This document shows positions 1-33,606 of a stretch of DNA of 33,606 nt, piece after piece. The notes beneath the pieces are model-generated. The model was not told where the DNA came from, searched no databases, and was given only the letters and a program-made list of their open reading frames with translations. The position numbers and the translations under genes were made by a program. The stretch is from Solirubrobacterales bacterium (GTDB taxonomy: Bacteria; Actinomycetota; Thermoleophilia; Solirubrobacterales; Solirubrobacteraceae), in contig JAFAYV010000010.1 in NCBI GenBank assembly GCA_019240115.1, forward strand, positions 1-33,606. Reading direction: 5' to 3'. The number at the start of each line of letters is the position of its first letter. The first letter of the stretch is position 1.

Positions 1-497
1 CCGCCGCCGCCGGCGCCGCCGCCGCCGGCCAGCCGCGCCGCGAGCACGTCCCGGCGCGCGCGCAGCTCGTCGGCCCGTGCCGGCGTCCACAACGCCTCGA
101 ACCACCACTGTCCGTCGCCGTCGAGGCGGAGGAGGTGGTCGTAGTAGGCGAGGGCGAACGGCGGCAGCCGCCGCGAGCGTCGCGCCGGGCCCGCGACGAG
201 CCCGTAGCCGAGGTAACCGAACCAGCCGCCGCCGACGAAGCCCGGCGGCGCATCGGGCGGCGCCCGACCGGCGTCGACGAGCGTGGCGAACGCGTCCGCG
301 GTCTCCGGTGCGCACGCGACCGGCTCGGCGCCGACGAGCGCCCGCGCACCCGCCCAGCGACCGCTGAGCGCGAACGGCGCCTCGTCGTCGCGAACGAGCA
401 GCGCCTCGTGCCCGGGGAGTATGCCGCCGGGCAGCGGCTCGCGGCGGGCCGCGACGTCGCGCCCGGAACGGGGGTCGCGAAACGCGGGTCGGGCCAT
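1..497 (-). CDS. pabB: Aminodeoxychorismate synthase component I (PabB-like), N-terminal part, cut by window edge
   Basis: About 165 codons read leftward from an ATG at 497 and run off the window at base 1. The visible part matches the N-terminal domain of chorismate-utilising enzymes (PabB/TrpE), with the motif GGGWFGYLGYGL followed by a YYDHLLRLDGDGQWWFEA-type strand. PabB aminates chorismate on the way to p-aminobenzoate (pABA). pABA is needed for folate, and also for H4MPT, where RFAP synthase joins it to PRPP. The gene diverges from folE with 43 bp between starts and sits next to an RFAP synthase gene. I infer that this copy feeds the H4MPT pathway, although a folate role is equally possible. 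The catalytic C-terminal domain is outside the window, so PabB versus TrpE is judged only from the N-terminal motif and context. Confidence 0.72.
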   Translation of the reverse strand, partial: MARPAFRDPRSGRDVAARREPLPGGILPGHEALLVRDDEAPFALSGRWAGARALVGAEPVACAPETADAFATLVDAGRAPPDAPPGFVGGGWFGYLGYGLVAGPARRSRRLPPFALAYYDHLLRLDGDGQWWFEALWTPARADELRARRDVLAARLAGGGGAGGG

Positions 498-528
498 GCC
501 GGGAGTGTGGCCGACCTCGCCGACTCGT

Positions 529-534
529 TACGCT
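529..534 (+). promoter_or_regulatory. Putative -10 element for leaderless folE
   Basis: The hexamer TACGCT (TANNNT type) ends exactly six bases before the folE ATG at 541. That spacing would place the transcription start on the A of the start codon. No Shine-Dalgarno sequence is visible in the 43 bp between pabB and folE. Leaderless transcripts of this geometry are common in Actinobacteria. No convincing -35 box was seen. Confidence 0.45.
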
Positions 535-540
535 CACGCG

Positions 541-1170
541 ATGTCACCCGGCACGACAGACGGCCGCGACCCCCGCGCCGACGTTTCCGAGTACGACGTC
601 CCCGGCCGCCTCGTCGACCCCTCGCGGTTCGATCTCGAGGCGGCCGAGAGGGCCGCGCTCGATCTGCTGACGGCGATCGGCGCCGACGTCGAGGACCCCA
701 ACCTCGTCGGCACCCCCCGCCGGGTGGCCGCGTCGTTCGCCGAGCTCATCACGCCCGCCGACTTCGCCGCGACGACGTTTCCCAACGAGGGTCGCTACGA
801 CGAGCTCGTGCTCGTGCGCGACATCTCGTTTGAGACGCTGTGCATGCACCACCTGCTGCCGTTCTACGGCAAGGCGCACGTGGCCTACCTGCCGGGGCAG
901 CGGATCGTCGGCATCTCCAAGCTCGCGCGGGTCGTCGAGGCGTTCGCCCGCGATCTGCAGGTGCAGGAGCGCCTGACGCTGCAGATCGCCGATTGGCTCG
1001 AGGAGGAGCTCCGGCCGCGCGGCGTGGGGGTCGTGCTGTCCGCCGAGCACACCTGCATGACGATCCGTGGGGTGCGCAAGCCGGGCGCTCAGACCGTCAC
1101 CTCGGCCCTGCGCGGGCTCGTGCGCGACGATCCCCGGACGCGCCAGGAGCTGTTCAGCCTCGTGACCTGA
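541..1170 (+). CDS. folE: GTP cyclohydrolase I (FolE type)
   Basis: The 209-residue protein converts GTP to 7,8-dihydroneopterin triphosphate, the first step of folate-type and H4MPT-type pterin synthesis. The zinc-ligand motifs are present: CMHHLLPF around residues 101-108 (Cys101, His104) and EHTCM around 169-173 (Cys172). The GTP-binding and tunnel-fold region includes GISKLARVVEAFARDLQVQE. The length fits type I enzymes. The ATG at 541 is preferred because a TANNNT -10 lies six bases upstream; earlier in-frame starts lie inside the divergent pabB. It leads a four-gene plus-strand run (folE, DUF447, RFAP synthase, mfnB) with 4-nt gaps or overlaps. Methanogens use the unrelated MptA for this step, so a FolE dedicated to an H4MPT cluster is the bacterial solution. 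It may also serve folate. Confidence 0.95.
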   Translation: MSPGTTDGRDPRADVSEYDVPGRLVDPSRFDLEAAERAALDLLTAIGADVEDPNLVGTPRRVAASFAELITPADFAATTFPNEGRYDELVLVRDISFETLCMHHLLPFYGKAHVAYLPGQRIVGISKLARVVEAFARDLQVQERLTLQIADWLEEELRPRGVGVVLSAEHTCMTIRGVRKPGAQTVTSALRGLVRDDPRTRQELFSLVT

Positions 1171-1174
1171 GCGG

Positions 1175-1768
1175 ATGGGGCCCGACGCCGCATCCGACGC
1201 CGCCGCCCCGCTGATCGAGACCGTGGTCACGACCACGGGGCGCGACGGCGCGGTCAACTGCGCCGCCATGGGCGTGCGCTGGGGCGAGACCGAGCTCACG
1301 TTCTGGCCCTTCGATGCCACGCGGACGCTGCGCAACCTGCGCCGGCGCGGGGAGGCGGTGATCCACCTGACCGACGACGTCCTGCTGTTCGTGCGAGCGG
1401 CGCTCGGCGACCCCCGTCCGCCGGTGCGCCCGGCGAGCGCGGTCGACGGGTCGGTGATCGAGGAGTGCAGCGCCTGGCGGGAGGTCGTCGTCTGCGAGAT
1501 CGCGCCGGTGAGCGACGGCTCGCCGCGCTCGCGGGTGCGCGCCCGCGTGGTCGCCTCCGGCACCGGAGAGACTCCGCAGCTCGGCCTGTGCCGGGCGCGG
1601 CACGCCGCCGTCGAGGCGTCGATCCTCGCCTCGCGGCTGGCCTGGCTCGGCGCCGAGCGGGTGCGCCGCGAGCTCACCGGATTGCAGGAGCTCGTCGACA
1701 AGACGGCCGGGCCTCGCGAGCGGGCGGCGATGGACTACGTCAGCCGCTACGTCGCGCAGCGCACGTGA
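1175..1768 (+). CDS. DUF447 family protein, H4MPT-cluster associated
   Basis: A 197-residue protein I recognise as DUF447. This family has a flavin-reductase-like split-barrel appearance and is repeatedly found in archaeal and methylotroph H4MPT gene sets. Visible landmarks are the N-terminal ETVVTTTGRDGAVNCAAMGV, then WPFDATRTLRNLRRRGEAVIHLTDD, and the helical end LTGLQELVDKTAGPRERAAMDYV. The biochemical role is not established as far as I know. An FMN-dependent reductase or a pathway accessory protein are possibilities from fold and context only. The ATG lies four bases after the folE stop, and the stop overlaps the RFAP synthase GTG (GTGA), so translation is probably coupled in both directions. 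Confidence 0.8.
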   Translation: MGPDAASDAAAPLIETVVTTTGRDGAVNCAAMGVRWGETELTFWPFDATRTLRNLRRRGEAVIHLTDDVLLFVRAALGDPRPPVRPASAVDGSVIEECSAWREVVVCEIAPVSDGSPRSRVRARVVASGTGETPQLGLCRARHAAVEASILASRLAWLGAERVRRELTGLQELVDKTAGPRERAAMDYVSRYVAQRT

Positions 1769-2727
1769 CCGAGATCGTCGTCACCGCCCCGGCGCGGCTG
1801 CACTTCGGGATGCTCGACCCGGCGGGGATGGGGACCCGCCGCTACGGAGGGGTCGGCGTCGGGATCGGACGACCGCGAGTCGCGGTCGCGGTCGCCCCCT
1901 CGGCGACGCCGGGCGTCGAGGTCGACGGCGAGCAGTCCGAGCGGGCCGCCGAGGTCGCACGGCGAGTCTGGTCGCAGCTCGGCCTGCGCGACGGGGCGCG
2001 GCTGACCGTCCGCGAGGCGATCCCGCCGCACATGGGCCTGGGCTCGGGGACCAAGCTCGGGCTGGCGATCGCCCGGGCGCTCGGCGAGCTCGCAGGGCTC
2101 GACCTCGATCCCGCCGCGCTCGCCCGTCTGAGCGGCCGCGGCGCGCGCTCGAGCGTCGGCAGCTGGACGTTTGCGCTCCCCGGCCTCGTCGTCGAGGCGG
2201 GCGTGCGCGACGAGGGGTCGATCAGCCCGCTCATCGCTCGCCACCCGATGCCCGAGCGCTGGCGCTGCGTGCTCGCGCTCCCCCTCCGCGCCCAGGGCCT
2301 GGCCGGCGCGGCTGAGGAGCGCTTCTTCGCCGGCCTCAGCGAGCCGGCGGGCGCCGAGCCGAGCGTCGCCCGCCTGCTGCTGACCGCGCTGCTCCCGGGC
2401 CTGATCACCGGCGACATCGAGGAGTTCGGCGTCGCGCTGACCGAGATGCAGCGCGCGGTGGGCTCGATCTTCGCCGCCGAGCAGGGCGGCGTCTACCACG
2501 CGCAGGCCGCGCCGCTCATCGCCGCGCTCCTGCAGCTCGGCGTCGGCGCGGTCGGCCAGAGCTCGTGGGGCCCGGCCACCTACGGCATCGTCGAGAGCCC
2601 CGAGCGGGCCGCCGAGGTGGCCCGCGAGCTGCGCGCGATCGCCGGTGCGGCCGCCCGGGTGGAGATCGTCGACTTCGACCGCCGCGGCGCGCTCGTCGAG
2701 CGTCGCGCGGAGGCGTCGCTGCCATGA
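1765..2727 (+). CDS. mptG: Beta-ribofuranosylaminobenzene 5'-phosphate synthase (RFAP synthase)
   Basis: The 320-residue protein belongs to the GHMP-kinase-like RFAP synthase family (archaeal MptG, Orf4 of methylotrophs). It condenses pABA with PRPP, releasing CO2 and PPi, and this is the committed step of H4MPT synthesis. Signatures are the N-terminal VTAPARLHFGMLDPAG, the GHMP-type glycine loop PPHMGLGSGTKLGLAIARAL (about residues 87-106) and the C-terminal GQSSWGPATYGI. The start is a GTG at 1765 that overlaps the previous stop as GTGA. The motif TAPARLHFG sits where the family begins, which supports this start. The stop overlaps the mfnB ATG (ATGA). The neighbouring pabB supplies one substrate. 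Confidence 0.93.
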   Translation: MTEIVVTAPARLHFGMLDPAGMGTRRYGGVGVGIGRPRVAVAVAPSATPGVEVDGEQSERAAEVARRVWSQLGLRDGARLTVREAIPPHMGLGSGTKLGLAIARALGELAGLDLDPAALARLSGRGARSSVGSWTFALPGLVVEAGVRDEGSISPLIARHPMPERWRCVLALPLRAQGLAGAAEERFFAGLSEPAGAEPSVARLLLTALLPGLITGDIEEFGVALTEMQRAVGSIFAAEQGGVYHAQAAPLIAALLQLGVGAVGQSSWGPATYGIVESPERAAEVARELRAIAGAAARVEIVDFDRRGALVERRAEASLP

Positions 2728-3497
2728 GGCTGCTCGTCAGCGTCGTCTCGGCGCCCGAGGCGCGGGCCGCGATCGCGGGCGGCGCCGACATCATCGACGT
2801 CAAGGACCCGCGCGAGGGGGCGCTCGGCGCCCCGGCGCCGTCGGTGCTCGGCGAGGTCGTGGCCGCCGTCGCCGGGCGCGCACCGGTCAGCGTCGCGCTC
2901 GGCGACCTGCCCGACCTCCCGCATCTCGCCGCGCTCGCCGCCCACGGCGCCGCCGCGCTCGGCGCCGACTTCGTCAAGGTCGGCCTCCGCGGCCCGCGCG
3001 AGCCCGAGCGCGCCGCGGAGGTGATGCGCGCCGTCGCCGGCGCGGTCGGGCCCGGCGTCGGCGTCATCGCCGCGACCTACGCCGATGCGCAGGCGCTGCG
3101 CCCACCGGCGTTGGCGCCACGCGATCTCCCGCGCCTCGTCGCCGACACCGGCATCGCCGGCGCCCTCGTCGACACGTTCGTCAAGGACGGCCGCGGGCTG
3201 TACGGCTGGCTGTCCGCCGATGCGATCAGGGAACTGGCGCAGCGCACCCGCGCCGCCGGCGCGGTCTTCGCCGCGGCGGGACAGCTGACCCGCGACGAGC
3301 TCGCCGGGGTGCCGGCCGACATCGTCGGGGTTCGCTCGGCGGTCTGCCGCGGCGGCGACCGCCGGGGCGCGCTCGATCGCGAGCTCGTCGCCGCGGCCGT
3401 CGCCGCGCTCCGCGGTCAGTCGATTCGGGTTCCGCGGGACTCGGGAGAGCGGACGGTGACGACGACGCCGGTGCGGCGCACCGCGTCGGGCAGGTAG
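2724..3497 (+). CDS. mfnB: (5-formylfuran-3-yl)methyl phosphate synthase, MfnB
   Basis: The 257-residue TIM-barrel protein of the MfnB/DUF556 family forms the furan ring of methanofuran or methylofuran from two glyceraldehyde-3-phosphates. The Schiff-base lysine in DVKDPREGALGAP falls at residue 27, the same number as in the studied archaeal enzyme. A second conserved lysine lies in DTFVKDGRGLYGW (Lys154), with another in ADFVKVGLRG (Lys85). The ATG overlaps the previous stop (ATGA). The final ~25 residues after AAVAALRGQ look like a low-conservation extension, and they overlap the convergent mfnE by 82 bp. The true stop is not in doubt, since no earlier in-frame stop is present, but the tail is probably dispensable. 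Confidence 0.92.
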   Translation: MRLLVSVVSAPEARAAIAGGADIIDVKDPREGALGAPAPSVLGEVVAAVAGRAPVSVALGDLPDLPHLAALAAHGAAALGADFVKVGLRGPREPERAAEVMRAVAGAVGPGVGVIAATYADAQALRPPALAPRDLPRLVADTGIAGALVDTFVKDGRGLYGWLSADAIRELAQRTRAAGAVFAAAGQLTRDELAGVPADIVGVRSAVCRGGDRRGALDRELVAAAVAALRGQSIRVPRDSGERTVTTTPVRRTASGR

Positions 3498-4045
3498 GCG
3501 TCGACGGCGCCGGTGCCGCCGCCCTGCCGCGCGGCCAGCTCGGCGGCGGTCAGCGCCGTCAGCGGCGGATCGTCGCCCGGCCAGCGCGGCAGGATCCCGG
3601 GCACCGACTTGAGCAGGATCGCCTCGGGCGCCCCGATCGCGACCGCGGCGAGGACCGCAAGCGAGTCGCTGGTCACCGCCCAGGACTCGGGGACGTCCGG
3701 GCGGCCCCGGAACGCGGGCGCGGCCTCGAGCACCGCCGCCCCGACGGGCAGCGGGCATCCGCCGAGCCGGGTCACCCGCGCGCCGACGCCGAGCAGCTCG
3801 CAGAGCATCACCCCGAGCTGGTCCATCGCGCGCAGCGCGAGCTCGTGGGCGACCGCGTCGGAGAGGCCGATGCGGCGATCGAGCTCGCGCACCGCGTCGG
3901 CGAACGGGCCGCCGCCGGGGACGACGAGGACCCGGCGTCGCGCGGCGAGCACGCCGACCTCCGCACACGCGGCTCGCAACCCCGCAAGGCCCCGGTCGCG
4001 CAGCAGGCCGCCCCCGACCTTGACGACGAGCGGCGGCTCATTCAC
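3416..4045 (-). CDS. mfnE: Amino-acid-kinase-fold phosphotransferase, MfnE-like
   Basis: The 209-residue protein starts VVKVGGGLLRD and continues VLVVPGGGPFADAVRE, both typical of the amino acid kinase fold. SDSLAVLAAVAIGAPEAILLKSVPGIL follows in the nucleotide-binding half. In methanofuran synthesis MfnE phosphorylates [5-(aminomethyl)furan-3-yl]methyl phosphate to the diphosphate; small proteins of this family occur in methylotroph H4MPT clusters. The start is a GTG at 4045 that overlaps the end of mfnF by eight bases. Its 3' end overlaps the convergent mfnB by 82 bp. Assignment to MfnE rests on family plus the adjacent mfnF and nearby mfnB. Confidence 0.85.
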   Translation of the reverse strand: MNEPPLVVKVGGGLLRDRGLAGLRAACAEVGVLAARRRVLVVPGGGPFADAVRELDRRIGLSDAVAHELALRAMDQLGVMLCELLGVGARVTRLGGCPLPVGAAVLEAAPAFRGRPDVPESWAVTSDSLAVLAAVAIGAPEAILLKSVPGILPRWPGDDPPLTALTAAELAARQGGGTGAVDAYLPDAVRRTGVVVTVRSPESRGTRID

Positions 4046-5042
4046 CGCCGAGCACCGACAGGGCGACCGCGGCCGCGACGTCGCCGGCGGGGCCGCTGAG
4101 CGGGCCGGCGCCGCCCCGGGTCATCAGCCCGCAGCGGCCGGCGGCCGCCCGGGCGAGGAACGCCCCGACGCCCACGGCGACGACCTCGGGCGGGTCGGCG
4201 AAGCCGCCGGCGATCCTGCGCAGCGCGCGTGCGATCGCGTCGACCTGGGCCTCGAGCACCGCGTCGGCGATCGCCTCGAGGTCCCCGGGCGCGAGCTGCT
4301 CGGGGTCGGCGCAGACGACGCGCGCCAGGCGTGCGCGCACCTCGGCCGGCGTCGTGCCGCGGCCGTCGGGAAAGCCGCAGGGGCACTGCTCGGGGCGCAG
4401 CCGCCCGGCGAGCAGGTGCGCGTCGGCCGCGATCGCGAACAGCTCGGCGGACACCGGGCACGGCGCCCCGCCGATCGGTACGGCGTCGACGATGGCGGCG
4501 ACGTTCGTCCGCAGCGCGCCGGTGTAGACGAGCTCGCCGGCGAGCAGGCGCTCGACGTCGGTGCGCCCGGCGGCGCGGACCCGGCCCCCGGCGATCGGGA
4601 CGACGTCGGTCGTCGTGCTCCCGCAGTCAACGAGGATCGCGTCGGGAGCCGCGCGCGCGACGAGCAGCGCGGTGGCGATCCAGTTGGCCGCCGCGCAGCG
4701 CAGCGGGTCGGCTCGCGCCGCCGTCGGGCCGACGAGCTCGCCGTCGATGGTCAGAACCCGCAGGCGGCGCTCGGGCAGCGCGGCCTCGGCGGCGTCGAGC
4801 ACGTGCAGCACCCCCGCGCGCTTGGACGCGAACACGTCGACGAGCTCGGCGGTCGTCGTCAGCGCGACGGCGCCGTCGCCGCCCAGCGCCCCGACCGTCG
4901 CGGCGATCGCTCCCGGCAGGCCCGCGAGGTCGCGCCACAGCTCGAGCGGCTCGGTGAAGACGCGCGGCGGACCCTCGCCGTCGACGAGCGCCGCCTTCGT
5001 GTTGGCGCCGCCGATGTCGAGTCCGATCGCCGTGGCGGCCAT
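4038..5042 (-). CDS. mfnF: Hydantoinase/oxoprolinase-like MfnF, furan-tyramine coupling enzyme
   Basis: The 334-residue ASKHA/hydantoinase-like protein starts GLDIGGANTKAALVDGEG and has the second phosphate-binding-like motif DCGSTTTDVVPI around residues 139-150. The family also shows the RPEQCPCGFPDGRGT segment seen in H4MPT-cluster homologues. MfnF joins the aminomethylfuran diphosphate to the glutamylated tyramine (or tyrosine) moiety in methanofuran or methylofuran synthesis. Its ATG at 5042 is only nine bases from the divergent hisA-like ATG at 5052, so the promoters must overlap the opposing coding regions. It is followed by overlapping mfnE, its pathway predecessor. Confidence 0.9.
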   Translation of the reverse strand: MAATAIGLDIGGANTKAALVDGEGPPRVFTEPLELWRDLAGLPGAIAATVGALGGDGAVALTTTAELVDVFASKRAGVLHVLDAAEAALPERRLRVLTIDGELVGPTAARADPLRCAAANWIATALLVARAAPDAILVDCGSTTTDVVPIAGGRVRAAGRTDVERLLAGELVYTGALRTNVAAIVDAVPIGGAPCPVSAELFAIAADAHLLAGRLRPEQCPCGFPDGRGTTPAEVRARLARVVCADPEQLAPGDLEAIADAVLEAQVDAIARALRRIAGGFADPPEVVAVGVGAFLARAAAGRCGLMTRGGAGPLSGPAGDVAAAVALSVLGGE

Positions 5043-5051
5043 TGCAGCATC

Positions 5052-5744
5052 ATGGCGGTCGTGCGCGTCATCCCGGTCATCGATCTGCGGGGCGGGGTCG
5101 TCGTCCATGCCCGGCGCGGCGACCGCGACGCCTACGCGCCGCTGGACAGCCCGCTCGTCGACGGTGCCGATCCGGCCACCGTCGCCCGCGCGCTGACGCG
5201 GCGCTGTCGCACCGGCACCGTGTACGTCGCCGATCTCGACGCGCTCGCCGGCGCGCCGCCCGACGTCGCAACGCTGGCCGCCGTGGCGCGGGTGGCCGCT
5301 CCCTGGGTCGATGCCGGTGCCACCAGCGCGGAGCGGGCGACCGCCCTGAGCCGCGCCGGCGCCGCGCGCAACGTCGTCGGCACCGAATCGCTGCGCGCCG
5401 ACCTCCCGCCCGACGACCCGCCGCGCGCGCTGAGCGTCGACCTGCGCGACGGCCGCCTGATCTCTCCGCGCCCCGACCTCGACGGCCGCGAGCCCGTCGC
5501 GGCCGTCCCGCTCGCCGCCGAGCTGGGCGCCGCCGAGCTGCTCGTCATCGACCTCGCGCTCGTCGGCAGCGGCGCCGGACCTCCGGTCGCCGCGGTGGCT
5601 GCGCTCGCCGACGCACTGCCCGCCGCCGCCATCTACGCCGGCGGCGGCGTCCGCGACGACGCCGACCTCGCGGCTCTGCAACGGGCCGGCGCCGCCGGCG
5701 CGCTCGTCGCCACCGCGCTGCATGCGGGCCGTCTCAGCCTGTGA
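5052..5744 (+). CDS. HisA-like TIM-barrel protein of H4MPT clusters
   Basis: A 230-residue (beta/alpha)8 protein resembling phosphoribosyl-formimino isomerase HisA: RVIPVIDLRGGVVVHARRGDR at the N-terminus, VYVADLDALAG in strand 2-3, and IYAGGGVRDDADLAAL near the C-terminus. It lacks a histidine-gene context. It lies between methylofuran genes, diverging from mfnF by nine bases and overlapping the convergent RimK-like ligase by 11 bases. HisA-like proteins recur in archaeal and methylotroph H4MPT clusters and are thought to act in cofactor synthesis, but I know of no demonstrated reaction. A true histidine HisA cannot be excluded, although it is divergent from that family. Confidence 0.82.
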   Translation: MAVVRVIPVIDLRGGVVVHARRGDRDAYAPLDSPLVDGADPATVARALTRRCRTGTVYVADLDALAGAPPDVATLAAVARVAAPWVDAGATSAERATALSRAGAARNVVGTESLRADLPPDDPPRALSVDLRDGRLISPRPDLDGREPVAAVPLAAELGAAELLVIDLALVGSGAGPPVAAVAALADALPAAAIYAGGGVRDDADLAALQRAGAAGALVATALHAGRLSL

Positions 5745-6627
5745 CGAGCGCCTCACAGGCACCGACGACGCGCGCGGTCAGGTCGGCCTCGCAGACCGAC
5801 TGCAGTCCCTGCCATCCCGGGATCCCGTTGACCTCGAGCACGTGGATCGCGCCGTCGCGCCCCACGAGCAGGTCGACCCCGGCGACGTCCGCCTCGACCG
5901 CGCGTGCCGCGCGCAGCGCCAGCCGCTCCTCCTCGGCGCCCAGCGTCGCCGCGACCGGACGCCCGCCCCGGGCGACGTTCGCCCGCCATCCCGGCGCGAC
6001 CCGCTCCATCGCGCCGACGACCTCGCCGGCGACGACGAGCGCCCGCAGGTCGCGCGCGTCGGCGATCGTCGCCTGCAGGTAGAAGACGGCGCGTTCGAGC
6101 TCGAGCGCCCGGAACACGCGGAGCGCGACGTCGGCGTCCTCGATCCGCACCATCCCCGAGCCCATCGCCCCGAACAGCGGCTTGACGATCACGTCGCCGC
6201 CGAGCCGCGCGAACGCCTGCAGCGCGTCGGCGCTGCGCTCGCAGGCGATTGTCGCCGGCGTCGGCAGTCCCGCGGCGGCGAGCGTCGCCCCCGCCCACGA
6301 CTTGTCGACGGTCCGCTCGATCGCGCGCGGGCCGTTGACGCAGCGCACTCCGGCAGCGGCCAGCGCGTGCAGCGCGTCCATGCGGAAGATGACCTGCTCG
6401 AGCGAGCCACGCGGCAGCCCCCGAACGACGAGGAGGTCGAGCTCGTGCAGCGCGACGCCATCGGGGCCCGAGAGGGCCGCCGATCCGTCGGAGCCGATCT
6501 CGGAGACGAGCCGCGTCGCGGGAATCGTCGCCACGACATGACCGCGACGTTGAAAGGCGTCCTGTAGGCGGCGCGCATGCCAGAGACCCGAGGCGCCGAG
6601 CACCCCGACCCGCAGCCCGCCGCTCAC
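5734..6627 (-). CDS. RimK/MptN-like ATP-grasp ligase
   Basis: The 297-residue protein has an N-terminal Rossmann-like segment (VGVLGASGLWHARRL), the ATP-grasp lysine region DVIVKPLFGAMGSGMVRIED (about residues 145-164) and the metal-binding end LEVNGIPGWQGLQ. It resembles the RimK family, which adds amino acids, often glutamate, to a carboxylate through an acyl phosphate. Archaeal MptN and CofF are such ligases acting on H4MPT and F420. By context this enzyme probably adds glutamate to H4MPT or to methylofuran, whose bacterial form carries glutamate chains; which of these is not decidable here. The GTG start overlaps the mch stop (GTGA). It is the last gene of the eight-gene minus-strand operon and overlaps the HisA-like gene tail by 11 bp. 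Confidence 0.88.
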   Translation of the reverse strand: MSGGLRVGVLGASGLWHARRLQDAFQRRGHVVATIPATRLVSEIGSDGSAALSGPDGVALHELDLLVVRGLPRGSLEQVIFRMDALHALAAAGVRCVNGPRAIERTVDKSWAGATLAAAGLPTPATIACERSADALQAFARLGGDVIVKPLFGAMGSGMVRIEDADVALRVFRALELERAVFYLQATIADARDLRALVVAGEVVGAMERVAPGWRANVARGGRPVAATLGAEEERLALRAARAVEADVAGVDLLVGRDGAIHVLEVNGIPGWQGLQSVCEADLTARVVGACEALVTG

Positions 6628-7574
6628 TGCGTGAACGAGCGCTCCAGGACCTCCGGCGCGAGGCCGCCGCCATGATGGGCGCGCCCGGACTCGGTGCTCG
6701 TCAACGTCACCGCCGCGGGGCTGAACAGCATCGGGTCGATCTCGTAGAAGTCGCCGCCGGCCTCCTCGAGCAGCTCGCCGAACGGGGTCCCGAACGCGTC
6801 GGAGGCCGACGAGGGCAGCCGCGCCGCCAGCTCGGCGACCTCCTCGTCGTCGCCCTGCAGCCAGAGATGCGCGGTCCCCCCGTACAGCATCGCGTCGTTC
6901 GTGCGGCCGATCGCCGCGCCGTCGTCGGCGGCGATCGGGGCCAGCGGGCAGCAGCCCCAGCCGCTGCGCACCCGGGCGGGGTCGACCTCGAGCTCGTGCA
7001 GCTTGTGCAGCGCGGTCTCGACGACCCGGGCCGCGATCTGCACCGAGCCGCACGCCGAGGCGGTCGGCGCGATCAGGAACGTCAGTTTCGAGGCCGGCAG
7101 CTCGCACGCGGACGCCACCTTCTCGACGATCTCCGCCGGCGGGTCCTGTCCGGTCTCCAGGCACAGCACCGCGCGATCGGCCTCCTCGCGCCAGGCGAGC
7201 TCCTCGAACAGGTCCTCGACACACGCCAGGCAGCGCCCCGGCCCTGACGCCAGCGCGAAGAAGTCGTCGGTGGCGAGCTTCCAGCCCGCGTACTGGGAGG
7301 CGAGGCAGGCGGTCGCGGGGTCATCGACGGCGACGCCGACCCCGGGCCACGTCCGATCGCCGACGGTCACCCCGATCGGGTCGACCCGCCCGAGGCCGCC
7401 CATGCAGGCGGCGGCGAACCCGAGCCCGGCGGCGGTCCCGCCCGGGACCTGGGCGCCGCAATCGACGACGCGCGCGCCGCCCTCGAGCTCGCGGACGGCG
7501 ATCCGCAGCGCGTCGGCGTCGGCCACCATCGCGTCGACCAGCGCGGCGGCGCGTTCGTTCATGGACAGGCTCAT
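6624..7574 (-). CDS. mch: Methenyl-H4MPT cyclohydrolase
   Basis: The 316-residue protein matches Mch, which hydrolyses methenyl-H4MPT to 5-formyl-H4MPT between MtdB and the Fhc complex. Recognisable stretches are GGTAAGLGFAAACMGGLGRV, ASQYAGWKL, LTFLIAPTASACGSVQIAAR and the C-terminal YEIDPMLFSPAAV. The length equals that of the family. The ATG at 7574 overlaps the fhcC stop (ATGA). A second in-frame ATG four codons later is possible, but the overlap pattern of the whole operon favours 7574. Stop and next start overlap as GTGA. Confidence 0.97.
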   Translation of the reverse strand: MSLSMNERAAALVDAMVADADALRIAVRELEGGARVVDCGAQVPGGTAAGLGFAAACMGGLGRVDPIGVTVGDRTWPGVGVAVDDPATACLASQYAGWKLATDDFFALASGPGRCLACVEDLFEELAWREEADRAVLCLETGQDPPAEIVEKVASACELPASKLTFLIAPTASACGSVQIAARVVETALHKLHELEVDPARVRSGWGCCPLAPIAADDGAAIGRTNDAMLYGGTAHLWLQGDDEEVAELAARLPSSASDAFGTPFGELLEEAGGDFYEIDPMLFSPAAVTLTSTESGRAHHGGGLAPEVLERSFTQ

Positions 7575-8398
7575 CCGGCTGCCACCTCCTCCTCGTCGAA
7601 GATCAGGATCTCTCCCCGGCTCAGCTCGAGCCGGTCGCCCGCCCAGCGCGTCCACGCGCCGGTCAGCATCGCGTCGGGCACCTCGAGCCCGAGCTCGCGC
7701 AGACGGCGCAGCTGGAGCGCGAGCGCCGGCGGGCGATAGCGCACCGCCCGCGCATAGCCGGGCAGCGGCCGCAGCGGGCGCCCCGAGACGATGCTCCCGC
7801 GCTTGTTGCCCATGCCCGCCTCCGCGCCCACGCCGCGCAAAGCGATCACCGTGCCGGCGAGCATCCGCAGGCCGGCGCCGTCGCCGGCGCGGCCGCCGAT
7901 CGCCACCAGCCCACGTCGCATCGCGGCCCCCGCCTCCTGCCCCGCATCGCCGGCGATCACGATCTCCCCGCCGCTCATCCCCGCGCGCGTGCCCGGGTAC
8001 CCGGCCCCCGCCGACGCGCCCGCCGACCCCTCGATGCGGACCAGGCCGCCGCGCAGCTCGGCGCCCGCGAACGCGCCGGCATCGCCGTCGATCACGATCT
8101 CGCCGCCGGTCATCCGCGCGCCGACGTGGTCGCCGCACGACCCCTCGACGCGCAGGCGGCCGCCGCGCATGCCGGCGCCGATGCGGTCGATGCGCCCCAG
8201 CTCGCCGCGCAGCACGAGCTCGTCGGTGCCATACCCGCTGACGGCGAATAGCTCGCCGACGCCGACCCGGTCGCGCCCGCAGCGGATCGCCGTTCCGGCG
8301 ACCTCGATCGCGCTGCGCCCCCGCGTCGTCTCGGGCACGAGCGGCGAGAGATCGACGCGCGCCGGGGGCGAGGTCAGGGCCGTCAGGGTCAGTGTCAC
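7571..8398 (-). CDS. fhcC: Formyltransferase/hydrolase complex subunit C
   Basis: The 275-residue protein is built from repeated short beta-helix turns of the GxxGxxxxGG type (for example IGAGMRGGRLRVEG, VGARMTGGEIVIDGDAG, AGAAMRRGLVAIGGRAG) between residues 75 and 210. This is characteristic of FhcC and archaeal FwdC. With FhcA, B and D it forms the complex that moves the formyl group from H4MPT to methylofuran and hydrolyses it to formate. The GTG start overlaps the fhcD stop (GTGA), and the stop overlaps mch (ATGA). The order fhcB-A-D-C is kept here. Confidence 0.95.
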   Translation of the reverse strand: MTLTLTALTSPPARVDLSPLVPETTRGRSAIEVAGTAIRCGRDRVGVGELFAVSGYGTDELVLRGELGRIDRIGAGMRGGRLRVEGSCGDHVGARMTGGEIVIDGDAGAFAGAELRGGLVRIEGSAGASAGAGYPGTRAGMSGGEIVIAGDAGQEAGAAMRRGLVAIGGRAGDGAGLRMLAGTVIALRGVGAEAGMGNKRGSIVSGRPLRPLPGYARAVRYRPPALALQLRRLRELGLEVPDAMLTGAWTRWAGDRLELSRGEILIFDEEEVAAG

Positions 8399-9306
8399 GG
8401 CGGGTCTCGCAGCTCGGACAGGGGGAAGTGGAAGGGGCCGAGGTCGCCGCCGAAGTTCGCGGCGGTGACCTGGAGCGCGCCGGCGTCCGCGGCCGCGTGC
8501 AGCCCGCGGCGCATGCACTCGCGCACCGCGGCCTCGGATACGCCGTCGATGACGATCTCGAACACCGCCCCGACGCCGTCGGGCACAAAGCTGTCGTCGA
8601 CCTGCGCGCGCAACGTGGGGGCCATGCGATGGTTCGTCGTGGCCGGGATCGATGACGAGCGCAGCGAGCCGACCTTGCTGCCGCTGCGCACGATCCCGCC
8701 CGGGAACGGCAGCGCGATGCCGGGACCGCGCATCGCGTCGGCGGCGGCCTGCGCGGCGACGAGCGCATGCGCGTCGTCGGCGCCGAGGAAGACGAGGTTG
8801 CCGCCCGCCACCCCGGTGTCGACGCCGACCGACTCACAGCACAGGAACTCGCCCTCCATCACCGGGATGCGCCAGAAGCGCTCGCCGGCCACGACCTTGC
8901 TCGCCTGGAACCCGTCGCCGAAGTAGCGCAGTGCCGAGCCGACCGCGACGCGCTTCTCGCCGTCGGGGAGTCCGTCAAAGCAGGCGCTCGTCGGGCACGT
9001 CATGACGCTCTGGCCGACGCGCTCAAGGATCCGCTCGCCGACGCCCTCGGAATCCATCGCGAACAGGAGCACCGCGATCCCGGGGCGCCCGTCGGGGGTC
9101 TCGCCGGCGTCGAGCGGGCGCTCGATCGCCGCCTCGCACTTGCAGCCGATCACCGAGGTCGCAAAGCCGGTCATCGAGCGCGCCGCCTCGAGCGCCCAGG
9201 CATCGGTGGCGGCGGTGATCACGACCCGGGCGTAGCGCATCGGGAACGCCTCGGCGAACTCGTCGGTGACCTCGGTGTCGCCGAGCCGATAGGCGCCGTC
9301 GCTCAT
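8395..9306 (-). CDS. fhcD: Formylmethanofuran:H4MPT formyltransferase, complex subunit D
   Basis: The 303-residue protein matches Ftr/FhcD, which transfers the formyl group between formyl-H4MPT and methylofuran. The N-terminus reads EVTDEFAEAFPMRYARVVITA, with family motifs EAAIERPL, MTCPTSACFDGLP, FWRIPVMEGEF and ALPFPGGIVRSGSKVGS, and the ending ANFGGDLGPFHFPL. Length and motif order are normal for the family. Its ATG overlaps the fhcA stop (ATGA) and its stop overlaps the fhcC GTG. Confidence 0.97.
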   Translation of the reverse strand: MSDGAYRLGDTEVTDEFAEAFPMRYARVVITAATDAWALEAARSMTGFATSVIGCKCEAAIERPLDAGETPDGRPGIAVLLFAMDSEGVGERILERVGQSVMTCPTSACFDGLPDGEKRVAVGSALRYFGDGFQASKVVAGERFWRIPVMEGEFLCCESVGVDTGVAGGNLVFLGADDAHALVAAQAAADAMRGPGIALPFPGGIVRSGSKVGSLRSSSIPATTNHRMAPTLRAQVDDSFVPDGVGAVFEIVIDGVSEAAVRECMRRGLHAAADAGALQVTAANFGGDLGPFHFPLSELRDPP

Positions 9307-10937
9307 GACGCCTCCACGGTGCGGGCGGGCTCGCGCAGCGCCGGATCGCGCACCGGATAGTGATCGAAGGCGACCGTGTAGCGCTCGCCGAACAGCGGCT
9401 CGAGCACCTCGGCGACCGCGGGATCGAACGGCGCGCGCCCGCTGAGCAGCAGGCCGTCCTGCACCCGGCGCAGGTCGCCGTCCTCGACGAGGAGCTCGCC
9501 GCCCTGGATGACGTAGCGCGGCGTCGAGAACATCTCCTCGCGGTCCTCGCGGTCGTGGTAGATCGTCACGTCGGCGTCGGCCCCGACGCCGAGATGGCCC
9601 TTGTCGCGCAGGCCCAGGCGTCGCGCCGGCGCGGCCCGGGTGATGATCGCGATCTCGTTCAGCGTGTACTCGCGGTCGAGGTCGTCGAGCAGGGCGGTGC
9701 GGCGGATCGCCCGGCGATTGGCCCGGCCGAGCTGATCCTCGCGGTAGCCCCGGTCCATCAGCAGGCGGATGAGCTTCGGATAGGAGAGAAACGAGCCGCC
9801 GTTCGGGTGGTCGGTGGAGAGCATCACCTGCCAGGGGTCGCCTCCGAGCAGGAACAGCTCGAGCCCGATCCCCCACTGCAGCGCGTGGACGTAGTTGCCC
9901 GCCTGATAGGTGTAGGGGACGATCCCGCAGCCGGTCTCGACCTCGGTGTCGTGGTTGAGCCACTTGCCGCCGTCGAGGTCGCGCAGCACGGTCGACACGT
10001 GGGCGTCGGCGGTCGTCGTCACCGCGTCGCCGAACATGACCTGGCCGACGTCGACGGTGAACTCGGGGTGAGCGGCGAGATGCTCGAGCAGCTCGGGCGC
10101 TCGCGAGCGCATCGGACCGCCCGGTTCTCCGCCGTAGCTGTGGAACTGCAGGTGGGCGAAGTGCGCCTGGCGCCCGTCGAGGGTGCGCATCGTGTCGAGC
10201 GTCGTGGCGGCGTTGCCGGCGACCCCGAGGTTGTTGGCGTGCACGTGGACCGGGTGAGGGAGGCCGAGCCCGTCCACCGCCGAGCCGATCGCCTCGATCA
10301 CCTGGCGGGGGGTGACCGCGAAGCCGGCGATCGTGTCGTCGAGCGACTCGATCACCCCGTTGCTCTGCTTGAACAGCTCCACCCCGCCGGGATTGACGAG
10401 CTTGACGCCGTAGCCGCCGGTCGCCTGCAGCCACCACGCGATCGCGTCGCGCAGGTGCGCCGAGCCGTCGCGGATGAGCTCGAACAGCACCTGGTTGTTG
10501 CCCATGAGGATGAGGAAGGCCTTGTCGATCATCGGCGTGTCGCGCAGCTCGGCGAGCACATGACGCGCGGCCAGTGGCGGCGCCGCCGCCTCGACCACCG
10601 TCGTGTAGCCGAGCAGCGAGTAGCGGTAGCCGGTGGCGAACGTCGAGGGCACGAGCCCGCCGGTGCCCGAGCGCAGCAGCTCGGTCCGGTCGATCGGGTC
10701 GTCGCGGCGATCGTCGGACAGCAGGCGCCGCGCCGCGGTGACCTTGGGTCCCGCGATGTGGGCGTGGATGTCGACCCCGCCGGGCATGACCACCATCCCG
10801 CGCGCGTCGATCGTGCGCGCCTGCGCCCCGACATCGTCGACGATCCGGCCGTCGCGCAGGCAGAGGTCGCGGACCTCGCCGTCGACCTCGTTGGCCGGGT
10901 CGTGGATCGCACCGCCGGTGATCCGGATCTCGGTCAT
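9303..10937 (-). CDS. fhcA: Formyltransferase/hydrolase complex subunit A (amidohydrolase)
   Basis: The 544-residue protein is an amidohydrolase-fold FhcA/FwdA that hydrolyses formyl-methylofuran to formate. The metal motif HAHIAG gives His58 and His60. GGYGVKLVNPGG gives Lys179, the position of the carboxylated lysine in FwdA. HVHANNLG supplies His231 and His233, and LSTDHPNGGSF gives Asp376. All the expected catalytic ligands therefore appear intact. The C-terminus has the usual amidohydrolase beta-sandwich segment GADADVTIYHDREDREEMF. Both ends overlap neighbours by four bases (fhcB upstream, fhcD downstream). Confidence 0.97.
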   Translation of the reverse strand: MTEIRITGGAIHDPANEVDGEVRDLCLRDGRIVDDVGAQARTIDARGMVVMPGGVDIHAHIAGPKVTAARRLLSDDRRDDPIDRTELLRSGTGGLVPSTFATGYRYSLLGYTTVVEAAAPPLAARHVLAELRDTPMIDKAFLILMGNNQVLFELIRDGSAHLRDAIAWWLQATGGYGVKLVNPGGVELFKQSNGVIESLDDTIAGFAVTPRQVIEAIGSAVDGLGLPHPVHVHANNLGVAGNAATTLDTMRTLDGRQAHFAHLQFHSYGGEPGGPMRSRAPELLEHLAAHPEFTVDVGQVMFGDAVTTTADAHVSTVLRDLDGGKWLNHDTEVETGCGIVPYTYQAGNYVHALQWGIGLELFLLGGDPWQVMLSTDHPNGGSFLSYPKLIRLLMDRGYREDQLGRANRRAIRRTALLDDLDREYTLNEIAIITRAAPARRLGLRDKGHLGVGADADVTIYHDREDREEMFSTPRYVIQGGELLVEDGDLRRVQDGLLLSGRAPFDPAVAEVLEPLFGERYTVAFDHYPVRDPALREPARTVEAS

Positions 10938-12046
10938 CGCGCCAGCCCCTCGCCGATCCGCGCCAGCAGCTGCGCGGCCGTCGGGCGATCGGCGGGCCAC
11001 GGAGCCGCCAGCGCGAGCGGCACCTCGTCGAGGCGATGCGCCGTGCCGGGAGCCGCTACCCCCGGGGGCGCCGTCGCGATGTGCACCGCGGCGTCGGCGA
11101 CCGGGAGCGCGCTGAGCGCGATCGTCGTCACCCCGGGGCGGGCGGGCGCCTCGACGCACACCGCGACGTCGACCCCCTCGTCGACCGCGAGCGCGAGCTC
11201 GGGATGGCCGCTGGCGAGGTCGACGGCGGCGGGGTACCCGGTCTGCCAGGTCAGGACCGCGTCGGCGCCGGCGCTGCCGGCGACCGGCGGGAGGCCGAGC
11301 GTCACCACGTGGCGCTGATCGCTGAGCGCGCGCACGAGCTCGTACAGCGCGAGCGCCGCCCGCGGGCCGCCGAGACCGGGGCCGTGCACGAAGGCGGCGT
11401 GGGGAACCGCGTGGAGCCGGTCAAGCAGCCCCCGCAACTCGCCGGCGAGATCGTCCTCGGTCAGCGGCAGCTCGCGCTCGAGCACGTGCAGGCTTCTGAT
11501 CGCTTCGAGGTCGCGCCCTGCCGCCCAGCGCAGGCGCACGTCGGCGCGCGCGGCGGTGGCGGTGTCGCGGTCGTCGACGACGACGAGCGTCGCGCCCGAG
11601 CCGAGACGTTCGAGCAGCCGCGGGTGCGTGACCTCGGGATCCTCGCGCCACACCACGACGACCTCCGCGCGGTCGCGGATCTCGCCCAGGGTGGCGGTCG
11701 AGCTGCCCCGTCGGGCGACCGCCTCGGGGTCGGGCGCGCGATCGACGCGGACGAGCGCGCCGAGACGATCGGCGAGCGTCACCGCGGCGCGCGCGTCCTC
11801 GACGGTCGCGCCGTCGAAGCCGTGCAGCAGCGGCCGGCGCGCCGCGCCCAGGAGCTCCACCGCGCGGTCCAGCGCCGCGGTCACGTCGGCGGGCGCACCG
11901 TCGATGCTCGCCGCCGCGCCGCCGGCGTCGCGCCGCGCCGCCAGCCAGCGCGAGCCCAGCGCGCACTCCGGCGTCAGCGCGGTGCCCTCCGCGGTCACGT
12001 CGTCGCACAGCAGCCCGCAGCCGGCGCAGATCAGCGGCTCGCTCAC
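10934..12046 (-). CDS. fhcB: Formyltransferase/hydrolase complex subunit B
   Basis: The 370-residue protein resembles the molybdopterin-enzyme-like FwdB/FmdB family. It keeps an N-terminal cysteine cluster, LICAGCGLLCDDV, with Cys7, Cys10 and Cys14 plus Cys28 in TPECALGS. It continues with ARRPLLHGFDGATVEDARAA and VVVWREDPEVTHPRLLER. Bacterial FhcB has a structural, non-redox role in a complex that works without the formate-dehydrogenase chemistry of methanogens. The protein is shorter than archaeal FwdB, consistent with that. Retention of four cysteines in iron-sulfur-like spacing is worth noting. The GTG at 12046 overlaps the preceding ligase stop (GTGA) and starts just before the conserved cysteines. 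Confidence 0.92.
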   Translation of the reverse strand: MSEPLICAGCGLLCDDVTAEGTALTPECALGSRWLAARRDAGGAAASIDGAPADVTAALDRAVELLGAARRPLLHGFDGATVEDARAAVTLADRLGALVRVDRAPDPEAVARRGSSTATLGEIRDRAEVVVVWREDPEVTHPRLLERLGSGATLVVVDDRDTATAARADVRLRWAAGRDLEAIRSLHVLERELPLTEDDLAGELRGLLDRLHAVPHAAFVHGPGLGGPRAALALYELVRALSDQRHVVTLGLPPVAGSAGADAVLTWQTGYPAAVDLASGHPELALAVDEGVDVAVCVEAPARPGVTTIALSALPVADAAVHIATAPPGVAAPGTAHRLDEVPLALAAPWPADRPTAAQLLARIGEGLAR

Positions 12047-13107
12047 CGAGCCAGCACCGTCCCCGGCAATGCTCTTAAGAGCCCGGTCCCGACCGCGCGC
12101 AGCTCGTTCACCGCGTGCTCGCCCGACACGAGCGTGCAGACCGGCTGGCCGCGCGCGATCGACTCCCCGGCGCGGGGGATGTCGCGCGCGAGCCCCGAGG
12201 GCCACCAGTCCGGGTGGGGCGCGCGCAGGTCGCGGTCGGCGAACAGCACAAGCTTCACCCTACCCGCGGGCGGCGCCGGAACCACGGGCGGTCGCCGGCC
12301 ACGCGCTCCCTCGACGTGTGCGGCGAACGCGCCGGGTCCGACGAGCTCGAGCGCCGCCGTCGGCCGGGGGTTGACCTCGAGCACCCATGTCTGGCGCCCG
12401 TCCCAGATCGCGTCGACGCCGAAGGCGCCCCGCACCCCGAACCGCGCGGCGACCTCGTCGCACACCGCGCCCAGCCGGCCCGCGAGCTCGGCGCGCTCCC
12501 CGGCGGGCAGCCGCGGCGGCGTCACGTTGCCCGTCCAGCGAAAGCCGCGCGGCGCCAGCAGCTGCTCGGTGACCGCGAGCGTGCTCGCGGTCCGGGCGTC
12601 GGCGAGCGCCACCGCCGAGCACGGCACGCCCGCGACGAACCGCTGCAGGATCTCCGTCGATCGCGGTCGGCCGCCCGCCCAGCGTCGGATCCCGCGCCCG
12701 CCGCCGCCCCGCAGCGGCTTGCGCAGCCACGCGCCGTCTTGCACCGCGGGCTCGCGCCTGCGGGTCTCGGGAGCGCGCGCCCCCGCGGCCCGGGCCGCCG
12801 CCGCCACCGCCCACGGGTCGCGAACCGCCGCGAGCCGATCGGCCGGCGTGCCGAGCAGCTCGCGCCCGTCGGCGAGCCGCGCCACCAGGTCGGGACGGTT
12901 CTCGAGACCGGCCCCGTAGACGACCGCGTCGGCGGCGACCCCGTCGGCGAGCGCGACGAGCGCGTCGTTGCTCGCCGCGGTGCCACCGGGGGCGATCCGA
13001 CGCAGGTCGACGTCGCCGAAGCGATCGAGCGCGATCACGCGGTGGCCGTCGGCGACGGCGAGCTGCGCGAGCATGCGCGCGCTGACCGCCACGACGAGCA
13101 CGGTCAC
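12043..13107 (-). CDS. ATP-grasp ligase, MfnD-like (tyramine/tyrosine-glutamate ligase candidate)
   Basis: A 354-residue ATP-grasp protein: N-terminal VTVLVVAVSARMLAQLAV, a glycine-rich KPLRGGGGRGIRRW lid, and the metal-binding motif WVLEVNPRPTAALELVG. In archaea MfnD glutamylates tyramine during methanofuran synthesis, and ATP-grasp proteins of this kind sit beside fhc genes in methylotrophs. The neighbourhood contains mfnB, mfnE and mfnF, so a glutamate ligase acting on the tyrosine or tyramine moiety of methylofuran is the most economical role. No decarboxylase for tyrosine is visible here, and bacterial methylofuran is reported to carry tyrosine. The GTG start overlaps the CitG-like stop (GTGA). 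Confidence 0.82.
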   Translation of the reverse strand: MTVLVVAVSARMLAQLAVADGHRVIALDRFGDVDLRRIAPGGTAASNDALVALADGVAADAVVYGAGLENRPDLVARLADGRELLGTPADRLAAVRDPWAVAAAARAAGARAPETRRREPAVQDGAWLRKPLRGGGGRGIRRWAGGRPRSTEILQRFVAGVPCSAVALADARTASTLAVTEQLLAPRGFRWTGNVTPPRLPAGERAELAGRLGAVCDEVAARFGVRGAFGVDAIWDGRQTWVLEVNPRPTAALELVGPGAFAAHVEGARGRRPPVVPAPPAGRVKLVLFADRDLRAPHPDWWPSGLARDIPRAGESIARGQPVCTLVSGEHAVNELRAVGTGLLRALPGTVLAR

Positions 13108-13979
13108 GGCAGCGCCACCCCGGTCAGCAGCGCCGCGAGCAGCGTGGCGGCGACGAGATCGGCGGTCGTGCCGGGATTGCGGCGGTTGCCCTCGGCGCGC
13201 AGCCACGCGTCGAGGCTCTCGGCCGTCCGCTCGCCGCGGAGCACCTCGCCGGCGGCGTCCGCGACCTCGCGCGCGGCCGCGCGGCCCGCCTTGCGCGCGA
13301 TCAGCGTGTCCGGCCGGCTGGCCAGCAGCCACAGGTGCAGGTCGGCGATCGCCTCGAGCGTGGGCCGGCCCGCGCGCAGCGCCGCGGTCAGCGCGGGCAG
13401 CCCGGCGTCGAAGACGATCGCATAGCCGGTCGCGTACTCCGAGGCGATGTCGTCGCGGTCGGCGGCCGCGGCCATCGCGGTCCGCAGATCGACGCGCACC
13501 GGCGCGCGAACGTCGTGCTCGGGCGCGTCACCCAGCCCGCCGGGCGCGGCCCGGGCGATGGCGGCGAAGGCGGCGGCGGCATCGGCGACGGTCAAATCGG
13601 CGAGCGCCCGCTCCACCGCGTCGCGCAGCGTCTCCGCGCCATCCCGGCTCGCCGCCGCGCGCGCCAGCGGGGCGAACAGGAGCACGATCCCGAGGTTCGT
13701 GTTCGCCGCCGCGACCGCGGCCGTGGCCTGCACCGCCTGCTCGATCAGGGCGCCGATCCCGAGCCGGTCGGCCCGCGCCAGGACGGGGCCGATGGCGAGC
13801 CCCGAGCGGACCATGTCGGCGAACGTCGTGTCGGCGAAGCCGTGTGACGGGGTGATGTTGCCGGGCTTGGGCGCGGAGACCTCGAGCACGCAGGCCAGCG
13901 ACACCGCCGCTACCAGCCGGTCGTCGCCCGGGCGAGCGGGCTCTGGTTCGGCTAGGGTTGAGCCCACTTCGGCCACCAT
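13104..13979 (-). CDS. CitG/MdcB-like protein (triphosphoribosyl-dephospho-CoA synthase family), H4MPT-cluster type
   Basis: A 291-residue helical protein with the family hallmarks EVSAPKPGNITPSHGF (about residues 33-48), AANTNLGIVLLFAPLA and EYATGYAIVFDAGLPAL, ending RNPGTTADLVAATLLAALL. The family transfers a triphosphoribosyl group from ATP in citrate-lyase prosthetic group synthesis. No citrate or malonate decarboxylase genes are nearby, but members of this family recur in methylotroph and planctomycete H4MPT clusters. A nucleotide-dependent phosphoribosyl-type step in H4MPT assembly is a plausible inference, but unproven. It is the first gene of the eight-gene operon and diverges from fae by 21 bp. 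The first ~20 residues are non-conserved, so the real start could be slightly further in. Confidence 0.85.
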   Translation of the reverse strand: MVAEVGSTLAEPEPARPGDDRLVAAVSLACVLEVSAPKPGNITPSHGFADTTFADMVRSGLAIGPVLARADRLGIGALIEQAVQATAAVAAANTNLGIVLLFAPLARAAASRDGAETLRDAVERALADLTVADAAAAFAAIARAAPGGLGDAPEHDVRAPVRVDLRTAMAAAADRDDIASEYATGYAIVFDAGLPALTAALRAGRPTLEAIADLHLWLLASRPDTLIARKAGRAAAREVADAAGEVLRGERTAESLDAWLRAEGNRRNPGTTADLVAATLLAALLTGVALP

Positions 13980-13991
13980 ACGAGAGAGAGG
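13953..13991 (+). promoter_or_regulatory. Putative fae -10 element and strong ribosome binding site
   Basis: TAGGGT at 13953-13958 fits a TANNNT -10 and would start a leader of about 36 nt. A purine-rich run, GAGAGAGAGG (13982-13991), stands nine bases before the fae ATG and is the strongest ribosome site in the one-carbon island. The -10 lies inside the 5' end of the divergent CitG-like gene. No good -35 hexamer was found, so the promoter call is weak and the ribosome site is firm. Confidence 0.5.
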
Positions 13992-14000
13992 CAGACACGC

Positions 14001-14513
14001 ATGGCCATCACCCTGTCAACCGGAGAGTCGCTCGTCGGCGACGGCAACGAGGTAGCGCACATCGACCTCTTGATCGGCTCCAAGAGCGGCCCCGTCGGCG
14101 CGGCGTTCGCCAGCGCGTTCACCACCGAGTCCGACGGCCACACGAACCTGATGGCGGTCGTCACGCCGAACCTGCCGGCCAAGCCCGACACCGTGATCAC
14201 GAACAAGGTCACGATCAAGGGCGAGAAGCAGGCCGTCCAGCTGTTCGGCCCCGCCCAGGCGGCCGTCGCCCGCGCCGTCGTGGACTCGGTCAGCGAGGGC
14301 ATCATCCCCAAGGACCAGGCCGACGAGCTGTGCATGATCGTCGGCGTCTTCATCCACTGGGACGCCTCCGACGACAAAGCGATCTACGACAACAACTACA
14401 CGGCCGTCAAGGAGTCGATCTCGCGCGCGCTGAAGGGCGAGCCGAGCATGGACAAGGTCCTCTCCGACACGCCGGAGGCCCGCCACCCGTTCGCGGGCGG
14501 CGCCGAGGGGTAG
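14001..14513 (+). CDS. fae: Formaldehyde-activating enzyme
   Basis: The 170-residue protein catalyses condensation of formaldehyde with H4MPT to methylene-H4MPT, the entry step of the pathway. The N-terminal signature GNEVAHIDLLIGSKSGPVG contains His20, equivalent to the catalytic His17 of the Methylorubrum enzyme. PNLPAKPDTVITNKVTIKG and the ending DTPEARHPF are also typical. Length matches stand-alone Fae with no fused hexulose-phosphate synthase domain. A strong Shine-Dalgarno sequence is consistent with the high Fae levels known in methylotrophs. It is the first gene of a four-gene run with the SDR, DHPS-like and mtdB. Confidence 0.98.
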   Translation: MAITLSTGESLVGDGNEVAHIDLLIGSKSGPVGAAFASAFTTESDGHTNLMAVVTPNLPAKPDTVITNKVTIKGEKQAVQLFGPAQAAVARAVVDSVSEGIIPKDQADELCMIVGVFIHWDASDDKAIYDNNYTAVKESISRALKGEPSMDKVLSDTPEARHPFAGGAEG

Positions 14514-14518
14514 CAGCG

Positions 14519-15280
14519 GTGGCGGCGCAGGCCGGGGGGCTCCCGCTCGCCGGTCTGCGCACCGTCGTGACGGGCGCCTCGAGCGGCATCGGCCGCGCGA
14601 TCGCGTCCGCGTTCGCGGGTGCCGGGGCCCGCGTCGGGATCGGCTATCACCGCTCCGGCGAGGCCGCGACGCAGCTCGCCGCAGAGCTCGGCGGAGACCA
14701 TCCCCCGCTGCAGGCCGACCTCGGCACCGCGGCGGGCTGCGAGGGGGTCGTCGAGGCGGCGTTCGCCGCGCTCGGCGGCCTCGACGTCTGGGTCAACAAC
14801 GCCGGCGCCGACATCCTCACCGGCGAGGCGGGAGGCTGGCCGCCCGAGCGCAAGCTCGACGCGCTGCTCGACGTCGATCTGAAGGCGACGATCCGCTGCT
14901 CGCGGCTGGTCGCGCCGCGAATGCCCGAGGGCGGCTGCATCCTGAACATGAGCTGGGATCACGCGGCCATCGACGGGATGGCGGGGCCCAACCCGGAGCT
15001 GCACGCGGCGGTCAAGGCCGCGATCCTCGGCTTCTCCAAGTCCTTCGCGCGTTCGGTCGCGCCCCGGGTGCGGGTCAACGTGCTCTGCCCGGGCTGGATC
15101 GAGACCGCGTTCGGAGAGGGCGCGGAGGACGAGTTCCATGCCCAGGTCGCCTCCGAGATCCCGCTGGGACGCTGGGGACGACCGCAGGATGTCGCCGGCG
15201 CGGCGGTATGGCTCGCCTCCCCGGCGGCCGCCTACGTCACCGGGCAGGCGGTCAACGTCAACGGGGGAGCGGTTGGCTGA
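14519..15280 (+). CDS. Short-chain dehydrogenase/reductase with His in place of catalytic Tyr
   Basis: The 253-residue classical-size SDR has the nucleotide motif TGASSGIG (residues 18-25), NNAG (93-96) and a Ser at 145 in ILNMSWDH. At the YxxxK position the sequence reads ELHAAVKAA, giving His162 and Lys166, so the usual proton-donating tyrosine is absent. After strand 2 it carries GYHRSGEAA, resembling the NADPH-binding YHRS segment of pteridine reductase PTR1. It lies between fae and the DHPS-like gene. GTG at 14519 is chosen because GAGGGG stands about nine bases upstream. Within an H4MPT cluster lacking an obvious dmrA, a dihydropterin reductase role is a reasonable hypothesis; an unrelated dehydrogenase is possible. 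Confidence 0.85.
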   Translation: MAAQAGGLPLAGLRTVVTGASSGIGRAIASAFAGAGARVGIGYHRSGEAATQLAAELGGDHPPLQADLGTAAGCEGVVEAAFAALGGLDVWVNNAGADILTGEAGGWPPERKLDALLDVDLKATIRCSRLVAPRMPEGGCILNMSWDHAAIDGMAGPNPELHAAVKAAILGFSKSFARSVAPRVRVNVLCPGWIETAFGEGAEDEFHAQVASEIPLGRWGRPQDVAGAAVWLASPAAAYVTGQAVNVNGGAVG

Positions 15281-16616
15281 CACCCTGTTCGTGACCGGCC
15301 GGCTCGCCGAGCCGGCGCTGCGCGACATGCTCGCCGAGCTGGAGATCGATCACCAGGTCGCGGTGATGAACATCAGTGTCGCCGCCCTGATGACGACGCG
15401 CTGGATCGCGAAACGGCTGGCGGCGCCCGAGGGCATCGACAACATCGTCATCCCGGGACTGTGCGAGGGCGACGTCGACGTTCTGCAGCAGGCGACCGGG
15501 CTGCCGGTGCGCAAGGGCCCGGCCGACGTGCGCGCCCTGCCCGAGTGGTACGGGCGTGAGGCGATCGCCGCCGAGCTCGGTCCCCGCGACGTCAAGGTGT
15601 TCGCCGAGATCAACCAGGTCCCGGCGCTGACCCGCGAGCAGGTCATCGAGCAGGCCGAGGCCTATCGGGCCAGCGGCGCCGACGTCATCGACCTCGGGCT
15701 GTCGCTCGACCGCTCGTGGCTGCAGGAGGGGCCGGCGACGATCGCCGCGCTGCGCGAGCGGGGGCTGTCGCTGTCAATCGACACGCTCGATCCCGAGCAC
15801 ATCCGGATGGCCGACGCGGCAGGCGTCGACTACGTGCTCAGCCTCACCCCGGAGACGATCGAGCTCGCCGAGGAGCTGCGCGCCATCCCGGTGCTGATCA
15901 CCGAGGATCCCGACGACCTCGAGGGGCTGGGCCGGCTCGCCGCGCACATGGAGCGCCTCGGGCGCCCGTACCTGCTCGACTCGATCCTCGCCCCGATCAA
16001 CTCGGGCTTCGCCGCCTCGCTGGCTCGCTACGTCGAGGTCCGCCGCCGCCATCCCGACTCCGAGATCCTCATGGGGATCGGCAACCTCACCGAGCTGACC
16101 GAGGCCGACTGCACGGGGGTGACCGCGCTGCTGATCGGGTTCTGCCAGGAGGTCGGGGTGGGGGCGGTGTTGACCACCGAGGTCGTCGGCTGGGCCCGCG
16201 GCGCGGTGCGCGAGACGGTGCTCGCCGCCGAGGTGATGCACCTCGCCCAGCGCCAGGCCCGCCCGCCCAAGCACATCGATCCTGGCCTGGTCACCAGCCG
16301 CGACGAGACGATGCGCGCGCCGACGGAGGAGGAGCTGCGCGAGATGCAGGCCCAGGTCTCCGACCCCAACTGGCGCCTGTTCGCCGACGCCGACTGGCTG
16401 TACGCGTTCAACGGCGAGCAGTTCGTGCGCGAGACGAACATGTACCGCGTGTTCGACCAACTCGGCGTCGAAGATCCATCGCACGCCTTCTATCTGGGTA
16501 AGGAGCTGATGAAGGCGACGATCGCGCGCGGACTGCGCAAGAGCTATCGCCAGGAGGGGCCCCTCGACTGGGGGCTGCTGAGCTTTCCCGAACCGCGACG
16601 AGAGGACCCCGAGTGA
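15273..16616 (+). CDS. Dihydropteroate synthase-like protein of the H4MPT pathway
   Basis: A 447-residue protein with an N-terminal ~100-residue domain starting LFVTGRLAEPALRDMLAEL (the DUF6513-like region) and a TIM-barrel DHPS-like core from about 108. The core has FAEINQVPALTREQV, GADVIDLGLSLD (136-146) and LSLSIDTLDPEH (166-177). In H4MPT synthesis such proteins are thought to couple the pterin diphosphate to RFAP in place of pABA, the step that separates H4MPT from folate. The start is taken as TTG at 15273, overlapping the SDR stop, because the family begins within a few residues of LFVTGRLAE. GTG at 15291 would cut into that motif. The end overlaps the mtdB GTG. Confidence 0.88.
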   Translation: MADTLFVTGRLAEPALRDMLAELEIDHQVAVMNISVAALMTTRWIAKRLAAPEGIDNIVIPGLCEGDVDVLQQATGLPVRKGPADVRALPEWYGREAIAAELGPRDVKVFAEINQVPALTREQVIEQAEAYRASGADVIDLGLSLDRSWLQEGPATIAALRERGLSLSIDTLDPEHIRMADAAGVDYVLSLTPETIELAEELRAIPVLITEDPDDLEGLGRLAAHMERLGRPYLLDSILAPINSGFAASLARYVEVRRRHPDSEILMGIGNLTELTEADCTGVTALLIGFCQEVGVGAVLTTEVVGWARGAVRETVLAAEVMHLAQRQARPPKHIDPGLVTSRDETMRAPTEEELREMQAQVSDPNWRLFADADWLYAFNGEQFVRETNMYRVFDQLGVEDPSHAFYLGKELMKATIARGLRKSYRQEGPLDWGLLSFPEPRREDPE

Positions 16617-17473
16617 AGAAGATCCTGATCCAGCTCGACACCGACGAGCATCCCAGCGCGTTCGACGCGATCGCCGCCTACGACGCCGACGTCGACATCG
16701 TGCTCGGCTACGGCGGGGTGACCACCGATGGGCTCGACGACCTCGTCCAGGGCGCGATGTTCCCGCGCGGTCCCGAGGGGCTGGCCAACACCGCGTTCTG
16801 GGTCGGCGGGTCCAAGGTGCGCGACGGCGAGGCGGTGTTCGAGGCCGCGCGCAAGCTGTTCTTCGATCCCTTCTCGGCTTCGATCATGCTCGACTCCGAC
16901 GGCTCGAACACGACCGCCGCGGCGGGGCTGGCGATGGTGCGCGAGGCGGTCACGCTGAAGGGCGCGAAGGCCGCGGTCATCGGTGTCGGGCCGGTCGGCC
17001 TGCGCACCGCCGAGCTGTTGCGCCGCGAGGACGCCGAGGTGACGGTGCTGACCTTCCCGCCCGACGTCGTCGAGGGCGAGTTCCGCCGGGCGTCGGGCAT
17101 CCCGGTCGCGCAGGAGGCCGGCTTCACCGTCACCGAGCCCGAGTCCAGCGACGAGCTCGACGGCCTGCTGGCGGGCCACGTCGCCGTCCTCGCCGCCGGA
17201 CCGGCGGGGATACAGGTCCTACGGCGTAGCGGCTGGGCCGGAGTCGAGGGCGTGCAGGTCGTCGTCGACTATTCGGCGGCCGAGCCGGTCGGGGTCGAGG
17301 GCGTCGAGCGCGACGACGAGCTCGAGGAGGAGGACGGGGTCGCCAAGCTGGGCGCGCTGGCGGTCGGCGGACCGAAGATGGAGCTGCAGAAGCGCTGCGT
17401 GCAGCGGATGTTCGAGGAGAAGGGGACGGTGCTCGACCTCCAGGGCGTCTACGACGTCGCCCTGGAGCAGTGA
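16613..17473 (+). CDS. mtdB: NAD(P)-dependent methylene-H4MPT dehydrogenase
   Basis: The 286-residue protein matches MtdB: N-terminal KKILIQLDTDEHPSAFDAI, substrate-region FWVGGSKVRDGEAVFEAARK, and a Rossmann motif AAVIGVGPVGLRTAELLR around residue 120. It oxidises methylene-H4MPT to methenyl-H4MPT with NAD or NADP. That is the bacterial solution, unlike the F420-dependent Mtd of archaea, even though this genome has F420-type enzymes nearby. The GTG overlaps the upstream stop (GTGA), and AGAGGA at 16601-16606 gives a good ribosome site. It ends three bases before the convergent pterin dehydratase. Confidence 0.95.
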   Translation: MKKILIQLDTDEHPSAFDAIAAYDADVDIVLGYGGVTTDGLDDLVQGAMFPRGPEGLANTAFWVGGSKVRDGEAVFEAARKLFFDPFSASIMLDSDGSNTTAAAGLAMVREAVTLKGAKAAVIGVGPVGLRTAELLRREDAEVTVLTFPPDVVEGEFRRASGIPVAQEAGFTVTEPESSDELDGLLAGHVAVLAAGPAGIQVLRRSGWAGVEGVQVVVDYSAAEPVGVEGVERDDELEEEDGVAKLGALAVGGPKMELQKRCVQRMFEEKGTVLDLQGVYDVALEQ

Positions 17474-17476
17474 GCG

Positions 17477-17833
17477 CTATTTGGAGAAGACGAACTTGCT
17501 CATCGGGCCGTCGAGCGGGCCGTCGGCCTCGGGCTGCCACAGGATCGTCTCCTCGATCTTGCGCGCCAGGGTGAAGTCCTTGTCGGTGATCCCGCCGGCG
17601 GAGTGGGTGGCCAGCTTGACCCACAGCTTGCCCCAGGTGACCTCGAGATCGGCGTGATGGCCGGCGGCCTCGCACAGGTAGCCGACCGCGTTGACCGCCA
17701 TCATCGTCATCGGCCACCCACCGGTGCTGTACTTGCGCCGAATCCAGTTGCCCTCGTGGTACCAATCGCCGATTCCGTACTCGTCGAGCTTGGCCGGGAT
17801 CTCGTCGTCTGCGTAGGTTCGTTCGTCGCTCAT
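17477..17833 (-). CDS. Pterin-4a-carbinolamine dehydratase-like protein
   Basis: A 118-residue PCD/DCoH-family protein. The characteristic segment AGHHADLEVTWGKLWVKL (57-74) followed by ATHSAGGITDKDFTLARKIE carries His59, His60 and His77. Aromatic hydroxylase partners are not visible nearby. PCD-like genes occur in methylotroph H4MPT clusters and have been proposed to act in cofactor synthesis or pterin recycling. The extra N-terminal ~25 residues are longer than minimal PCDs. Its ATG is 11 bases from the divergent DUF1464 start, with a TANNNT -10 exactly six bases ahead. Confidence 0.88.
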   Translation of the reverse strand: MSDERTYADDEIPAKLDEYGIGDWYHEGNWIRRKYSTGGWPMTMMAVNAVGYLCEAAGHHADLEVTWGKLWVKLATHSAGGITDKDFTLARKIEETILWQPEADGPLDGPMSKFVFSK

Positions 17834-17839
17834 CGGCCA

Positions 17840-17845
17840 ATGATA
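17840..17845 (-). promoter_or_regulatory. Putative -10 for a leaderless pterin dehydratase transcript
   Basis: On the minus strand TATCAT occupies 17845-17840 and is followed by six bases and then the ATG at 17833, the same geometry seen before folE. Transcription would begin on the start codon. The hexamer overlaps the ATG of the divergent DUF1464 gene, so the two promoters could compete. Confidence 0.45.
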
Positions 17846-18906
17846 TGCCCCGGGTAGCCGGCGTCGACCCCGGCACGGTCTCCTTCGACCTCTGCGTGCT
17901 GCAGGACGGCGTCGCCGAGGTCGAGCGGGAGTTCGAAACCCGGGGCGGGCTCGGAGGGATCGTGGGCGAGCTGTCGCGCCACGGCCCCTACGACCTCGTC
18001 TACGGGCCGAGCGGCTACGGCCTCCCGCTCGTCGGCGCGGCCGACGTCGGCGAGCGCGAGCTGGCCGAGATGGTCCTCGTCGTGCCGCGCGAGGCCGCGC
18101 GCGAGCGCGGGATCGGTGGGATGCGCGCGCTGCTGCGCGAGCTCGCCGGCAGCGGCCTGCCGCTCGTGTTCGGCCCCGGCGTCATCCATCTGCCCTCGGT
18201 GCCCGCGCACCGCAAGTACAACCGGATCGACATGGGCACCGCCGACAAGGTGTGCGCCGCCGCCTCCGCGGTCGCCGATCAGGCCGCGCGCCGGGGCGTC
18301 GGGCCGGCTGACACCTCGCTGGTCCTGCTCGAGCTCGGCGGCGCGTTCGCGGCCGCGCTGGCGATCGCCGGCGGCGCGATCGTCGACGGCGTCGGAGGCT
18401 CCTCGGGGCCGATCGGCGTCCGGGCGGTCGGCGCGCTCGACGGCGAGCTCGCCTACCTGCTCGGCGACGCGCTGACCAAGCAGACGCTGTTCACCGGCGG
18501 CGCGCTCGATCCCGACGGCGTCGGCCGGATCGAGGACTTCGCGCGCGCCTGGGACGCGGAGGAGGATCGCGAGGGCTGGACGGCGCTGCTTGAATCGGCG
18601 GCCAAGGCGGTGCGCGCGCTGCGCGTCGCCCTCCCCGAGCCGCACGAGATCGTCGTCTCCGGCCGCGTCGGGCGCGTGCCCGGCGTCGTCGCCGCACTTG
18701 GCGCGCTGCTGTACGACGTCGCTCCCGTGACGGCGCCGCCCCCGGGACCCGGGAGCGCCGCCGCCCGCGGCGCGGCCCTGCTCGCCGACGGCCTCGCCGG
18801 CGGGGCGCGCGCGCCGCTCGTCGAGGCGATGCGCCTGCGCGAGGCCACGGGCAGCGTCCTGCATCATCTGCGGGTCGCCGGCGCCGGGTCGATCGTCCTC
18901 GGCTGA
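17845..18906 (+). CDS. DUF1464 family, acetate/butyrate-kinase-like ASKHA protein
   Basis: A 353-residue protein I assign to DUF1464 (described in databases as predicted butyrate kinase). N-terminal GVDPGTVSFDLCVLQDG looks like an ASKHA phosphate-1 motif. LPSVPAHRKYNRIDMGTADK and LVLLELGGAFAAALAIAGG follow, then VDGVGGSSGPIGVRAVGALD and an IVVSGRVGRVPGVVAALGAL adenosine-like motif. The family is mostly archaeal, and its presence at the end of an H4MPT island suggests a role linked to the archaeal-type cofactors, but no substrate is known to me. Start codons of this gene and the divergent dehydratase are 11 bases apart. Downstream there is a G/C-rich 9-bp repeat, then a new transcription unit. 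Confidence 0.8.
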   Translation: MPRVAGVDPGTVSFDLCVLQDGVAEVEREFETRGGLGGIVGELSRHGPYDLVYGPSGYGLPLVGAADVGERELAEMVLVVPREAARERGIGGMRALLRELAGSGLPLVFGPGVIHLPSVPAHRKYNRIDMGTADKVCAAASAVADQAARRGVGPADTSLVLLELGGAFAAALAIAGGAIVDGVGGSSGPIGVRAVGALDGELAYLLGDALTKQTLFTGGALDPDGVGRIEDFARAWDAEEDREGWTALLESAAKAVRALRVALPEPHEIVVSGRVGRVPGVVAALGALLYDVAPVTAPPPGPGSAAARGAALLADGLAGGARAPLVEAMRLREATGSVLHHLRVAGAGSIVLG

Positions 18907-18925
18907 CGAGGCAGCGGCGCGGGGG

Positions 18926-18952
18926 GGCGCGGGCGGCGCGGGCGGCGCGGGA
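18926..18952. repeat. Short tandem repeat, 9-bp unit
   Basis: Three consecutive near-identical copies of GGCGCGGGC lie just downstream of the DUF1464 stop. They are low-complexity and non-coding. No stem-loop with a T-tract is visible, so this is not a classical terminator. Confidence 0.6.
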
Positions 18953-19008
18953 TGTTTCCGCCGCACGCGCTGGAAAGGCCGAGTGCGAGCGGGCAAGCTG
19001 TACAGCGC

Positions 19009-19479
19009 ATGAGCGGCGCGCGCGATGACCGCGGCGAGTCCAGAGACCAGCAGCTGGATCGCAACACGATTGAGCTGCTCAACGAGCTGCGCGTCGCCGG
19101 CACGGGGATCCAGGTGATGTTCGCGTTTCTGCTCGTCGTGCCGTTCAACGCCGGCTGGGCGAAGACGACATCGTTCGAGCGGACGGTCTACTTCGTGACC
19201 CTCGCGCTGGTCGCGCTGGCCGCGTTCCTGCTGATCGCGCCGCCGGTTCATCACCGGCTGCTGTTTCGCCACCGCGAGAAGCCGTTTCTCGTCGCGGTCG
19301 CCAACCGGCTCGCCATCGCCGGCATGGTCTGCCTGGCCCTGGGTTTCACCGGCATCCTGGTGTTGATCTCTGACTACGTGATCGGGGGCGCGGCGCCGAT
19401 CGTCACCGGGACGCTGACCCTGGCCGTCATCGGCGGCCTCTGGTTCGCGCTGCCGCTCGTGCGTCGCGAGGGGGAATGA
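19009..19479 (+). CDS. DUF6328-like small integral membrane protein
   Basis: A 156-residue protein with a charged N-terminus (RDDRGESRDQQLDRNTIELL), then NELRVAGTGIQVMFAFLLVVPF and four hydrophobic stretches at about residues 37-50, 62-82, 104-125 and 132-149. The pattern matches a family common in Actinobacteria (DUF6328). Function is unknown. The ATG at 19009 was chosen because upstream in-frame codons are G/C-rich and non-conserved, and the family begins shortly before the NELRV motif. It is separated from the one-carbon island by about 100 bp and is not obviously related to it. Confidence 0.78.
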   Translation: MSGARDDRGESRDQQLDRNTIELLNELRVAGTGIQVMFAFLLVVPFNAGWAKTTSFERTVYFVTLALVALAAFLLIAPPVHHRLLFRHREKPFLVAVANRLAIAGMVCLALGFTGILVLISDYVIGGAAPIVTGTLTLAVIGGLWFALPLVRREGE

Positions 19480-19572
19480 GAGGCCGTCAACCTTGCCTTG
19501 GCGCAGGCGTCGAGCTCCTTACGCCTTCCACGCTGCTGCGTAGACAAGTCGAGCTCGCAACCGCAATTTCCG

Positions 19573-19656
19573 GGGTTTCATGCTGTTCTGGACGGTCATC
19601 AAACCGGTAAACCGCATAAGCTCCTCTCAGCGTTGGGATGTCGCCGGAGAGGAACT
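19573..19656 (+). promoter_or_regulatory. Structured leader with Shine-Dalgarno-sequestering hairpin
   Basis: The segment 19619-19628 (AGCTCCTCTC) can pair with 19647-19656 (GAGAGGAACT) at nine of ten positions around an 18-base loop. The right arm contains the ribosome site GGAGAGG (19646-19652) of the following gene. Upstream, GGTTT near 19575 can pair with AAACC near 19601, and CGGTAAACCG (19605-19614) is a small hairpin. The arrangement suggests translation control. The AAACC/TAAG elements faintly recall c-di-GMP-I riboswitches, but the consensus core is not recognisable, so no class is assigned. Confidence 0.3.
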
Positions 19657-19659
19657 CGA

Positions 19660-20748
19660 GTGGGGAACCTGAGACTGGTTGAGCGCCGCTGGCTGCACGG
19701 ACGAGTGGGCGCCGCGCGAGTGGCAGCCATCGGCTGCGCCGTGGCGGGGATCGTCTGGGCCCTGACCGCGTGGCCGGCTGCCGCCGACGGCTATTGCGGC
19801 CAGGACTATCAGCCGTCCGACGCTTGCCCGCTCGTCACGCCGTTCAAGAACACCGGTGTCCTCCCCGCTAGCAGCGTTACGGCCGACTATTACACGTTCT
19901 ATGCGGTCGCGGGGACCCAGCTGCAGCTGACGCTCACCGACACCGAGGATCCGAACTGCGGTCCGAGCGAAGGCGGGGCGCCCGGCGTTGCCATCTGCGG
20001 CGGGGCCACCCCGCATCTGTACGATCCCAACGATACGTTGACGGGAGGCTATCCGGAATCTCAGCCGGGCGACGGCAAGACGGTTCCGGTATCCGTCGCC
20101 TACTCGCTGAGCATCACCGGCGTTTACCATCTGGAGATACTCGGCGCTCGTGGCCAGGACGCGAAGGGCAACGCCACGGCGGTTCCCTACACGATGCAGG
20201 TCACGGCGTCACCGGGGACTGCATGGCCCCCTCCGGTCGCGGTCTCCACACCGACCGCGACCACAACGTCGACCGCGACCACAACGTCGACGAGTACCTC
20301 GTCAAGCACCACGACGAGCTCGACGACGACATCGGGCCCGGTGCAGGATGGGCCACCGACGACCGCTCAGATCAAGACGGCGTTGGCACCCGTTGTGTCC
20401 GTGACAGGCCCGCCGGCCCAGATACCGAAGTTGCTGCAACAGGGCGGCTATACGATCCCGTTCAACCCGCCCTCGGCGGGCACTCTGACGGTTGAGTGGT
20501 TCTACCAGCCTGCTCGCGTCAGGAAGGGCGCGGAGCACAAGCGCAAGCCAAAGTCGATTCTCGTCGCGATCGGTCGCGAGAAGGTGGTCAAGCGCGGCCC
20601 GCGGAAAGTCAAGGTCAGCCTGACCTCCGCTGGGCGCAAGCTGCTCAAGAACACCGGGAACGCCGTGAAGCTGATCAGTGAGGGCTCGTTCGCACCCGAG
20701 GGCGGCCGTGCGGCAACTCGGTCGAACACCATCACGCTGAAGCGCTGA
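19660..20748 (+). CDS. Secreted protein with Ser/Thr-rich linker, unknown function
   Basis: A 362-residue protein beginning at GTG 19660, seven bases after GGAGAGG. A signal peptide is clear: positive N-terminus (residues 1-20), hydrophobic core 21-38 and a likely cut after AWPAA (residue 41). The first domain (about 42-185) contains ADYYTFYAVAGTQLQLTLTD and GVYHLEILGARGQD, resembling a PPC-like beta-sandwich. Residues 195-225 are an extended Ser/Thr linker. The C-terminal domain (about 230-362) has KKxRK-type basic stretches and KVSLTSAGRKLLKNTG, a pattern I associate with Ig-like repeats of secreted Thermoleophilia proteins. Base composition is visibly less GC-rich than neighbouring genes. 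It lies directly upstream of the IS630 element. Confidence 0.75.
   Translation: MGNLRLVERRWLHGRVGAARVAAIGCAVAGIVWALTAWPAAADGYCGQDYQPSDACPLVTPFKNTGVLPASSVTADYYTFYAVAGTQLQLTLTDTEDPNCGPSEGGAPGVAICGGATPHLYDPNDTLTGGYPESQPGDGKTVPVSVAYSLSITGVYHLEILGARGQDAKGNATAVPYTMQVTASPGTAWPPPVAVSTPTATTTSTATTTSTSTSSSTTTSSTTTSGPVQDGPPTTAQIKTALAPVVSVTGPPAQIPKLLQQGGYTIPFNPPSAGTLTVEWFYQPARVRKGAEHKRKPKSILVAIGREKVVKRGPRKVKVSLTSAGRKLLKNTGNAVKLISEGSFAPEGGRAATRSNTITLKR
20254..20289 (+). repeat. Perfect 18-bp tandem duplication inside the Ser/Thr linker
   Basis: The unit ACCGCGACCACAACGTCG occurs twice in direct succession, encoding two copies of a six-residue Thr/Ala/Ser stretch of the linker. This is slippage-prone sequence likely to vary in length between strains. 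Confidence 0.85.
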
Positions 20749-20773
20749 GCTTGACGACGCGAGGACCGTCCTA

Positions 20774-20803
20774 GTGGGTCCAACCGGATCGTTTGACCGG
20801 AAA
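20774..20803. repeat. IS630 left terminal inverted repeat
   Basis: 30 bp, preceded by the TA target dinucleotide; 26/30 identical to the reverse complement of 21928-21957. Confidence 0.93.
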
Positions 20804-20851
20804 CTCGCCGTGGGGGGCGAATGGGGATGCATCCCGACCGTGGAGGTGGTG

Positions 20852-21919
20852 ATGCGTCCCCCGGAAGTGTTCATCAGATCGCCCTCGCACCAGGAAGCGA
20901 CCCGGCTCAAGCGCATGTCGACGCGCGCGGAGCATCAGTCGACGCGGATCCGCGCGGCGATCCTGCTGGCCTCGAACGTCAAGACGCCGGCGGGGCAGAT
21001 CGCGCGGATGTGGCTGACTGACGAGAGCCATGTGCGCAAGGTGATCCACGAGTTCAACGAGGAGGGGTTTGACAGTCTGCGCCCTGAGTACCGGGGCGGG
21101 CGACCCCGCCGGATCACCACTGGCGAGCGCCAGCGCGCGGTGGCCGTGGCCGGTGCCCGCCCCGATACCCAAGGGGTGCCGTTGACGCGCTGGTCGCTTG
21201 ACCGCTTGTCGGCCCATCTGGCCGAGCTGGGGGTGGTGATCTCGGCGATCCATCTGTGGCGGCTGCTCGCGCAGGCGGGGCTCTCGTTCCAGCGCACGCG
21301 TTCGTGGAAGGCCAGCCCCGACCCCGACTACGAAACCCGGGCCGCCCGGGTGCTGGAGCTCTATCAGGCGGCGCCGTTTGACGGGCCGGTGATCAGCTTT
21401 GATCAGATGGGACCGATCAGCCTCAAACCGATCCCGGGCGCCGGCTGGGCCAAGCTCAAGCGGCCCGAGCGGCTGCGGGCGACCTACAACCGCAAGCACG
21501 GGATCCGCTACATCTTCGGCGCCCTCGATGTTCACCGCGACCGGCTCTATGCCCGGATGCGCCCCCGCCGCGCCGGCCGCGACGTGCTCGGGTTCATGCG
21601 CACCATCCGCCTGGTCTATCCCGCCCGCCAGCGCCTGTACTGGATCCAGGACAACCTCTCGGCCAACTGGACGCCCGACATTCGCGCCTTCGCCGCCGCC
21701 AACCAAATCGAGCTGATCCCCACCCCGACCTACGCAAGCTACCTCAACCGGATCGAGAGCCACTTCCGCCCGATCCAAGAGTTTGTCTTTAACAACACCG
21801 ACTACCGCGACTGGCAGAGCGCCCAACGCGCCGTCGCGGACTACATCACCCACCGCAACGGCGCCGACCGCGACCGGCGCATCGCCGCCCTCGAACGCAA
21901 ACACCGGGTCGCCGCATGA
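20852..21919 (+). CDS. IS630-family DDE transposase
   Basis: The 355-residue transposase has an N-terminal helix-turn-helix region (about 20-85, with RIRAAILLASNVKTPAGQIA and the linker RGGRPRRI) and a DDE catalytic domain. Catalytic residues appear intact: Asp184 in ISFDQMGPI, Asp267 in YWIQDNLSANW and Glu302 in YLNRIESHFRP. The ATG at 20852 has GGAGG five to nine bases upstream. An in-frame GTG at the very element end (20774) lies in the inverted repeat and is less likely. The gene is full length with no frameshift, so the element may still be active. Confidence 0.95.
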   Translation: MRPPEVFIRSPSHQEATRLKRMSTRAEHQSTRIRAAILLASNVKTPAGQIARMWLTDESHVRKVIHEFNEEGFDSLRPEYRGGRPRRITTGERQRAVAVAGARPDTQGVPLTRWSLDRLSAHLAELGVVISAIHLWRLLAQAGLSFQRTRSWKASPDPDYETRAARVLELYQAAPFDGPVISFDQMGPISLKPIPGAGWAKLKRPERLRATYNRKHGIRYIFGALDVHRDRLYARMRPRRAGRDVLGFMRTIRLVYPARQRLYWIQDNLSANWTPDIRAFAAANQIELIPTPTYASYLNRIESHFRPIQEFVFNNTDYRDWQSAQRAVADYITHRNGADRDRRIAALERKHRVAA

Positions 21920-21927
21920 CCACGTCA

Positions 21928-21957
21928 TTTCAGGTCAAACGTTTCGGTTGGCCCCAC
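21928..21957. repeat. IS630 right terminal inverted repeat
   Basis: 30 bp, followed by the TA target dinucleotide; pairs with 20774-20803. Confidence 0.93.
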
Positions 21958-21980
21958 TAGCAGGCAGTTCGCGAAGGAAG

Positions 21981-22069
21981 CGGAGAGGGCGGGATTCGAA
22001 CCCGCGATAGGGCGTGAACCCCATACTCGCTTAGCAGGCGAGTGCCTTCAGCCGCTCGGCCACCTCTCC
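21981..22069 (-). tRNA. tRNA-Ser (anticodon GCT)
   Basis: The 89-nt type II tRNA on the minus strand has an acceptor stem GGAGAGG/CCTCTCC, D-arm TGGCCGAGCGGCTGAAGGCA, and anticodon stem-loop ACTCGCCTGCTAAGCGAGT with anticodon GCT. It has a long variable arm and the T-loop GGTTCGAATCC. The discriminator is G, as in serine tRNAs. CCA is not encoded. The IS630 right end is only 23 bp beyond its 3' end. Confidence 0.96.
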
Positions 22070-22082
22070 GACGAGCGTGGTC

Positions 22083-22120
22083 AGTGTAGAAGGTCTGCCC
22101 ACGCGGTCGCCGCCGATAAT
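22083..22120. promoter_or_regulatory. Divergent tRNA promoter region
   Basis: Between the two serine tRNAs, TACACT on the minus strand (22088-22083) is placed to drive tRNA-Ser(GCT), and GATAAT (22115-22120) to drive tRNA-Ser(TGA). Each would start transcription 7-9 bases before the mature tRNA. The -35 regions are poor matches. Confidence 0.4.
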
Positions 22121-22135
22121 CTCCCACCTCCGTCC

Positions 22136-22223
22136 GGAGGGGTGGCAGAGTGGTCGAATGCACCGGTCTTGAAAACCGGAGTCCGGCGACCCCGGACCGC
22201 GGGTTCGAATCCCGCCCCCTCCG
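22136..22223 (+). tRNA. tRNA-Ser (anticodon TGA)
   Basis: The 88-nt type II tRNA has an acceptor GGAGGGG/CCCCTCC, D-arm TGGCAGAGTGGTCGAATGCA, and anticodon stem-loop CCGGTCTTGAAAACCGG with anticodon TGA. It has a long variable arm (GTCCGGCGACCCCGGAC) and T-loop GGTTCGAATCC, with discriminator G. CCA is not encoded. It ends 11 bases before the stop codon of the convergent GMC oxidoreductase gene. Confidence 0.96.
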
Positions 22224-22234
22224 CTACCGCGGGC

Positions 22235-23839
22235 TCAGGCCGCCCCGCCGCGCGAGGCCGCCCCGCCGCGCGCGACGCTCGAGCCGACGCGGGTGGCGGG
22301 AGCGTGGAACTCGTCGCGCACGTGGTCGGCGAGCCGATAGCTGAGCGCGAGCAGCGTCAGCGTCGGGTTGGACCAGCTGCTCGTGGGGAACACGGCGCTG
22401 CCGGCGATGTAGAGGTTGCCGATGCCATGGACGCGGCAGTCGCGGTCGACGACGCCGTGGCGCGGGTCGTCGGACATCCGGGCGGTGCCGCAGTGGTGCG
22501 CGCCGGCGTCGACGAGGCCGGCGAGGGCGGTCAGCTCGCGGGGGAGCCGGAGCTGCGCCGGGTCGACGCGGCCGAGCCGGTGCGCGCGCAGGAGCTCGTC
22601 GAGCCGGCCGGCGAACACCTCGGCGGTGCGCAGCTCGGGCTCGCCGACGCGCCAATCGACGCAGACCTCGGGCATGCCGAGCGCGTCGCGGACCGAACCG
22701 AGGGTGACGCGGCTCTCGGGCCGGGGCGCGGTCTCGACCTGGACGGCGAGGTAGGCGTCGCCGAAGCCCTCGGAGGCCTTGGTGCCGCGGAGCGACCGGT
22801 AGCCGGCGCGCACGAGGTGGTCGGGATGGCGGACGAGCGCGCCGAACACGGCCGCCGGCACCGGACGGCCGGCGCGCCGGCGCAACTCGCGGATCGCGCG
22901 GAGAGCCGCCGAGGCGTCCGGGTCGTAGCTGACGTTGGCCCCGACGGCGAGCAGCCGCTCCTCGCGCTGCAGCTGCGGCGAGGCGCTCAGCTTGGCGAAG
23001 TGGCGCACGCCGTGCAGCCGCCGGCCGTGCAGCAGCTGGGCGAGTCGCCGGCGGTCGGGATCGACGATCCGCAGGTTGAGGTGGAGGTGCTCCTGGAAGA
23101 AGCGTCCGACCTGGTCGTGCCGGTTGCCGACGGCGTGGCCGCGGGGGCCGGTCGACGCGAGCAGCAGCCGCGCCGTCTCGACCGCGCCCGCGGCGAGGAT
23201 GAACGCGCGCGCGACGACGCGGCCGACCCGACCGGTCGGGGACCGGAACGCGATCGCCTGCACTTCGTCGCCGGGGCCGTTGGTCATCAAGCGATCGGCC
23301 TGGGCGTGCAGGAGCATCGTCGGGCCCTCGCCGGCGCGCAGGTGCGCGTCGTGGCGGTGGGCGAGATTGGGCACCGGCGCGAAGGTCGAGAAGCGCCGCT
23401 TCAGGCCGGGAGCGGTCGGCGGCAGCGGCAGCCCGGGCGGCCAGCCGCGCTCGTCGTAGGTCACGTTGGGCAGGCCGAGCAGGCGCTCGGCGCGCCGATA
23501 GGGCTCGGAGAGCTCCTGCGCCGGGATCGGCCAACCGCTGTCGGGCACCCAGTCACGCACCGCGAGATCGGCAGGCTCGAACGGCAGCGCCTGACCTGCC
23601 CACAGGCTCGTGGTGCCCCCGAGGCCGCGTGCGCGACCGTCGAGGACGGTGAGGCAGGGCAGGCCGCGCAGCTCGCCGGCGCCGGCGGGGGCGGGCGACT
23701 CGCCACCGCCGTCGAGCACGATGACCCGCATCGACGCGAGCTCGAGACCGAGCGCGATGCCGGCCGCCCCCGCCCCGACGATGCACAGGTCCGCCTCGTG
23801 CTCGTCACCGACCCGGGGATCGGAGAAGTCGACGATCAC
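22235..23839 (-). CDS. GMC-family FAD-dependent oxidoreductase
   Basis: The 534-residue flavoprotein has an N-terminal FAD dinucleotide motif CIVGAGAAGIALGLELA with the acidic strand-2 end VIVLDGGGE. GLGGTTSLWAGQALPF matches the GMC motif after the FAD domain. AFILAAGAVETARLLL follows, and the C-terminal catalytic region HHCGTARMSDDP continues to GNLYIAGSAVFPTSSWSNP with the active-site His/Asn pair. The GMC family oxidises alcohols, sugars or sterols; the substrate here is unknown. No Tat or Sec signal is visible, so it is probably cytoplasmic. The C-terminal ~15 residues are low-complexity (ARGGAASRGG). Confidence 0.9.
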   Translation of the reverse strand: MIVDFSDPRVGDEHEADLCIVGAGAAGIALGLELASMRVIVLDGGGESPAPAGAGELRGLPCLTVLDGRARGLGGTTSLWAGQALPFEPADLAVRDWVPDSGWPIPAQELSEPYRRAERLLGLPNVTYDERGWPPGLPLPPTAPGLKRRFSTFAPVPNLAHRHDAHLRAGEGPTMLLHAQADRLMTNGPGDEVQAIAFRSPTGRVGRVVARAFILAAGAVETARLLLASTGPRGHAVGNRHDQVGRFFQEHLHLNLRIVDPDRRRLAQLLHGRRLHGVRHFAKLSASPQLQREERLLAVGANVSYDPDASAALRAIRELRRRAGRPVPAAVFGALVRHPDHLVRAGYRSLRGTKASEGFGDAYLAVQVETAPRPESRVTLGSVRDALGMPEVCVDWRVGEPELRTAEVFAGRLDELLRAHRLGRVDPAQLRLPRELTALAGLVDAGAHHCGTARMSDDPRHGVVDRDCRVHGIGNLYIAGSAVFPTSSWSNPTLTLLALSYRLADHVRDEFHAPATRVGSSVARGGAASRGGAA

Positions 23840-24008
23840 CTGCCGGACTCCCAGGGTCGCCCGCGGTCACCGCCTCGCGGACGGTCCTCGCGCGTGATCC
23901 CCGATTGCACCACCGGGCAAGCCTAATCTCGCGCGGCGGCTCGTGTGGCGATACGTTTCGCGGGGCGGATCCGGCGCATCGGCGCGCCCCGCGACGCCCG
24001 GGTTCACC

Positions 24009-24058
24009 TGCGCGCGGGGCTCGAGCGCCCGCGCTGTGTGCGCGGGGCTCAAGCGCAA
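24009..24058. repeat. Imperfect direct repeat in the 23,840-24,093 intergenic gap
   Basis: Two copies of a ~20-bp sequence with core CGCGGGGCTC(G/A)AGCGC are spaced about 29 bp apart. The rest of this 254-bp gap shows no gene. On the minus strand TAGGCT near 23925 is a possible -10 for the GMC gene. Confidence 0.4.
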
Positions 24059-24093
24059 GCGGCGGGCGTGCCCAGCTCAGGCCGAGGCCGCGG

Positions 24094-24735
24094 CTAGCGC
24101 TTCTGCGGCGCGGTGCCGAAGACGTGGTCCCAGAACGGGGCGCTGACGCCGTAGCCGCGTTCGTGGTCCTGGAAGTGGTGGCGCATGTGCAGCTCGCGGA
24201 GCTTGCGCCCCAGCGCCGTCGTCGGCCGGTGATGGTGCACGTGGTAGTGCAACATGTCGTAGCCGAGGTAGCCGGCGAGGAAGCCGGCCCCGAAGGGGAG
24301 GAAGCCGGGAGGGCCGAGCACGAGCGAGAACGCCCACACGAACAGCGCCGCCAGCGGCACGCTGAGCGACGGTGGCATGACGAGGCGCATCGGATCGTTG
24401 GGGTGATCGTGGTGCACGCCGTGGATGATCCAATGCAGCCGTGCGCCGAGCCCCTGCTCGGGCTCGAAGTGGAACACGATCCGGTGCAGCCAGTACTCGG
24501 TCAGCGTCCAGAACAGGTAGCCGCCGGCCACCCAGGCCACGGTCGCGACGCCGGCCCCGCGCACGAAGCCCTCGACGAGCAGGATCGCGATCACCGGCAC
24601 GAAGATGAGCGGCGGCACGACCGGATGCACGCGCGAGAGCCGGTCCAGCAGATCGGAGTCGAACATCCGCGGCGACGCGCGCAGGACGTCGGTGCGGCTC
24701 AGTCCTTCGAGGTCCTCGGCAGGTTGGCTGGCCAT
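24094..24735 (-). CDS. Fatty acid hydroxylase/sterol desaturase superfamily protein
   Basis: A 213-residue integral membrane di-iron enzyme candidate. Histidine clusters are all present: HRIVFHF, HWIIHGVHHDHPND, YHVHHHRP and HMRHHFQDHERGYGVS, followed by FWDHVFGT. These sit between hydrophobic segments (about 38-55, 58-75, 115-150). The pattern resembles fatty acid 2-hydroxylase, which hydroxylates acyl chains in the membrane; the exact lipid is not known. ATG at 24735 is preferred over 24786: TAGACT lies seven bases upstream, giving a near-leaderless start, and no ribosome site is seen. Confidence 0.85.
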   Translation of the reverse strand: MASQPAEDLEGLSRTDVLRASPRMFDSDLLDRLSRVHPVVPPLIFVPVIAILLVEGFVRGAGVATVAWVAGGYLFWTLTEYWLHRIVFHFEPEQGLGARLHWIIHGVHHDHPNDPMRLVMPPSLSVPLAALFVWAFSLVLGPPGFLPFGAGFLAGYLGYDMLHYHVHHHRPTTALGRKLRELHMRHHFQDHERGYGVSAPFWDHVFGTAPQKR

Positions 24736-24798
24736 GACGGCAAGTCTAGTGTCCGCGTTCGCCGGTGGGTCGTGCTCCGCCCCCACGGTGGGGGCGCG

Positions 24799-25683
24799 CT
24801 ACGCGGCGGCCCGGAAGCGGCCCGGCGTCGTGCCCAGATAAGCCCGGAACACGCGACTCATGTGGCTCTGATCGGCGAAGCCGCATCGGCACGCGACGTC
24901 GGCGAGTGGAGCGCCCGAGCGCGTGAGCATCTGCTGAGCGCGGGCGATGCGCTGGTGCAGGACCCAGCGGTGCGGGCTCGTGCCGGTGGTCTGCTTGAAC
25001 CGGCGCGCGAAGTGGGCCCGGCTGAGTCCGACGGCGCCGGCCAGATCGTCGAGGCCGACGTTCTCGTTCAGATGCTCCTGAAGGTAGTCGCGCAGCGTGC
25101 GCTCCTGCACGAAGGTCAGGCCCGGCGCGCCGGCCAGCTCCCGGAAGAGCACGTGCGCGTGCTTGCGCAGGATCTGCACGGACAGCTGGCAGGACAGCGC
25201 GTCGATGAGCAGCCGGCTGCCCGGGCCACCCCGCGCGGCCTCGTGGGCGAGCATCATCGCCGTGCGGTGGATGGCCGGATCGTTGGCCTTGACCTCGTCG
25301 AGCAGCTCGACGTCCTCCACATCTCGGTCGTACATCTGACGGCAGGTGGCGGCCAGCTCGTCGTGGGTGAGATAGACGTGCACGACCTCGATGTCGCGAG
25401 GCCACACCCAGTGTGATCCAGCGGCGCGGGTGAGCAGCGAGACGTCACCCGGCGCCAGCTGCTCGTCGATCCAGCCGTGATCGATCTGACGGCGCATGCG
25501 GGTCTCGCCTCGGCGGTAGGCGACGATCATGTAGTCGCGCAGCGGCGGGACCTCGACGTCGGAGCCGGAGTAGCGGTAGCCACGGACCGACACCCCGTCC
25601 CAGCCCTCCTCGGGACTGCGAACCGTCAAGCGGCCCGGCACCCAGGTCGGAAGCTGATCCGGGACGATCCATCCCGTGGCCAT
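24799..25683 (-). CDS. AraC-family transcriptional regulator
   Basis: The 294-residue regulator has an N-terminal cupin-like sensing region (WIDEQLAPGDVSLLTRAAGSH is typical of AraC ligand domains) and a C-terminal double helix-turn-helix (about 190-290). The HTH signatures are VGLDDLAGAVGLSRAHFARRFK, TGTSPHRWVLHQRI and the second helix pair PLADVACRCGFADQSHMSRVF. The start at 25683 is preceded by TACGGT five bases upstream on the minus strand. It is divergent from the Baeyer-Villiger-type monooxygenase gene across 204 bp, and regulation of that gene is a natural inference. Confidence 0.92.
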   Translation of the reverse strand: MATGWIVPDQLPTWVPGRLTVRSPEEGWDGVSVRGYRYSGSDVEVPPLRDYMIVAYRRGETRMRRQIDHGWIDEQLAPGDVSLLTRAAGSHWVWPRDIEVVHVYLTHDELAATCRQMYDRDVEDVELLDEVKANDPAIHRTAMMLAHEAARGGPGSRLLIDALSCQLSVQILRKHAHVLFRELAGAPGLTFVQERTLRDYLQEHLNENVGLDDLAGAVGLSRAHFARRFKQTTGTSPHRWVLHQRIARAQQMLTRSGAPLADVACRCGFADQSHMSRVFRAYLGTTPGRFRAAA

Positions 25684-25887
25684 GCGCCACCGTACCACGC
25701 GCCGGGCGGACGCCCCCGGGCTCAGCCTGGATCCCCCGAGGCCGAGACTCGGCCCGTCATCGGCGGACCGAGGCGAAGAGAGCACGATCGTCCAACGGTC
25801 CGAGCCGCGCGTTCAAGCATCCGCGAGGCCGTGCGGGCAGCATACGTGAGCGGCCGGCGCGGCCGTGCATCTCAGGAGAGGATCGAC

Positions 25888-27543
25888 ATGACCGACATGA
25901 ACGCCAAGGACCCTGCCGGGACCCCCGATCTGGACGCCGTGGTGATCGGCGCCGGCTTCTCGGGGCTGTACATGCTCCACCGGCTGCGCAACGTGATGGG
26001 CCTGTCGGCGCGGATCTTCGAGGCCGGCGGGGGCGTTGGCGGGACCTGGTACTGGAACCGCTATCCGGGAGCGCGCAGCGACTCCGACAGCTACATCTAC
26101 TGTTACTCGTTCGACCGCGATCTGTGGCAGAAGTGGGAGTGGAGCGAGCGCTACCCCGAGCAGCACGAGATGCGCGCCTACCTCGAGCACGTCGCCGATC
26201 GCCATGATCTCGAGCGCGACATCCGACTCGACACGACGGTCACCGCGGCCACGTTCGACGAGCGCACCGATCACTGGACGGTGACCACTGATGGCGGTGA
26301 CTCGGTCACGGCGCGCTATCTCATCGGTGCCGTGGGTTCGCTGTCGGCGTTCAACACCCCGGACTTCCCCGGGATCGAGTCCTTCGCCGGCGACAGCTAT
26401 CACACCGGGCGCTGGCCGCACGAGGGCGTTGACTTCACCGGCAAGCGCGTCGGGGTGATCGGGACCGGGGCAAGCGCGGTCCAGGCGATCCCGCTGATCG
26501 CCCAGCAGGCATCGGAACTGACCGTCTTCCAGCGCACGGCCAACTACATCGTTCCCGCCCGCAACGGGCCCGTCGACCCCGAGCTCACACGCGCGCGCAA
26601 GGCCGACTACGACGGCATCTGGCAACGCGTCCGCGAGTCCAATTTCGGCTTCGAGCTGACGTTCCTGGAGAAGGGAGCCCTCGACACGCCGCAGGACGAG
26701 CTCGAACGTGAGCTGCAGGTCCGCTGGGACGAGGGCGGGTTCGGCATCTGGCTCGGCGCCTACGCCGACCAGTTCTTCGTTGAGGAGGCCAACGCCAAGG
26801 TGCGCGAGTTCCTCCACAAGCGGATCCGCGAGAAGGCCGACGATCCGCAGACGGCCGAGCTGCTGATCCCGAAGGGCCACCCGTTCGGCTGCAAGCGCAA
26901 CCCGCTGGACTCCGGCTATTACGAGACGTTCAACCTCGACCACGTCCACCTCGTCGACGTCAAGTCCAATCCCCTCGCCGCGATCACTCGTCAGGGCGTC
27001 CGGCTGCAGGACGGCACCGAGTACGAGCTCGATGCGATCGTCTACGCCACCGGCTTCGACGCGATGACCGGGCCGCTGACCGCGATCGACATCCGCGGTC
27101 GCGGCGGGGAGCGGCTGGCCGAGAAGTGGGCCGAGGGCCCGCGCACCTATCTCGGCCTGACCAGCGCCGGGTTCCCGAATCTGTTCATGATCACCGGCCC
27201 GCAGAGCCCGTCGGTGCTGTCCAACATGCCGGTCTCGATCGAGCAGCACGTGGAGTTCGTCTCGCGGATCATCGCCGACATGCGCGGCCGCGGCGCGGAT
27301 ACGATCGAGGCGACCAGAGAGGCCGAGGACGCATGGGTGGCGCACAACCAGGAGCTCGCCGAGGGGACGCTGTTTCCGACCGCCGACACCTGGTACATGG
27401 GCGCCAACATCCCCGGCAAGCCGCGCGTGTTCATGCCCAACCTCGACTTCGTCGGCCCCTACCGCGCCAAGTGCGACGAGATCGCGGATAGCGGTTATCC
27501 GGGGTTCGAATTCACGGGAGCCGCCACGGAAGCCCGCCGCTAG
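25888..27543 (+). CDS. Baeyer-Villiger-type flavin monooxygenase
   Basis: The 551-residue class B flavoprotein has an FAD motif GAGFSG (21-26), the Baeyer-Villiger fingerprint FxGxxxHxxxWP fulfilled as FAGDSYHTGRWP (166-177), an NADPH motif GTGASA (192-197), and GGTWYWNRYPGARSD as in cyclohexanone-type enzymes. It inserts oxygen next to a ketone to give an ester or lactone, with NADPH and FAD. AGGAGAG stands about nine bases before the ATG. The divergent AraC regulator suggests induction by a substrate such as a cyclic or steroid-like ketone, but the substrate cannot be read from sequence. Confidence 0.93.
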   Translation: MTDMNAKDPAGTPDLDAVVIGAGFSGLYMLHRLRNVMGLSARIFEAGGGVGGTWYWNRYPGARSDSDSYIYCYSFDRDLWQKWEWSERYPEQHEMRAYLEHVADRHDLERDIRLDTTVTAATFDERTDHWTVTTDGGDSVTARYLIGAVGSLSAFNTPDFPGIESFAGDSYHTGRWPHEGVDFTGKRVGVIGTGASAVQAIPLIAQQASELTVFQRTANYIVPARNGPVDPELTRARKADYDGIWQRVRESNFGFELTFLEKGALDTPQDELERELQVRWDEGGFGIWLGAYADQFFVEEANAKVREFLHKRIREKADDPQTAELLIPKGHPFGCKRNPLDSGYYETFNLDHVHLVDVKSNPLAAITRQGVRLQDGTEYELDAIVYATGFDAMTGPLTAIDIRGRGGERLAEKWAEGPRTYLGLTSAGFPNLFMITGPQSPSVLSNMPVSIEQHVEFVSRIIADMRGRGADTIEATREAEDAWVAHNQELAEGTLFPTADTWYMGANIPGKPRVFMPNLDFVGPYRAKCDEIADSGYPGFEFTGAATEARR

Positions 27544-27547
27544 TCCG

Positions 27548-27847
27548 GTGAGCATGCCCGGGGCGCCCCGCTGGTGGCAGATCCGCCGGGCCCAGAACCT
27601 CAAGCCGGCGACCTACCGCTGCCCGCTCTGCGACGAGCTGCTGCCGGCGCTCTCCGAGCACGTGCTGATCGTGCCCGAGGGCGACGGCGCCCGGCGGCGC
27701 CACGCCCACACCGCGTGCGCGGCACGCGCGCGCCGGGAGGGCCGCCTGCCGACGCGCGAGGAATCGGAGCCCACCCAGCCCGAGCGCGGCCCACCGCGGC
27801 GGCCGGGGGCGTGGGCGCGGGTGGCCGCTAGGCTGCGCGCCCGATGA
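27548..27847 (+). CDS. Small Cys-pair protein, possible zinc ribbon remnant
   Basis: The 99-residue protein contains YRCPLCDELLPALSEHVL and HAHTACAARARREGRLP. CxxC plus His and Cys further on suggests a single zinc site. The C-terminal third is Pro/Arg-rich. The GTG start lies four bases after the monooxygenase stop, and the stop overlaps the next ATG (ATGA), so it is co-translated. Similar small proteins of unknown function occur in actinobacteria; I cannot assign a role. Confidence 0.7.
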   Translation: MSMPGAPRWWQIRRAQNLKPATYRCPLCDELLPALSEHVLIVPEGDGARRRHAHTACAARARREGRLPTREESEPTQPERGPPRRPGAWARVAARLRAR

Positions 27848-28884
27848 CCCGGACGCTCGGCCTCGGCCTGCACCTCGGCTACTGGGCCGGTGGCCCGCCG
27901 CCCGGCGCGGCCGAGGCGGTCCGGGAGGCCGACCGGCTCGGCCTTCAGTCGGTGTGGACCGCCGAGGGGTATGGGTCGGATGCGTTGACGCCCCTCGCCT
28001 GGTGGGGGGCCAGCACCGATCAGATCCAGCTGGGGACCGGGATCGTCCAGATCTCCGCGCGCACGCCCGCGGCGACCGCGATGGCGGCGATGACGCTCGA
28101 TCATCTCAGCGGCGGGCGGCTGATCCTCGGTCTCGGGGTGTCCGGGCCCCAGGTGGTGGAGGGGTGGTACGGGCAGCCGTTCGCCCGTCCGCTCGCGCGG
28201 ATGCGCGAGTACATCGAGATCCTCCGCGACATCTGGGCGCGCACCGGACCGGTCACCCACGAGGGTCCGCACTATCCCCTGCCGATGCCGGGCGGCACGG
28301 GGCTCGGCAAGCCGCTGAGGTCAAGCGTGCGACCGCTGCGCGAGGAGATCCCGATCTACCTGGCGGCTGAGGGGCCCAAGAACATCGCGCTCGGCGCCGA
28401 GGTGTGCGACGGCTGGCTGGCGATCTTCTACTCGCCCCACCACGACGGCTTCTATCGCGAGGCTCTCGGCGAGGGGTTCGCGCGGCCCGGCGCCCGCCGG
28501 GCGCCCGAGGACTTCGAGGTCACCGCCCACGTGCCGCTGATCGTGACCGACGACATCGAGTCGGGCGCCGACCGGGTCCGGCCCATGTACGCGCTGTACT
28601 TCGGCGGGATGGGCGCGCGCGGCGCCAACTTCCACGCCGACGTCCCGATCCGGATGGGCTTCGAGGACGACGTCCGCCGCATCCAGGATCTCTATCTCGC
28701 CGGACACAAGGACGAGGCGGCAGCCGCGGTGCCGTCCGCGCTGATCGAGCAGCTGACGCTGATCGGCCCCGCCGACAAGATCCGCCACGACCTCGAGGCG
28801 TGGCGGGACTCGCTCGTCACCACCCTGCTGATCGAGGCCGATCCCGCGACGCTGCGGACCGCCGCCGAGCTCATCCTCGGCTGA
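27844..28884 (+). CDS. LLM-class F420-dependent oxidoreductase
   Basis: The 346-residue luciferase-like TIM barrel has N-terminal LGLGLHLGYWAGG, QLGTGIVQISARTPAATAMAA, LDHLSGGRLILGLGVSGPQV and RMREYIEILRDIW, all hallmarks of the bacterial luciferase superfamily subgroup that usually uses F420. The C-terminal VPSALIEQLTLIGPADKIR is also typical. The substrate is unknown. It is the third gene of the monooxygenase unit. Its stop overlaps the 3' end of the convergent regulator remnant by 14 bases. It implies that the organism makes F420. Confidence 0.9.
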   Translation: MTRTLGLGLHLGYWAGGPPPGAAEAVREADRLGLQSVWTAEGYGSDALTPLAWWGASTDQIQLGTGIVQISARTPAATAMAAMTLDHLSGGRLILGLGVSGPQVVEGWYGQPFARPLARMREYIEILRDIWARTGPVTHEGPHYPLPMPGGTGLGKPLRSSVRPLREEIPIYLAAEGPKNIALGAEVCDGWLAIFYSPHHDGFYREALGEGFARPGARRAPEDFEVTAHVPLIVTDDIESGADRVRPMYALYFGGMGARGANFHADVPIRMGFEDDVRRIQDLYLAGHKDEAAAAVPSALIEQLTLIGPADKIRHDLEAWRDSLVTTLLIEADPATLRTAAELILG

Positions 28885-29447
28885 GGCCCGGCTGGAGTGC
28901 CCGAGCGCCGAGGCGCCGCTCGGCGTCGAGGATCCGCTCGGCCTTCAGACCGAGGCTGAGGCGCTCACGCCCGGTCGATTCGTACGGGGAGAGCCCCGAC
29001 ACCTCGTGCACGCGCGCGAGCCGATAGCCGACCGTGTGGCGGTGCAGGCTCATCGCTTCGGCGGTCTCGGTCGTCGAGCCGTCGTGGGGTGACCGCCACG
29101 ACGCCGACGAGTTGCTCGCCGATCGCAATCGCGACGGTGTGCTCGATCTCGTCCGGCGTCGTGCCGTCGACGCCCGCGGCGACTGCCTCGGCATGCTCGG
29201 TGATCACCCGCAGCACCTCCTCGGACACCGCGTGCGGCGGCGAGACGACCGGCTCACCCAGCGACGGGATGGCGATCGCCACCGGACGCCCGAGCGCCTC
29301 GGCGACGCGGCCGGTGACGCTCGACAGATCGTCGCCGGCGACCGCTCCGGCGACGAGCGTCAGCGGAGTGGACCGGGGAGCGGCCGACGCCGCTCCCCGG
29401 CCCGACGCTGACGGATGGCGCTGGTCAGGCCCGTGCGGGCGCTGCAT
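28871..29447 (-). pseudogene. PucR/CdaR-type regulator, frameshifted and internally deleted
   Basis: Two minus-strand reading frames together give a shortened regulator. From 29447 the first frame reads an N-terminal sensory segment (DDLSSVTGRVAEALGRPVAIAIPS through EHTVAIAIGEQLVGVVAVTP). Near 29,090 the sense jumps to another frame, which continues STTETAEAMSLHRHTVGYRLARV and GLKAERILDAERRLG, the C-terminal PucR helix-turn-helix. The frames meet at a point where the whole central domain of the family is missing: only about 190 codons remain of a family usually 350 residues or more. Deletion plus frameshift has inactivated it. A sequencing error could explain the shift but not the missing domain. 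Confidence 0.72.
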
Positions 29448-29486
29448 GCCCGCCGCGCACGGGGCCAGCGTTCAGCACCAGGTCCC

Positions 29487-30893
29487 TCATGCGGGGGTGC
29501 CGCTGGCCGTGGAGCGTCCGGTGGCCACGTCCGGGACCCCGCTCGGGAATCCCAGCGACGGGATGTCGGACGGGTACACCTCGTGACCGTGCTCGGCGGT
29601 GTCGCCGATCTCCATGTTCTCCTCGGACATCCGCAACGGGATGAACAGGCCGACGAGCCGCAGCAGGATGAACGTGGCCACCGCCGACCACGCGATGACG
29701 AACATGCCGGCGAAGAACTGCCACTTGAGCTGGTTGAAGCCCCCATGGACGACACCGGGCTGGGCGGCCACGCTCGCCGTCTTGCCCAGGCCACGGTAGA
29801 CGACCATGTTCGGGTCGGCGAAGATCCCGACGAGCAGGCCTCCGAAGAGGCCGGCGAACCCGTGGGTGTAGACCACGCCCAGCGTGTCGTCGACGTTGCG
29901 GAACGGCCGCACCCGGCTCAGGTAGTTCAGCGCGAAGTAGACGAGCGTCGACGCGATGACGCCGATCGCGATCGCCCCCCAGCCATTGACGTAGCCCGCC
30001 GCCGGGGTGATCCCCACGAGGCCGACGATCATGCCGTTGGCGCCCGAGATCAAGCCTGGCTTGCGGCCGGTCAGATAGTCCCAGGCGACCCACACCAGGA
30101 AGGCCACCGCCGTGCACAGGTTCGTGTTCAGGACGGCCGCCGAGGCCGACGCGCCCGCGAAGTACGGGTCGCCGCCGTTGAAGCCGTTCCAGCCCAGCCA
30201 CAGGAGGCCGACGCCGATCGAGACCATCGCGACGTTGTTCGGGGCGTCGATCTCGCGGTCGCGCTGCAGCCGCGGGCCGACCACCGCGGCCGCCACGAAG
30301 CCGGACACCCCGGCGGAGAGGTGGATGACGTAGCCGCCGGAATAGTCGACGGCGCCGTGCTGGGCGAAGAAGCCGCCGCCCCAGATGCAGAACGCGTCAA
30401 CCGTGTAGACGATCGACGACCACAGCAGGACGAACGGGATCCACGCCTTGAAGTTGATCCGCCCGAGCACCGAGCCGAGCATCAGGATCGGCGTGATCGC
30501 CGCGAACACGAACTGGAAGTAGGCGAGCGTCGCCTGGGGGAACTTGAACGCTGGTCCGAGGGTGGCCAACGGGATCGCCGCCTGGCCCTGCTCGGCCTTG
30601 TGTCCGAGGATCTCCCCCGGGATCCCGATGAAGTTCCCGAGGAAGCCCGAGGACGCCAGCCCGTGCCAGGGCGTGCCGAAGCCCATCTTGAAGCCCCAGA
30701 GCACCCACATGATGAGCACGGTCGCGAACGCCGCGAACGTGAGCATCATGCTGTTGATCGACCAGCGCTTCTGCATCACGCCGCCGTAGAGCACGACGAG
30801 GCCGGGGACGCTCATCAGCCCCACCAGGGTCGCCGCGGTCATCTGCCAAGCGTTGTCCCCGGGGCTGAGCCACGTTGGATAGGCCTGCCACAT
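29487..30893 (-). CDS. amt: Ammonium transporter, Amt family
   Basis: The 468-residue protein has about 11 hydrophobic segments. Amt signatures are MSVPGLVVLYGGVM, AGVSGFVAAAVVGPR and NGMIVGLVGITPAAGYV. The pore histidines of the twin-His motif are His191 in YVIHLSAGVSG and His344 in YTHGFAGLFGG. It moves ammonium into the cell. AAGGAGA stands about ten bases before the ATG at 30893. No glnK gene follows; the downstream neighbour is the broken regulator. Confidence 0.95.
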   Translation of the reverse strand: MWQAYPTWLSPGDNAWQMTAATLVGLMSVPGLVVLYGGVMQKRWSINSMMLTFAAFATVLIMWVLWGFKMGFGTPWHGLASSGFLGNFIGIPGEILGHKAEQGQAAIPLATLGPAFKFPQATLAYFQFVFAAITPILMLGSVLGRINFKAWIPFVLLWSSIVYTVDAFCIWGGGFFAQHGAVDYSGGYVIHLSAGVSGFVAAAVVGPRLQRDREIDAPNNVAMVSIGVGLLWLGWNGFNGGDPYFAGASASAAVLNTNLCTAVAFLVWVAWDYLTGRKPGLISGANGMIVGLVGITPAAGYVNGWGAIAIGVIASTLVYFALNYLSRVRPFRNVDDTLGVVYTHGFAGLFGGLLVGIFADPNMVVYRGLGKTASVAAQPGVVHGGFNQLKWQFFAGMFVIAWSAVATFILLRLVGLFIPLRMSEENMEIGDTAEHGHEVYPSDIPSLGFPSGVPDVATGRSTASGTPA

Positions 30894-31105
30894 GTGTAAA
30901 AGGTCTCCTTGTCCGAAAAGACGGAAAGCCGCCGCGGCGCGCCACGACGACGGGACCGGACGAGCCGGGCCCTCATAGCAACGGTTCGTGAGTATCTCGG
31001 GGAGTTCCGGTCCTCCCCATGGCCTCGCGTCCAGCAAACCCAGCACCCATCTGGACATAGGGACAAGAGGCGGCGCGCGGCGCTCGCTGCGGCGGGCGGC
31101 GCTCG
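30894..31105 (-). other. Intergenic leader upstream of amt
   Basis: These 212 bases contain the amt ribosome site (AAGGAGA) but no gene I can support. Near the distal end CGGCGCTCGCT occurs twice. I looked for nitrogen-regulator-type palindromes and found no convincing match. Confidence 0.4.
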
Positions 31106-31771
31106 CTAGGGCGACAGCGGCCGGTCGCGCGGGAGCACGAGCACCGAGCCGCGCGCGGAGTCCAGGTGTCCCCGCGCGGTCCCGTCGAGCCCGATCCGTC
31201 CGGCGGGTGCGGAGGCGCGCGAGTCGACGACGATGAGATCGGCGTCGCGGCGTCCCTCGAGCACCTCGGCGCCGAGCGGCGAGGCGAAGGCGGCCGCGGT
31301 CTGCGCCGCGGCTCCGTCGGCGTCGCCGGCCACCGAGATCGTCCTGATCGTCGCCGCGGCGTCGACGCGCAGCCCCGCGGCGGCCACGGCGACCGCGACC
31401 GAGCCGTTCTCGAGCAGGCCCTGCGCCGACCCGCCGGGCTGGACGTGGCCCGGCGTCGTCCGATAGTCCGAGCCGAACACGATCAGTCCGGCGCCCTGCG
31501 AAGCGGCGAGCGAGGCGAGTCCGGCGCTCGTCGAGGGGTTGACGACGACGTGCCGGGGCACCGACTCGTCGCCGAGCCAGATCGCGCCCTGCGCGAGGCG
31601 CCGGTCGGCGTCGTGCTGAGCGATCTCCTCGCGCGTCGCGCTGTACTCGCGCGCGTGCCGGACGTAGGCGAGCGAGAGCGACGCGCCGGCGGCGGCGAGC
31701 ATGCGCCCGAGCATCAGGGCGTCGTCATCGTGGGTGGTCCCGTCGTAGGAGACGATCACCTCCAGCGCCAT
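31106..31771 (-). CDS. Universal stress protein (UspA-like)
   Basis: A 221-residue protein beginning LEVIVSYDGTTHDDDALMLGRMLA, the first Usp strand and helix, then SLSLAYVRHAREY. The region GLIVFGSDYRTTPGHVQPGGSAQGLLENGSVAVAVA matches the Usp nucleotide-loop end, with the expected Gly-x-Gly-x(9)-Gly-Ser/Thr pattern degenerate. A partial second Usp-like unit (SVAGDADGAAAQTAAAFA through GSVLVLPRD) follows. The ATG at 31771 is chosen over 31813; TACGGT lies eight bases upstream. Function is a general stress role by family only. Confidence 0.82.
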   Translation of the reverse strand: MALEVIVSYDGTTHDDDALMLGRMLAAAGASLSLAYVRHAREYSATREEIAQHDADRRLAQGAIWLGDESVPRHVVVNPSTSAGLASLAASQGAGLIVFGSDYRTTPGHVQPGGSAQGLLENGSVAVAVAAAGLRVDAAATIRTISVAGDADGAAAQTAAAFASPLGAEVLEGRRDADLIVVDSRASAPAGRIGLDGTARGHLDSARGSVLVLPRDRPLSP

Positions 31772-31797
31772 GGGCCGGGACCGTAGCGGAAGGCCGG

Positions 31798-31813
31798 TTG
31801 GCCACATGGCCAA
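31798..31813. promoter_or_regulatory. Near-perfect palindrome, candidate operator
   Basis: TTGGCCACATGGCCAA consists of 7-bp arms around CA. It lies 27 bp before the universal stress protein start and between two divergent genes, where a regulator could bind. No known box is matched with confidence. Confidence 0.4.
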
Positions 31814-31834
31814 TCTTCTTGCGCCATTCGGACT

Positions 31835-31947
31835 GGTTCGGCGCCGGTTCGGGCCGGTTCGGCGCCGGTTCGGGCCGGTTCGGCGTCGGGCGAGCCGAGA
31901 CGGCCTCGGGCGAGCCGGGACGGCGTCGGGCGAGCGCCGGGACGGCG
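31835..31947. repeat. Two adjacent short tandem repeat arrays
   Basis: 31835-31885 holds 2.4 copies of a 21-bp unit that starts GGTTCGGCGCC, the first two copies identical. 31886-31947 holds three copies of a 20-22-bp unit starting TCGGGCGAGC. Together with the palindrome they fill the 193-bp gap between the stress protein and DedA-like genes. Confidence 0.85.
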
Positions 31948-31964
31948 CCTGTCACGATCTCGTC

Positions 31965-32795
31965 ATGACCTCCCCGGCCGCGATCGTCCAGTCCGTCGCG
32001 GTGGTGCACGCCGACCGCGCGCTGCACCATGCCGCGCTGCAGTACGTGGGGCTCTCGCTGGCGGCGGCCGCCAGTTGGTTCGGGGTCCCCGGCCCGGGTG
32101 AGCCGGTGCTCATCGCCGCCGCCGTGCTCGCCGCCCAGCGTCACCTGTCGCTGGTGCCGGTGATCATCGTCGCCGGGCTGGCCGCGACCGGGGGAAGCAT
32201 GCTCGGCTGGCTGCTCGGCATCCGCGGCGGCCGGGCGCTACTCACCGCGCCGGGACCGATGCATCGGATGCGGTTGAGTGCGGTCGATCGCGGCGAGGCC
32301 CTCTTCCAGCGCCACGAGGTGATCGGGATCCTCCTCACCCCGTCGTGGATCGCCGGCATCAACGAGGCGCGCTGGCGGCTGTTCCTGGCGATCAACGCGA
32401 TCACCGCCGCCCTCTGGGCGGTCGGCATCGGTCTCGGCGGCTACTACGTCGGACCGCGGGTCATCGACGTCGTCGACGACGTCGGGCTCGGCACCGGAAT
32501 CCTGCTCGCCGTGCTGATCGTCGCGGCGGTCGGGCTCGAGATCCGCCGCCGGTCGCGCGCGGGCGGGCGCCGGCGTCGCCGGTTCGGCGGGGAGCGCGAG
32601 CCTGGGCGCCCCCGGCTCGGCGGAGAGCGCGAGCCCGGGCCGCCGGTCACAGATCCCTCCCGGTCCTTCGGCCGTGAGGACGGCGGGACCGGACGAGGGC
32701 CGCCCACGCCTCGCGCCGGTGAGCGTCCGCCGCAGCCGGCGGTGATACCGTGCCCGCGATGTCACCCGAGACCTCCACGGCCGGACTGCCGATGA
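31965..32795 (+). CDS. DedA-like membrane protein
   Basis: A 276-residue protein with a DedA/VTT-type core: hydrophobic N-terminal loop with WFGVPGPGEPVLIAAAVLAA, LVPVIIVAGLAATGGSMLGWLLG, an amphipathic RGEALFQRHEVIGILL segment, and two closing transmembrane helices (LAINAITAALWAVGIGLGGYY and TGILLAVLIVAAVGLEI). DedA proteins flip lipids or carriers and support envelope homeostasis. After about residue 190 the sequence becomes Arg/Gly/Pro-rich and unlike the family; this tail overlaps the next gene by 37 bp. The start ATG at 31965 is inferred from the position of the first hydrophobic region. Confidence 0.72.
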   Translation: MTSPAAIVQSVAVVHADRALHHAALQYVGLSLAAAASWFGVPGPGEPVLIAAAVLAAQRHLSLVPVIIVAGLAATGGSMLGWLLGIRGGRALLTAPGPMHRMRLSAVDRGEALFQRHEVIGILLTPSWIAGINEARWRLFLAINAITAALWAVGIGLGGYYVGPRVIDVVDDVGLGTGILLAVLIVAAVGLEIRRRSRAGGRRRRRFGGEREPGRPRLGGEREPGPPVTDPSRSFGREDGGTGRGPPTPRAGERPPQPAVIPCPRCHPRPPRPDCR

Positions 32796-33109
32796 CCACG
32801 GGCCTGGGGATCACCGGCCTGGAGATCACCGAGACGCTCGGGGTGATCTACGGCCTCGTCGTACGCAGCATGGGTCTCGTGTCCGGCATGGGGGCCGCCT
32901 TCAAGTCGCTCAAGCGCGGCGAGATCAGCCAGTACACCGAGCTGCTCGAGGACTCCCGGCGTCACGCGATCGACCGCATGGTCGAGAACGCGCGGCTGAT
33001 GGGCGCTGACGCGATCGTCGCCGTGCGTTTCGACAGCTCGGAGATCGGTCAGCAGTTCACCGAGATCGTGGCCTACGGGACCGCGGTCAGGGTGCGCGGC
33101 GCCGGCTGA
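32759..33109 (+). CDS. UPF0145/YbjQ-like (DUF74) protein
   Basis: A 116-residue protein with the YbjQ pattern GLEITETLGVIYGLVVRSM, SRRHAIDRMVENARLMGADAIVAVRF and TEIVAYGTAVRV. The family forms small oligomers of unknown function, sometimes annotated as heavy-metal binding. The ATG at 32759 is favoured because TACCGT (32746-32751) is a TANNNT -10 seven bases upstream. GTG at 32750 would lie inside that element. Confidence 0.88.
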   Translation: MSPETSTAGLPMTTGLGITGLEITETLGVIYGLVVRSMGLVSGMGAAFKSLKRGEISQYTELLEDSRRHAIDRMVENARLMGADAIVAVRFDSSEIGQQFTEIVAYGTAVRVRGAG

Positions 33110-33125
33110 CCGCGGCCGCCGCGGA

Positions 33126-33464
33126 GTGCGCCTCGAGGATCCCGAGCGCGAGCGGATGTTCGAGCGCCTCAGCGCTCACGCTGCCGCCGGAACGTTCGAC
33201 CTCTCCGAGCTCGAGCGTCGCGTCTCGGCGCTCGCCGCGGCGCAGACCCACGAGCAGGCCGCCGAGATCGTCGCCGATCTGCCGCCGCTGCCCGGCGATC
33301 CGGCTCCCGCGCCCGCTCGTGGTCGACGCGGGCACGGCCACGCCGACGTGCCGCAGGCCGGATGGCGACCCACCACCGAGCGCTTTCGCGATCCGCGCAC
33401 GGGCGCCGTCATGCGTGTGTGGGAGGACGCCCTCGGCGCCCGCCACTACGTGATCGACGACTGA
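33126..33464 (+). CDS. DUF1707-domain protein
   Basis: A 112-residue protein with an N-terminal DUF1707-like segment (EDPERERMFERLSAHAAAG, FDLSELERRVSALAAAQTHEQ, AEIVADLPPLPG; about residues 4-57), a Pro/Ala linker, and a C-terminal RFRDPRTGAVMRVWEDALGARHYV strand pair. DUF1707 is largely restricted to Actinobacteria; function unknown. The start is a GTG 16 bases after the UPF0145 stop. No transmembrane segment is visible, unlike many DUF1707 proteins. Confidence 0.78.
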   Translation: MRLEDPERERMFERLSAHAAAGTFDLSELERRVSALAAAQTHEQAAEIVADLPPLPGDPAPAPARGRRGHGHADVPQAGWRPTTERFRDPRTGAVMRVWEDALGARHYVIDD

Positions 33465-33478
33465 GGGGAAAACCCGTG

Positions 33479-33606
33479 TCAGGCTGCCTCCTGGAGTGTG
33501 ACGGTGTGTCCGAGGCGTTCGAGTTGGGCGACGAGTCGGCGGGTGGCGCGTTGGGGGTCTCGCTTGGCGAAGTATTGGCCGCCGGCGTCTCGGTAGAGCT
33601 CGCCGG
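33479..33606 (-). CDS. Probable transposase, C-terminal fragment cut by the window edge
   Basis: The minus-strand frame gives 41 residues and a stop: GELYRDAGGQYFAKRDPQRA followed by a basic helix and LGHTVTLQEAA. This tail resembles the conserved end of transposases common in Actinobacteria, possibly IS110-like; the family is uncertain from so little sequence. The rest lies beyond 33606. I saw no inverted repeat at the 3' end between 33465 and 33478. Confidence 0.5.
   Translation of the reverse strand, partial: GELYRDAGGQYFAKRDPQRATRRLVAQLERLGHTVTLQEAA

What the first reader, a model, noticed from the sequence alone, without database searches (positions are those of the whole stretch)
14519..15280. 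SDR with HxxxK instead of YxxxK: candidate missing dihydromethanopterin reductase
The catalytic Tyr position is His162 (ELHAAVKAA), while Ser145 and Lys166 remain, and a PTR1-like YHRS segment follows strand 2. It is co-located with fae, the DHPS-like gene and mtdB, and no DmrA homologue is recognisable in the window. It may reduce dihydromethanopterin, a step not otherwise covered here.
Basis: partly seen in the sequence, partly recalled or inferred. Interest (0 to 1): 0.68.

Follow-up and report, generated by a model that had tools for sequence, protein, structure and literature searches.

The report
Candidate new dihydromethanopterin reductase family
A short-chain dehydrogenase gene next to the formaldehyde-oxidation genes belongs to a previously undescribed enzyme family that occurs in five bacterial phyla, almost only in organisms using the cofactor tetrahydromethanopterin, has swapped the usual catalytic residues, and never co-occurs in our sample with the known enzyme DmrB, so it is probably a third, unrecognised enzyme for the last step of making that cofactor.

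Summary
The ORF is a real SDR in a fae–SDR–DHPS-like–mtdB operon. The residue reading is half right. Position 162 is the Tyr position, but His is peculiar to this species: 31 of 33 relatives have Phe. Ser145 is not the catalytic Ser; that position is Trp146. Across the family only Lys166 of Asn-Ser-Tyr-Lys survives; W91, D98, D120, W146, D147 and W193 are invariant (33/33).

The protein belongs to one clade (SH-aLRT 99) found in Actinomycetota, Acidobacteriota, Gemmatimonadota, Planctomycetota and Gammaproteobacteria. All 9 of 28 genus genomes with cluster-type Fae have it directly after fae. Among 369 Gammaproteobacteria, 16/16 carriers have Fae. Among the 48 Fae-positive ones, DmrB occurs in 13 and never together with the SDR (4.3 expected). 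Outside Gammaproteobacteria the SDR mostly sits just before the DHPS-like gene, the slot DmrB fills in DmrB carriers. The window's genome has no DmrA, DHFR or DmrB.

It is not a PTR1/FolM member. Main rival: another reductive step of the same pathway. Caveats: 18 Fae+ genomes with the DHPS-like gene have neither enzyme; statistics ignore phylogeny.

The parts
14519..15280 (+). SDR-fold oxidoreductase, proposed dihydromethanopterin reductase (WD-SDR family); GTG start, 253 aa
   Evidence: AlphaFold2 model pLDDT 92, pTM 0.91; nearest folds are FabG-type SDRs, Z 34
14954..14959 (+). Trp146-Asp147 codons (TGG GAT): the SDR catalytic-Ser position plus the next residue, invariant WD in 33/33 members
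15002..15004 (+). His162 codon (CAC) at the SDR catalytic-Tyr position; Phe in 31/33 members, Leu in one
15014..15016 (+). Lys166 codon (AAG), the only retained member of the Asn-Ser-Tyr-Lys tetrad
14810..14827 (+). Residues 98-103 (DILTGE): invariant Asp98 after NNAGA, in the family motif GAD[ILV]LTG
14001..14513 (+). fae, formaldehyde-activating enzyme, 5 bp upstream of the SDR
   Evidence: PF08714 8.1e-69; TIGR03126 7.2e-72
15273..16616 (+). orfY/DHPS-like H4MPT-biosynthesis gene (DUF6513, TIGR00284); TTG start overlaps the SDR by 8 nt
16613..17473 (+). mtdB-type methylene-H4MPT dehydrogenase, overlaps orfY by 4 nt
   Evidence: PF09176 3.7e-25
17477..17833 (-). pterin-4a-carbinolamine dehydratase homologue (PCD); lies between SDR and orfY in Gemmatimonadota, Acidobacteriota and Acidimicrobiia
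   Evidence: PF01329 4.7e-22
283..13979 (.). Rest of the H4MPT/methanofuran cluster: folE, DUF447, beta-RFAP synthase, mfnB, mfnE-like, hydantoinase-like, MptN/RimK-like, mch, fhcC/D/A/B, ATP-grasp, citG-like orf5

Best explanation
The gene encodes an NADPH-dependent dihydromethanopterin reductase of the SDR fold, not homologous to DmrA (DHFR fold) or DmrB/AfpA/DmrX (FMN flavoproteins). It makes the last reduction of tetrahydromethanopterin: (dephospho-)H2MPT + NADPH + H+ -> H4MPT. Shown: classical SDR fold and sequence; loss of catalytic Asn, Ser and Tyr; retention of Lys; invariant W91, D98, D120, W146, D147 and W193; linkage to Fae/H4MPT genomes; no overlap with DmrB; position in the DmrB slot; absence of DmrA, DHFR and DmrB from the window's genome. 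Inferred: Lys166 and the Rossmann motif bind NADPH (RS/RT/RN-type loop after strand 2 instead of an acidic residue); the pterin lies between the nicotinamide and the Trp/Phe-rich pocket; an Asp carboxylate (D147 or D98) holds the pterin and helps protonate N5 through water, as the single Asp/Glu does in DHFR, while hydride goes to C6. Reducing a C=N bond needs no Tyr acid on a carbonyl oxygen, which would explain why the Tyr is Phe (here His) across the family.
For: (1) Genus: 9/28 genomes carry the SDR and the same 9 carry cluster-type Fae (E 1e-66 or better), always adjacent. (2) Cross-phylum: 25 of 26 family genomes have Fae; 0 of 6 genomes whose matching SDR lies outside the core family do. 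(3) Even draw of 369 Gammaproteobacteria-class genomes: SDR family in 16, all among the 48 Fae+ genomes (hypergeometric P about 6e-16). (4) DmrB in 13 of those 48, overlap with SDR 0 (expected 4.3, P 0.0018); no DmrB in 35 family genomes while two positive controls gave 1e-22. (5) Slot: DmrB lies directly 5' of the DHPS-like gene in Azoarcus, Paraburkholderia and Azospirillum oryzae (DmrB identity by PDB 3wis, 3e-103) and in 12 of 13 DmrB+ gamma genomes; the SDR lies there, with or without PCD between, in Solirubrobacterales, Gemmatimonadota, Acidobacteriota, Acidimicrobiia and three Planctomycetota. (6) No DHFR_1, DmrA-like or DmrB in G000. (7) One clade, SH-aLRT 99. (8) The literature says Afp is not recognised in Planctomycetes and some Proteobacteria, and names only DmrA in Methylobacterium as a substitute (PMC5020050).
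Against: No activity is known. 19 of 48 Fae+ gammaproteobacterial genomes, 18 of them with the DHPS-like gene, have neither SDR nor DmrB, so at least one more solution exists or detection is incomplete; no conserved gene fills the slot there. In Gammaproteobacteria the SDR lies outside the H4MPT cluster, often beside a family-2 glycosyltransferase. Co-occurrence and exclusion statistics are not corrected for phylogeny. No sequence affinity to PTR1/FolM beyond general SDR. Residue 162 varies (F, H, L), so no catalytic role for it can be claimed. L055 (Thermosporothrix, no Fae) falls just inside the clade with GYD instead of WD.
Confidence: 0.6

Rival explanations
1. The SDR catalyses another reductive step of H4MPT synthesis, for example in turning the ribofuranosyl ring of the DHPS-like product into the 1-deoxyribitol chain, a step for which I know of no assigned enzyme.
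For: Same genomic linkage to the DHPS-like gene and Fae; SDRs usually act on sugar or carbonyl substrates; some adjacency to PCD and DHPS-like genes.
Against: Every H4MPT maker needs that step, so it does not predict absence from DmrB carriers (0 of 13) or occupation of the DmrB slot; the Tyr acid used for carbonyl reduction is missing.
Confidence: 0.2
2. A catalytically inactive SDR that acts as scaffold or regulator of the DHPS-like enzyme or of Fae.
For: Asn, Ser and Tyr of the SDR tetrad are all replaced; translational overlap with the DHPS-like gene.
Against: The Gly motif, NNAG, Lys166 and several pocket residues are invariant or nearly so across five phyla, which indicates kept NADPH binding and a defined pocket; the gene is unlinked from the DHPS-like gene in Gammaproteobacteria.
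Confidence: 0.1
3. A methylene-H4MPT or formaldehyde/C1 dehydrogenase working beside or instead of MtdB.
For: Adjacent to fae; mtdB was not detected within the fetched Gemmatimonadota stretches.
Against: The window and every Solirubrobacterales contig long enough to show it carry an mtdB as well; fits neither the no-overlap with DmrB nor the slot.
Confidence: 0.05
4. A dihydrofolate or dihydropterin (PTR1/FolM-type) reductase filling the lack of DHFR in this genus.
For: No DHFR_1 in 14 genomes of the order searched; NADPH-type strand-2 loop; FolM also lacks the catalytic Ser (Asp instead).
Against: Genus members without Fae lack DHFR too and have no SDR of this family; gammaproteobacterial carriers mostly have an ordinary FolA; not grouped with FolM.
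Confidence: 0.05

Closest known systems
DmrB/AfpA and archaeal DmrX (FMN dihydromethanopterin reductases; PDB 3WIS/4MWG; TIGR02700)
   Same: Proposed reaction; gene position directly 5' of the DHPS-like gene; occurrence in Fae/H4MPT genomes
   Different: Unrelated fold and cofactor (FMN flavoprotein against SDR with NAD(P)H); no shared genome in our samples
DmrA (DHFR-fold dihydromethanopterin reductase of Methylobacterium and other Alphaproteobacteria)
   Same: Proposed reaction and NADPH as donor (PMC6193120)
   Different: DHFR fold, no homology; no DmrA-grade match in family genomes
Pteridine reductase PTR1 / FolM (SDR pterin reductases)
   Same: SDR fold; proposed reduction of a 7,8-dihydropterin; catalytic Ser replaced
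   Different: FolM has Asp at the Ser position and keeps Tyr; here Trp at that position followed by Asp, and Phe/His for Tyr; 25% identity to FolM, far apart in the tree
FabG / classical SDRs (3-oxoacyl-ACP reductase)
   Same: Closest by sequence (roughly 30-37% identity) and fold, Z 32-34
   Different: Asn, Ser and Tyr of the catalytic tetrad replaced; family-specific GAD[ILV]LTG and WD motifs; longer loop before residue 162

Membership tests
Classical SDR superfamily (adh_short_C2) | Rossmann fold with TGxxxGIG and NNAG motifs | tested here: met
   PF13561 4.7e-51; motifs in alignment; model pLDDT 92 with SDR matches at Z 34
Classical SDR superfamily (adh_short_C2) | Catalytic Asn-Ser-Tyr-Lys tetrad | tested here: not met
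   D120, W146, F/H162, K166 in the family; N or D, S, Y (one C), K in 14 controls
PTR1/FolM pteridine reductases | Asp at the Ser position with Tyr and Lys kept | tested here: not met
   FolM: Asp at that column, Tyr present; the family: Trp at that column, Asp one later, Phe/His
PTR1/FolM pteridine reductases | Closer to FolM/PTR1 than to other SDRs | tested here: not met
   FolM on a long separate branch, 25% identity; PTR1 itself was not available as a full sequence
DmrA (DHFR-type) | DHFR fold/PF00186 | tested here: not met
   Only SDR models match in Pfam; SDR fold
DmrB/AfpA/DmrX | Flavoprotein domain of TIGR02700/TIGR02699 | tested here: not met
   No flavoprotein domain in Pfam, only SDR models among the 25 best of NCBIfam; SDR fold
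Dihydromethanopterin reductase (by activity) | NAD(P)H-dependent reduction of H2MPT | not testable with these tools
   Needs purified enzyme and substrate
WD-SDR family proposed here | Single clade with W-D at the Ser position, Phe mostly at Tyr, GAD[ILV]LTG, in Fae/H4MPT genomes | tested here: met

The most novel reading that the evidence does not exclude
A third, independently evolved class of dihydromethanopterin reductase, built on the SDR fold with the Ser/Tyr catalysis discarded, that replaces DmrB and DmrA in Planctomycetota, Gemmatimonadota, Acidobacteriota, Actinomycetota and several uncultured gammaproteobacterial lineages, including a USC-gamma genome.
Probability: 0.6. Interest if true: 0.78.

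Novelty: new variant of a known kind. Interest (0 to 1): 0.7.

Why it matters
H4MPT-linked formaldehyde oxidation is widespread, but the last biosynthetic step had no recognised enzyme in several phyla: a 2016 opinion article states that Afp is not recognisable in Planctomycetes and some Proteobacteria and names only DmrA in Methylobacterium as a replacement (PMC5020050). This family fills the gap in many of them, gives a one-gene marker for H4MPT synthesis in MAGs that now looks like an anonymous 'SDR' or 'FabG' in annotation, and offers a case of an SDR losing Ser and Tyr while probably keeping reductase function on a C=N substrate. It can be tested directly in the existing M. extorquens dmrA system.

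Tried and rejected
PTR1-like YHRS as a pterin-reductase signature: not conserved in orthologues. dmrA/DHFR elsewhere in the genome: not found. DmrB elsewhere: the single flavoprotein-domain hit in G000 lies in a 459-aa frame, typical of CoaBC, and TIGR02700 gives no flavin-domain hit of DmrB grade there. A conserved substitute in the DHPS-like slot of the 'neither' genomes: none. Order-mate G060 looked like an exception (Fae, no SDR), but it lacks the DHPS-like gene as well, so it is uninformative. Fold search shows only general SDR/FabG similarity. Search for WD-SDR on plasmids: none at 1e-40. Literature searches for an SDR in methanopterin synthesis found no description.

Full report
Observation. 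The ORF at 14519-15280 is a complete 253-aa SDR. It starts 5 bp after fae and its stop overlaps the TTG start of the DHPS-like (DUF6513/TIGR00284) gene by 8 nt; that gene in turn overlaps mtdB by 4 nt. The rest of the window from 283 to about 19000 is a nearly full H4MPT/methanofuran cluster: folE, DUF447, beta-RFAP synthase, mfnB, mfnE-like, MptN-like, mch, fhcABCD, orf5. The window lies in contig C75 of a 4.0-Mb assembly, 95.6% complete. Orthologues at 73-77% identity are Solirubrobacterales MAGs.

Active site. In alignment with generic SDRs, column 146 is the catalytic Ser: it is Ser in all 14 controls, Trp in the window and in all 16 gammaproteobacterial members. Over 33 members from five phyla W91, D98, D120, W146, D147, K166 and W193 are invariant; residue 162 (the Tyr position) is Phe in 31, Leu in one and His only in the window protein. 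FolM has Asp at column 146 and keeps Tyr, so the family is not of PTR1/FolM type. The AlphaFold2 model (pLDDT 92, pTM 0.91) is an ordinary SDR fold, closest to FabG-like enzymes.

Family. A genome-contig scan with the nine orthologues returned a discrete set at 41-76% identity from Solirubrobacterales, Acidobacteriota, Acidimicrobiia, Gemmatimonadota, Planctomycetota and Gammaproteobacteria, followed by other SDRs at about 40% and below. In a tree with generic SDRs and FolM all WD members form one group with SH-aLRT 99 (quick tree; L028 and L054 were mislabelled 'generic' by my pattern and are WD members by alignment). Two divergent rows belong to it: L059, a Bacillota MAG with WD and Tyr inside an H4MPT cluster without fae, and L055, Thermosporothrix, with GYD and no Fae.

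Linkage to H4MPT. In the genus, 9 of 28 genomes carry the SDR and exactly these 9 carry the cluster-type Fae, adjacent to it; some others have only a distant Fae paralogue. Of 26 non-genus family genomes 25 have Fae; of six genomes whose matching SDR lies outside the core family none has. In an even draw of 369 genomes from the Gammaproteobacteria class, 48 have Fae and 16 the SDR (14 full at 1e-100 or better, two cut by contig ends; all with W146, F162 and K166); all 16 are among the 48 (P about 6e-16, uncorrected for phylogeny).

Exclusion and slot. DmrB (TIGR02700 flavin domain) occurs in 13 of the 48 Fae+ genomes and in none of the 16 SDR carriers (4.3 expected, P 0.0018). None of 35 family genomes from all phyla has it, although two control plasmids gave 1e-22. 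In Azoarcus, Paraburkholderia and Azospirillum oryzae and in 12 of 13 DmrB+ gamma genomes (coordinates) DmrB stands directly before the DHPS-like gene. In Solirubrobacterales and three Planctomycetota the SDR stands there; in Gemmatimonadota, Acidobacteriota and Acidimicrobiia SDR-PCD-DHPS-like is the order. In Gammaproteobacteria the SDR is elsewhere, often next to a glycosyltransferase.

DmrA. DfrB of M. extorquens was located on the AM1 megaplasmid and used to find DmrA-like proteins (Phyllobacterium 'diacylglycerol kinase', Methylobacterium bullatum; such DAGK annotations are known DmrA misnomers, PMC6193120). PF00186 recognises the DmrA-like proteins only weakly, so an alignment of them was searched in addition: no match in the window's genome or genus; in other family genomes only weak matches of ordinary-FolA strength (1e-6 to 1e-10, against 1e-71 for the DmrA-like control itself). 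The window's genus shows no DHFR_1 at all.

Interpretation. The simplest account is non-homologous replacement: the SDR does the job of DmrB. A dihydropterin C=N reduction does not need the Tyr acid that SDRs use on carbonyls; a carboxylate near N5/N3 suffices in DHFR (established enzymology, from my own knowledge). The invariant D98 and nearly invariant D147 are candidates. This step is inferred. The rival of another reductive step in the same pathway keeps about 0.2, because linkage alone would fit it too; only the no-overlap with DmrB and the slot separate them, and both rest on comparative data.

Limits. Eighteen Fae+ genomes that have the DHPS-like gene have neither enzyme, with no conserved gene in the slot. 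MAG incompleteness affects all absences. Search thresholds may miss divergent members. Phylogenetic non-independence was not corrected. The tree is the quick one. Literature was searched only in open-access papers.

Noticed in passing
genomes G000, G003, G004, G007, G009-G011, G013-G016, G018, G023 (genus of the window): No DHFR_1 (PF00186) in any of 13 genus genomes tested, with or without Fae; how they reduce dihydrofolate is open.
   Followed up: partly
L059 10001-10699 (Bacillota MAG): Divergent WD-type SDR with Tyr kept, directly before a DHPS-like gene in a full H4MPT cluster without fae; possible early branch of the family.
   Followed up: partly
L055 10001-10750 (Thermosporothrix hazakensis): SDR inside the clade with GYD in place of WD, in a genome without Fae; substrate unknown.
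   Followed up: no
L170-L187 (Gammaproteobacteria with Fae and DHPS-like gene): Eighteen genomes have neither DmrB nor the SDR nor an evident DmrA; a further dihydromethanopterin reductase may be hidden there.
   Followed up: partly
L028, L034, L039, L040 about 9070-9915 (-): In gammaproteobacterial carriers a family-2 glycosyltransferase is divergently transcribed from the SDR.
   Followed up: no
window 17477-17833 (-): Pterin-4a-carbinolamine dehydratase homologue; in other phyla it lies between the SDR and the DHPS-like gene, so it may act in the same step or protect the pterin.
   Followed up: partly
window 20774-21919 (+): ORF that reads like an IS630-type transposase (by eye, not searched), just beyond the end of the H4MPT cluster.
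   Followed up: no
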